Source: Craterostigma plantagineum
Taxonomy: Eukaryota; Streptophyta; Magnoliopsida; Lamiales; Linderniaceae
Direction of reading: 5' to 3'
Assembly: GCA_027422505.1 (NCBI GenBank)
Contig: JAPQWV010000002.1
Span: 22,638,001-22,702,000 of the forward strand
DNA: 64,000 nucleotides
The notes beneath the pieces are model-generated. The model was not told where the DNA came from. It saw only the letters and a program-made list of their open reading frames with translations, and did not search any database. The first letter of the stretch is position 1; every line of letters starts with the position of its first letter. Both the position numbers and the translations under genes were made by a program. Below are positions 1-64,000 of this stretch, piece by piece.

Positions 1-2
1 CT

Positions 3-1872
3 CCTGAAATTATTGATTTTAAATTAAAATCGATTTCTCATATAGAAAATTTATTTGAAGAAAAACTTAAGAATCTGAAGCTTAATACTTTAAGTGAAGA
101 GTTTGAAGATCGACTCGAAAATTCTGATAATATTCAGAATATTCAAGACACATTTAATGAAGAAATTAATAAACTCAAGCATACAAAATATGCTAGTAGG
201 CCAATTCAAAGTAAATATTATTACCCTAGGCCAACTCCTCAAGATGCATTGTTCGAAGAACAAGAATTTACACTCAATAATTCCTATAGTGGTAGAAGTA
301 TATATGAGTGGAATTTAGATGGTTCTACCAAGAGACAAATTTTTAACATGATTCATAGAATGTAAATGTATAGCACAATTTGCAAAGCTAATCATAATAG
401 CGAGGAGTTGTTGCTAAAATGATCGTAGCTGGCTTTACTGGTCAGCTTTTTTTTTTGGTAACCGGGGAAAGCCAATGGTGAAACCCCGGGGCCGACCCAC
501 TACCTGCTAAGCGGCCGACCAGGTCAATCACACATGTCTGGGCCCATGTGGGCAGGCCTAGGGAAATGTCACAGGGATGAGATTCGAACCTAGTACCTCT
601 CCCAACATGACCCTAAGCGCCTCAGCTTGACCAGTAGAGCCAAGCCTCATCGGCAACTTTACTGGTAAGTTAAAAGGTTGGTGGGACAATTATTTAACCC
701 CACGAGAACAAGAAGATATTTATCAAACTATGAAAGAAGAAAACGACGAAATCGTTGAAAACGCTGTTTACATGTGTAAATATTATAGAACATTTTACAG
801 GCCGATGGTCTGATAATTCTGAAAATATCAGAACTCTTTTCCAAAATCTTAGGTGTAAAACTCTTACATCCTTTAGATGGTATAAAGATACTTTCCTTAG
901 TCGAGTTATGGAACTCCCTGAGTCTAATAGTACTCACTGGAAATCTAAATTTATAGATGGCCTTCCTTTACCCTTTGCAAAAAGAGTAAGGAATAACCTT
1001 AGGAAAGGAGAATCAAGTATTGATTATAACTCCTATACCTACGGTAAACTTATAGGAACTTGCATACAAGAAAGTTTAGCCTTATGCAATGAAATAAAAT
1101 TAAATAAACAATTCAAGAGACATTCTCTTGATGAAAAGAAACAATTAGGAGAATTCTGTGGTCAATTCGGTATGGAAAATCCTTCTACGAGTAAAACTCG
1201 TAAAGAACACAAAACTAAACAATATTCTTCTAAACAATATGAAAGAAGAAAAAATCGAAAATTTAAAAGAAGAGAACAAATTTCTCAAAAGATAATAAAA
1301 ATAATCAATACAATAATAAATTTCCTCCTATTGTTTGCCGAAAATGCGGTAAAATCGGTCATAAAGCAAGTACTTGCTGGACTAAAAAGAAAATTAATAG
1401 TTTAGAAATTGATAATGAATTAAAAGAAACATTATCAAAATTCTTTTAGAATCTGATAGTGAATTATCAGAATCAAACTCAAACGATGAAAGTAATAATG
1501 TCATCGAAGAAATCACGTCATCAGAAACGAATGAATGCCAAAATTGTCAAATAGGACAACATTACTCTAAGAATCTAGATAGTTCAGAATCTGAATTAGA
1601 AGATAATAATTTATATCAAATTATATCCCAGTTTCAAGAAATAAATGTTCGTGATAATAATCTTCCCGAAATATTAAAAGAAACAGACGATCCAGATTTA
1701 AAAAATCTAATAATTAAAAGAACAATTCAAAATCTGAACCCTATAGAATGTCCGAAGTAATAAAATTACTTCATAATAAAAATAAATTTAAAATGAATCT
1801 CCTACTAATATTAGAGATTTAACCTCAGAAATTTCAAATCTTAAAACTGAAATAAAAAATTTAAAATATAGT
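3..1872 (+). pseudogene. Endogenous pararetrovirus (Caulimoviridae) coat-protein region, decayed
   Basis: Remnant of the capsid part of a pararetroviral polyprotein, integrated in the plant genome. The reading frame is open from base 3 to a stop at 363-365. It resumes before the SINE insertion, continues after it, shifts frame near 755, and is then open to about 1300 with residues typical of caulimovirid capsids (W..FIDGLP, FAKRVR, a late SLALCNE block). A CCHC zinc knuckle (C-x2-C-x4-H-x4-C) follows in another frame at about 1336-1380. After that comes an acidic Ser/Glu-rich tail (about 1440-1757) and the start of a linker (about 1800-1872) that normally precedes the protease. The knuckle and the order capsid, knuckle, acidic tail are what identify the family. 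At least two frameshifts, several stops and one insertion make it non-functional. No movement protein, protease or reverse transcriptase is in the window. The genus cannot be decided by eye. Confidence 0.82.
447..656 (-). mobile_element. tRNA-derived SINE inserted antisense in the pararetroviral remnant
   Basis: Read on the minus strand this 210-bp insert starts with a tRNA-like head holding an A box (TGGCTCTACTGG, about 625-636) and a B box (GGTTCGAATCTC, about 572-583). It ends in a poly(A) tail, seen as poly(T) at 447-456 on the plus strand. It is flanked by a near-perfect target-site duplication of about 15 bp, CTTTACTGGT(C/A)AG at 433-447 and 657-671. These are RNA polymerase III promoter boxes, a poly(A) tail and an LINE-type TSD, so the element is a non-autonomous SINE moved by target-primed reverse transcription. 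The TSD copies the capsid codons on either side, which proves the order of events. Confidence 0.85.

Positions 1873-1873
<1 letters not shown>

Positions 1874-1906
<33 letters not shown>
1874..1906. repeat. (TA)n microsatellite
   Basis: A pure TA run at the junction between the pararetroviral remnant and the Gypsy LTR region. A second TA run lies inside the LTR at about 2437-2467. Confidence 0.9.
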
Positions 1907-1911
<5 letters not shown>

Positions 1912-2432
1912 TAGCTTAGGGAGGATGAATACTTGAAAATAGGGTTAGAAGACTTTGAATTAAGAGGATAGGGCAAAAATTTAAGTAGTGTTGCAAATTA
2001 AGGTTTTCTAGGGTTTCTTTTAAATTTAAAGGTCTAAAATAAGTATCAAAAAAAATTCGTTGGGGTGAATTGTGAATATACTAAATTTCGGCTAGGTTAA
2101 ATTGGAATTTGTAAGAAGTTTTGGGAGCTATACGACGGCTAAGGGTTGAATTGAAATTTTTCAGGAGTTTTGGGGGCTATATAAACATATTGATACTTGG
2201 TTGGGGTCAAAGATTAAATTTTCAAAAACTTTTGGATTTAATTAAATAATCATTAAATTCGGTTGGGGTCAAAATTAAATATTTAGAAATTATGGGCTTA
2301 AATAAATAATCAATAAAATCGGTTGGGGTTAAAACTATATTTTTAGAAACTCTCGGATTAAATATAAATATTCTAAAAATTTTGTTGGGGTGACTTGTAT
2401 AAATATCGAAAGTTGCGAAATTAAATAAATAA

Positions 2433-2471
<39 letters not shown>

Positions 2472-3616
2472 TTAGTGAACCCTATGTAAATTTCAGAATT
2501 TTTGGAAGGTTAAATAAATATTAAAAATCTCGACTAGGGACCTTAGAGTAATTTTCAAAATTTCCGAGGTGTTTACTAAATATTTTTAACATTCGGTTGG
2601 GGTCTTTATGCGATTTTCTGTAATTCCGAGGGATTAAATAAACATTATATATTTCGGTTAGGGATAATCGTGAATTTTCAAAAGTCTTGGGGAAAAGTTG
2701 TAATTTCTGAAAAATCTGAGATAGATTTTGAAATGATTTTAAATTTGGGAAAGATTAATAATTTCTTAAATATTTTTGGAACTTAAACTAAAACTGGCGT
2801 TAGAATTTTAAAATATTTTAAATTAAGGATCAATTGTGAAATTAGAGCCCTAAGGTAGACAGAATTAAACTTAGAACTTTTAGTATAAAATCGGGAGGGA
2901 GTTTGCTGGTTACGGTTTCGGGCCGATTAAAATCGGAACGCGGGCTTCGGCCTGAATTATTTGTTGAATTTTTTTTTGGGATCGGGCCGAGCTAATACCT
3001 CGGGCCGACATGTAATATATAAATGTGGGGAGAATATGTTGCATTTTTTTATTATGTTGCATTTTATTTGCACGGCATTTGCATACACGTGTTACGAGGG
3101 GAGTGCGAAGTCATGGTAATATTGTACAGTGACATTGAGTGGGGTAGTTGTATGAGTGAGGTTAGAACTAAGGCGCACTTTATATGGAGGGAGTGGGGCC
3201 TCCCGAGCTACTGACCCCTTGTGGGGAATGTGTATATTGTGAGATAAGTCGTGATTGGGGTGTGAGAGCATTTGCATTGCATGTTTTCATCTACAGGGCA
3301 AACGCTCAGGGTTTACGTATGTAGGTGAGGCGGCTGTTGGCGGTGACTCCACGGACTTTTGAGTGCGGGGCACTACATGGGGACTGGCCTGTGGAGTATT
3401 CTCTATTTGTGTTTCATACTTCTAATAATTGAGCTTCGGTCTAAATTATAAATGTGTGTGTTGTAAAACAATTTCATACTTTCGGGTTTAGATTTTTGGG
3501 CTTCGGCCCAGAACATGTTATTATTATGTTTTACAAAGTTTTTATTAAATGGACTTTCCGCTGCTTACGCTGCATAAAGCCGCCAATATACGTATTTAGG
3601 AAGTAGTGTCGTTTCA
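1907..3616 (+). mobile_element. 5' LTR region of a Ty3/Gypsy element (left edge not defined)
   Basis: The segment ends in CA at 3615-3616, two bases before a tRNA-iMet primer-binding site, so it is the 5' LTR and its right edge is firm. The left edge is not visible because no 3' LTR copy remains in the window. Between about 2030 and 2700 it holds diverged tandem units of about 62 bp that start with a variant of TCGGTTGGGGT and end in a TTAAATAAATA-like run. From about 2900 the base composition changes to a mixture of GC-rich phrases such as TCGGGCCGA. No gene is visible in it. Confidence 0.65.
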
Positions 3617-3618
3617 GG

Positions 3619-3630
3619 TGGTATCAGAGC
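3619..3630 (+). other. Primer-binding site, tRNA-iMet type
   Basis: TGGTATCAGAGC, the 12 bases complementary to the 3' end of plant initiator methionine tRNA. It lies 2 bp after the LTR end and 160 bp before the gag start codon. Confidence 0.9.
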
Positions 3631-3791
3631 GCTAGGTTTTAGGTTCTGTAGACCGTCCATGTACTGCCGCTCAAAAGCCGGGAGGATCAGCCTACGCCTG
3701 TAAGACTTATACTATTACGTGAATATATGTAAATGCTTATGTGTTTTTTTTTGTGCTTTTCTATGTTACGAGAATATAGATAATTAAGAAA

Positions 3792-5027
3792 ATGGTTAGA
3801 GGAAACAACCATCAGGGAGAAAACAGTCGTAGGGACGGATCGGAGTCCTCCACGAATGAACGAGACGCGACCATTCGACAACTTACCGAACTGATCCGGC
3901 GCCAGTCAGAGCACATCGGCGAATTCCTCAAAGCAACCGATCTCCACAGCCCGAACGTGCGAAAATCCTCGGGGAGCGATTCCGTAAACTGAATCCTCCA
4001 ACTTTCGAGCAAGCTACCGATCCTTCGATGGCAGAAGACTGGATCCGAACCATTGAAGATATGTTCGTATACGTTCGGGTGCCAGGGAGCGAACAGGTTC
4101 TCTGTGCCGTTTCAATGTTATGAGGAAGTGCGCGATTTTGGTGGGATACCATCAATGGGATACCATCAAAATCCTTGCCCCGCTACGATGTCATGGGATA
4201 GGTTCAAAGAGCTGTTCTACGAAAAATACTTCTCAGCCCACGAGCAAGCACAATGAATGAACGAATTCATCAACCTCCGACAAGGAAGGATGACAGTGCC
4301 GGAATACGTTCGTAAATTCGAAGAGCTATCTCGCTTCGCCCCACACATGGTAGCTACTGATGCATTGAAGGTGACTCGTTCCATGGTGGGCCTCAGACCC
4401 GAGATTTACCGCGACGTAAGCATGTCGGGTACCCCGGGTGTGCGCTTCACACAAGTAGCCGAACGAGCCATTATCGCGGAGCAAGCAGAGGCTCAGATCG
4501 TGGCGGCGCAAGAAGCAAGGAAAGAGAACGGAGAATCAGCAAGGAGGTGGAGGTGACCGAAAGAGACAATTCTTTGGGAAAGGACCTAACCAAGGAGGTC
4601 GCTCGGGACCATCCAAATGGCGACCGGGGCCGAACCATGGACCACTCGGCGCGCCGAACCGACCTCAGTACAACACACCAGTGTCAACAATGTGGGCGCA
4701 GCCACGTCGGCGTTTGCTTTGGAGCCGGATATAACCCCAATGTCGTTTGTTTTCTTTGCGAGAAACAGGGACATTACGCACGAGTCTGCGACCAACCCAG
4801 GAACCCGACTCCGATGCTCGCTCGACCACCACCGGTTCCAGCTCGAGTATTTGCAATGACCAACGAAGAGGTGGAGGCACTACCACTGGCTCCGGCTCGA
4901 GTGTTCCCATTGACTAATGAAGGGGTGGAGGCACTACCACCACCGTTTCCAGCGCGGGTGTTCACCTTAACCAACGAAGAGGCAGAGGCAAATCCTACAG
5001 TGGTGACCGTTTACGTTACAAATTTAT
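3792..5027 (+). pseudogene. Ty3/Gypsy gag, frameshifted
   Basis: Structural capsid protein of the Gypsy element. The first ATG after the primer-binding site is at 3792. The gag core follows in pieces: a PPTF block with DPSMAEDWI near 4000, then WDRFKELFYEKYF (about 4200) and a QGRMTVPEYVRKFEELSRFAP block (4257-4556). A CCHC zinc knuckle (C-x2-C-x4-H-x4-C) sits at about 4756-4797. Three imperfect repeats of ARVF..TNE.VEA lie at about 4840-4990, just after the knuckle. There is a stop at 3990-3992, one at 4254-4256 and further frame changes, so no intact Gag can be made. The family is clear from the gag core plus knuckle and the downstream pol. Confidence 0.85.
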
Positions 5028-7251
5028 GATGTGCCTACTTCCGTGTTGTTTGATTCTGGAGCCACGCACTCGTTTGTGGCGGCCAAAATGTGACCAACGT
5101 AGACATCTCTCCCACTGTATCTGACTCCAACTACGTAGTACATACGGGATCCAACTTGAACTAATTTAGTGTTGGAGAAATGTCCCGTGATGATCGAAGG
5201 GAAGAGTTTGAGCATAGACATGATCATGATCCCGATGAACGACGACGATGTCATCTTCGGAATGGATTGGCTCTCGAAACATGGGGCCATAATCGATTGC
5301 CAGAAGAAGATGGTGGCGTTCCAAATTCCTGAAGACGAAATGTTCACGTTCGTGGGAGTGAAGGAGAAGGGCAAAATCCACAAAATATCTGCCTTAAAAG
5401 CCCAACGACTCCTGAAGTCGGGATGCGAGTCCTTTCTACTATTCGCAATAAAGATTGACGAATCGCCTCAACCGAAATTAGAAGACGTACCCGTTGCAAA
5501 TGAAATCCTCGATGTATTTCCCAACGATCTCCCGGGAATACCCCCCGATCGAGAACTTCAATTCGCGATCGACCTAACTCCAGGAGCAGCGCCGTTCTCT
5601 AAGACTCCGTATCGTTTAGCACCAAGCGAACTACGAGAGTTAAAAGAGCAACTCGACGAGCTACTGCAGAAGGGATTTATTCAGCCCAGCTTCTCGCCGG
5701 GGAGCACCGATTCTATTCTTTCGTAAGAAGGATGGGTCGATGAGACTCTGTATCGACTACCGAGAGCTGAATAAACTGACAATCAAAAACAAATACCCGC
5801 TGCCTAGAAATGACGATCTGTTCGATCAGTTACAGGGAGCATCCATATTTTCCAAAATTGATCTACGATCGGGGTACCACCAGCTGAAGATTCGTGAAGC
5901 CGACGTACCGAAAACGGCGTTCAACACAAGGTATGGCCACTACGAGTTTCTAGTGATGCCTTTCGGGTTGACGAACGCTCCAGCTGTATTCATGGACCTA
6001 ATGCACGGGTTTTCAAAGAATTCCTCGACCACTTCGTAATCATCTTTATAGATGATATCCTCGTTTATTCTAAAACAAAAGAGGAACACGAAGCTCATTT
6101 ACGAACGGTTCTCGGAATTCTTCAGGAAAAGCAACTCTACGCCAAATTCAAGAAATGTGAACTTTGGCTCACGCAAGTGGCCTTTCTAGGACATATTGTC
6201 TCCGGAAACAGGATTTCCGTGGACCCCGGCAAGATCGAAGCCGAAGCGATTGGCCACGACCAACCACTCCCACGGAGGTCAGGAGCTTCCTCGGACTTGC
6301 TAGATACTATCAAAAGTTCATCAAGGACTTTCCAGCATTGCCTCGACACTCACGAACCTGACGAAGAAGAACGTCCCATTCAAGTGGACGGAAGCATGCC
6401 AGCAAAGCTTCCAGGAGCTGAAGAAACGATTGACAACGGCTCCAGTTCTTACGATTCTCTCCGGTACCGAAGGCTTTTCGGTTTACAGTGACGCCTCGAA
6501 GATTGGCTTGGGGTGCGTGCTGATGCAGAACGAGAAGGTAATTGCGTATGCCTCCCGACAGTTGAAACCTTATGAGAAGAATTACCCCACGCATGATCTC
6601 GAACTTGCAGTAGTGGTGTTCGCCCTAAAAATCTGGCGTCATTATCTCTACGGGGAGCGGTGCGAGATCTAGACCGACAATAAGAGCCTGAAATACTTCT
6701 TCACCCAGAAGGAGTTAAATATGAGGCAACGACGTTGGCTAGAACTCGTTAAAGGCTACGACTGTGTGATCAATTATCATCCGGGCAAGCCCAACGTAGT
6801 TGCTGATGCTTTGAGTCGAAAAGCAATCAACACCGAACTCCACCAGCTCAATGTGGAAGTGATCAATTTTGGCGAAATCGAGGCTAGAATGGCGGCGTTA
6901 ACTCTTCAACCTACGTTGCCGGAACGGATCAAGAAAGCTCAGGAGCAAGATGAGCTTTACCTGAAAATGACAAGCGAGCAAAGAACCGAGACTTCAACCG
7001 AATTCAAGATACGAGGAGACGGAATCTTATTCCATAACAATCGTCTGTACGTATCTGATAGTGCCGGACTCCGTAATACCATAATGATGGAGGCACACGC
7101 CACTACATACTCAGTACACCCTGGAGCCACGAAGATGTACCGAGATTTAGGAGAGACATACTGGTGGCCAAGAATGAAGAGAGACATTGCGATGTTTGTA
7201 AGCCAGTGTCTCACATGCCAACAAGTCAAGGCGGAACATCAGACGATTTAG
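5028..7251 (+). pseudogene. Ty3/Gypsy pol (protease, RT, RNase H, start of integrase), truncated
   Basis: Domains in order: aspartic protease with the DSGATHSF active site (about 5053-5078); reverse transcriptase from the VFPNDLPGIPP block (about 5515) through [10 protein letters not shown] and [13 protein letters not shown] to the FIDDILVYS catalytic motif (about 6046-6072); RNase H from [13 protein letters not shown] (about 6478) to [10 protein letters not shown] (about 6820); then the integrase HHCC zinc-binding domain, H...H at about 7114 and C..C at about 7209-7220. The sequence stops right after the HHCC domain, so the integrase DDE core, any chromodomain, and the 3' LTR are gone. Stops occur at 5724-5726 and at 6670-6672 inside RNase H, and frame changes lie near 6037, 6170 and 6430. 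Gene order PR-RT-RH-IN identifies Ty3/Gypsy; the RT looks like the chromovirus type, which is less sure. Confidence 0.88.
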
Positions 7252-7579
7252 AGATGGGAAGAATTGAATCCGTGGGGTGTGTGTGTGAGTTGAAGGTTGG
7301 GGCTTCACTAAAAATTTTCTCTATAATTTTCATACACAAGACACCCTACGATGGTGTTAGGACTTTAGTACTTATAACACATGTTGGTATATAGTATCTG
7401 GGCCCTTGTAAGCCCATTACAATAATAAGGTCACTGGGCTCTGAAATATTAAAGCACAGTTCACTTAAACAAAATACAAGACCTATAAACTAATTAATTG
7501 AACACAATAAATAATTCCTAACGGATGCACTATTAGTAACCTTACCACAAGGAGATCCGACGCGCACTAACCAATTATT
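7252..7579. other. Unassigned sequence between two Gypsy remnants
   Basis: AT-rich, no credible reading frame. It replaces the integrase core of the first Gypsy copy and ends where protease-RT linker sequence of the second copy begins. It could be the joint of two deletions plus filler DNA. I see no TSD or terminal repeat. Confidence 0.5.
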
Positions 7580-8772
7580 GGAAGGATGCACTGTAACCGT
7601 TGAGGGTAGATGTCTACGCGTCGGTCTGATCGTAATCTCGAAGAACGAGTACGATGTTATTTTCGGGATGGATTAGCTTTTAAAATATGGAGCCAATTGA
7701 CTGTAATAAGAAGATCGTTAGATTCCAACCATCCGAAGAAGAGGTGTTCACTTTTTCGGGTAAGGCAAACCAGAATAGCATAACTCGAATTTCTGCTCTA
7801 AAGGCTCAGCGACTTCTGAGGTCGGGTTGTGAGTCCGTTCTTATATATGCGGTAAAGACGGAGGAAGTTCCCCAGCCAGAGTTGAAGAATGTGCCAATCT
7901 TAAATGAGTTTCCCGATGTTTTTCCCGATGATCTCCCGAGGTTACCCCCTAATCGAGAAATACAGTTCACAGTTGACCTAGTACCAGGAGCAGCTCTAAT
8001 CTCTAAAGCCCCTTATCGACTAGCACCAAATGAACTACGAGAGTTGAAGGAACAGTTGGAGGAACTGCTACAGTAAGGATTCATTCAGCCCAACTTCTCT
8101 CTCTGGGGAGCACCGGTCCTTTTTGTACGGAAGAATGATGGGTCAATGACGCTATGCATCGACTATAGAGAGCTGAACAAGAACACCATCAAGAATAAAT
8201 ATCTATTGCCAATGATTGATGATTTGTTCGACCAATACAAGGGGCGGCGGTATTCTCGAAAATCGACCTCCGTTCGGGATACCATCAACTGAAAATCAGG
8301 GAGGCATATGTTTCGAAAATCGCGTTCAGCACGAGGTACGGCCATTACGAGTTTTTTGTCATGCCTTGCAGCTGACAAACGCACCAGCCGCTTTTATGGA
8401 CCTGATGAATCGGGTTATCAAAGATTCCTCGATCGCTTCATTATCGTATTCATCGATGATATTCTCATATATTCTAAGATGAAGGAAGACGCGCAACCCA
8501 CCTACGAACAGTCCTAGGAATTCTGCGGGAGAAACAACTCTATGCCAAATTCGAAAAGTGTGAATTTTAGCTCGAACAAGTGGCCTCTCTGGACACGTCA
8601 TTTCTGGAAATGGAATCTCGGTGGATCCCAGTAAGATCGAAGCGTAAATAACTATTCAATCCGACGGACAGTCCGAACGAACTATTCAAACCCTGGAAGA
8701 TATGCTACGAGCTTGCGTTCTTGACTTCAAAAGGAATTAAAACAAATACCTTCCACTGATTGAATTTTCCTA
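7580..8772 (+). pseudogene. Second Ty3/Gypsy pol remnant, internally deleted
   Basis: Same family as the copy at 3792-7251: both carry the block ISALKAQRLL.SGCES between protease and RT. The piece starts in the linker after the protease, runs through VFPDDLPRLPP (about 7918), [10 protein letters not shown] (about 8154) and FIDDILIYS (about 8450-8476), and breaks up by 8630. It then jumps directly to the end of the integrase core (SDGQSERTIQTLEDMLRA, about 8659-8712), so RNase H and most of integrase are deleted. Stops occur at 7672-7680 and 8074-8076, with frame changes in the RT. No LTR or gag belongs to it here. Confidence 0.83.
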
Positions 8773-9213
8773 GTTAGTAATACGTTATGAAAAGTTATAA
8801 TACTTTTAGAATTACACAAAGTTAGATCAGACGCACTTGTAATAATTAGTTATTTCTTATTCAGAACAATTTAGATATGATATTTTGTTATTCAAAGTAC
8901 AAAATGAAGCATTTCATTTCTTGGAGTAAATGAGATTTACATTGAAATTCCATCCAACTTGAGAACGATATTTCCATAAATTATCGCATTAGCATTCGAA
9001 TGGAAAACCTCGTCTTACTAGGATGATTGTTGTCGATGTCCAAAATCGTTTTAAATCTTGTGGAGAACTTTGGCTTCTTATTATTGTATCTTTCGTTTGT
9101 AATATTATTTTGAGCTAATTGTTTTAATGGAGAATTTATATTACAAAATGTATTAGAAACAGAAGATATAACTAACAGAGAATGGAGATTTTTTATGATC
9201 AATAGAATATATG
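8773..9213. other. AT-rich stretch without recognised feature
   Basis: No coding potential, terminal repeats or tandem structure seen. It separates the second Gypsy remnant from the 255-bp direct repeat. Confidence 0.5.
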
Positions 9214-9468
9214 GTAAGGTCTTTAGTCATTTTGCTTACGCTTTGTGTCTTTGTTCTTTTCGGTTTTGTTTTCTGTTGTTAGATTGTGGTTGATTGTATT
9301 TGATCACATGTGAGCCTTCGTCTGTTGGATTTCTCATATTATCGAAAACACTTGTTTAGTGCATCTCCAAAGAACCCCTAAATCCAGCCACAAACGCTAG
9401 CAATGAGGTTGAAGAAACTCAATAAAACCCCAAACGTTATGCTAAACATGAAGGAATAAACAGTGCAC
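9214..9468 (+). repeat. 255-bp direct repeat, copy A
   Basis: Runs from GTAAGGTCTTTAGTC to AACAGTGCAC and returns at 13103-13358 at roughly 93-95% identity by eye. The two copies abut the non-autonomous retroelement between them on both sides. It has no TG...CA ends and no primer-binding site follows it, so I do not call it an LTR. Confidence 0.8.
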
Positions 9469-10757
9469 GGCGATAAGGAGTTCCTTGACCGTGGCCTCGA
9501 CCAAGGTCAGTAGGTGGGCCAATAAGGAGTTTGGGGGATCTGTGCCGATTAAAGGCAGACAACCCAACCTCCTCTGGATAGGGGCCAGCTCTAGTTAAGG
9601 CTTACATCCCTATCATAATAGGACCACCAGGCAAAGGGAATTCCAATTTCCAACGGAGCCTGAAATTGCACACATGAGCGGTCGAAGGTCCGAATCAACG
9701 GAGATCTGGAGCCAGGGACCTCCTCATTAACCGAGCGGAGAGGAGCTCAATTTTGCCATTACTTCCTCCCAAGCCTCCAACAAGAAGTCCGAATACTAAG
9801 CGAGCGGAAGCTATACCCACGCATTTAAGCGAGCGGGCGCTTTAACCACGCATCGAGCTGGCACTATAACCACGTATTTAAGCGAGTGGGCGCTATAACC
9901 ACGCATTTAACCAGCATGCGCTATACCCAAAAGCGAAGTTGGCGCTATAACAAGGGTAAACTAATGAGGTCCCTAAGGAAATACCTCCTCGTCGGTATAT
10001 AAATATTATATAATAAACGGTGCACCGTATAATATAATCAATGCCAAAGGTCATCGGACCTGTGGTGTACAAGACGCCAAAATAATATATCTGCAGTGTA
10101 ATTTGATGCCAAAGGTCGACGGACATGCGGTGTACAGGACGTCAAAGATAATCCATCTACGATGTCAATGATGATCATAAGGGTGTACAAGATAGCGCCG
10201 CTGATGGGCTGCGGGCGTACATGACGTCAATGGCTCTCAGTAAGCCTGCGACGTGAATGGTACCATAGCGAAGCTGGCGCTATAACCAGGGTAAATCAAT
10301 GAGGGGATCCCCATATTTTTCAAAGGACCTAAGGGTCTACATAAATACTAAATTTGCTAAGGAGAAATAGAGCCTAGCACAAAATGACACATGGGGACAA
10401 TGACGACGGTCATTGCAACCGATGGCGTGATTTCGTACTTGGCTTACGAATTACTAAGCTAGCTGGCGCTATACCCACGCATTTAAGCGAGCTGGCGCTA
10501 TAACCATGCCACGACAATGATGTTCCTAGAAACATCCATCACGTCTCGAAAGGATACAAAGCACAAAAACATGAACATGTAATACGGGAGAAAGGGAACT
10601 CTGATGAAACATGCGATCATAGGAGTTAAGCTCCCCACACCATTATGTCTCGGAAGAAAAAAACATGACAAAGTATCTTTTACTGGCCATCACCATGATG
10701 AAAAAAAAGGCAGAAAAGAGGTTTATACAAATAGGATGTCCCAGGGAGCTAGGAGCA

Positions 10758-11117
10758 ATGTACAGTAGGACTTGGGTATCTCCTTCAAAGTGCGAGGCTC
10801 GAAAAGGAGTTCCACCATCAGGTCCCTGCCAGGTCCCTTCCAGATCCCAAGGAGGACGGATGCAACGATGACTATAAAGCCTAAGGAAAAACGGGCTCCA
10901 ACAGAGATACATAAACATAGGGGAGTTATGCTCCCTAAAACATTGCAGGACTTGGGTATCACCTTCAAAGTGCGAGGCTCGAAGAGGAGTTCCACCATCA
11001 GGTCCCTGCAAGGTCCCTTCCAGATCCCAAGGATGACGGATGCAACGATGACTATAAAGCCTAAGAAAAACGGGCTCCAACAGAGATACATAAGCATAGG
11101 GGAGTTAACCTCTACAT
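10758..11117. repeat. Tandem duplication, 2 x 180 bp
   Basis: Two adjacent copies offset by exactly 180 bases (for example GACTTGGGTATC at 10769 and 10949), differing at a handful of positions. Because 180 is a multiple of three, the open frames on both strands are duplicated too, giving an internally repeated protein-like translation that should not be taken as a gene. Confidence 0.88.
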
Positions 11118-12146
11118 TCTTCTTTGGAGCAGAGAGTAAAAAATGAGGGTCCTCGAAGGCCTGCGGATCTCCCTGAAGCATCGAGGAAAAGGAAGGTCCC
11201 GAATAGCACACATGGCCTCAGTCCCGGAGAACCTGGCACTGAAGCTGCCCATGAAATAGTGTTGCAACAGAGGCCCAAAATCCCTCAACAGATAGTCCTT
11301 CGAATAGGCTTGGTGCTAGTATTCAGCCAGGTCCTATAAGAATTTCTTCTCATCCGTCGGGGACGGAAGATGGTGCTGGCAAAGGCACCTTCAACCTTCG
11401 CATCCACCAACTGGGCAGCCACATGCACCTCCGTCTTGCGCGCGAAATCGGCATCCCACTCTTCTTTCTCCTTAACGAAGGAGCTCCAGAGATCCTTCGT
11501 GAGCTATTTCATAAGAGCTGCATTTTCGTCCTTCTTTCTCCAGGGAGCTCCGCAGTTCCCTCTCTGCTGCGCCACTAGATCTGTCTGGTTAGTTATCTCC
11601 AGGTCCTGGATTGACGACTTTGCGGACAGTCCGGAAGCTACGTGGCCCACCACCTAAGAAGAAGTAAAACTTGCGGAAAGAACACCAACTCTGTGTCGCG
11701 ACTACTCCGGAAACTCCAGGTGGCACAAAGTCAACTTCTCCGTAGAAACAGGTAGTAACCTAACCATTGAAATGCCCAGATCTATGTCAGGTCCTCTCTA
11801 GGTCCCTTTCGAGTCCGTGCGAGGTCCGCGCCGTGAACGTCCCATGCGTCAAAGCTGCCTCAGCTCAGTCGGCCCTCGTATTCGATTAAAGTCTGCCGGA
11901 AGTCGTATTCCACCGCAAGCCCTAATCAGCACCAGGAAAATCCCACAAACCATACAAGGAGCTATCAAAAAAATCATGAAGGATAAAATCACGAGTTTGA
12001 AAAGTGAGGAAGGAGGAAGTAAACGCGAAGAGCCATTGCAAGAGAATGCGACTTCCCGAGAACGGTAAGAAACAGCTCCTTGTCACGGAAGTATCGCATG
12101 CCTTAAAAGTATTTACTCTAATTCACTTTGTCCCAAATGCAAATTA

Positions 12147-12160
12147 GAGTAGGGGAGTGG
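12147..12160 (+). other. Polypurine tract
   Basis: AGAGTAGGGGAGTGG-like purine run directly before a sequence that starts TGATGTGG and has LTR features, as expected for the plus-strand primer of an LTR retrotransposon. Confidence 0.55.
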
Positions 12161-12161
12161 T

Positions 12162-13070
12162 TGATGTGGCACGAGAATTAGGCAGGCTAAATAACGAAAT
12201 TAAGGGAATAATTTAGACTAAGGCGATAATTAGAAAGAATTGAAAGAAATTAGAGTTTTGGGAAAATAGGGAGATAAAAACATGGAATAAGGCTTTTAGG
12301 GACCTCCGAAAGGCTTTAGGGAACTAACATCCATATTAGGGAGTGTTTTGGGACTTATTGTGCTAAGCAGGTCCTGTCGTCCTGAGGAAGTGTCGTGAGG
12401 AAGCTTCACCAAACGGTCAGAAGTCTAAAAAGACGTCTGATTGCGCCTGACAACACTGAAAAGTTATTCCTGACAAGTTGTTTTATGCTGTCTAATGCCC
12501 CTCTGTGATGGAATGCATCCCATCTTTAGCCGCCTGATGTCCCTGACAGCACAGAAAAGCAGCTGCCAGCCCCCTGCTCCTGACAACCCAGGGTCAAGTC
12601 CCAGTCTGATGTCCCTGATAAACGGAGGACTTCATATTTCTTCACACATAATTCTCATTCTAACACTCACCACGATAAACACTTAGAAAATTTTCAGTTC
12701 TTCCACTTTCATGTATTTAAGAGAGAAAAAAAGAGAGGATTGAGTGTGTACAATCAAGAGTGATAATGAAAAGTGTTGAGTGCGGTGGACGTAGGATTCA
12801 AACGAATCTGAACTACGTAATCTCTTGTTCTCTCTTTTTACGTCCTTATTATGTCCCGTTTGCACCAGATCACGTGCACGACTAAGGTCCGCACCGATCG
12901 CGGACCTACACGTACCTCAGAATATTCATGTCTTTTACTTTCTTTTACGTCCCAAACACGTCCCCCAACACGTCCCCAAACACGTCCCTTTCAACCCTTA
13001 CCAATAAGCACCTTATGCACGCACCAAAACTTTGTAATACTTAATCTACCGCTATATATATTTTCCAACA
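12162..13070 (+). mobile_element. 3' LTR, Tat-lineage Gypsy type
   Basis: Follows a polypurine tract and runs from TGATGTGG to about CCAACA. It has a TATA-like TATTTAAGAGAGAAA at about 12715-12729. Around 12784-12835 it has the phrase GGTGGACGTAGGATT, then a pyrimidine-rich CTCTTGTTCTCTC run, an arrangement I know from the R/U5 part of Tat/Athila-type LTRs. No 5' LTR is present in the window, so both ends are approximate. The short frames within it are not genes. Confidence 0.5.
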
Positions 13071-13102
13071 CATATAAATTTCTTTGTGATAGCCCCATAT
13101 CA

Positions 13103-13358
13103 GTAAGGTCTTTAGTCATTTTGCGTAGGCTTTGTTTCTTTGTTCTTTTTCAGTTTTGTTTTCTGTTGTTAGGTTGTGGTTGGTTGTATTTGATCACATG
13201 TGAGCCTTCGTCTGTCGGATTTCTCATGTTATCGGAAACACTTGTTTAGTGCATCTCCAAAAAACCCTAAATCCAGCCATAAACGCTAGCAATGAGGTTG
13301 AAGAAACTCCAATAAAACCCCAAACATTATGCAAAACATGAAGGAATAAACAGTGCAC
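13103..13358 (+). repeat. 255-bp direct repeat, copy A'
   Basis: Partner of 9214-9468. It starts 32 bases after the presumed end of the Tat-type LTR and lies only 35 bp before the left end of the next transposon. Confidence 0.8.
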
Positions 13359-13849
13359 AGCAACTTGAAGCAGGCACTTGTCCTTCTCTATCCGGATTTT
13401 TTAAGTAAATAGTTTTTGACTTGGTCATCTTTTAAAAAATAGCACCCAAAATCGGATTTTACCTTTGTACCCTTATTAACTTTGCGCTAAAGACTAGTTT
13501 ACCCTTATTAATGGTAATCAACAACTTCAAGAGCACATCAACGAAAAAATTAAAGGGTTTACAGGTTTTACTGTAGCGAATCTGAAGCATCAGACCCGTG
13601 ATAGAATAGTAAAAGTAAAAAAGTAATCACTTTCACTTTCAATTCAATTAAATCATTCTCCTGCACACGAAACGTTCTCTCCCCAAATCGTTTCTGCAAC
13701 TCAAACCGAAATCCAAACCTCAATCGACAATGGCAATCACCGTGAACACCCAAAGAGTGAATGTCTTTGTTCTACTCTTCATCTTCTTCCATTTAACGCG
13801 AGAAGGGGATCTGGGAATGACGCATCGAACATTAATTTGGTGCGGAGCC

Positions 13850-14200
13850 GTGCTTGCAAGTAGAGGACCGTGCTTGGCAGCATAAGACCCGTACTTACGA
13901 GCATAGGACATGTGCTTGCAAGCGTACTCCGTTTTTTAATGCATGGGTCCCGTGCTTGCAAGCACACGACCCCTGTTTAGCAGCAGGGGACTTGTGCGTA
14001 TTTCAAGGGTCCCGCCCATTAATGGCCACAGCACGGGTCCCCTTCGTATAAGCGCGGGTCCCCTGTTCATAACGCGCGTGCCCCCTGCCTTTAACGCGCG
14101 GGTCCCGTGACCTTGCGCGCGTGCAATGTCACGTGACCCGAGCGTTATGAGCAGGGGACCCGTACTTCTCAGCATATGTGATGCGGTTCCTGCGCATCTG
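13850..14200. repeat. GGGTCCC motif array, left cluster
   Basis: A GC-rich island in AT-rich DNA made of degenerate units GCGCGGGTCCCCTG with an AT-containing spacer (TTCATAA, CTTTAAC). Best-kept units repeat every 21-22 bp (about 14034-14105). A few units are inverted (about 13983, 14155). Confidence 0.85.
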
Positions 14201-14277
14201 TGCATAAGGGTTTTCTATTTTCAATATTCATACTACATAATTAGCTAAAGTGTGTTTTACGTATAAATTAGGTTGTG

Positions 14278-17200
14278 ATGAATAAGCTGGGCACAAGGGA
14301 CGAAGTTCCTAATTGCCGTGTCACGCTGACCTCGTTATACAGCGAGGCCAGCCATCTGATAAGACAGTGTCTGAACCACCACGAGTGGGAGATTTTTAGG
14401 AACGAGAGTCCGTTCGACCGCCTTGTTAGTGCCGAGTCAGATTTTAACCTCTCGGACCAGTTGTTGTGGTACCTCATCCAGAGGCAGAAGATGCTGCACA
14501 ACCGCGAAGAGATGTGGATGATTGTTGGCAAAAAACCACTCAAATTTTCAAAATTGGAGTATTGTCATCACTGGGCTCAAGTTCGCAGCCGAGCTACCGC
14601 CGGCGAACCGCGACTCAGAATTCACCGCGAGATATTTTTACGACAGATCAACAGTCCGCATGTTGCACCTCAAGCATGCGTTGGAGGAGTTGGCTGGCCA
14701 CGAGGAAGGTGTGGACTTCGAGAAGCTGAAGTTGGCGGACGTCTACTTCACCACCGTCGTGCTGATGCCTCGACCGTCAAAGAAGGGCACCATCGTCAGT
14801 TCATGGGTCAGTCTAGTCGAAGACCGCTTTGCTTTCTTCCAGTATCCTTGGGGCAGCGTGGCTTTAAAGGAGGTCATATGCGCTATAAATGTAAATCTAC
14901 GGGAGAGGGCACGGGAGTGGCTGATCAGTGGGTTCGTACAACCACTTCAGGTGATTTATAATTAAGTTTCACATACCTTGTTTTGACATATAAATAATTC
15001 CTAATATTTTTTGCGTTATTTGTATTCAGATACTTGCATACGAGTGCATATCGGGCGTTGAACACGTCTTTGCGAGCCGCAAATAGAACATTTTACGCCA
15101 CGCATGCTGAGGTGGGGACGAACGATTGGCGTCGCAAGGGATGTCCGAAGCTGGGGACGGTCGCAGCTACCGCCCACGGGTCCCCTGTACGAGGGTTGTT
15201 AGTGCCTTCACTGGACGAGTTGGAGGCAACGTACTTTAGGGACAACGTTTTTTACATTGGGGCGGCACACGAGCTATTCGAGCGTGTGCAAAACTACTCG
15301 TGCAGGGAGTGGGTGCTAGGTTTTCCCATGGCCACCGCGATCGCGGCGAGGGTCCTAGCCGGCAGAATTTCAAAGCTAAGGCCATCCCCAAGATCGAGAA
15401 CAGTGGCCGTCGCGACGATAATATGCTGATGACTCACGACGACATCCCCGAACCTCCACCGGAGCACGGGTTTCATGCACCTCCATGGACGGGTCCATCA
15501 AGTGGATATGGTTTCACCTCAGAGGTACGCTTCGAGGAATGGTCGAGTTGTGCGGAACAAAACTTCACTGACTTATTTGGGCGATTCGACCAACTTGGCA
15601 TGCTGTTCCAACAGTTCCAAGACGAAGAGGGTCGACGATGGTCGACGAACGAGAGAAGGTGGGATGTGTACGAGGAACGTTGTAGCCAAATGAAATCGTG
15701 CGCGAGAGCATCATAGGGTTGGGGAACTCGGTTCAGGAGCTGGCGAGTCGATTTTTTTGTGGATCGCGCACTCCGCATGCTGAAGCGCCTCATCGTAAGT
15801 TTTTTATACTTATTTTTTTAATTAGTTGTGTAGATTACTTATCAGTTACTATTTACGATGTAGATGTCGATCCGATCGAGTTTGGTGGTGGATCAGACGC
15901 TACACATGCTGAAGCGCCTTACGGTAAATTTTTATACTAAAGTGTGGAAAAAATTATATACTTCTTTTTCAAATTTTCTTGTATAGATAACGATGAGAGA
16001 TGGACCAGCTCGTACATGGGACCATACGAGGTTCGAGTCATGACGTATGGGACGGTCACAGTCTGTCCGAATGGGCGCATAACCATTACAGTGATTATGT
16101 CCAACCGGAATGGACCAGTAAAGAGGCTGAGAGAATGGAAGAGGTCGAGGTGGACCCATCGTTGTGGAGGGGCAGTTACGATGTCGGGGTTCAGGAGGAC
16201 GATGCTCGGCAGGTTGAGGCTCAGAAGGTCGAGACACACGCCGAGGCTCAGGAGGACGAGGCTCAGGTCGAGACGCACGCCGAGGCTTCGATTTCTGACC
16301 GAGCGGTCGACAAAGGAAAAGGAGTCGTGAAGGAGAAGACCCCTGAGTGGACGAAGAAGCCATCTTGGTACCAGCTGACGCCGTTCACAGATTTCCCCTC
16401 GATGATTACAGTCAAGGGTCCAAAGCTTTCAGCGTTCGAGCAGCATATCCAAACGAAGGTAACCAAATTTTGGCCCACCGTTGAAACACGGATTTTAGGG
16501 CTTATGAAGATCTGCGGTATGAAAGTCGACGGCCGGCTACAAAAAAACGACCCTAAATGGCTCATGAACCTTGCGACTGAGGGTATGCCGCTCGATGAGA
16601 TGGTATGTATCAATTTACCAAATGCTTTTGCGCTTACTTGAATGTGTTGAATAACGGTCTATATTTTATTGCAGCCCATCGATGAATGCATCGCTGGGAT
16701 CCTCAACATGCAAAGAGCTAGCAAATCGTGTACGCACAGAGTCGCGTACATGGCCCATAGCTTTAAGACGCAACTCGATGAGCGAGGGGTGGCACTACAC
16801 AAGGAAGGCAGCAGCAGGAAAAGGCTTCGAGTCATTGATCCCGTACGCTGAGGGAGAAGATGAACAGTGGAAGAACACGTCGTGGGATTTAGCGACCCAC
16901 ATTGCCATCCCTATCCGTACGCGAGGCCCGTGGGCGTTGTTTCCTATTGATGTAGAAGCGAGAACATTCACGATTTACGATTTGGATGCACCTCCTGACT
17001 TCAACAAGCGCTATGTCGCGGATGACATCGATAAACTAGAACGTGATCCCGGGCAAGACGTGGCTAACTAGTTGGTGTCGCGACTTCACAAGACCAAATT
17101 CGTAAATTATCATGAAATGTTGCGTTTTATTTATCGTTCATATTTATCGTGTTAAAAAATACATATAATGTTGGATATCATTTTCAGTGAGAAGATGGTG

Positions 17201-17349
17201 TTGCAATGTTGCGGGCGGCATTATCGCTTATGGTGAAGAAGGACGACGTCTCCCGCCTGAATCAAATTCATATGAAGGATTTCAGAAAATACCTCGCCTG
17301 TTCTATTTTGAATAATGATTGGGACAGGTTTTTAGTATTGTTTTGTTGA
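14278..17349 (+). pseudogene. DUF1985 / Ulp1-like protease gene of the MULE, inactivated
   Basis: Multi-exon gene inside the TIR element. Exon 1 (from the ATG at 14278) has the DUF1985 signature: LLWYLIQRQ..., KKPLKFSKLEYC, then in another frame ITGLKF, with a frameshift near 14555. An intron with clean GT-AG ends lies at about 14950-15030, and exon 2 opens with AYECISGV followed within a few codons by a stop. Two small exons near 15765 and 15895 look duplicated (both end GCATGCTGAAGCGCC). The exon at about 15987-16590 has an acidic EAQ/VETHAEA repeat and joins across a GT-AG intron (16591-16675) to a block like the Ulp1 (C48) peptidase. There, where HW is expected in the catalytic His motif, the sequence is GPWALFPIDVEARTFTIYD, and where DCG[VI] is expected it reads EDGV. 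So both catalytic His and Cys appear lost. Assignment as Ulp1-like is moderately sure; DUF1985 is stronger. Confidence 0.72.
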
Positions 17350-17514
17350 ATAAAAATTTTCTGTGTTGGTATTAATTTTACGTGAGTTGGATACGAATTT
17401 AGGGTATAGAATTGTAAAAGGTTAATTTCTATGTGTTTTCCAATTTTTTTCAGTATGAGAGTGATGTGTGATTTGATATGACACTTAACTGAAGGTGGGC
17501 TGAATGTTAAGTGC

Positions 17515-17765
17515 GGCGTTTTTGGTCCCCTGGCGTGCCACGCAGTTCCCTGCGCGGGTCCCCTGAATATAAGTGCGGGGACCCTGCTCATAACGTGCAC
17601 GTCTCCTACCCTTAACGCGCGGGACCGCTGCTCATATCGCTTCGGAACAATTTCGACGGGACCCGAACATCTCAGCGCAGAGACCATGCAATATGTGCGA
17701 GTCCCCTGTCTACATGCGCGAGAACCCTGCCATAACATGCGGGTCTCCTGTGTTCATGTGCGATT
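17515..17765. repeat. GGGTCCC motif array, second cluster
   Basis: Same degenerate unit as in the left cluster (GCGGGTCCCCTG, GCGCGGGACC, GCGAGAACCCTGC and relatives) directly after the DUF1985/Ulp1 gene, spacing about 21-25 bp. Confidence 0.8.
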
Positions 17766-18269
17766 TTTGCAATGTCGATCCATGGAATTAGGCGATTAAT
17801 TGTGCGTATGTATACATTGTTTTCCCTGTACTACAATATAAAGTCATCATAAAATAGTACATAACAAAAAATTGGATGAAATCACATACATTCAGTTTAT
17901 AAGATTGTTACATCCTACAGAATTCACAAACACGGATATATTTTTTGGGTGTGCTCTCTACTATATTCCCGACAGAGATCAATTAACTTGAAATACATGT
18001 AATATTTTTTTTCAAAACGTGAACTTTGGTATTGTTAATCTAGTGAAATTTTTTTAATCGCGTACTTAATTTTTATTAAGTATTATCTTATTAAGAAATT
18101 AATAATATTAGAACTTCACGTCCCTTTCATTTATCAATCGAAATTCAAATGTCAAGTCATCTGTCCCGTACATACTGTATACTGGCACTGCTCTGACATG
18201 TCGACTTTTGACCAATAATTGAACAATTATTGATCCCACTCAATAAGCGAAGGTGACCAACCCTAATGT

Positions 18270-18345
18270 GCGGGTACTCAGTTTTTCCTACTGGGTCCCC
18301 AGCTCATAATGCGCAGGTCCCGTGCCCTTGGGCGCAGGGGTCTGA
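18270..18345. repeat. GGGTCCC motif array, third (short) cluster
   Basis: Three units (GGGTCCCCAGC, GCAGGTCCCGTGC, GCGCAGGGGTC) at the 3' side of the minus-strand DEK_C-like exon. Confidence 0.7.
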
Positions 18346-18354
18346 TGCGTCCTT

Positions 18355-18635
18355 CTACACGGCGTCATTTCGGACAACCTCGGCTGCTTGTCCTTGGCTC
18401 ACTTCGCTCAGAGCATCGTCGTCGCCGTGTAGGAATCTGTCGATCTCGAGAGCATTGTCGTCGCCGTGTAGGAATCTGTCGATCTCGCCCACGATGAACG
18501 CCCTCCTTCGCGATAGGTCGACGTCAAGGTTGGCCTCTAGACGGCAGTAGACGGCGGTGGCCGTGGTAGTCCTGAGGTCGGAGCTACTGACGATTTCGTG
18601 GAGTCGAGCGACGGCGTCCGTCAGCACTCTTGCTG
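18355..18635 (-). CDS. DEK C-terminal-domain-like exon inside the MULE
   Basis: Minus-strand open frame of about 90 codons ending in TAG at 18355-18357. No ATG is at its start; it is better read as an exon, since a pyrimidine/AAAACAG acceptor-like sequence precedes it near 18636. The first 55 residues match the pattern of the DEK_C domain (V..IV..SDL.T.TA..V...LE..L.VDLS.R.AFI...ID.FL), a small helical DNA-binding fold found in DEK and SWIB-type chromatin proteins. A 39-bp tandem duplication (18421 and 18460) repeats 13 residues, EIDRFLHGDD-AL, at the end. The 5' exons are not identified. It may be a captured host gene piece or a normal part of this MULE family. The domain call rests on pattern memory, not a search. 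Confidence 0.5.
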
Positions 18636-19184
18636 TTTTGTTTCAGTGATTATTTAAAAATGTTATTTACGGATGGTGTGTGTTTGATATTGTGATTTCG
18701 ACACATAATTGAAACCCTAACAGCTTGCAAAACCTTAAGAACTTTCGAAAACCCTAACTGCTCTCGAAAACCCTTACATATAGCACGGGACCCAAGCTGG
18801 AAATTCGACACTCTCGTGGCCACACATCATCTCTTTGACACAATCATGTAATTTCGAGGGTTAAAATTCGTAATTCGAAACGGAAAAACATACTGTAAAG
18901 AGTTAGAACTTGGTATTTCTTTCAAGACTTGTTTCGCAGACTTCGAGCTCGACTTAGTGACAAAAATGAGGCTGTTTTTTCTTAGAGACGATGAAGAAGA
19001 AAGGATGGATCGATCTGGGTGGTTGTGGTAATTATTACGTGCTGCTGTGCATTTAAATGGCGTTTCGTTTCTTTTATATAGATACAGATCGTTTGTATGT
19101 TTATTTATTTTTATTTTTCAATTATTTTTAGTTAATTAACGAGGGTTTAAAGAAGTAAAGTTCAGTAAAGTTCGATAAGAAGCG

Positions 19185-19470
19185 ATTCTGCGCGGTTCCC
19201 CTGTTTTTACGCGCATGAACCCTGCATTTATGTGCGGGTCCCATGATCTACTGCGCGGCATTAATGTGCGGGTCCCATGATCTGCGGCACCAATGTGCAG
19301 GAAGCCTGCACTGATGCGCGGGTCCCGCGAATTTATGTGTAGGTCCCGTGAATTTATGTGCGGGTCCCGTGATCATATGTGCGGCATTAATGTGCGGGAC
19401 CCCTGCTTTTATGTGGAGTCCCATGATCTAACGTGCGGGTTGCCTGCTTTCAAGCGGGGTCTCCTGGTCA
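19185..19470. repeat. GGGTCCC motif array, right cluster
   Basis: Longest and most regular cluster: the unit TGCGGGTCCCGTGA plus a spacer such as ATTTA repeats every 21 bp at about 19318-19385, with alternate units reduced to GCGGCATTAA. It lies 460 bp from the right TIR, as the left cluster lies about 460 bp from the left TIR. Confidence 0.88.
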
Positions 19471-20116
19471 ATTGGACATTTTAAAAAACGAACAATGAAT
19501 ATATTCGTCCTTCCAACCGGAATTTCAAAGCTTTGACAACCCATTTAGTTGGGAACAGGGTTTAGGACTAAGAATTACAAATTTAGATGGTTATGTTCAA
19601 ACTACAACCAGGAAAATACTTATAGTGAAGAGTGAGGTTCGAAAATCTTTCATTGAGGACTTTCGAGTGTTCTTTCGACTGTGAAGAATCTGATATGAGG
19701 TCAGGTCGACTGACTTGCAAAAGAAGAAGAAAATGTAGGTGATTTTTCTTAATGACGATGATGAAGAGGAAGAAAATTAGGTGAGCTTGCTTGTTGGAAT
19801 GAATGCTTTCTGCTGCAAAATGATGAAGAAGAAGATGATTAAATGCTAATTAAAAAGAGTATTATTGACCAAAAAAAGTCAAGAGTGCTATTTTTTAAAA
19901 TTGACCATGTCAAAGGCTATTTTTTAAAAAGACCCTCCTCTATCCACATCTTTATTTTGTATTCTTATTTCTTTTTAAATTTTTTTTAAAATTAATTTAG
20001 GTATTCAGATAATCTGAGGGCTTGTGCGGGTATCTTTCTGGAAATGCTTTGGAAAGAGTTTTTTTTGTTTCACTTTTTTTTCTTATTTATTTATTAATAT
20101 AGAAAATTAGTTTTAA

Positions 20117-21257
20117 ATGTAATTCAGTACCCTGTCAGTATTATTTTATATATACGTACCTATTAGAATAATGTTTTTGCACATAAGTACCTGGTCCGCC
20201 GCAGGTACGCATATAACACATTTAGGTACCATATAGCAACGTGTTGTGGTACGAAATAAATTGAGAAAATGGTACGTCATATAACACATTAAGGTAACAT
20301 ATAGAAACCTTATAGGCTACAGTATAAACTATGGCTGGGGAAATATACCGAAATACCAATATATCATCCTTATCGTATCGAAACGTACCGAAAATATCGA
20401 AAATTTGGTATACTGAAGTTTTTTGTAAGGTATTACGTACCGAAAATTTTCGTATGGTAATGGTATGAAAATTTTAAAATTAGGTATACCGATTATACCG
20501 AAATACTAAAATTTAATATTATATATATATACAAACGCCTACATATATTATATAATTTTAAAAAATATAAAATGGATAAAAATATTATAAGGATCTTCAT
20601 AAATTTATTTAGCCCATTAATTATTAACTATACCCAACTTTCTAAGATTATTGAGGCCCACCATATTTTACTTACATTAAAAAACAAAAGGAAATACAAA
20701 ATAGCCGTTTCGTTTTAATTAGACTGTATATAAAGTTGTATTTTTTGGTTATGTAAAGTTCTTTGTCTTACTAAGGCGACTGACTAAAATTTGTAAATTA
20801 TTTAAGGTTATTTTATGAATTAAAAATCTTTTTATTTTGAAAATTTTGGAATTAGTAATCCATCTTATTGGGGCCTAAGGAGTTTGAATTGACTAAAAAT
20901 TCGAAACGACTAAACGAGTTACGAGACACGCATCTGTGTGAATGGTATAGAAGGTATGATACCAATACCATACCGAAATTTCGGTATGATAACGTATCGA
21001 AATCTAAGGTATACTGAAATTTTGGTATGATATTGGTATGATTTCTTTCGATACCGAAATTTCGGTACGGTATACGGTATCACAGTTTTTGGTACGGTAT
21101 ACTGTACCTAACCACCACTAATATAAACGCGTGACGTGGTACGCAATACAACATAAAAAGGTACGTCAAGACTAAGAAAATTGGTACAAACAGTAAAACG
21201 GGTACTTATCTGTAAAAATTTCTGACATAGGTATTGCTTTGTTTATTCAATTTGGTA
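20117..21257 (-). repeat. Solo inverted copy of the 395-bp satellite unit, split by a hAT MITE
   Basis: The reverse complement matches one full unit of the array at 27810-49590 in order: the GATCAGTACC, TTTTTACAGATAGGTACC, GGCGTACC, CCTGCGGCGGA and CTGACAGGGTACT landmarks. It is broken at 20330-21120 by a hAT MITE. It is more diverged than units inside the array. The GGGTATTTATGTG-type terminus of the array is not recognisable at its ends. Confidence 0.78.
20330..21120. mobile_element. hAT-like MITE rich in TACCGAAAT
   Basis: 791 bp with 8-bp TSD (GTATAAAC at 20322-20329, ATATAAAC at 21121-21128, one mismatch). Ends are related inverted repeats, TATGGCTGGGG...TATACCG and its counterpart TAGTGGTGG...TATACCG. 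Both sides are built of GGTATACCGAAAT-type phrases in opposite orientation. No coding region. 8-bp TSD and TA-start ends fit the hAT superfamily. Confidence 0.82.
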
Positions 21258-21837
21258 TTTTCCTATAGGTGTCACTAAATTTAAAACATATTGTCATGAA
21301 CATATATATGATCATTTTATTCAACCAGAAAATAAATTAATATTTCATTTCTGATAATTTAATTAATTAAATATTTTTTCTCAAAGAAAATCATATTCTA
21401 TTTTACTTTTGATTTTATAGGTATTTAAAGTCATAATTTTCAATTTATGTATTCTTAAATTTTTTATTTGAGAATTTAGGTTTGTTGTTCCTTTTATAAG
21501 TTATTTCTAATTTAAACAATCTTCGACAATTTAATATATTAAGCAATAAAAAGTATTATATATAGAGGAAATAGTTGGAGTTTGATTACACTATTTAAAT
21601 ATGGAGAAATTATTCTTTTTCACCTGCATAAGTAGATGAATCATTTCATGGAGATGGTTGTTCAGCCTATGTGTTTTTGTTGTGTACATTAAAAAGCAAA
21701 GTTATTATCGGGAAAAAGAAAGTTAAAAACGCCTCCAGTTCATCATAAATGACGCTGTTAATTGCGAACAAATCAATAGGTTAGGGAGCAATTTGCAATA
21801 TACAGGCCTTAATGTCTTTTTCTCAGTGAAAGTATAT
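21258..21837. other. AT-rich stretch without recognised feature
   Basis: No coding potential, tandem repeat or terminal repeat seen. Confidence 0.5.
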
Positions 21838-23012
21838 TAGACCATCTCCAACCGAGAAACGCATTCTCAAACTCAAACTCATACCCAAACTCAAAATGCA
21901 GAATTATTCTCCAACCATTCAACTCATTCTCAAACTCAAAAGTCTATTTTGTAATATCCACTTCCACATCAATTTTTACAATATTTCAATCTTACACATA
22001 TATTTTACAACTTTACGGTTTAGACTACAAATATTATTTTAGATTTAGAATAAAGTTAATAAAACCAATAATAAAATATATGTATACATATAAAACGCAT
22101 CCAAATATAGTACCAGCAAATTGTTTATTATTTAGTAGGTTCTCAAACCATGATTATAGTACTAGCAATAGTAATATCTACATTTTTTGGTCTATTAATG
22201 GATTGTAGGGTTGCAAACGAATCGAACTTTTTTGGTTCGATTCGCGATTCGATTCGAAATTTTAAGATTCGAATTCGAATATTTAGAATACGAATCCGAA
22301 TAAGAATATTTTTTCTGATTCGAGAAATATACGAATACGAATATGAAATCACAATATTCGATTCGAAAATTAATCGAATTATTCGATTCGAATAATATAA
22401 CATAAAATATAGTATAATTAATATATATTCACATATAATATATGATAACTTACTAAAATATTTACAAATAATATGTTATAATTCAATATATGTTGAAATA
22501 GAACTTATTATAATTCAATATATGTCTAAATATAATTTATTATAATTCAATATATATTTTTAGATATGATATTGTTTATATTTTATTAAATAAAAATGAA
22601 AGATGACTTTGAATACAAATATTCGATATTCGATTCGAATATTCGAAAAAATATTCGAATTCGAATAAGAATCGATTTTATGATTCGACTAAATATTCGA
22701 GTATTCGTATTCGTATTCGATTGTTATCCGAATACGAATAGAATATTGCGGTATTCGACTCGATTCGATTCGTTTGCAACCCTAATGGATTGTCAATGTG
22801 TAGTACAATCTGGCAATGAATAGTTTCATTTTAAATCGTACGGTCCCTAGTAGTTGACGTTTTACAGTGTAAATAGATATAAATATTGGATTATTATGTT
22901 ATTTTAAAAAGTAAAACGCATAAAACAGTTATCAATTGCATATATGCGACTATTTATGAGAGATAAATGATAAATTTCATTTTGAGTTTAATTTTGTGGT
23001 ACGTTGGAGTAA
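21838..23012. mobile_element. Possible old MITE (CTCCAAC ends) holding a nested hAT MITE
   Basis: The left side has GACCATCTCCAACC and repeats of CTCAAACTC. The right side, reverse-complemented, has TTTACTCCAACGTACC followed by AAACTC. This is the style of plant MITEs with CTCCAAC ends, but the ends match only loosely and no TSD is clear. Confidence 0.3.
22206..22784. mobile_element. hAT MITE with perfect TIR and TSD
   Basis: 579 bp. Perfect terminal inverted repeats, TAGGGTTGCAAACGAATCGA at the left and its exact complement at the right, and a perfect 8-bp TSD, ATGGATTG (22198-22205 and 22785-22792). The interior is a dense field of ATTCGAATTCGAA words on both strands and can fold on itself. 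No gene; open frames through it are low-complexity. Confidence 0.93.
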
Positions 23013-23210
23013 ATTTTAGTTTCTTTTTCTCGATTGCTATTCACCGCCCCCTTTTTCCTAGTCACCGCCCCTAAAGGGCTGGAAAAAGACGATTTTGCCC
23101 TTATGATATTTAAATTAATTTAAAAAGAGAAAAGGGTCTATTTTCACGACTGCTAAGCCAAATTAACGTAAAACATTGTTCGAATTTCAACTCGACCGAA
23201 AGAAAAAAAA

Positions 23211-23462
23211 ATTTCGACCGAAATCAATTTTCGGTCAGTACTGTACTGATCGAAAATTGATTTCGGTCAGTACTGTAACGACCGAAAATCGATATCGGTC
23301 AGTACAGCACCGACCGAAATCATTTTCGGTCGGTACAGTACTGACCGAAATCAATTTTCGGTCGGTACTGTATTGACCGAAATCAATTTTCGGTCGTTAC
23401 AGTACTGACCGAAATCAATTTTCGGTCAGTACTGTAACGACCGAAAATTGATTTCGATCGAT
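23211..23462. repeat. Array of 8 perfect or near-perfect 21-bp palindromes, left arm
   Basis: Each unit is GACCGAAATC-AATTTTCGGTC or a variant, joined by a 10-bp linker (AGTACTGTAC and variants) that is itself nearly palindromic, giving a period of about 31 bp. Confidence 0.92.
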
Positions 23463-23469
23463 TTTTTTT

Positions 23470-23770
23470 ATATATTATTTATTTTGATTATTTATTTATA
23501 ATATTTATTTGGATTATTTATTTGTATATTTTATTTGGATTATTTATTTGGATTATTTATTTGTATATTTTATTTGGATTATTTATTTTTATTATTTATT
23601 TGGATTATTTATTTGTATTATTTATTTGGGTTATTTATTTATATTATTTATTTGGATTATTTATTTGGATTATATATTGGGATTATTTATTTGGATTATT
23701 TATTTGTATATTTTATTTGCATTATTTATTTTTATTATTTATTTGAATTATTTATTTGTATATTTATATT
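23470..23770. repeat. (TTATTTGGATTATTTATTTGTA)-type AT microsatellite, left arm
   Basis: Irregular TTATTTGGA/TTATTTGTA repeat. All long open frames through it translate to Leu/Phe/Ile/Tyr-rich strings and are artefacts. The inverted counterpart is at 24541-24757. Confidence 0.9.
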
Positions 23771-23859
23771 CGAAACGGAATAAATATGCAAACAAATATT
23801 GAAAACATATATAAAATCCGTCCGATACAATAAAAGATAAAAAAAACAATAGCAACACG

Positions 23860-24535
23860 TCAAGGGGCCTGGCGCCACCAGTCGTTGATGTCATTCAGCC
23901 TGTGTCGGAACTCGTCCGTACGCGTCGTTTCACCACGATGCAGACTGGCTAGCATGTCCGATACCGTCGTCCCGTCGATCGGGATACGCAAGATCTGCTC
24001 GACGTCGTGGAGCATGATCGTCATCTCCCCCCACGGCATGTGGAAGGTGTTCGTGTCTGGATGCCAGCGCTCCACAAAAGCGCTGAGTAGAGGCTGGTCC
24101 AACTGACCCATCATAGCATCCATGAGGTGCGCAAGCCCCGTGCCTTCGATCTGGCTCTGCGTCTCCGGCGGGAACTTGGAGTACCAATTCTTCAGCTTCC
24201 CAAGCACTAACGCCCGCTGCTCGCACTTCAGCAGGGGTCTCTCCTCACCCGTCCAGATGCGGGGCGCGATGTGCCCCAGATAACTACGGATCACCTCGTC
24301 ATCATATGGACCACCGGGCTGTGGCCCCTGCACCCTCCACGAATCGTCATCTGTGACCCTGGAGCGCTTGCTCCCTATTTCATTTTTCACGAATAACGCA
24401 AAAATAAATTTAATTTCTTTTACCTGAGGAGGCCGGTGGCAGATCGTCGCCGGATGACTCAAACAATGCTCCATCATCCGGCACAGATGGAGGGGGTCTA
24501 CTGCTTCCTCCGGGTAGGGTCTTTCCACCCTTGGT
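23860..24535 (-). CDS. Plant mobile domain (PMD) protein, one exon
   Basis: Minus-strand exon ending in TGA at 23860-23862. The upstream edge is a splice acceptor (TTTTTTAATTACAG) at about 24536, so the AT microsatellite beyond it would be intron. The core reads ...KNWYSKFPPET...VERWHPDTNTFHMPWGEMTIMLHDVEQILRIPIDGTTVSD, the pattern of the plant mobile domain (PF10536 type: W.P.T.TFH.P.GE.T.TL.DV..ILG.PIDG). This domain occurs in transposons and in the host proteins MAIN and MAIL1. The stretch at about 24358-24415 is AT-rich, frame-keeping and could be a short unspliced segment. Only the N-terminal half of a typical PMD is present, so the protein is truncated. It sits in the middle of a symmetrical TIR element, which suggests a captured or domesticated passenger, not the transposase. 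Confidence 0.72.
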
Positions 24536-24540
24536 CTGTA

Positions 24541-24892
24541 ATTAAAAAATAAATAATACAAAAAAATAATCCAAATAAATAATACAAATAAATAATCCAA
24601 ATAAATAATAAAAATAAATAATCCAAATAAAATATACAAATAAATAATCCAAATAAATAATACAAATAAATAAACTAAATAAAATATACAAATAAATAAT
24701 CAAAATAAATAATCCAAATAAATACTATAAATAAATAATCAAAATAAATAATAATAAGAAAAAAAAATTTCGACCGAAATCAATTTTCGGTCGTTACAGT
24801 ACCGACCGAAAATTGATTTCGGTCACTACTGTACCGACCGAAAATTGATTTCGGTCACTACTGCACCGACCGAAAATTGATTTCGGTCGAAT
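24541..24892. repeat. Right-arm inverted copy of AT microsatellite and palindrome array
   Basis: 24541-24757 is AATAATCCAAATAAATAATAC-type repeat, the inverse of the left arm. 24774-24892 holds four GACCGAAA...TTTCGGTC palindromes with about 31-bp period, half the number of the left arm. Confidence 0.9.
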
Positions 24893-25435
24893 TTTTTTTT
24901 TCTTTCGGTCGAGTTGAAATTCGAACAATGTTTTACGTTAATTTGGCTTACCAGTCGTGAAAATAGGCCCTTTCCCTTTCCTAGTCCCTGTCGGCGATCC
25001 ATTGCGATTTCAGTATTTTTTTTGTTTTTGTCTGATTTTCGATATGTGATTTGAAAAGTGTTGTCTGGAGAGAGCTTTAAATAGATATTTTTATTGTTTA
25101 TTATAATTTTCTCTTTTTAAATTAATTTAAAAATCATAAGGGCAAAATCGTCTTTTTCCAGCCCTTTAGGGGCGGTAACAAGTAAAAAGGGGCGGTAAAT
25201 AGTAATTCCCTTTTTTTTTCTGGTTTCGAGATGCTTACATATCTATTTTTGCTACCTACACATGAAGTCCGTTAAACGTCGCTCTCAAGTCAAAGTCCAC
25301 ATATAAGTTATTTCGGTTCTGCCGTTGCTGCTTCTCTCACATTACTGATGATCTTCTCCGCGAAATTCTAAAGAGACGATCGCAAGCTTTGATTTTTTTT
25401 TTTCTTCGGTTTTCTTTAATTAATTTTTTGTTGAA

Positions 25436-27452
25436 ATGGAAAATCCAAGGAAGAAGGTTCTTCTCACATCCAACGGCGACGAAATCTCCATCAACATAGC
25501 CCGCCATATAGCTCAGCGTGGTTGCCGGTAATTTTTCCAAATAAAAAATCGTTCGCTTATTGCTTTTTCGTCTTTTTTTTTTTCTTTAATTTGAGAATAA
25601 GCTCCTCCATCTGTATGAATACACGTTTTCTCACTGTTGTGAAGATTGGTTTTGATGGGGAACGAAGAGGAATTGAGGACCGCGGCGGATAAAATCGAAG
25701 GGTCCTTAAACGGCGTCGTCACCATCGATGTGGTGGGTTTGAACATGGAATCGGAGAGAGAAGATGATTTCATCGAAGCTGTCGAGAAAGCGAGCGGAAT
25801 CTATGGGATCTTTGATGCTTTTGTCAGCTGCTGTTCCTACGAAGGTAAAAACCAAAAACAAAATTATCTTCTTACAGTTAGGTGACTTGGGGTCTCAAGT
25901 GTTTAAACACGTACTAAATTTAGAGTTTAAGATAGCAAATAACCCCTTTAGCTACTTACATCTTGGGAGGCCAATGGTTAAGGAATGGTAGGGAGCTTCA
26001 ATGGCTTTGTCTTTTCTTCTTTAGAAGACAACATATTAATTAAGAATGAAGAAGGTGCAGGCAGACAAGATTAGGTTAAGGCTACTAAAGACTTTCCTAA
26101 CATTAGGTATGAGAATGGACTGATTAACTACCTCCTTGATGTGATAAATCTATGGAGACAATGAATGCCAGAGCATCAATGCATTGCATACAGAATGAAT
26201 GGCTTGCTCGAAATTTTATTGTTGGTTCGAGTAGGAATTTGCGATAAGTTATAAACTGATAATTATTCAAAGGATCTACGACTGACCAGTTAGTGGACAT
26301 TGTGTGGGCTGACTTCAAATGCTTAACTGGTCAAACGCCAAAAGACTCTATGCCATATTGATATGAACTATCTATGGCTGTACTGTAACAGAGGACAGTT
26401 TTTCTTTTTTATGCAAAAACTGTTTCAAGATGATGATGTGGGCAATGATGAATCCTCTGAGTGAAAGGGGTTTTGTAAGCACTAATAATCTGAACATGTT
26501 GTTTCTAACACAGGGAAGATGCAAGATCCTCTTTCCCTACCCCAGGAAGAATTCAAAAAGATTGTGAAAATCAATTTCATGGCTCCGTGGTATCTCTTAA
26601 AAGCCGTGGGCAAATCCATGCGCGATCATAAATCGGGCGGCTCCATCGTATTCCTCACCTCAATAATCGGTGCCGAAAGAGGACTCTATCAAGGCGCATC
26701 TGCATACGGTTCGTGTTTGGCTGGTATTAATCAGCTGGTGAGGGTAAGTATATATGTATATATATATACACACGATACACACACAACAACAGATCGTTTT
26801 TACTGCACATAACACTCGAAAGTTGTTGTACTGTTAATTGAAGGTTTCATCCTAAAACCAATTGGTGATACTGATAGGAGGAGGGAGAGACATCTTTGAT
26901 TTAAATACCGAGTCGAATGATGTTGGTTTTCCAATGTGAGACAAATAATTCCAACACGCCACCTCACGGGTGGCACAATATTTAGTCAAACACGCGGACA
27001 TGTCAAATCAGTTGACAGTGACTCAAACAAACTTGATAACATAACACGCTCTGATATCATGTTAGAAATTGATTGTTTTTCATATAGAACCGCCTGGTGA
27101 TATGAAGTAAAGACCAGACCCCTTTAATTTTCCGATGAGGGACAAGTAATCTCATATTTCTAGTAATATGCAGACCTCTGCTTTGGAGTTGGGGAAGCAT
27201 AACATTAGGGTAAACGGTATATGCCGTGGATTGCATCTCCACGACGAGTTTCCTCTGTCTGTCGGCTTGGAGAGGGCTAAGAAATTGGTGAGGGATGCAA
27301 ATCCTCTGCATCGATGGCTCGACGTGAAGAAAGACTTGGCATCTACTGTCATATATTTGATCAGCGACGGCGCGAGGTATATGACCGGGACCACAGTTTT
27401 CGTCGATGGAGCACAGTCTTTGGTAAGGCCTCGAATGCGCTCTTACATGTAA
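25436..27452 (+). CDS. Short-chain dehydrogenase/reductase-like protein, atypical
   Basis: Four exons: 25436-25527, 25645-25844, 26514-26743, 27174-27452; all introns GT-AG; 266 residues. ATG at 25436 is the first in the transcript frame. It is a classical-length SDR with a Rossmann N-terminus, an Asn118 (KINF), Ser147 (FLTSIIG), Tyr162 (SAYGSCL) and a C-terminal ...[15 protein letters not shown] that is typical of the family. But key parts deviate. The TGxxxGxG cofactor loop reads [12 protein letters not shown] (residues 11-22), the NNAG block reads VSCCSYEG, and the catalytic Lys of YxxxK is Leu166. It therefore probably lacks normal reductase activity. The frame is intact and splice sites are clean, so it looks expressed and constrained, not a pseudogene. 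No targeting peptide or membrane segment. A MITE end lies 231 bp upstream. An AATAAAA signal is near 27510. Substrate unknown. Confidence 0.85.
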
Positions 27453-27801
27453 AAGCTGCGGCGGGGCCGAGGTTGTTTGTTTTCTTTCTTTCTGTGTCGT
27501 GTTTTTGTGTAATAAAAACCTATCGGTTTTCAGGATGGACGCTCTGGATACTCATGCACTTTTGAAGCCTATTTGCTTCTGAAGAAAAGATATAAGTTGC
27601 ATAATAAGAAAGCCTGCAATATGTTTTTTTTTTAAGACTCAGGGGTATGTATTTCTGCTTACTAGATTATTCTGTTTAATCGATTATTGGCTCACGTCGT
27701 ACATTTTGAGGAAGAGACTTTTTTCATGGGTCAGGTGCGAAATACCTTACACATGAAAATAAGGTTACTCTAATCGGGGGCTTTAAATTCAATTTCTTCT
27801 A
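27453..27801. other. 3' flank of the SDR gene
   Basis: Contains the probable polyadenylation signal (AATAAAA at about 27510). No other feature seen before the satellite array. Confidence 0.5.
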
Positions 27802-30800
27802 TTATTGTTACGGGTATCTACACATAAATACCGATTTGAATAAAAACTTACAGATCAGTACCTATGTCATAAATTTTTACAGATAGGTATCCGATTTAAT
27901 TTGTACCAGTCTCTTCAGTCATGTCGTACATTCCTGTGTGTGTAATGCGTATCATAACACGTTGATATCGGGTACCTAAATGTGTTTGTACAGCGTACCT
28001 AATGTGCTAATATGGCGTATCATTTTCTAAACGTATTACGTACCACAATACGTTGATATAGGGTACCCAAATGTGTTGTATGGCGTACCTGCGGCGGATC
28101 GGGTACCTATATGCAAAATATTTATCCAGTTAGGTACCTACATATTAAAACATGCTGACAGGGTACTAAATTACAAGTTTTTTACAGAAGGGGTATTCAT
28201 GTGTAAAGACCCATTTGAATAAAAACTTAGATCAGTACCTATGTCAGAATTTTTTAGAGATAGGTACCTGATTTAATTTGTACCACTCTTCAATCATGTC
28301 GTGCCTTCCTGTGTGTTGCGTACCATAACACGTTGATATAGAGTACCTAAATGTGCTTGTACGGCATACCTAATGTGTAAATAGGGCGTACCTAAATGTG
28401 TTAATACGGCGTACCATTTTCTAAACGTATTACGTACCACAATACGTTGATATAGGGTACCCAAATGTGTTGTATGGCGTACCTATGGCGGATCGAGTAC
28501 CTATCTGCAAAAACTTTATTCTGTTAGGTACTTACATATAACAAAATGCGGACAGGGTACTAAATTACAAGTTTTTTACAGAGTGGGTATTTATGTGTAA
28601 AGACCCCTTTGAATAAAAACTTATATATCAGTACCTTTGTCAGAAATTTTTACAGATAGGTACCCAATTTAAGTTGTACCAGTCTCTGCAGTCATGTGGT
28701 ACCTTCCTGTGTGTGTTGCGTACCATAACACGTTGATATAGGGTACCTAAATATGTTTGTACGGCGTACCTAATGTGTAAATAGGGCGTACCTAAATGTG
28801 CTAATACGGCGTACCATATTCAGTATCACGTACCATAATACGTTGATATTGGGTACCCAAATATGTTGTATGGCATACCTGTGGCGGAACGGGTACCTAT
28901 CTGCAAAAATTTATTCTCATATAAAAAAATACTGACAGGGTACTTAATTACAAGATTTTTTTTTACAGATGGGGTATTTACGTGTAAAGACCCCTTTGAA
29001 TAAAAACTTATAGATCAGTATCAATGTCAGAAATTTTTACAGATAGGTACGAGATTTAATTTGTATCAGCCTCTACAGTGTACCTGCGGCTGTCGGGTAC
29101 CTATCTGCAAAAAAATATTATGTTAGGTACCTACATATAAAAAAATGCTGATAGAGTACTATATTACAAGTTTTTTACAGAGGTGGTATTTGTGTGTAAA
29201 GACCCCTTTGAATAAAAACTATTGATCAGTACCTATGTCAGAAATATTTACAGATAGGTACCCGATTTAATTTATACAAGTCTCTACAGTCATGTCGTAC
29301 CTTTCTGTGCGAGTTGCGTACCATAACAAGTTGATATAGAGTACCTAAATGCGTTTGTACGGTATACCAAAAGTGTAAATAGGGCGTACCTAAATGTGCT
29401 AATACGGCGTACCATTTTCTAAACGTATTACGTACCACAATATGTTGATATAGGGTACCCAAATGTGTTGCATGGCGTACCTGCGGCGAATCAGGTACCT
29501 ATTGCAAAAAATTTGTTCTGTTAGGTACCTACATATAAAAAAGGCTGACAGAGTACTAAATTACAAGTTTTTTACAGATGGAGTATTTATGTGTAAAGAC
29601 CCCTTTGAACAAAAACTTATTGATAAGTACCTATGTTAGAAATTTTTACAGATAGGTACCCGATTTAATTTGTACTAGTCTCTACAGTCATGCCTAATGT
29701 GTTTATACGGCGTACCTAATGTGTAAATAGGGCGTACCTAAATGTGCTAGTACGGCGTACCACTTTCTAAACGTATTACGTACCACAATACGTTGATATA
29801 GGGTACCCAAATGTGTTGTATGGCGTACATCTGGCGGATCGGGTACCTATTTGCAAAATATTTATTATGTTAGGTGCCTTCATATAATAAAAGGCTGACA
29901 GAGTACTAAATTACAAGTTATTTACAGATGGGGTATTTATGTGTAAGACCGCTTTGAATAAAAATTTATAGATCAGTACCTATGTCAGAAATTTTTACAG
30001 ATAGGTACCTGATTTAATTTGTACCATTCTCTTCAGTCATGCCGTACCTTCCTGTGTGTGTTGCGTACCGTAACACGTTGATATAGGGTACCTAATTTTG
30101 TTTGTACCGCGTACCTAATTTATAAATAGGGCATATCTAAATGTGTTAATACGGCGTGCCATTTTCTAAACGTGTTACGTATCACAGTACGTTGATATAG
30201 GGTACCCAAATGTGTTTTATGGCTTATCGGCGGCGGATCGCGTACCTATCTGCAAAATATTTATCCTGTTAGGTACCTAAATATTTAAAAATGCTGACAT
30301 GGTACTAAATTACAAGATTTTTTACAGAGAGGGTGTTTATGTGTAAAACCCCTTTGAATAAAAACTTAAAGATCAATTCTTATGTCAGAAATTTTTGCAG
30401 ATTGCTACCTGATTTACTTCGTACCTTCCTGTGTGTGTATTGCGCACCATAAAACGTTGTATAGGGTACCAAAATGTGTTTGTACGGCGTACCTAATTAC
30501 TAAACAGGGCGTACCTAAATGTGCTAATACGACGTACCATTTCTTAAATGTATTACGTACCACAATACTTTGATATAGGGTACCCAAATGTGTTGTATGG
30601 CGTACCTGCGATGGATCGGGTACCTATCTGCATAACATATACTCTACTTATCGATCGGTACCTATGTCAGAAATTTTTACAGATAGGTACCCGATTTAAT
30701 TTGTACCAGTCTCTTCAGTCATGTCATACCTTGTTGTATGTATATTGCGTACCATTAAACATTAACATAGGGTATCTAAATGTGTTTGTACGACATACCT

Positions 30801-33800
30801 AATGTGTAAATAGGGCGTAACCACATGTGCTAATACGGTGTACCAATTTCTAAACGTATTACGTACGACTATAGGTTGATATAAGATACCCGAATGTGTT
30901 GTATGGCGTACCTGCGGCGGATCGGGTGGCTATTTGCAAAATATTTATCCTGTTAGGTACCTACATATAAAAAAGGCTGAGGCTGACAGAGTACTAAATT
31001 ACAAGTTTTTTGACAGATAGGGTATTTATGTGTAAAGACCCCTTTGAATAAAAATTTATAGATCAGTACCTATGTCAGAAATTTTTACAGATAGCTACCT
31101 GATTTAATTTGTACCATCCTCTTCAGTCATGCCGTACCTTCCTGTGTGTTGCGTACCATAACACATTGATATAGGGTAGCTAATTTCGTGTGGACGGCGT
31201 ACGTAATGTATAATTAGGGCATACCTAAATCTGCTAATACGGCGTGCCATTTTCTAAACGTGTTACGTACCACAATACGTTGATATAGGGTACCCAAATG
31301 TGTTGCATGTCGTACCTGCGGCGGATCGTGTACCTATCTGCAAAATATTTATCCCGTTAGGTACCTAAATACTGAAAAATGCTGACAGGGTAGTAAATTA
31401 CAAGTTTTGTACAAAGGGGGTATTTATGTGTAAAAAACCCCTTTGAGTAAAAACTTATAGATCAGTACTTATGTTAGAAATTTTTGCAGGTTGGTACCTG
31501 ATTTTATTTGTACCATTCTCGTCAGTAATACCGTACCTTCCTGTGTGTGTATTGCATACCATAAAACGTTGTATAGGGTTCCTTAATGTGTTTGTACGGC
31601 GTACCTAATGTGTAAACAGGGCGTACCTAAATGTGCTAATACGACGTACCATTTTTTAAATGTGTTACGTACCATAATACTTTGATATAGGGTACCCAAA
31701 TGTGTTGTATGGCGTACATGCGATGGATAGGGTACCTATCTGCAAAAAATATACTCTATTAGGTACCTACATATAAAAAATGCTGACAGGGTACTAAATT
31801 ACAAGTTTTTTGCAGAGGGGGTATTTATATGTAAAGAACCATTTGATTAAAACTTATCGATCAGTACCTATGTCATAAATATTTACAGATAGGTACCCGC
31901 TTTAATTTGTAGTCTCTTCAGTCATGTCGTACCTTGTTCTGTGCGAGTTGCGTACCATAACACGTTGATATAGAGTACCTAAATGCATTTGTCCGGCATA
32001 CCTAATGTGTAAATAGGGCGTACCTAAATGTGCTAATACAGCATACCATTTTCTAAACAAATTACGTACCACAATACGTTGATATAGGGTACCCGAATGT
32101 GTTGTATGGTGTACCTGCTGCGGATTGGGTGCCTATCTGCAAAAACTTTATTCTGTTAGGTACCTACATATAAAAAATGCTGACACGATACTACATTACA
32201 AGTTTTTTTACAGATGGGGTATTTATGTGTAAAGACCCCATAGAATTAAAACTTGTAGATCAGTACCTATGTTAGAAATTTTTACAGATAGGTACCCGAT
32301 TTAATTTGTACCAGTCTCTACAGTCATGCCTAATGTGTAAATGATCCTTTGAATAAAAACTTATATATCAGTACCTATTCAGAAAGTTTTACAGATAGGT
32401 ACCTGATTTAATTTGTTCCATTCTCTTCAGTCATGCCGTACCTTCCTCTGTGTGTTGCGTACCAAAACACGTTGATATATGGTACCTAATTGTGTTTGTA
32501 CGGCGTACCTAATGTGTAAATAGAGCATACCTAAATGTGCTAATATGGCATACCATTTTCTAAACATATTACGTACCACTATACGTTGATATAGGATACC
32601 CGAATGTATTGCGTACCTGCGGCGGATCGGGTACCTATCTACAAAAACTTTATCCTACCTAAGTATTAAAAAATCCTGATAGGGTACTAAATTACAAGTT
32701 TTTTTTTACAAATGGGGTATTTATGTGTAAAGACCCCTTTGAATAAAAACTTCTAGATCAGTACCTATGTCAGAAATTTTTACAAATAGGTACCTGATTT
32801 AATTTGTACAATTCTCTTTAGTGATATCGTACCTTCCTGTGTGTGTATTGCGTACCATAACACGTTGATATGGGTAGCTAAATGAGTTTGTACGGCGTAC
32901 CTAATGTGTAAATAGGGCGTACCTAAATGTGCTTATACGGCGTACTATATTCTAAACGTATTACTTACCACAATACGTTGATATAGGGTACCCAAATGTG
33001 TTGTACGGCGTACCTGCGCAGATCGGCCCGATCTGTAAATAATTTATAATGTTAGGAACCTACATTTAGAAAAATGTTGACATGGTACTAAATTATAAGT
33101 TTTTTTACATAAGGGGTATTTATGTGTAAAGACCCCATTGAACAAAAACTTATAGATCGGTACCTATGTCAGAAATTTTTACATATAGGTTCCCGATTTA
33201 ATTTATACCATTCTCTTCAGTCATGCCGTACCTTCCTCTATGTGTATTGCGTACCATAACACGTTGATATAGGGTACCTAAATGAGTTTGTATGGCGTAC
33301 CTAATGTGTAAATAGGGCTTACCTAAATGTGCTAAATTACAAGTTTTTTACAGAGGGGCACCCAAAACATTATCCTATTAGGTACCTACACATTAAAAAT
33401 ACTAACAGGGTACTAAATTACAAGTTTTTTTTACAGATGGGGTATTTATGTACAAAGACCCCTTTGAATAAAGACCCAAATGTGTTGTCTGGCGTACGTG
33501 CGGGGGATCGGATACCTATTTGCAAAAATGTATCCTGTTATGTACCTACATACAAAAAAAACGCTGACAGGGTACTAAATTACAAGTTTTTGGGAGTATT
33601 TAAGCGAAAAGACCCCTTTGAATAAAAATGTATAGATCAGTACCTATGTCAGGAATTTTTACAGATAGGTACCTGATTTAATTTGTACCAGTCTCTTCAG
33701 TCATGCCGTACCTTCCTGTATGAGCATCGCGTACCATAACACGTTGATATACGGTACCTATTTGTGTTTGTACGGCGTACCTAATGTGTAAATAGGGCGT

Positions 33801-36641
33801 ACCTAAATGTGTTAATACGACCATTTTCAAAACGTATTACGTATCACAATACGTTGATATAGGAACCCAAATGTGTTGTCTGGCGTACCTGCGGGGGATC
33901 GGGTACCTATCTGCAAAAATTTTATCCTGTTAGGTACCTACATGTAAAAAAAATGCTGACAGGGTACTAAATTAAAGGTTTTTACAGAGGGGTATTTATG
34001 TGAAATGACCCCAAATAAAACGTATAGATCGGTACCTTTGTCAGAAATTTTTACAGATAGGACCTGATTTAATTTGTACCAGTCTCTTCAATCATACCGT
34101 ACCTTCCTCTGTGTGTATTGCGGACCATAACACGTTGATATAGGGTAACTAAATGTGTTTGTACGGCGTACCTAATGTGTACATAGGGTGTACCTAAATG
34201 TGCTAATACGTCGTATCGAAAAGTATTACACACCACAATACGTTGATATACGGTACCCAAATGTGTTGTATGGCGTACCTGCGGCGGATCGGGTACCTAT
34301 CTGGAAACAATTTATCCTGTTACAAGGTACTAAATTACAAGTTTTCTTACGGAGGGGGTATTTATGTGAAAGACCCCTTTGAATAAAAATTTATAGATCA
34401 GTATCTATGTCAGAAATTTTTAAAGATAGGTGCCTAATTTAATTGGTACCATTCTCTTCAGTCATACAGAACCTTCTTGTGTGTGTATTGCGTACCATAA
34501 CACGTTAATATAGGGTATTTATTTGTAATGACCCCTTTGAATAAAAACTTATAGATCGGTACCTATGTAAGAAATTTTTACAGATAGGTACCCGATTTAA
34601 TTTGTACCAGTCTCTTCAGTCATGCCGTACCTTCCTGTGTGTGCATTGCGTACCATAACACGTTGATATAGGGTACCTAATTGTGTTTGTACGGCGTACC
34701 TAATGTGTAAATAGGGCGTAACAAAATGTGCTAATACGGCGTACCATTTTCAAAACGTATAACATACCACAATACATTGATATAGGGAACCCAAAGGTGT
34801 TGTATGGCGTATCTGCGGCGGATAGGATACCTATCTGCAAAAAATTTATCCTGTTAGGAACATACATATAAAACAATGCTGACAGGGTACTAAATTACAA
34901 TTTTTTTACAGAGGGGGTATTTATATGAAAAGACCCCTTTGAATAAAAACGTATAGATCGGTACCTATGTCAGAAATTTTTACAGATAGGTACCTGATTA
35001 ATTTGTACCATTCTCTTCAGTCATACCATACCTTCCTCTGTGTGTATTGCGTACCATAACACGTTGATATCGGGTACCTAAATGTGTTTGTACGGCGTAC
35101 CTAATGTGTAAATAGGGCGTACCTAAACGTGCTAATATGTCGTATGATTTCTAAACGTATTACGTACCACAATACGTTGATATATGATACCCAAATGTGT
35201 TTTATGGCGTGCGGCGGATCGGGAACCTATGTGCGAAACATTTATCCTGTTAGGTACCTACATATTAAAAAATGCTGACAAGGTACTAAATTACAAGTTT
35301 TTTCAGAGGGGATATTTATGTGTAAAGACCCTTTTGAAAAAAAACTTATAGATCAGTACCTATGTCAGAAATTTTTACAGATAGGTACCTGATTTAATTT
35401 GTACCATTCTCTTTAGTCATGTCGTACCTTCCTGTGTGTGCATTGGGTACCATAACACGTTGATATAGGGTACCTAATTGTGTTTGTACAGCGTACCAAT
35501 GTGTAAATTGGGCGTACCTAAATGTGCTAATACGGCGTACCATCTTCAAAACGTATTACATAACACAATACGTTGATCTAGGGTAATCAAATGTGTTGTA
35601 TGGCGTACCTGCGGCGGATCGGGTACCAATCTGCAAAAAATATATACTGTTAGGTACCTACATATAAAAAAATGCTAACAGGGTACTAAATTACAATTTT
35701 ATCAGAGGGGGAATATATGTGTAAAGACCACTTTGAATAAAAATTTATAGATCAGTACCTATGTCAGAAATTTTTACAGATTGGTAGCTGATTTAATTTT
35801 TATCATTCTCTTCAGTCATGCCGTACCTTCCTGTGTGTGTTGCGTACCATAACACGTTGATATAGGGTACCTAATTTTGTGTGTACGGCGTACGTAATGT
35901 GTAAATAGGGCGTAACTAATGTGCTAATATGGTGTACCATTTTCTAAACGTATTCCGTACCACTATACGTTGATATAGGATACCTGAATGTGTTGTATGG
36001 CGTACCTGCGGCGGATCGGGTGCCTATCAACAAAAAATTTTTCTGTTAGGTACCTACATATAAAAAAATGCTGACACTTTACTACATTACAAGTTTTTTT
36101 TACAGAGGGGGTATTTATGTGTAAAGACCACTTTGAATAAAAACTTAAGTATCAGTACATATGTCAGAAATTTTTTGCAGATAGGTACACGATTTAATTT
36201 GTACCAATCTCTTCCGTCATGTCGTACCTTCCTGTGTGTTGTGTACCATAACACGTTGATATAGGGTACCTAAATGAGTTTGTACGGCGTACCTAATGTG
36301 TAAATAGGGCGTACCTAAAGGCGTTAATATGGCGTACCATTTTCTAAACGTATTACGTTCCACAATACTTTGATATAGGGTACCCAAATGTGTTGTATGG
36401 CGTATCTGCGGTGGATCGGGTATCAATCTGCAAAAAATATATTCTGTTAGGTACCTACATATAAAAAAAATGCTGACAAAGTACTAAATTACAAGTTTTT
36501 TCACATAGGGGCTATTTATGTGTAAAGACCCCTTTGAATAAAAACTTATAGATCAATACCTATGTCAGAAATTTTTACAGATAGGTACCTGATTTAATTT
36601 GTACCATTCTCTTTAGTCATGCCGTACCTTCCTGTGTGTGC

Positions 36642-36646
36642 ATTGC
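36642..36646. other. Target-site duplication of the Copia element, left
   Basis: ATTGC, matching 46207-46211. Joining across it restores the normal satellite phrase ...TGTGTGCATTGCGTACCATAA. Confidence 0.9.
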
Positions 36647-36942
36647 TGTTAGGATATTTTAGTGATTGTGTCAATAGTTTAAGTCTTGGGATTAATATTG
36701 TAATTATCCTTTAACTTGGGCTTTGGACTAGTATGTAATTATTTAATTTTTGGTATTTGTGCCTTAATATACCTAGGGTTAATGTGGTATATAAGGTGTT
36801 ACCAACACCATTTGAAAGCGAATCAAAGATCAAAAGGCTAACCCTAGTTTTCACACACTACACACACTACAAGGTGAGAAATCTCCGTTTTCATTCCATC
36901 AAAGCCTCTTTGATTCCTTGTTTGGTGCATTCGGGACCAACA
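36647..36942 (+). mobile_element. 5' LTR of Copia element (296 bp)
   Basis: Starts TGTTAGGATA, ends CCAACA, and is repeated at 45911-46206 with about 8 differences by eye (about 97% identity). It includes a TATA-like ATATAAGG near 36790. Confidence 0.95.
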
Positions 36943-36944
36943 AG

Positions 36945-36956
36945 TGGTATCAGAGC
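36945..36956 (+). other. Copia primer-binding site, tRNA-iMet type
   Basis: TGGTATCAGAGC, two bases after the 5' LTR. Confidence 0.93.
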
Positions 36957-37424
36957 AAACGTGGATCGATTTGCATTGATTTGAGTCCAGTTTCGTTTGA
37001 TTCCAAGAAAGATCAAAGGTGTTTTTGAATAAAAAATCACTTTCGGGCATTTTGAGCTCGTTTTGGGGTGTTTATGCTTTGTTTTTGTGTTTAAAACCTT
37101 CACCCAGATCGATTCTATGCCTAAGATGTTTTTTAAAAAACTAGGGTTAGCCTTTTGGATCAGTTTTAACGAGTTTTGAGTAAGATTGAAGCAAAACTTT
37201 TCAGAAAAGGACATCTCGGCCATTCTCTGTTTTCGGTCGATTTGACCTATTTCTTGTTGTTTTTAGCTCACAAATCGGTCGATTATGTGTTTAGGAAAGA
37301 ATTTCTGAAGTTTAGGATCAAGTTTGAGCGATTTTGGTTGAGATTTGAGCAAGAACGGGACGATTTTCTGGGAAAACGCGTGAAAGCAATGGAACAGTAC
37401 TAACGTGTTCTTGACCGCGAAATT

Positions 37425-37822
37425 TTGTGCTTGATCGTTCAAGTCCGCGAATTTTCCATGTCCGCGAAAGTCGATCCCGAGAATCTTCAAAACCGCGAAA
37501 CTTTCACTTCTACTACATTTTTTCGCAACTGCCTACTTTAAGAATCCGAAAAATTTTAAACCGCGAAACTTTGATCTATACTACATTTTTCGCAACTGCC
37601 TACTTTCAAGATCCGAGAATTTTAAGCCGCGAAACTTTCACTTATACAGCATTTTTTTTCGCAACTGTTTACTTTCAAAATCCGAGAAACTTTCACCTGC
37701 GAAATTGGCTTACTTTTCATAATCCGAGAAATTCCATATCCAAGAAAGCTTATTCCAAGAATTTTTTTTGGCGGCGAAAATTTTCTCAACGTGCGAAATT
37801 TTTTAACTTGCGAAATTTTCTT
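37425..37822. repeat. Copia leader with ~65-bp repeats
   Basis: At least three diverged copies of a unit holding CCGCGAAACTTT, TATACTACATTTTTTCGCAACTG and CCGA.AA, then single GCGAAA words to the start of gag. The part 36957-37424 before it shows no feature. Confidence 0.75.
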
Positions 37823-39555
37823 GCGAACAAAGGCGCACCACTCTCTCAATACCTTCTGGACTCCATCTTCAACGGCCCAGCACAGTTCTGGACAATCATC
37901 CTTGCACAGCCAAACGCAAACCATCCCATGGATGAACGCCGCACTCCAAGAGGTCCCATCAATGAGGATGAAGAGGCTCGCGTACAGGCCGATGAGACTG
38001 CCAAATGATATCTCTTCCAGGCTATGGGAAATGAGGTTTACGCTCATATTGAGTGCTGCACAACTGCTAAGGAAATATGGGATGAGCTCGTGGAAATCAT
38101 GGCAGGCACAATTGAGAGTGCTCAAGGAAGGAAATCAGCATGTCTTTCGCAGTATGAACACTTCCAGGCCTATGAAGGAGAGGAACTGCGTGACACATAC
38201 CTCCGATACTTGAAGGTCATCAATGAACTCAAGAAAGCCAGGATCTCGAGGGACAAATTCGATATCAACAATTGCTTCCTTGGTAGCCTCAAACCACATT
38301 GGGGCAATGCAATCGTAATGATGATTCAGAGTAAGGACCTCTCCAACACTTCCATCCATGCTCTTATGACAGTCTGTCTGCCTATGCTCCTTAAGTGCAA
38401 AATTCCGCCAACACTCGAGTCGACCCACTGGCCCTCCTCTCGAACAAAACCAATGAACGATCTTCCACCACCAAGACCAAACTGAACAAAGGGAAGCTAC
38501 CAGCTGTTGTATCGGGCACTCCTTCAGGATCCGAAGCTGACACAGAATCTGATGAAGATGTTCGCGATTTACGCAAAGAACTGGAAATGCTCACTAAGAT
38601 GGTCTCAAAGAAGCTCGGGAAAAAATCCTCATCCTCCTCCAATCGCCAAAGAACCTTTAGCGGCACCAAAAAGACCACTCCCACGGAGGAAGCTAAGCCG
38701 ACAAAGAAAGAAGAGGAATCAGCACCTCAAAAGTCTGTGAAGTGCTTTCGATGTGGGAAGTCAGGCCACTTTGCCAAAGAATGCCTTGCCCCACGCGTAA
38801 AGGACTCTGGCTACTATGACCGTAAGGCCAGATTGACCCGCAAAATGGAAAGTGGGAAAGCTCTACTCACCGAAGAAGCTGAATGGGTGAACGACACATC
38901 AGAAGACGAGGAGCCTAAGGATGAAGATTGCTGCATGGCAAGGCTGGTCGAACAGGACGAGGACGAGGAGATGGGTAACACCGATAAGAACACAGCTGAG
39001 ACTCCTACCAACGCTGAGTCTGAGGTACGAATCTCACAACTCGATAATGTGTTTAATCACCGACACACCATCAACAAACCCACCGTAGATGCTCAGGATT
39101 ATAATGAACTTAAGCTAAAATTTGAAAACAACTATGCCTTACTTAGTCTAAAAGTAGAAGAGCTTGCCTGTGCAAACGAACGACTAATGGCCTCTGAAGC
39201 GTTAGTCAAACGTTTGCAAAGCAAGAATGAACAAAGTGAGACTAAGGTTAAGGAAACCACACTAGCCATCAGTTCATGTGAATCTTCTCGCCTCCTGACG
39301 GCCTCCCAATATGAACTGCTTACGAAGGAAAGAGTTAGGCTATACCGCAAGGTGAAAGAACTTGAAGAGCAACTTCACCTTAGAAAAAAGGCCGCACACA
39401 TCTTATGCCTATTGAACCAACCAGTTGAAACAGAATTCTACGACGCCCGGATGGGAATCGCCCTGGCCAGCAACTGCGATCCAACGCCGCTAATTGTCAA
39501 AAGGTATAACATGTACAGTACATCATTCCTGAAAACGAGGAAGGGGACTCCCTGA
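37823..39555 (+). pseudogene. Copia gag with zinc knuckle and coiled coil, interrupted
   Basis: Capsid protein of the element. The core with CTTAKEIWDELVEIM and a LRDTYLRYLKVINELKKA block (38024-38370) is the UBN2-type gag of plant Copia elements. A TGA at 38006-38008 interrupts the N-terminal part, and a frame change near 38380 separates the core from the rest. The second frame (38395-39555) has a Ser/Glu-rich linker, a CCHC knuckle (CFRCGKSGHFAKEC, about 38743-38784), an acidic stretch, and a long heptad-rich region (about 39080-39410) that should form a coiled coil. Protease, integrase and reverse transcriptase are absent: the sequence passes straight into RNase H after a short junction repeat at 39551-39577. 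Confidence 0.82.
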
Positions 39556-39577
39556 CAGCTCATCCCTGACAGCTCAT
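39551..39577. repeat. 13-bp direct repeat at the gag/RNase H deletion joint
   Basis: CCTGACAGCTCAT occurs at 39551-39563 and 39565-39577. The repeat marks where about 3 kb of pol has been lost compared with a full Copia element. Confidence 0.8.
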
Positions 39578-39582
39578 GCCGT

Positions 39583-40071
39583 TTGGAAGGGGACTTCAAA
39601 CTGGTTGGATTCTCTGACTCGGATTATGCAGGATGCAAGATGGACCGAAAAAGCACCTCTGGAGCTGCACACTTCTTGGGCGGTAAACTCGTAAGTTGGT
39701 CGTCTCGAAAACAAAACTGTGTCTCAACTTCGTCGACGGAGGCAGAATATGTCGCCGCCGCTAGTTGCTGTTCACAGCTTTTGTGGATGAGAACCCAACT
39801 ACGAGATTTTAATATTCATGTTGATAAAATTCCCATTTATTGTGACTCAAAAAGTGCTATTGCAATGACGAGTAATCCGGTACATCACTCGAGAACGAAA
39901 CACATAGATATTCGTCACCACTTCATCAAAGAACATGTCGAACAAGGGACAATTGAATTGCACTACGTCACAACCGAAGATCAACTGGCCGACATTTTCA
40001 CAAAACCGTTGGATGTCAAACGATTCCAACACCTAGTGACTATGTTGGGCATGTTGAATATTCAGTTGTGA
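39583..40071 (+). pseudogene. Copia RNase H domain, orphan
   Basis: About 160 residues ending in TGA at about 40069-40071. All family landmarks are present and intact: GFSDSDYAGC (first catalytic Asp), RKSTSGAAHFLGG, STEAEYVAAA (Glu), YCDSKSAIAM (Asp), RTKHIDIRHHFIKEHV and DQLADIFTKPL. It belongs to the C-terminal end of a Copia Pol but has no RT in front of it and no ATG of its own. It could be expressed only as a fusion or not at all. Confidence 0.88.
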
Positions 40072-42160
40072 TCAATCGTCCCTACATGAACTTTGATTAA
40101 GTGTACATATTTCCTTTCCACTTCACTCCATTGTCTATGTGTCTTCTGAATTATGTCTTTTGAGGGGGAGTTTTCGATTAAGGGGGAGCGTCTGATTTTT
40201 CTATTATTTTTAAAGTAAAGTTTTCGATTAAGGGGGAGCTTCTGATTTTTCCATTACTTAAAAAGGAGAGCTTTAGATTAAGAGGGAGTTTCTGATTATG
40301 CCTATATAAAAATAAAATTTTGTGTTGAAATTCTAAAGTTTGGTCAAATTGAGTCAAAATTGGACTGATTAAAATGTTTTGGGTTGAATTTTAAAATTTC
40401 TGATCAAAAAGGGTCAAAATTGGACCAATTGAGCTTCAATTGGACCCAATTTTGACCAAGCCCGCGAAAATCATATCTGGACCCAGCTTTGACCAAGCCC
40501 ATGAATTTCGGCCCATTTACACAAAATTTCGCATGAACAGTGACTAAAACCCCAAAACCCTTAACGTTATTCACTATCCTAAAATTCCCGAGAAAATTCA
40601 AAACTTTCCCAACCCCTCTCTCAAAAATTTCGCAACTCCCCGCATCGCGTCGTCGTCAAAATCTGCTTTCAAAATCCGTTTCTTGCTACTTCCATTGTCG
40701 CAAATCAGCTTCTCGGTACGAATACAGCTCAGATAAATCAATTTCCAGTCACTTTAAGCTGTTTTGCCCCGTTTCGATTAAATCTGTTAGGTTAGAATAA
40801 ATTTTTCGCGGCCTCTGAATCGAACTCATGATATGTTATTAATGTTTAATATCCCCAAATATGCATTGCCCATTCAATTACGAGTCGATTAAGCCCAGAT
40901 TATAGCATTTTGGTTGAGATTTGAGTAGGTCTAAGGCTAAAATCATTGCGTCGTTTCGCATGCTTTCGCACTGTGTTCTTCACCGCGAAAATTCTCAAGA
41001 AAAAAAATTGCTTTAAAACGTTAATTTTCGCTGCTACAGTGAGGACAGTTCCGCGAAAATTTTTCCGAGAAATTTCTTACGTTGAAAGTTTCGCTACTAC
41101 AGTGAGTGAGGTTCCGCGAAATTTTATCCGAGAAATTTCCAGCGCTAAAATTTTCGCTGCTACAGTGACTAAGGAAATGCGAAACTTTCATTCGAGAATT
41201 TACATGAGTTAAAATTTTTTTTTTTCGCTGCTACAGTATGTGAAGTACCGCGAAAGTTTATCTGAGAATTTTTTTTATTCACGACAAAACTTTCTCTGCT
41301 ACAGTTAGTGTCACCCCGCGAAAATCTCATAACACATCACTTCATACTACATACTTTCGCATCTTCACTCTTTCGCAACCACAGTGAAACACGAAAATTT
41401 TCTCAATGCATAAAGCTTTTTTCCTTCCGCGAAACTTTCATATAACTTGCGAAAATTTACCTTACATGCAAAAATTCACTCTGAATGCGAAAACACTTCA
41501 ACTTGCGAAAATTTCATTATATGCGAAAATTTTGGACAACTTGCGAGATTTCTTAACTTGCGAAAATTTTCCATACTCGCGAAATTTTACTCACTGTGCG
41601 AAAATTTCTCATGACATGTCTATGTGCAATCACTTGCGAAAATTTCCTAATGCATGCGAAAATTTTCCTATCTGCGAAATTTACCTAATATGCGAAAAGT
41701 AACATTACTTGCGAAAATTTTCTCTATCACTTAGCGAATTTTCATTACATGCGAACCTTTACACAATATGCGAAAATTTTCCACTACTTGCAAACATTTC
41801 CCACTACATGCGAAATTCTCCACTGAATGCGAAATTTTCTTTACTTGTGACAATTCTCCTTAGATACGAAATTTTTTACTACATGCGAAAATTGTCTTCA
41901 ATTTAAAAATTTTCTAAGTGCTGAGAAATTTCTCATTGCATGCGAAAATTTTGACTTCTTGCGAAAATTTTCCATGCCCACGAAATTTTATATGCGAAAA
42001 CTTTCTCAACATGTCTATATGCGATAAGTTACGAAAAATTTCTCATTACATGCGAAATTTTACACAAAAATGCGAAAGTTTGCTTGACATATCTACGTTT
42101 TATACTTCGCGAATTCGCTACTTAGTCCGTACTAATCATATTACAATTACTGTCGAGCAC
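40072..42160. repeat. Copia spacer with repeated polypurine tracts and GCGAAAATTT words
   Basis: 40150-40290 holds four AAGGGGGAG-like purine tracts each within TTCGATTAAGGGGGAG.TTCTGATT repeats. From 40980 to 42110 the word GCGAAAATTT recurs, first in ~60-bp units with CGCTGCTACAGTGA (41030-41290), then every 17-20 bp in a long run (41430-42080). Open frames in this stretch are repeat-driven. Confidence 0.82.
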
Positions 42161-42164
42161 AGAT

Positions 42165-45100
42165 ATGACCAACAAAGATCAAAGTACACTTGAAGCGCTT
42201 GAGGCGGCCGCAATCCAAAGGGACGTCGCTCGCATCGAACTCACCACGCGTACCTATGTCCCACCACCTGAGGAGATCTTCCCACTAAGTCAATGGGCGG
42301 CCCTGATTCCCAACAACTACATGGTGGATTTGGAGAGCTTTCGATGCGATGCCCCCGTCATTGTAGAAATCCTCAAAGGGCATCCACTTCGCCACGCCCT
42401 CACACATGGCGAGCCAGAAGCACAAGTATATCTTCAACAATTCTGGCATACGCTGCAGATAGCTGGACCACTCCATCTTGCCCAAACCTTATCAGCCAGA
42501 ATTGATCAAGACACGGTGGTCCTCATTCGCAAGATAGTACAAGAAGTACTACAACTACCCGTCTACTCACCCTACGACCCACTACCGACGCACGAACAAC
42601 TCGTTGAAGACAATGACAGACTGGGCTACCAACCAGATAACAAGAAAAAGAAGGGCCCACTTGTCCTCAGTGAAGTCACCACCCGCAATCTACCTCAACC
42701 ATGGCGAACACTGTACCTTCTAGTGAACAAGTGCATGTCAGGGAAGCATGCTGGTCAAGACCGCGGCAATTTTCAAATTCTCACCATCCTGACCGGCATC
42801 GCCCACAACCGCAAGTACAACTACGCCGACATAATCTGGATGGATCTCGTCTCCATGATCCAACGTCGCGACCGGGAAGTCGCCAAGGGAGTCACAAACC
42901 GATTCGTACCTTACATGCGGTGGCTCCCTGCTCTCATCAAGCATTTCCGCTTGCACTCAACCACCATTCGCATCCGAGGCAGCGGAACACTTCATCATCC
43001 CAACTGTCGAGAAGTTCGCCAAGAAAAACACTCCGGCGAAGGATCGACACGCCATGATCATTCCGGACGAAGTGCTCGCCTACGCAGACCAGACAAATCC
43101 GCACGTCCGCGAATATCGAGCCACAACCGCCACGTTCCGCGAAAGCCCCCGACCTCTATCCACTGTCCCTACGGCGCAGATCAACCCCACTGCTCCTAGC
43201 CCCGGGACTAGCCAAAAACCCACCACCACCTCCAAAAAGTCATCGAGTCACGCCGCATCCTCTTCCACCCGCGTTCCGAAAAAACGGTCGCGTGAGGATG
43301 ACGTACGCCGTCCCATGGAGCGTCGATCGAAACAAAAATACGATCAACCTCCTCAGCCACAAATAAGCCGAGCCGAACCAATAGGTACAGGAGGTGATGT
43401 GTTCACCTCCCGAGTCGAAGACGTGGCATCTGGCTCAACCACGCAAACGACCCCACCAACCCACTTATCTTCCTCTCTACAGGAAGGTATTTCATTCCAC
43501 GAGGAGCCACGTATACCATCGACATCCCACTTGGAGATGATCGATGTTGAATCAAGCAGTCCCTCGCCTCAGACTGCATCCTCTTCATGCACATCGAATC
43601 TAGTGCCCTCACTCCCCATAGTTTCATGCGTCTCTAGGACACATACATCTCCTACCGCACCACAGAGTCTTCGTGACTCTGTCAGAACGCTCGGTGATGT
43701 CTCTGTGACTGAGAGCGGAAGACCTAGCACGGCCAACATCACAACAACCGTGAGTCTAGGCCATCATTCGAGTAAGTCTGTCTCATCGATGATGCCAACG
43801 GGAAGTCTGAGTGACCCCGTCTTTTCCAGACCTGTGCAAACGGGCGGCCAATCGGCTTTATTCACCGATTCGGTGTCAGTTGGATTTCTTCGTGATTCCA
43901 ACTTGTTAGATTTACCCCAATTCATCACCGAGACCGCGCTAAAGACACGTCTTCAAGAGTTTGCAAAGACTCTTGAGGCGTCGATTCTCGATAAAGTCTA
44001 TGCGCGTCTCGATGCGTCCACCGTCGACAAAGGCAAAGGTGTGGCCCCGGAGACGCCACCACCCATGCAACACACGGACGCAGACGTTCTCCTCCATCTC
44101 CACCAAGGAGCTCTTCTACATCCTCCGAGCCCGATTCGAATCGATGACGGAACTTGACGAGGAAGAACAGCAGATGAGGCGAATAATGACTCAACCGATG
44201 TCCTGCCGTGCTCAAGGCGAATCTAGCAGGATCAGGCGCGACGATCAAGACGATGATCAAGATCGCCGCGAGGGGGAGAATAGGCAGCAGGGCTCACAAC
44301 CAAGGACTCATGCAATCGACGCCGCCCTCCTCCTCTGGACCTGAAACGACGCCTGCACCTGAAACCTCACAACCCACTAGCCAAAAATCCCACCTTGTTC
44401 ACCCTGAGCCACTAGCCAAATCACCCTCACCACCACCCACTACCGTCTCCAAAACTCTAATCGTCACAACGACGTTAGAGACCACCTCAACATCGCTCCA
44501 CCCACAACCTCGGAACCTCTAGCTGTCACATCGACGTTAGAGGCCATCACCACATCTACACCACCCGTCACCCAAATCATCCTTGCCAAAACCATCACCT
44601 CAACCGAACCACCAGATCTCCACCAATTCCATCCCCACAATCCACAAACTCCTCCGACGCTACACCCTCGCCACCACATAGCCATACCCCTCTCAACATC
44701 GATTCCAACCTAGCTTCCGAGGATGTCTACTGCGCATAGAACGAGATCGAAGCCTACATCTTCAACGATGAATTGCTATACACGCCCGCCGATGCAGTAG
44801 CAGCTAGGAAGTTGGTGGAAAATGCTCGACGTCTGCTCATGGAGGCCTCGCTTACGCTGATCAACACCGCAGACGACGAGAACAGAGAGGAATACGACGC
44901 TGAACCGGCCGAGCTCGAGAACATCCTACAATTCCAAGCGCAGCAAACTGATGTACCCACGGTGAATATACCGGAAGCACCGTGGGAAAACAAAAAGATA
45001 ACCGCGCCGTTTCAAGAAGAGATCAGGAAGAGGATCTGGCGGCGCAAGGAGCAGATCATCACAACCTTCGACGAGTATGAGCTGATGAACATCCAAAATT

Positions 45101-45852
45101 GGAGCGAGCAATAGAAGAAGCTCTATCGATGGAGCCTTCTTTGCAACAAGTGCACAAAGAGGACGCTATCCGATGAGGAAAACATCGCTCAAGAAATGAG
45201 TCGGGCCCCCATCTGCAAAGTCACTGACCTCCGCCAAGAGTCGAAAGGACCTGTCCACTACCCAGTCTTCACAGTAATGAGGCAGGATGAGAGCTACAGT
45301 GAAGTCAGTGAGGCGGACTTCAAGTTTCTACGCCTGGGTGACCTATACAGCATGCTGGAATCCATGAAACAGTTCAGACTCGTCCTCAGAAGCTCTGGAC
45401 ATCTCGTACGTGCTGAACCGGTCACCATGGGATATGTGGCTCTCAACCGCCACGTGCTCCGACAGGTCAGATTCTTCGCCACCCACGATCTGCAGATGGC
45501 GGTGGAACACAACCTGAAGAAGGTGAATTTGACTCGCCCATCTTTCAAGAACACGGACGACTACCGAGAAGGCGATGTGATCGACGGAGATGATCTGGCG
45601 GTCGCCTACTCGAACTACAAGGGAAAGATGAGGCTGCTGCGCTGCTCCGAAGTGGCAAAGTTCTCGGATGGGACACTCACCATCATCCAAGACAAACTAA
45701 TGAAGATTTGCCGCATCCTTTCGGAAGAAGATCCTCTCTGCCGATCCAAGTTCGCGAAGCTCATTGACGCTATAGCTGATCGAATGGTACTTCGAAGGAA
45801 TCTCCGCGCCTTCGAGTTCAAGCTAGGGCTTCGCGAAACACTCACACGCTAA
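42165..45852 (+). pseudogene. Large extra 3' ORF of the Copia element, broken into frames
   Basis: Lies between pol and the 3' LTR, the position of env-like ORFs in Sirevirus-type elements. The first part (42165 to about 42985) is globular: WAALIPNNYMVD, FWHTLQIAGP, a WRTLYLLVNKCMSGK block. It shifts frame near 42985 into a Pro/Ser/Thr-rich middle (to 44157), then low-complexity pieces. A second globular part (44773-45114 and 45196-45852) contains PVFTVMRQD..Y.EV.EADFKFL.L.DLYSM and YREGDVI...KFSDGTL..I.DKLM. I recognise the two blocks from non-autonomous LTR elements of asterid plants, but no function is known. Stops occur at 44155-44157 and 45112-45114. I see no convincing transmembrane segment, so an envelope role is not supported. 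Confidence 0.65.
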
Positions 45853-45898
45853 TCCACCATCCCAACGTCCAAGATTCAAGACTCCCAACAATTGACAC

Positions 45899-45910
45899 AA
45901 AGGGGGAGAT
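45899..45910 (+). other. Copia polypurine tract
   Basis: AAAGGGGGAGAT directly before the 3' LTR. Confidence 0.9.
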
Positions 45911-46206
45911 TGTTAGGATATTTTAGTGATTGTGTCAATAGTTTAAGTCTTGGGATTAATATTGTAATTATCCTTTAACTTGGGCTTTGGACTAGTATGT
46001 AATTATTTAATTTTTGGTGTTTGGGCCTTAATATACCTAGGGTTAATGTGGTATATAAGGTGTTACCAACACCATTTGAAAGCGAATCAAAGATCACAAG
46101 GCTAACCCTAGTTTTCACACAATTCACACACTACAAGGTGAGAAATCTCCCTTTTCATTCCATCAAAGCCTCTTTGATTCCTTGTTTGGTGCATTCAGAA
46201 CCAACA
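45911..46206 (+). mobile_element. 3' LTR of Copia element (296 bp)
   Basis: Same length as the 5' LTR, with about 8 differences. Ends CCAACA, followed by the TSD ATTGC at 46207-46211 and by the continuation of the interrupted satellite unit. Confidence 0.95.
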
Positions 46207-49200
46207 ATTGCGTATCATAACACGTTGATATAGGGTACCTAATTGTGTTTGTACGGCGTACCAATGTGTAAATTGGGCGTACCTAAATGTGCTAATACGG
46301 CGTACCATCTTCAAAACGTATTACGTACCACAATACGTTGATATAGGGTAACCAAAGGTGTTGTATGGCGTACCTGCGGCGGATCGGGTACCAATCTGCA
46401 AAAATATATTCTGTTAGGTACCTACATATAAAAAAAAATGCTAACAGGGACTAAATTACAAGTTTATTTACAGAGGGGGAATATATGTGTAAAGATCACT
46501 TTGAATAAAAATTTATAGATCAGTACCTATGTCAGAAATTTTTACAGATTGGTAGCTGATTTAATTTTTACCATTCTCTTCAGTCATGGCGTAGCTTGCT
46601 GTGTATGTTGCGCACCATAACACATTGATATAGGTTGTGTGTACGGCGTACGTAATGTGTAAATAGGGCGTAACTAAATGTGCTAATACGGTGTACCATT
46701 TTCTAAACGTATTACGTACCACTATACGTTGATATAGGATACCCGAATGTGTTGTATGGCGTACCTGCGGCGGATCAGGTGCCTATCTGCAAAACATTTA
46801 TTCTGTTATGTGTAAAGACCACTTTGAATAAAAACTTAAGGATCAGTACCTATGTCAGAAATTTTTGCAGATAGGTACCCAATTTAATTTGTATCAGTCT
46901 CTTCAGTCATATCGTACCTTCCTGTCTGTTGCGTACCATAACACGTTGATATAGGGTACCTCGGCATACCTAATGTGTAAATAGGGCGTACCAAAAGGTG
47001 TTAATATGGCGTACCATTTTCTACGTATTACGTTCCACAATACTTTGATATCGGGTACCCAAATGTGTTGTATGGCGTATCTGCGGTGGATCGAGTACCA
47101 ATCTGCAAAAAATATATTCTGTTAGGTACCTACATATAAAAAAAATGCTGACAAAGTACTAAATTAGAAGTTTTTTCACAGAGGGGGTATTTATGTGAAA
47201 AGACCCCTTTGATTAAAAACTTATCGATCAGTACCTATGTCAGAAATATTTACAGATAGGTACCCGATTTAATTAGTACCGGTCTCTTCAGTCATGTCGT
47301 ACCTTCTTCTGTGTGTATTGCGTACAATAAAACATTGATATAAGGTACCTAAATATTTTTGTACGACGTACCTAATGGGTAAATAGGGCGTACCTAAATG
47401 TGTTAATACGGCGTACCATTTTCAAAGCGTATTACGTACTACAATACGTTGATATAAGGTACCCAAATGTGTTGTATGGTGTACCTGCGACGGATCGGGT
47501 ATCTATCTGCAAAAACTTTTCCCTGTTAGGTACCTACATATTTAAAATGCTGACAAGGTACTAAATTACAACTTTTTTTACAGAGGGGTATTTATGTGTA
47601 AATACCCCTTTGAATAAAAACATATAGATCAGTACCTATGACAGAAAGTTTTACAGATAGGTACCTGGTTTAATTTGTACCATTCTCTTCAGTGATGCCG
47701 TACCTTCCTGTGTGTGTTGCGTACCATAACACGTTATAGGGTATCTAAATGTGTTTGTGCGGCGTATCTAATGTGTAAATAGGGCGTGTCTAAATGTGAA
47801 AATACGGCGTAGCATTTTCGAAATGTATTACGTACCACAATACCTTAATGTAGGGTACCCAAATGTGTTGTATGGCATACCTGCGGTGGATCGGGTGCCT
47901 ATCTGCAAAACATTTATTCTGTTAGATACCTACATATAACAAATGCTGAAAGGTTACTAAATTACAAGTTTTTTTACAGAGGGGGTATTTATGTGTAAAG
48001 ACCCCTTTGAATAAAACTTATAGATCAGTACCTACGTCTGTAATTATTGCAGATAGGTACCCGATTTAATTTATACCGGTCTCTTCAGTCATGTCGTACC
48101 TTCATGTGTGTGTTGCGTACCGTAACACGTTGATATAGGGTACCTAAATGAGTTTGTACGGCGTACCTAATGTGTAAATAGGGCGTACCTAAATGTACTA
48201 ATACGGCCTACCATTTTCTAAACGTATTACGTACCTTAATACGTTGATACAGGGTACCCAAATGTGTTGTATAGCGTACCTGCGCGGATTGGGTACCTAC
48301 CTGCAAAAAAATTATTCTGTTAGGTACCTACATATAAAAAAATGCTGACATGGTGCTAAGTTACAAGTGTTTTTACAGAGAGGATATTTATGTGTACAAA
48401 CCCCTTTGAATAAAAACTTATCGATCAGTACCTATGTCAGAAATTCTTACAGATAGGTACCCGATTTAATTTGTACCACACAGTCATGACGTATCTTCCT
48501 GTGTGTCTATTGCGTATCATAACGCATTGATATAGGGTACCAAGTGTGTTTGTACGGCGTACCTAATGTTTAAATAGGGTGTACCTGAATGTGCTAATAC
48601 GGCCTACCATTTTTTAAACGTATTACGTATCACAATACGTTGATATAGGGTACCAAAATATGTTGTATGGCGTACCTGCGGCGGATCGGGTATCTATCTG
48701 CAAACATTTATTCTGTTAGGTACCTACATATAAAAAATTGCTAACAGTGTACTAAATTACAAGTTTTTTACAGAGGGGTATTTATGTGTAAAGATCCCTT
48801 TGAATAAAAATATAGATCAGTACCTATGTCAGAAATTGTTACAGATAGGTATCCGATTAATTTGTACCAGTCTCTTCATTCATGCCGTACGTTTCTCTGT
48901 GTGTTGCATCCCATAACACGTTGATATAGAGTACCTAAATGTGTTTGTACGGCGTACCTAATATGTAAATAGGGCGTACCTAAATGTGCTAATACGGCGT
49001 ACCATTTTCTAAACGTAATACGTACCACAATACGTTGATATATTGTACCCAAATGTGTTGTATGGCGTACCTGCGACGGATCGGGTACCTATCTGCAAAA
49101 GTTTGATTCTGTTAGGTACCTACATATAAAAAAATGCTGACAGGGTACTAAATTACAAGTTTGTTTCAAAGGGGTATTTCTGTGTAAAGACCCTTTTGAA

Positions 49201-49598
49201 TTAAAACTTATAGATTAGTACCTATGTCAGAAAGTTTTACAGATTTGTACCCAATTTAATTTGTAGCAGTCTGTTCAGTCATGCTGTACCTTCCTGTGTG
49301 TGTATTGCATACCATAACACGTTGATATAGGGTAGCTAAATGTGTTTGTACGACGTACCTAATGTGCAATTAGGGCGTACCTAAATGTGCTGATACAGCA
49401 TGCCATTTTTGAAACGTATTACGTACCACAATACGTTGATATAGGGTATTTAAATGTGTTGTATGGCGTACCTGCGGCGGATCGTGTACCTATCTGTAAA
49501 AAATTTATTCTGTTAGGTACCTACATATAAAAAAATGCTGATAGACTACTAAATTACAAGTTTTTTAGAGAGGGAATGTGTAAAGACCCTTTATTGTT

Positions 49599-49772
49599 GT
49601 TTGGGAATAAATCATATCCCAATAAATGTTATCGTAATTTTCGTACCCCAATTTAGTTAGAACCAAGTTTCGAGAGGGATTAATCTCTTATGTACTGCCT
49701 CAAGTTACAAGTTGGAAGCGAATTTTAAACCTCATTTCGATATCGACTATAGTATGACTAATCCCGTACGCA
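49599..49772. other. Spacer between satellite element and hAT MITE
   Basis: Unique-looking sequence, no feature. Its last 8 bases (CGTACGCA, 49765-49772) are the left TSD of the hAT MITE. Confidence 0.6.
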
Positions 49773-50059
49773 TAGGGCCGTCAAATGGCCCGCGGGCCGC
49801 CTCGCCTGCCTAAGGGGAGGGTTGGGCTACGACTTTTAAGGCTTGCGCCAGAAGGCGGGCCGTGGGCTAGACGGGGTGGGGCGGGCTGGCCCACCATATA
49901 TTACATATTAAATATACATTAATTTAAGGGGAAATTAGACAAAAATACCTGACCCAAGTTTAAACATAGGGATCAGTCCCCGTATGATTATTTTTGTGAA
50001 TAGGTACTGCCAAATGGCAGAATTTTAGTTTTAACTCCCTTAGGTGGAAAGTTACGATA

Positions 50060-51227
50060 GTACCCTTTATCTCTCCCAAATAAAGTAATAAAGAAGCAAT
50101 AAAAAATGTCTAGAGCAGTCAGCAACGGAGTAGAGCTAGAGAGAATTCATCCAACGTCATTGGGGAAGTAAGATTTAGGGTTTTGACACTGGGCAACAAT
50201 AGGGTCTACAAGAATTGGTATTCGTCGATGATCTGACTTGGGACGAGCTGAGGAAAATATGGAAAGTTGAGCTGGCGAACTGATTGGTGCGCTGGGTCTG
50301 AGCTGTCACTGACCTGGGCTTGTGGCAAATAAGATAGGAAAATGAGGTCGTGAAACTACATAATGGAGCTCGTGGTAGATCGTGGGTCTGGCCAAAGGGT
50401 TGATTGCGTATGAAGACGGATGAGCCCCATGACAACGGTGTCTTTCACATTCCTCGTTTGGTATCCTGATTTAACAGTCTCGACTGGGTTTATGTACTTG
50501 TTATTATTGAGATTTGGCAATATCTGTTCAAGCCGAAGATACTCGCGGGTTCATAGAGTTAGTCCGGAGAATTAGACGAGCAGTTTGACACTCTCAAGCT
50601 CGAGGCCCGCTGAGGTGCTCCGGGCTCGATACGATCAGCTGATGGTTTTGGACGCGCCATTCCGCGATTTGAATGCGAGAGGATCCAGACTTCCTTTAGC
50701 TGATGGGAACCGAGGGCAACAAAATATCTTATGGTTATGTATAGTGATTATAGAGGTGTTGTACGGTGTCAGCCACGATGGGTTTTAATTCCTCCGTCAC
50801 ATGATGTTTCAGGATTCGACGCCTGAGCTTTTATCGAAGTCTTACAGGCCTGTTGGTTAAGCTGCTATACTTTTGTTTTCCTGGAGGCCGAGGATAATAG
50901 GGATTGTGCGCACACTTGTTGTCACACAATGAGAAGATTTCTAGGCATGATGACATTAATGTACTTCTTTTTAATGAACTGAGTTCTTACGTAGGTGAAT
51001 GTTGTGAGAAATTCTTGTAATAAGCATGACCTTTGTGGCCGTGAGATTATACTGAGCTTGTTGACTATATAGTGTTCTGTATAAAAAGGAGAACGTAACT
51101 GTATTGTTCCAAATGATCATTTTTGTTTATGTCCCAACTTAGAAACGAGGATTTCTAAGAACATATTCAAACTGATCAAATAGTTGAATACGTAGCTAAC
51201 ATAACCTTAATAGAGGCAGAAATACAT
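50060..51227. other. Gene-like but unrecognised sequence in the Mutator-like element
   Basis: GC content rises to a coding-like level between about 50140 and 50950, with fragments on the plus strand such as DDLTWDELRKIWKVEL (about 50228-50275), all interrupted by stops. Could be a captured, decayed host gene fragment. No family recognised. Confidence 0.3.
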
Positions 51228-51662
51228 CTGAAAACTAGTTTTTTTCTACTTGCCCTACATAATCTATCGAATACCCGAATTCGAACAAAAAATACTTAAA
51301 TTCTGAAAAGAAATACTTAATTTATCAAATAAAATACCGATCTTCATACAAAAAATACTTTTCAAAGGGGGCGAGATAAACTCCACAAAAGTTGTTGCTT
51401 TAATCAACCATATCAAGTGTTAATGACATTAATCACCAAAAACACGAAAAACTAGTTTTTTTCTACTTGCCCTACATAATATGTCGAATACCTGAATTCG
51501 AACAAAAAATACTTAAAACTGCAATACTTGATTTATCATACAAAATACCGATCCTCATACAAAAATACTTTTCAAAGGGGGCGAGATACATTCCACAAAA
51601 ATTGTTGTTTTAATCAAACATATCAAGTGTTAATGACATGAATCACCAAAAACACGAAAAAA
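51228..51662 (-). repeat. Two ~218-bp units, inverted relative to the next array
   Basis: AAAACTAGTTTTTTTCTACTTG recurs at offset 218. The part with AATACTTAA, AATACCGAT and AAATACTTTT words aligns with the reverse complement of the unit in 51850-54480. Confidence 0.78.
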
Positions 51663-51849
51663 CCTTATTATAATTTCACAAAGGCTTCCTGCTGTGATTT
51701 TTTGGTTCACTACTATTCAATTGCCACACGAGTTCATTGGGAACGAAAATGCGTGTGAAACTATGTAAAATTTGAGTTTGCTCTAAAATTTCAAAGTTTG
51801 AATGTGGGGCTAAACATTTATAACGAAATGAAAATGCTTACCTTCATAC

Positions 51850-54480
51850 AATGTCAAATACCTAATATGCAAGATGTTGATTAAAAACCATCATTTTAGA
51901 CTTACAAAACGCGACCATATACACAAGTATTTTATGAATAAATATCAGTATTTTCCGCCTTAAACTAGGTACTTTTAGTCCCAATTTAGGTATTTAGCTG
52001 CTGAATTCAAGTATTTGACCTTGAATGAAGGTGAAGTTGCTAGAAAACTCATTTTATGTTGTTGATGATGAATAATGTCCTTAATATGCAAGATGTTGCT
52101 TAAAAACAATCATTTTAGGCTTACATAACTCGAACATATACACAAGTATTTTATGCATAAATATCAATATTTTCCTCCTGAAACTAGGTACTTTTAGTCT
52201 CAATTTAGGTATTTAGTTGTTGAATTCAAGTATTTGACCTTGAATGAAGGTGAAGTTGCTAGAAAACTCATTTTATGTTGTTGATGATGAGTAATGTCCT
52301 TAATATGCAAGATGTTGCTTAAAAACAATCATTTTAGGCTTACATAACTCGACCATATACACAAGTATTTTATGAATAAATATCAGTATTTTCCGCCTCA
52401 AACTAGGTACTTCTAGTCTCAATTTAGGTATGTAGTTGCTGAATTCAAGTATTTGACCTTGAATGAAGGTGAAGTTGCTAGAAAACTCTTTTTATGTTGT
52501 TGATGATGAGTAATGTCCTTAATATGCAAGATGTTGCTTAAAAACAATCATTTTAGGCTTACATAACTCGAACATATACACAAGTATATTATGCATAACT
52601 ATCAGTATTTTCCGCCTGAAACTAGGTACTTTTAGTCTCAATTTAGGTATTTAGTTGTTGAATTCAAGTATTTGACCTTGAATGAAGGTGAAGTTGCTAG
52701 AAAACTCATTTTCTGTTGTTGATGATGAGTAATGTCCTTAATATGCAAGATGTTGCTTAAAAACCATTATTTTAGGCTTACATAACTCGACCATATACAC
52801 AAGTATTTTATGAAAAAATATCAGTATTATCCGCCTCAAACTAGGTACTTCTAGTCTCAATTTAGGTATTTAGTTGCTGAATTCAAGTATTTGACCTTGA
52901 ATGAAGGTGAAGTTGCTAGAAAACTCATTTTATGTTGTTTATGATGAGTAATGCCCTTAATTTGTAAGATGTTGATTAAAAACCATCATTTTAGAATTAG
53001 ATAACTCGACTATATACACAAGTATTTTATGGGTACAAATCAGTATTTGTTGCCTTAAATTGGGTACTTCCAGTCTCGATTTAGGTATTTTGTTGCTGAA
53101 TTAATGTATTTGACTGTGAATGAATATGAAGTTGCCAGAAAACTCATTTTATGTTGTTTATGATGAGTAATGCCGTTAATTTGTAAGATGTTGATTAAAA
53201 ACCATCATTTTAGAATTAGATAACTCGACCATATACACAAGTATTTTATGCGTACAAATCAGTATTTGTTGCCTTAAATTAGGTACTTATGTCTCGATTT
53301 AAGTATTTTGTTGCTGAATTAATGTATTTGACCGTGAATGAATGTGAAGTTGCTAGAAAACTCATTTTATGTTTTTTTATGATGGGTAATGTCCTTAATA
53401 TGTAAGATGTTGATTAGAAACCATCATTTTAGATGTAGATAACTCGACCAGATACACAAGCATTTTATGCATAAAAATCAGTATTTGTTGCCTCAAATTA
53501 GGTACTTGTGGTCACGATTTAGGTATTTTATTGCTGAATTCAAGTATTTGTGCGTGAATGAATGTGAAGTTACTAGAAAACTCATTTTATGTTGTTTAAG
53601 ATGGGTAATGTCCTTAATATGTAAGATGTTGATTAAAAACCATCATTTTAGACGTGGATAACTCGACCACATACACAAATATTTTATGCATAAAAATCAG
53701 TATTTTCTGCCTCAAATGTACATGTGGTCTCGATTTAGGTATTTTATTAGTGAAATCAAGTATTTGTGCGTGAATGAATGTGAAGTTGCTAGAAAACTCA
53801 TTTTATGTTGTTTATGATGAGTAATGTCCTTAATATGTTAAATGTTGATTAAAAATCATCATTTTAGACGTAGATAACTTAACCACATACACAAGTATTT
53901 TATGCATAAAAATCAGTATTTTCTGCCTCAAATTAGGTACTTCTACTCTCGATTTAGGTATTTTATTGCTGAATTCAAAAATTTGTGCGTGAATAGTGTG
54001 AAGTTGCTAGAAAACTCATTTTATGTTGTTTATGATGGGTAATGTTCTTAATATGTAAGATGTTGATTAAAAACCATCATTTTAGACTTAGATAACTCGA
54101 CCACATACACAAGTATTTTATGCATAAAAATCGGTATTTGCTTCCTCAAATTAGGTACTTCTACTCTCGATTTATTTATGTTTTTGCTGAATTCAAGTAT
54201 TTGTGCGTGAATGAATGTACTCAATATGTAAGATGTTTGATTAAAATTACAATTTTAGTCTTAGGTGTCTCACCCAATTCGCATGTATTTTTCACTTAAA
54301 AGTTGGTATTTTAGGTACGAAATCAAGTACTTTTAGTTCGATTTAGGTATTTTTCCATCAAATTCAAGTAATCAACTTGGTACGAAGGTACGATGTTCGT
54401 GATGATAAATGTACTGAACAATATGTAAGATGTTTGATTAGAACTACAATTTTAGTTTAGACGACTCATCCCTATCGCAT
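51850..54480 (+). repeat. Tandem array, about 12 x ~218 bp
   Basis: Units carry the order AAGATGTTG, CATTTTAG, ATAACTCGACCA, CAAGTATTTTATG, then GTATTT/GTACTT words about 21 bp apart, TGAATGAAGGTGAAGTTGCTAGAAAACTCA. Left units are more alike to each other than those on the right, where the array decays after about 54180. Confidence 0.92.
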
Positions 54481-54743
54481 GCAACAATAACAAAAAATTA
54501 GAACACGAGACTGCAACGAAATAAAGCAACAGAATAGCAACTAGCAGTAGTGGTACGTATACCATAAATTTAACTGATACAATATTGTAGCCACATACTA
54601 AATTATCAACCGAACAACCAAACCATAATACATTCACGAGTACCCCCCTTGCAACCTCATTTCAGACAAGCAAGCAAGCAAGGAATCAAATGTATTTCGT
54701 AAAAAACACCAAAGTCTATATCGTAAACACTTCCAATGTCATA

Positions 54744-55203
54744 CTACTCCACAATCTTCGTAGCTTGTAGCAGCGCATTCTCATTATTCTCCTTTGAGGC
54801 ATTTCGTCGAACATCTGTTATGTCTGAGTCTACTATCATCTTCTCCAAGTGATTTTGATATTCTAAATCAGCTAACCCACCCAAATCTGGTAGCGTTGGA
54901 AAGTCCACATCACCACCATCACTCTTTATTTCATTATTAGCACTTGGGGGACATCGATATAAAACAAGCGAGGTGCCATTGATGAACTTGTTGTTCTTGG
55001 ATGCAAAGAGCTTGAGAAATTGCTTCAATACCACGGACTTGAAGAGAAAATAAAGATTTGGTATCAAATCGAACCTTAAATCGGGGTAGCATTGTGGGGA
55101 GTTCCATATCTGGCCCTGTGGTGGTTCTTGACATCGCAGGGAGCATGTGTAGAAGACCAAATGGAGGTTGAAGATGAAGTGCCATTGAAAATCCACTTTC
55201 CAT
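54744..55203 (-). pseudogene. Unrecognised reading frame near the right end of the Mutator-like element
   Basis: A minus-strand frame of about 150 codons, ending in TAG at 54744, with an unremarkable C-terminal acidic part (PTLPDLGGLADLEYQNHLEK). It may be the last exon of a lost passenger or transposase gene. The 2.6-kb array in front of it excludes a simple continuous gene. No family recognised. Confidence 0.3.
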
Positions 55204-55752
55204 CGGTCAAGCTTGTAGTCGAACTTTTTTATTCCAACTTAGAATGCTTTTGGCTCGTCTCCATGGAGAAATAGTTCATTATTTTATTCTTTTTTTAATT
55301 TGGGAAAGAGAGGGTTATGTAGTAGATATGGTACACGGGGGTTCAAACATATTTTTTGCCTAGTGTCAGTACCTCTTCATAAATTAAAACATTGAGGGAC
55401 TGATCTCTAAGATTTATTTCATATCACGTATCCCTAAAATCCCCTTAATTTAATTAGAGGAATTAATTAATGATTAATGACATATGGTATAATTAATATT
55501 CCACTTATTGATTAATACACAATAAATGTATATTTAAATATCATAATTAATTAAATAATTCTTGATAATTAAAAAATTTAAATAAAATCATAATATAAAA
55601 AAATTTACAGGCGGGCGGGCCTGGCCCACCGGGCCCGCAGTCCGGAGGGGGCGGGACGGGCATCCGTTTTGAAGGCCCGCCATCTGGCAGCGGACTTTGG
55701 TGGGCTACAGGCCGGCCCGCCCCAGCCCGTTCTGACAGTTACTACCTACGCA

Positions 55753-56280
55753 CCATAAAGTCCACGCAAATTTCGATAATCTAGAATTCGAAGTTGATTG
55801 AATCCTTTGACTTTCGTAGACTACATCAAGAGCTCCACCACCACCTGCAATATCCTTTCGAAGAACCAACTTTATTTTACAACTTTTTTGGGTGTAGTTA
55901 ATTGTAAAATACAAATCTTTTTATCCCTTTTGTAGAAGCCTTCAAGAAAAGAGAGGGAAGAAGCGGGGGACACGCAAGGGAGGGGCGTACGCGTCACCAA
56001 AAGCCAATTGATCAAAACAAAACAGAAATTGAATAAAGCATCTCCATTAAGCACTAGTAATGGAAATGACAAAGCATATTATAGGCACATCAATCAAGAA
56101 TGATAAAGATATACTTTGCCCACCTTTAAATCAAAATCCCACCATCTTGTCAAGTCTAGCATCATCTTAAATCATCTCATTCATTCACCTTCTCTGTTCA
56201 GAAAAATCAGCACAAAAAAACAGTCATTTTTAACCAAGCACAAAGAACATACATAACTAAATAGCTCATCATATTAAAAT
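55753..56280. promoter_or_regulatory. Upstream region of the first DUF3339 gene
   Basis: AT-rich. A possible TATA element (TATTATAGG) is at about 56079-56087, some 200 bp before the ATG. The first 150 bases are the right flank of the hAT MITE, with no recognised gene. Confidence 0.35.
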
Positions 56281-56496
56281 ATGGGATCTGCAGATTGGGG
56301 ACCTGTGGTGGTTGCCGTGGTTATGTTCATACTGTTGTCGCCAGGATTGCTATTTCAGCTGCCGGCGAGGACGAAGGTGATAGAATTTGGGAATATGTAC
56401 ACAAGTGGAATCTCAATATTAGTCCACGCCATTCTCTACCTATGTGTCTACACAATCTTGATCATTGCCATTGGAATTCACATACGTGCTGGTTGA
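56281..56496 (+). CDS. DUF3339 small membrane protein 1
   Basis: Intronless, 71 residues, ATG at 56281. It shows the family pattern: an N-terminal ADWGP, a first hydrophobic helix (about residues 6-25) ending in SPGLLFQLPA, a short polar loop with EFGNMYTSGISI, and a second helix (about 44-66) ending in IHIRAG. Two membrane helices and no signal peptide. DUF3339 proteins are plant-specific, of unknown function, and usually 68-71 residues. Compared with its neighbours it has two extra residues at the start (MGSADWGP) and LPAR where they have LPG. Its stop faces that of the next copy 278 bp away, so the pair is convergent. Confidence 0.9.
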   Translation: MGSADWGPVVVAVVMFILLSPGLLFQLPARTKVIEFGNMYTSGISILVHAILYLCVYTILIIAIGIHIRAG

Positions 56497-56774
56497 ATTA
56501 TTAGAATTCAGTACAAACCCATGTAATGAATATTGGTTTGTTACACATCTTGTCAATAAAGTTCGCGTTTTTACCATCCCTTTTTGTGTTTGTGCGTGTG
56601 TGTAATAATATTGCATCATCATAGAGAAAATTATTTCATTGCAAGACACTTGCAGCAGCATTCAAGAAAATGGATCTACAGACTAAAAGTTTAACTGGAA
56701 CACAAAAGAAAGAGAAAAATCAAATCAAACCGGCCATCTAAAGTCCGCCGTCGACGGTGGCAGCGGCGGTGGGA

Positions 56775-56984
56775 TCAGCCGGTGTAGATGTGGACGTGGA
56801 CGGCGAGGATTAGGACGGCGTACATGGCGAAGAAGATGAGAGTGTGAACGGCGATTGCTTTGCCGTTGGTCTTCATTGTTCCAAACTCAAGTTGCTTGTT
56901 GTTTCCGGGCAGCTGAAAGAGTAAGCCAGGCTGAAGAAGGATGAAAAGCACAACTCCGATGAGCACTGGGCCCCAATCCGCCAT
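56775..56984 (-). CDS. DUF3339 small membrane protein 2
   Basis: Intronless, 69 residues, ATG complement at 56982-56984. MADWGP start, helix 1 to LLQPGLLFQLPG, loop with LEFGTMKTNG, helix 2 ending VHVHIYTG. Membrane protein of unknown function. It is convergent with copy 1 and in the same direction as copy 3, 538 bp away, as expected from tandem and inverted duplication. Its coding bases are richer in G and C than its neighbours' in the last third. Confidence 0.9.
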   Translation of the reverse strand: MADWGPVLIGVVLFILLQPGLLFQLPGNNKQLEFGTMKTNGKAIAVHTLIFFAMYAVLILAVHVHIYTG

Positions 56985-57522
56985 TAAAATTGTTGGGGAG
57001 CTTTCTTAATCGTGTGTGTCTCTGTGTGTGTGAAAAGTGTGTTGCCTTGCCTTTCGGAATTTCGAACCCAAGAATAATAAATGGTTGTCGAAAAGAACCT
57101 AAAGATTCTTTCGGTTTTTCCCTTTTGGGTCGGTGTAGTGTAGAATTCTTTTCAGTTCCAATAAATTAATGTGTTAACATGATCTAAGGAATTGTTTGGT
57201 TCATGCTTTAGAAATTTTTAAATGCTGGTTTATTACGTGTGATAAACTAACGTTTAACATGACCAAACAAGGCCTCATACGAGTTATGAACACAAATTTT
57301 ATATTATACACGCTAATTAGTTTTATATAAACATTATTAATTAAACATTCCTAAATCTAAAGAAATCGTATCAAACGCGCACTAAAACGTTGTGCTAGGT
57401 AAATAGTAGTCCAAACATGTGTAAGAAACTAGGAATAACGCTCTTACACGTTATAAAAGAGGATATCATACAATCAAGAATCAAAGACAAACTCAAGGAA
57501 AGAAGGATAACTATTTATCTGT

Positions 57523-57732
57523 CTATCCCATGTAGACATGGACGTGTATGGCTAGCAAGAAAATACAGCTGAGGGCAAAGTAAAGAATGGCGTGAAGAAG
57601 CACAGAAATTCCGCTCGTCTGAAAATTTCCAAACTCGACGAATCGATTTCGGCCGGGCACTTGAATTATCAGGCCCGGCGTTAGAAGCACAAAAAGAACC
57701 ACCATTACAAAAACTGGGCCCCAATCAGACAT
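57523..57732 (-). CDS. DUF3339 small membrane protein 3
   Basis: Intronless, 69 residues, ATG complement at 57730-57732. MSDWGP start, helix 1 to LTPGLIIQVPG, loop with VEFGNFQTSG, helix 2 ending IHVHVYMG. A TATA-like sequence read on the minus strand (CTATATTAA) is at about 57856-57864, 125 bp before the start codon. Alternate frames on the same strand are shadows. Function unknown; three paralogues in 1.5 kb show local duplication of an ancestral single-exon gene. Confidence 0.9.
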   Translation of the reverse strand: MSDWGPVFVMVVLFVLLTPGLIIQVPGRNRFVEFGNFQTSGISVLLHAILYFALSCIFLLAIHVHVYMG

Positions 57733-57864
57733 TCTTGATTTCTTAACCTATGTATGTATGTCTGTATACTGATCGAATAGAGCCAAGTTTTGTTTTAAGT
57801 TTAGGAGAGATATACAGTGAATGGGTAGGGAAAGAAAAGGGATTATGGCTCTGCTTAATATAGG

Positions 57865-58315
57865 CAACAATTGTTGGCCTGAGGTTACCCCATCCAAACA
57901 GCTATTTCAGATTCACAAGTTTAATGTTTCACCATTTGCTGACAACTTGTAAGCTGTTTGCTTGAGATGTAGGAATTCCTATTTAAGGTGGTTGTACGTA
58001 AGAAAGATGGATTCCATGACCCTCTAAGTTAGATTACTTGGAATCAAGAAAAGCACAACTCATGAGACAATGTTGTAAGGTAGAAAAGAAATGTGCAAAC
58101 ATACGATCTAAACCCCGAAAAATTTGTCGAAATAAGCGCACTAACTTCCTGCTAAATGGACTCAGTAATATATAGTCGAATAAGCGATCCAAATATGTTT
58201 AAGAATATGCGTCTAAACGACAGTTATTGACAATCGACAGATAATTGAATTAGATTCATAAGGATTTGAAACAAAAAACCTTCCGCATTCAGCTTTTGAG
58301 CCCCACAACTGGCGA
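57865..58315. other. Intergenic region between DUF3339-3 and NTF2
   Basis: No coding region, repeat or element recognised. Confidence 0.5.
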
Positions 58316-60026
58316 TCAAGCGTAGTTCAAGCGGAAAATGTCGTTCTGCACATAGAAACTCCCTTGAGGAGTCGGCATCAAGTGAAACATCTACATAAGA
58401 AAGAGAACGCCTGAGAACACTAAAGAGATGGCGCATTAAGGACAATCAATAGTGAAATATAGATATATATGCGCTCGTCATGTAAAACCAATTGTTGGAC
58501 GTAGTAACCGTGCAACACAAGCATTAGAAGTTTACTCTAAACAAAACAAAGCGCGATCATGAATAAACGCTTAATGCGCGCCAACTAACACGAGAGGTTA
58601 GACGACAAAGGTAAGTTTTGTAATGATATGAGTATATGATCTACGTTTGGACAAGAGCGTGAGAGCCTTCGTTGCAAAGATGTTAGTTTGTCAGTCTTAT
58701 TTCGTTCATTTTCGGACCTGAGGACTTGTAGGTCGGTAGGTCGGATAGGCTACACCACAAAAGATAAAATTCCAAAGAAATGTACATCCACAAAAAACGC
58801 ACTGATAAGGATGCGCAAAATATGGAAATTCAAATCAAATTCTCTACAAGAATATTTTGTGTTTTTCTTTCAGAATGCGCAAAATTCAGACTAGCAGTAT
58901 TGCGTTTATAACAGCGACTAATAAGTAAGATAGGATTAGTTCGTTACACTCTAGAGATCCACACTTGTGTGGTTTAAACTGATGCACAACATAAATTTCA
59001 CTTTCAACAATTCAACCTTCATAAGAGATGCGTAAGATAGATCACATATTTGACTGACGTGTAAAATAGTCTGAGCCCGCTAAAACAGAAACTTCGTTAA
59101 AAGCTCAAATTCAATGCATCTCAGTATTCAGTACTAATTGAATGCTAAAATGCATGTTCTTTTTTGAGGGAATGAGTTGTGTTCCACAAAGATAGAGTCC
59201 TTACCCCCAAAATCAAACAACAAAATGATAGAACACAAAGAATCAGTAGCTCAATTTCAAACAACCCAATTGGTCTCAAACTTGTATAATCTTAAACTGA
59301 TTCAAGTTGTCATTGACACCTATGATCTCAATTTCAATCAACTACACTCTTCGATAGGGGTGATTCAGCTCTAATTGACACCTATGTCAAAATTGCACGT
59401 AAATTGAGATTCAAAGGGTTTCGAAATTAGCATAAAAACATGCAAAAACGTCTCAGAGTTATCAAAACTCGGCGATTTCATCTAAAAGCTCAAAAGAAAT
59501 TCCAGCATGCTCTTATTTCAGTGTTGAGTTCTATACATTCCACAATGATCCAACTCTCAGCAATTATCACCCAAATCAAGCAAATTAACACATTATCAAC
59601 ACAGCCCATCCACAATTAACGCCTAAACCCTTTTTTCAACCAAGACCAGCACCAATCATCGCGAATCAACAAAAAAAAAGCAAGAAAACCGTGAAAACGA
59701 AATCCCCCACCATCTGAAATATCACTAACCTGGCTGAACTTGAGAGGATACTGTTCGCCGGCGAGCTGCATATTCCCGGAAACAAACACGAGCATCCCAC
59801 CGGCGGCGCCCGACGGCTGACAGTCGATGGTCGAAACGTTGTGCTTGCACTGCTGAAAGGGGAGGCTCGTGAGCTTTCCCACGATGCTCTGAGCGCCCAT
59901 TATCTTCTGGCCCTCGAACGTCAGCATCGAACAATCCTGGTAAAGGTTGGCGACACCAGCCATGTTTGTATCGAACGTCGAGTAGTAGTGATCGACGAAA
60001 GCCTTCGCCAAAGCGTCGGGATCCAT
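58316..60026 (-). CDS. NTF2: Nuclear transport factor 2
   Basis: Two exons on the minus strand: 59730-60026 (residues 1-99) and 58316-58390 (residues 100-123), separated by a 1,339-bp GT-AG intron. The 123-residue product has the length of plant NTF2. NTF2 forms a dimer that carries Ran-GDP into the nucleus by binding FG repeats of nucleoporins. Landmarks: DPDALAKAFVDHYYSTFD at the N-terminus, NLYQDCSMLTFEGQKIMGA, a LPFQQCKH..STIDCQPS block, and the last exon MFHLMPTPQGSFYVQNDIFRLNYA, the conserved C-terminal strand. If the intron is not removed the frame runs on into VSDISDGGGF, which is not part of the protein. A TATA box lies at 60115-60122 (TATAAATA on the minus strand). Plants often keep two or three NTF2 genes, so the exact paralogue is not assigned. 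Confidence 0.95.
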
Positions 60027-60114
60027 ATCGGGGATTGAGATTGGCGGCGGCGGATCTTTTTTTTTTTTGGCTTTTGGTCTGATTTCGTGTGATTTGTGTG
60101 CGTACTAAAACGCT

Positions 60115-60122
60115 TATTTATA
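60115..60122 (-). promoter_or_regulatory. TATA box of NTF2
   Basis: TATAAATA on the minus strand, about 90 bp before the start codon. Confidence 0.6.
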
Positions 60123-60481
60123 CGAGGTCAAAACGGTTTTGTACTAAAGTTTGAGGAGTCAAATTCTTAAATTAATTCATATTAGCTGAAAAATTACGCT
60201 ACTAGAACAGACCACCAATAACTCGTGCTCGTACGTGATCATTATCAACCCCATTTAAAAACTAAAATTTGAAAAAACAAGTCCTTATATTTTAGGGTTA
60301 ATTCAATTTCAGCCCCTATTTACATGTTTGGTTTTGAGTTTAGACCCTATTAGTTTCATTTATGAATAAGGACCTACTTTTTGATAAATTCAGTGGTCAG
60401 GCCCTAAAATGATGTGAAAAGACAAATTTAACCCTGACATGTGCCAAATTTACGCTGGATACCTAAATGATCCAAGTTCCA
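60123..60481. other. Upstream flank of NTF2
   Basis: No feature recognised apart from AT-rich phrases (TTTTAGGG, GGTCAGGCCC). Confidence 0.4.
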
Positions 60482-61362
60482 GACAATTATAACACTTTTG
60501 CGACAGTCTTGTATTGAGTACTATATGGTGTCTATTTAGTAACAAATGATGTCAGAAGTAACACGTCATTCAAAAATAATAATGCTTCCTGCAATAACAC
60601 ATTCCTTACACTCAAGCGGTCGAAAGAAAAAATTCACGTTCCGAATCCGACCCAATCTCGACGTTACTAACAGCACAAAGTTGTATCGACTTTGATTTTA
60701 ACGTCTTTATTGGGTCGGATTTGGAACGTGAATTCTTTTTTTCGACCGCTTGAGTGTAAGGAATGTGTTATTGCAGGAAGCGATATTATTTTTGAATGAT
60801 GTGTTACTTCTGAGACATTATTTGTTACTAAATAGACACCATATAGTAAGAGTACTCAATTTGGCATGTGGCCCGCCCCGCCCCCCAAAGAGGGCGGGCT
60901 GGGCTGCATTATTTTAGGCCCGCCCGGGCCGGCCCGCCATAATTCTAATAATATAAAATATATATATTATATGTAAAATAAATATTAAATATAGAAAACA
61001 ATATTAAATTAGTTAGAAAATTTAATTAATGATTCATTAGTTATGTCTAATTAATATCACATTTATTATCAAATACATAATTAACAACATATTTATCCAT
61101 AATTTTTTAATAAATACCATAATTAATTAAAATTATTAGTAAATTTAAATTTCTAATTTAAATAAAATTTAAAAAATATACATTTTCTTGGCAGGCGGGC
61201 CGGTCCCCCATTTTAGGCCATCCAGGTAGCGGGCTTTGGCGGGCGGCGGGCCAACCCGGCCGGGCCCGCCATATTGACAGTACTACATATAGTACTCAAT
61301 ACAAGACTGTTTGTTATCCGTATGAAAGATTATTTTTTCAGCGCAAAACTGTTATAATTGTC
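60482..61362. mobile_element. Palindromic (foldback) MITE, right arm split by a hAT MITE
   Basis: Two long arms, about 60482-60665 and about 60690-61362 without the insert, are inverted copies: GACAATTATAACACTTTTGCG...ACAGTCTTGTATTGAGTAC at the left and its inverse at the right. The arms meet in a short loop near 60670-60690. The right arm has about 30 extra bases (61312-61341). Flanking TSD not identified. Confidence 0.8.
60848..61285. mobile_element. 438-bp GC-ended hAT MITE
   Basis: Exact 8-bp TSD CATATAGT (60840-60847 and 61286-61293); joining across it restores the foldback arm. The ends are related inverted repeats (AAGAGTACTCAATTTGGC and, from the right, TAGTACTGTCAATATGGC) followed by GGCCCGCC-type sequence on each side. 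Confidence 0.87.
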
Positions 61363-61363
61363 A

Positions 61364-61460
61364 TATAGGGTTTAGGGTCTAGGGGTTAAGGTTTAGGGTT
61401 TAGAGTTCAGAGTTTAGGATTTAGGGTTTAGGGTTTAGAGTCTAGGGGCTAGGGTTTATG
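61364..61460 (+). repeat. Interstitial telomere-like repeat
   Basis: About 13 degenerate copies of TTTAGGG, the plant telomere unit, at about 97 bp, with variants TCTAGGGG, TTAAGG, TTCAGAG. It starts two bases after the end of the foldback MITE. Confidence 0.85.
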
Positions 61461-62139
61461 GTGTAATACTACATGATGGATAACAGAGTAACTTTTATTG
61501 TTTATTTAGTAATAGATCCTGTATTTTTAGTGCCACTTTAGATAATCTAAGTAACGCTTCGATTTTATGTAGTTAAAACAGTTCGATCCAAAAGTTATCG
61601 AAACAGATCTGCTACACAAAATACCACATCAATATTTATGAAAAACAAAACAAGGTGTTAACAATTGATTGTGCTCGATCTGTGTGAAAAATGGGGTTTG
61701 ATTGTCCGATGTAATAAAATGTGCCTGTTAATAACATTTTACTATCGATAAGTAACGGTTTACAACGTTAAAGTAATACTTATGGTTTTTACGGTAACAA
61801 ATCAGCATAATTGTGTAACATAAACTGACGTCAAATACCCATTCAGAAATCACTTTGTTAAGGGTAATTTAGTCAAAACACAGTTTTTTTGGGTCCTTTC
61901 ATTTATTTTTTCAAAAAATAGGTCCTTAAAACTAAAAAAAATCTGACAGGGTCTGATTACTAAATAAATTCTGACAGGGTCTAACATAAAATTTTTCCTA
62001 TATTTTAACTTTAAACATTTTATTTTCAAATGGCTTATTTATCGTTATTCAATCGGCTATTTAATTGCGCGTCACAGATGAGACTAATTTTTTAACTAGG
62101 CGCACCCAACGAAACTAATCATGATTCGAACACGGTCAA
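61461..62139. other. AT-rich stretch without recognised gene
   Basis: Twice contains TCTGACAGGGTCT (about 61950 and 61970) and shares a few phrases with the foldback MITE (TTTAGTAATAGAT). No coding potential. Confidence 0.4.
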
Positions 62140-62553
62140 AATCAAGTTTGAGCCGAGCTTGAGCTGGCTTGTTGGCAACCAAGCCGAGCTTCTAGCCGAG
62201 TTGGGCTCGGCTCGTGACTCATCGAGCCCTTATCGAGCCGGTGATTTTATTTGTTTAATTTATTAAATATTTAATATTAATATTGAAATACGTTTGAAAT
62301 ACGTATTTTTATTTAACAATACATAACGAATTCGAGCCCGAATTCGAGCTCAAATACCTCGCGTTACACTAAACTTATCGAGCTTATCGAGTCGATCCGA
62401 GCATTGACGTTTTTAATCGAGCCGAGCTCGAGCCGAAATTTTTCGAGCTCGATTGAACTCGAGCCGAGCTCAAGCCCAACCTAACTTAATTGAGCCGAGC
62501 TCGAGCTGGGCCACGTTCAAGCTCGGCTCGGCTCATTTATACCTCTAGCCTTC
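62140..62553. mobile_element. GAGCCGAGC-rich MITE, probably hAT
   Basis: Many GAGCCGAGCTCGAG words in both orientations around an AT-rich middle. The right end, read inward, is TAGAGGTATAAATGAGCCG, a hAT-style end. The left end is not well defined and I see no TSD. Confidence 0.5.
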
Positions 62554-62722
62554 GCCTCAAAGTCGCAGAGTTTTGATGCAAAAGCCAAGATTTTGTTTAA
62601 GAATAAGACAGATTGAATTCGACGTAGTCATTACAAAAAATACAAGTTAAAGCGGAAAAACCAAACACTGAAGCTGCCGACTTACGAACACGATCGATTG
62701 GCTCATGAGATCAACGAATCGA

Positions 62723-63766
62723 TCAGCAAGAAGATGTAGCAGCAGCCTCGGAGTCTTCTGGAGCAGATGCAAGGACGAGCTGAGGTTCGGGGACAGAGAT
62801 GCCTTCTCTTCGTGCCCTTCTACGCTCGCGCTGCAATCTGAACGATTCTCTCTTTCTGTTACGGTAGCTGTTTGGGTTCTCGGGCTGAACCTCACGAGGA
62901 TAAACGCTTACCTGGAAAGCAAACATTTATTTATGAGATTTTTGTTTCTTTCCTGTACAAACAAATGTCAAGTCTTGGGGAAGAGACTACAACTTGTTCC
63001 ACTTGCCTTTTTCTTGTCGGGTCCGAACTTCTCAAACTTGACCATTCCATCTATCAAGGAAAAGATGGTATGGTCCCTCCCCAGCCCAACGTTGTTCCCA
63101 GGATGAAACTGTCAGCATAATGAAGGAAACAAACAGTAGAATCCCAATTAGGAAATCCAGAATCAAGCAAGAAGTAGATTGCTACAGCTATCCAATCTCC
63201 TTGAGCCAAGCTATACTAAACAGCAAGACAAAGACACAACTTTGTTTAGCAAGTCTTAATACTTGACATTTGTTCTGAAACTGAACATCTTAGTTCTCAT
63301 GGCTGAAGAACGATGGATAGATAGAAAGAAGTAGGTGTAAAGAAAATCAACAGCCGATCACCATTTCATTTAACGGAGCCAAGCCATACGCAGCTTCTAA
63401 AGGTAAGCACGATGTAATTGGAAATTTGCATATTCACATGAAAAATTAGGGTTTGCGATTTAAGAACAATACTTTAGTTCCTCGCTGGCGAACGATGATA
63501 GAACCGGCCTTGGCTGCTTGGTCGCCGAAGATCTTAACCCCGAGCCTCTGTCCCGGCGAATCACGGCCGTTCTTCGTGCTCCCCGCTCCCTTCTTGTGAG
63601 CAGACTCTATCGTCAGCGGCGATTGAACGAGCGGGAAAGAAACCACGGCGTTTGGCCCGGCGTGAATGGAATTGAAGTTGTCGCCCCGAAGAAAAGATGT
63701 GTTGGAACCGATGGAGAGGCCTCTGAATGCACTCGTCAGATTGAAACTCAGACTCACGGCAGCCAT
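62723..63766 (-). CDS. RPL27: Plastid ribosomal protein bL27c, nuclear encoded
   Basis: Three exons on the minus strand: 63473-63766 (residues 1-98), 63007-63108 (99-132), 62723-62911 (133-194). Component of the chloroplast 50S subunit, near the peptidyl-transferase centre. An N-terminal ~55 residues are Ser/Asn-rich with few acidic residues, as in a plastid transit peptide. The mature protein begins at about [23 protein letters not shown], the bL27 signature, followed by [48 protein letters not shown]. The C-terminal extension rich in Arg/Glu (about 155-194) is typical of plant plastid copies. The first intron is GT-AG; the second starts with GC (GCAAGT) and ends in AG. All joints keep phase 0. 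The end is conserved enough to say the gene is intact. Confidence 0.96.
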
Positions 63767-63954
63767 AGCTGTCCTCTGTGGAGCTGTGCTCTCCTTACAC
63801 TGTGGAAACCTTTAGTAAGTGTAGTAGTTGTGGATAGAAACGCCCAACGATTATCGTCTTATCCTCCTCCTATCGATTGTGTGGGGGTTGTGGGCGCCCA
63901 ACGAGGTTGCTGACGTGGCAATTAATATCGGACACGAAAAACATGAACGAAAAA
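63767..63954 (-). promoter_or_regulatory. Upstream region of bL27c
   Basis: About 190 bp between the start codon and a Mutator-like end. No clear TATA box, common for plastid ribosomal protein genes. Confidence 0.35.
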
Positions 63955-64000
63955 GGGGAAATTAGTGAAAAATACCTAACCAAAATTTAAACGTACCAAT
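63955..64000. mobile_element. Left end of another GGGG-ended Mutator-like element
   Basis: GGGGAAATTAG, AAAAATACCT and TTTAAAC match the left end of the element at 49928 in order and spacing. The rest lies outside the window. Confidence 0.6.

What the first reader, a model, noticed from the sequence alone, without database searches (positions are those of the whole stretch)
27802..49598. A 21.8-kb satellite array that is bounded like a single transposon
About 33 head-to-tail ~395-bp units end at both sides on an identical 8-bp duplication, TTATTGTT, and on inverted terminal sequences (GGGTATCTACACAT and GGGTCTTTACACAT). The same terminus marks every internal joint. So the whole array looks like one TIR element whose interior amplified into a satellite, or a TIR element that inserted itself as a multimer. 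Satellites seldom show a TSD, and this gives a direct route from transposon to satellite. I do not recognise the unit from any described family.
Basis: partly seen in the sequence, partly recalled or inferred. Interest (0 to 1): 0.85.

Follow-up and report, generated by a model that had tools for sequence, protein, structure and literature searches.

The report
Satellite array grown inside one transposon
In a plant chromosome, one small jumping-gene insertion has grown into a run of 34 tandem copies that is still framed by the element's own ends and target-site duplication, so the step from transposon to satellite DNA can be read almost directly, against an uninterrupted version of the site elsewhere in the genome.

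Summary
The array is 12.2 kb, not 21.8 kb: 34 units (consensus 401 bp), interrupted by a 9.56-kb LTR retrotransposon (36647-46206). The unit is a 427-bp MITE whose left end has 421 matches in this 1.71-Gb genome; 54 of 55 fetched family loci show no tandem neighbour. The family makes 9-bp target duplications. The array's outer ends are the family's ends, flanked by TTATTGTTA and TTATTGTTG. A duplicate locus on contig C3 carries the same array (about 61 units) between perfect TTATTGTTA copies. Contig C25 has the empty site with one copy (TTACTGTTA). The tandem joint (complete right end fused to a left end lacking 24 bp) was found only at C2 and C3; of the 33 window units after unit 1, 32 can be scored and none keeps the single-copy base beside it, so it probably arose once. 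Units diverge like a star, with no neighbour effect, at C2; C3 is also flat. A 219-bp array in the same window behaves oppositely. Best reading: one Mutator-like MITE insertion formed one tandem junction, amplified quickly in place, then largely stopped homogenising. Transposon-to-satellite conversion is known; this is an unusually complete case.

The parts
27802..27810 (.). Left target-site duplication TTATTGTTA (9 bp)
   Evidence: the family TSD is 9 bp in single copies; the C3 duplicate has TTATTGTTA on both sides
27811..27832 (+). Left terminal inverted repeat CGGGTATCTACACATAAATACC, identical to the left end of the single-copy consensus
27833..28212 (+). Unit 1: keeps the single-copy base (ACTTACAG) next to the left end; of the 33 later units 29 have T there, 3 have A, 1 has a gap
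   Evidence: the C3 duplicate's first unit also keeps it
28213..36646 (+). Units 2-25 and the start of unit 26 of the tandem array (consensus 401 bp), joined with consensus GACCCC|TTTGAAT
36647..46206 (+). Later insertion: LTR retrotransposon (LTRs 36647-36942 and 45911-46206) with TSD ATTGC at 36642-36646 and 46207-46211; not found in the C3 stretch
46207..49571 (+). Remainder of unit 26 and units 27-34
49572..49590 (-). Right terminal inverted repeat (GGGAATGTGTAAAGACCCT); the C3 duplicate's right end lacks similar inner bases
49591..49599 (.). Right target-site duplication TTATTGTTG (one transition from TTATTGTTA)
20118..21260 (-). Old diverged single copy of the same family, right end missing, split by a TE-like insertion of about 0.8 kb

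Best explanation
A single non-autonomous, Mutator-like TIR element (MITE, 427 bp) inserted at TTATTGTTA. There one tandem junction formed, in which the complete right terminus was fused to a left end that had lost its first 24 bp. The copy lying behind that junction was then amplified to tens of units within a short time. Afterwards the units mostly accumulated point mutations, with some later block duplications (a 3-unit block in C2, more of them and more widely spaced in C3). The locus was later duplicated (C2/C3), and each array was hit by its own large insertion. Shown: one TE insertion with TSD and empty site; one joint type found only at this locus pair; star-like unit divergence at C2. 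Inferred: that amplification took place after insertion, and the replication or recombination process behind the burst.
For: Family ends and 9-bp TSD: first set 8 of 30 loci exact and 10 of 30 with at most 1 mismatch at the fixed boundary, against 7 of 870 mismatched flank pairs; counting each insertion site once it is 8 and 10 of 28. Second set, 15 of 20 loci with both ends: 7 of 15 exact and 11 of 15 with at most 1 mismatch allowing 1-bp slip, control 4 of 210; of its 10 sites that are new and distinct, 3 are exact and 6 have at most 1 mismatch with slip. Array-unit consensus matches the single-copy consensus (28 copies) except for the missing left 24 bp and four other small differences. C3 duplicate: same array, same ends, exact TSD. 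Empty site on C25 aligned through the join, 91% identity over 289 ungapped bases. Joint pattern with up to 3 mismatches: 71 hits = 23 on C2, 47 on C3, 1 on C780 that is a single copy's right end, against 421 left-end hits. Marker base: C in unit 1, in none of the 32 other scorable window units. Star: adjacent identity 0.874 against 0.873 overall among 25 full units, permutation P 0.29; internal branches 8.6% of tree length, against 36.5% in the 219-bp array (10 units), which has adjacent 0.926 against 0.883. C3 array also flat (0.866 against 0.869, 59 units), and between-locus identity (0.868) equals within-locus identity (0.870, 0.869). Timing fits: flank divergence to C25 13.4% on average, C2-C3 4.5% (985 sites).
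Against: Only one locus (two copies) shows it, so how regular it is cannot be judged. Unit pairs differ by about 13%, as much as the flanks differ from the empty site (13.4%), so insertion after the C25 split needs faster mutation in the array; likely orthologous units do differ more (about 6-8%) than flanks (4.5%). A star tree shows that the units' ancestors are close in time, not that the burst followed insertion. The spectrum of shared changes fits a star only if mutation rates vary among sites. Exchange did not stop wholly: 22 unit pairs in C3 are at least 94% alike, 12 of them 2-6 units apart and 10 of them 8-27 apart; no tree was built for C3. One C3 unit of 59 has the single-copy base at the marker. 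In C25 a few bases just right of the target differ and there are gaps in both flanks, so a precise later loss there cannot be excluded. No transposase with these ends was sought.
Confidence: 0.75

Rival explanations
1. The element integrated already as a multimer: a concatemer (for example from rolling-circle copying of an excised circle) was inserted in one event by the transposase acting on the outermost termini.
For: Outer ends and TSD cover the whole array; star-like units fit a one-shot concatemer; array founder is close to the family consensus, so amplification and family activity overlap.
Against: The internal joint lacks the left TIR, so a concatemer of the joint-bearing unit would not supply the single left TIR with its single-copy neighbour base at the array's left edge. 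No other locus carries the joint in the pattern search, and no right-end-to-left-end joint with 0-14 bp between was found (exact pattern, limited sensitivity).
Confidence: 0.18
2. Repeated independent insertions of the MITE into its own ends or TSD built the array (double-insertion route).
For: Two same-orientation copies 32 bp apart occur at C12, the downstream one with its own TSD.
Against: Internal joints have no TSD and share one trimmed junction and a linked base change; joints with 0-14 bp between right and left ends: 0 in the genome by exact pattern.
Confidence: 0.02
3. Ordinary satellite array maintained by continuing unequal exchange; the TSD and TIR match at its edges is coincidence.
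For: Block duplications occurred, in C2 at 3-unit spacing and in C3 at spacings from 2 to 27 units; the TSD is T-rich and 8-mer matches arise by chance at about 1e-3 with sliding edges.
Against: Exact TSD in the duplicate, single copies with the same ends, and an empty site; no decay of similarity with distance and no elevated divergence at the edges.
Confidence: 0.01

Closest known systems
Tetris / TIR-220 satellite, Drosophila virilis (PMC4079207; passages read, abstract in part)
   Same: Non-autonomous TIR element with 8-10 bp TSDs whose repeats expanded into satellite arrays; [quoted passage not shown]
   Different: There a 220-bp subrepeat inside long foldback TIRs expanded. Here the unit is the whole short MITE minus one TIR, and the array keeps both outer ends, a TSD and an empty site.
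MITE-derived tandem repeats of Xenopus (miDNA4, Xstir), as described in review PMC12628747 (passages read; original papers not seen)
   Same: MITE as source of a satellite; arrays inside or beside the MITE.
   Different: There an internal or captured repeat is amplified; here the joint is the element's own right end.
Tandem transposon dimers and the expanded hobo array of Drosophila (McGurk and Barbash 2018; paper not held, known here from passages of reviews PMC12628747 and PMC7214746)
   Same: A DNA transposon present as a head-to-tail run.
   Different: Routes proposed there include double insertion at a TSD and concatemer insertion; here joints carry no TSD and one TIR.
Tandem LTR-retrotransposon structures in rice (PMC11899658; passages read)
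   Same: One TSD frames a multi-unit element; a genome without the insertion is known.
   Different: Class I elements; the examples in the passages seen have few units, not a 34-61 unit DNA-transposon array.
SaTar non-autonomous MULE multimers of guayule and rice (PMC5907723; passages read)
   Same: Small non-autonomous MULEs, several families about 400 bp, in arrays.
   Different: SaTar arrays mix unrelated families at microsatellites; here one unit is repeated.

Membership tests
MITE (short non-autonomous TIR element) | Short element with terminal inverted repeats at both ends | tested here: met
   427-bp consensus, ends CGGGTATCTACACATAAATACC and GGTATTTATGTGTAAAGACCCC
MITE (short non-autonomous TIR element) | Many dispersed copies with target-site duplications | tested here: met
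   421 left-end matches at up to 3 mismatches; 9-bp TSDs
Mutator-like (MULE) superfamily | TSD of about 9 bp (8-11 according to a passage of PMC5907723) | tested here: met
   Exact matches at 9 bp in 8 of 30 loci and at 10 bp in 0 of 30
Mutator-like (MULE) superfamily | Mobilised by a MULE transposase from an autonomous partner with the same TIR | not tested
   No search for a transposase gene with these ends was made
hAT superfamily | TSD of 8 bp (recalled) | tested here: not met
   Family TSD is 9 bp
Satellite DNA | Long head-to-tail array of one unit | tested here: met
   34 units at C2, about 61 at C3
Satellite DNA | Continuing homogenisation, neighbours or same-locus units more alike (recalled) | tested here: not met
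   No adjacency effect, within-locus identity equals between-locus identity; some block duplications did occur
Satellite DNA | Arrays at several chromosomal places (recalled) | tested here: not met
   Joint found only at the C2/C3 locus pair in a pattern search with up to 3 mismatches
Foldback element (Tetris-like) | Long TIRs containing the repeats | tested here: not met
   TIRs are about 22 bp and the repeat is the element body

The most novel reading that the evidence does not exclude
A rolling-circle-type concatemer of a MITE, many units long, was made and integrated by the transposase in a single transposition, so that a ready-made satellite array of 10 kb or more with TIRs and TSD can be a transposition product in itself.
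Probability: 0.18. Interest if true: 0.8.

Novelty: new variant of a known kind. Interest (0 to 1): 0.6.

Why it matters
Reviews list many satellites that resemble transposons, but the steps in between are usually reconstructed by inference. Here the source element, its single copies, the target site without it, the one founding junction, the expanded array and a second evolved copy of it can all be compared in one genome. It makes two questions testable: whether tandem amplification of a transposon is a sudden event or gradual unequal exchange, and what stops it. This array points to a rapid burst followed by near-loss of homogenisation, at one insertion among hundreds.

Tried and rejected
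The 8-bp TSD (hAT-like, recalled) and a 3-bp TTA TSD (PIF/Harbinger-like, recalled) were both considered from the array alone, because left and right ends differ by one base at the border; single copies settled it at 9 bp.

The diverged copy at 20118-21260 was examined as a single-unit relative but lacks its right end, so it gave no TSD. That the host is a plant is inferred (plant mobile domain).

Four further places with homology to the left flank (C162, C149, C250, C2316) were tested as empty sites. None aligns convincingly across the insertion point (the alignments of C162 and C250 were looked at base by base, those of C149 and C2316 only as scores); only C25 does.

Edge decay expected under unequal exchange was tested and not seen; divergence is if anything lower at the edges (Spearman 0.41 with distance from the edge, P 0.016). 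A pure star with equal site rates over-predicts singletons; with gamma rate variation (shape 1) it fits to about one to one and a half standard deviations. Papers: none of 8 searches listed a title or abstract start describing a whole DNA-transposon array framed by TSD with an empty site; that is a statement about those listings only. An earlier count gave the joint hits as 24 and 46; the answer, recounted, is 23 on C2, 47 on C3 and 1 on C780.
Full report
What is there. Reading the window and cutting the array at its joints gives 34 head-to-tail units with consensus 401 bp (12,196 bp in all; 25 units of 360-420 bp, the others truncated or interrupted). They lie at 27833-36646 and 46207-49589. 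The 9,560 bases between are an LTR retrotransposon with 296-bp LTRs (8 mismatches) and the 5-bp duplication ATTGC. It is not found in the C3 stretch, so it probably came later.

Ends. The left edge reads TTATTGTTA | CGGGTATCTACACATAAATACC and the right edge ...ATGTGTAAAGACCCT | TTATTGTTG. The left terminus is an inverted copy of the right terminus and of the internal joints; the exact + strand match is at 27812, 29 of the other 30 matches are on the - strand, and the one exception (33380) has 2 mismatches. A match of 9 bases with at most one mismatch between two random window places has frequency 2.7e-4 (3.0e-3 for T-rich 9-mers).

The family. The genome of the window (1.71 Gb, 6262 contigs, unnamed) answered; only 39 of its 3669 candidates were scored. 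I fetched 35 places with single-unit hits and 20 more chosen only by a perfect left end. They define a 427-bp element with 22-bp TIRs (consensus from 28 copies after dropping five with shared flanks and two without a left end). In the first set 30 loci passed the end filter and a duplicate filter; one search shows that this filter missed two pairs (L010/L011, L024/L029). 8 of 30 have exact 9-bp TSDs at the fixed boundary, 10 of 30 at most one mismatch, 15 of 30 at most one mismatch with up to 2-bp slip at each end; flanks of different loci give 7 of 870. With the two repeats dropped, 8 and 10 of 28. In the second set, 15 of 20 had both ends: 7 of 15 exact, 11 of 15 at most one mismatch with 1-bp slip, control 4 of 210. 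One search shows that two pairs there share flanks (L072/L080, L073/L077) and that three loci repeat sites of the first set (L064, L065, L082); among the 10 remaining new sites 3 are exact, and 6 have at most one mismatch with slip. No 10-bp exact TSD was seen in 30. A TSD of 9 bp points to a Mutator-like element; no transposase was sought, so this is by structure only. The left-end pattern has 421 matches at up to 3 mismatches, the array's own among them. Of 55 fetched family loci (45 distinct sites), 54 show no tandem neighbour within 120 bp; the exception, L074, is two separate same-orientation insertions 32 bp apart. L018 has further pieces in the opposite orientation nearby.

The array is one insertion of that element. 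Its outer ends are the family's ends. The array-unit consensus aligns to the single-copy consensus with the first 24 bases missing and four other small differences (two substitutions, two 1-bp indels). A second copy of the locus lies on contig C3 at about 6.231-6.264 Mb, inverted. It has matching flanks on both sides (divergence 4.5% over 985 sites), the same array of about 61 units, its own 10.2-kb insertion with 964-bp direct repeats, and the TSD perfect: TTATTGTTA | CGGGTATC ... GACGCC | TTATTGTTA. The final G in the window is thus a later change. C2 and C3 may be homeologs or divergent haplotypes; I could not tell. The left flank has further relatives (7 places in all); the unique part of the right flank has only C2 and C3 at that sensitivity. 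On C25 the alignment runs through the insertion point, with TTACTGTTA once and no element (91% identity over 289 ungapped bases around the point, with some gaps in both flanks and a few differing bases just right of the target; flank divergence 13.4% on a broader set): an empty site. The four other places do not align convincingly across the point.

One founding joint. The joint consensus is GACCCC | TTTGAAT: a complete right end followed by a left end that has lost its TIR. 12 joints in the window read exactly so; the rest carry point changes or small deletions. At the base where single copies mostly have C (ACTTACAG), unit 1 has C, and of the 33 later window units 29 have T, 3 have A and 1 has a gap. 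C3's first unit also has C, and 1 of its 59 other units reads TACAGAT. A few single copies have T as well (at least 2 of those listed), so the base alone is not unique to the array. The joint pattern at up to 3 mismatches is found 71 times: 23 on C2, 47 on C3, and once on C780, which is a single copy's right end. So the junction most likely arose once and, as far as these searches show, no unit of the array has moved elsewhere. Head-to-tail right-left joints with 0-14 bp between were not found (exact pattern, so incomplete).

Burst and freeze. In the window, adjacent units are no more alike than distant ones (0.874 against 0.873 among 25 full units; permutation P 0.29), each is about 7% from the consensus, and 8.6% of tree length is internal. 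The 219-bp array at 51.9-54.2 kb in the same window (10 units) behaves as expected under local exchange: adjacent 0.926 against 0.883, P 0.0005, internal 36.5%. The C3 array is equally flat (0.866 against 0.869), and units are as similar between loci (0.868) as within (0.870, 0.869). Exceptions are block duplications: one clear block of 3 units in C2 (0.947-0.962 at spacing 3; two fainter ones), and in C3 22 pairs at 0.94 or more, 12 of them 2-6 units apart and 10 of them 8-27 units apart. So exchange within the array continued to some extent, more in C3. Some units look orthologous between loci (U49194 and U47207 share 11 and 13 derived bases with their C3 partners), so the arrays had already begun to diverge before the loci separated. 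In flank-equivalent terms (orthologous units change about 1.5 times as fast as flanks) the order is: C25 split 13.4%, burst about 8-9%, C2/C3 split 4.5%. This conversion is mine and approximate.

Mechanism. Shown: one TE insertion, one joint type, rapid common origin of units, later drift. Inferred: that amplification followed insertion. The reason is that only the leftmost unit has the left TIR and its original neighbour base, while the others descend from the junction; a concatemer of joint-bearing units would have no left TIR to offer. The junction could come from microhomology: the TSD begins with TT and the retained left body with TTT. The burst could be rolling-circle-like or replication-based template switching; nothing here decides between these. 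Changes at C and G sites are about twice as frequent as at A and T, as expected of methylated repeats, which may explain the near-arrest.

Comparison. Conversion of DNA transposons to satellites is known: Tetris (PMC4079207, passages), Xenopus MITEs and hobo dimers (through reviews PMC12628747 and PMC7214746, passages), tandem LTR elements framed by TSD with empty sites (PMC11899658, passages), mixed MULE arrays (PMC5907723, passages). I rate this a new variant: the entire element apart from one TIR is the unit, and the grown array of 34-61 units still sits between the element's own ends and TSD with its empty site identifiable.

Noticed in passing
51863-54215: A 219-bp tandem array (10.8 copies) with clear similarity decay by distance; no match to it in the C3 stretch. 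Used here as a control.
   Followed up: partly
23033-25206: Foldback-like element: inverted 13-bp and 32-bp minisatellite arrays around an ORF with a plant mobile domain (PF10536); the flanking stretches lie almost next to each other in the C3 duplicate, so it looks like an insertion.
   Followed up: partly
734-1402 and 5221-8643: An ORF matching the caulimovirus coat domain (PF22909), and a stretch present twice at 72% identity (5221-6241 and 7627-8643) overlapping a reverse-transcriptase match; possibly an endogenous pararetrovirus or retroelement. Only observed.
   Followed up: no
20296-21121 (- strand): hAT-like (by eye) insertion of about 0.8 kb with GTTTATA on both sides inside an old copy of the MITE.
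   Followed up: no
L028 + L049 (C3:6231992-6242195): The C3 array is interrupted by a 10.2-kb stretch with 964-bp direct repeats (91% alike), a different insertion from the one in the window's array.
   Followed up: partly
27833-49589, unit consensus: The unit holds 20 GTACC/GGTAC motifs (2000 shuffles average 0.56, maximum 5), mostly in one direction; perhaps protein-binding sites. The 219-bp and 210-bp repeats at 51-54 kb show a similar GTA rhythm by eye.
   Followed up: partly
L074 (C12:10569236-10570336): Two same-orientation copies of the MITE 32 bp apart, the downstream one with its own TSD TATTTCTTT: independent neighbouring insertions.
   Followed up: partly
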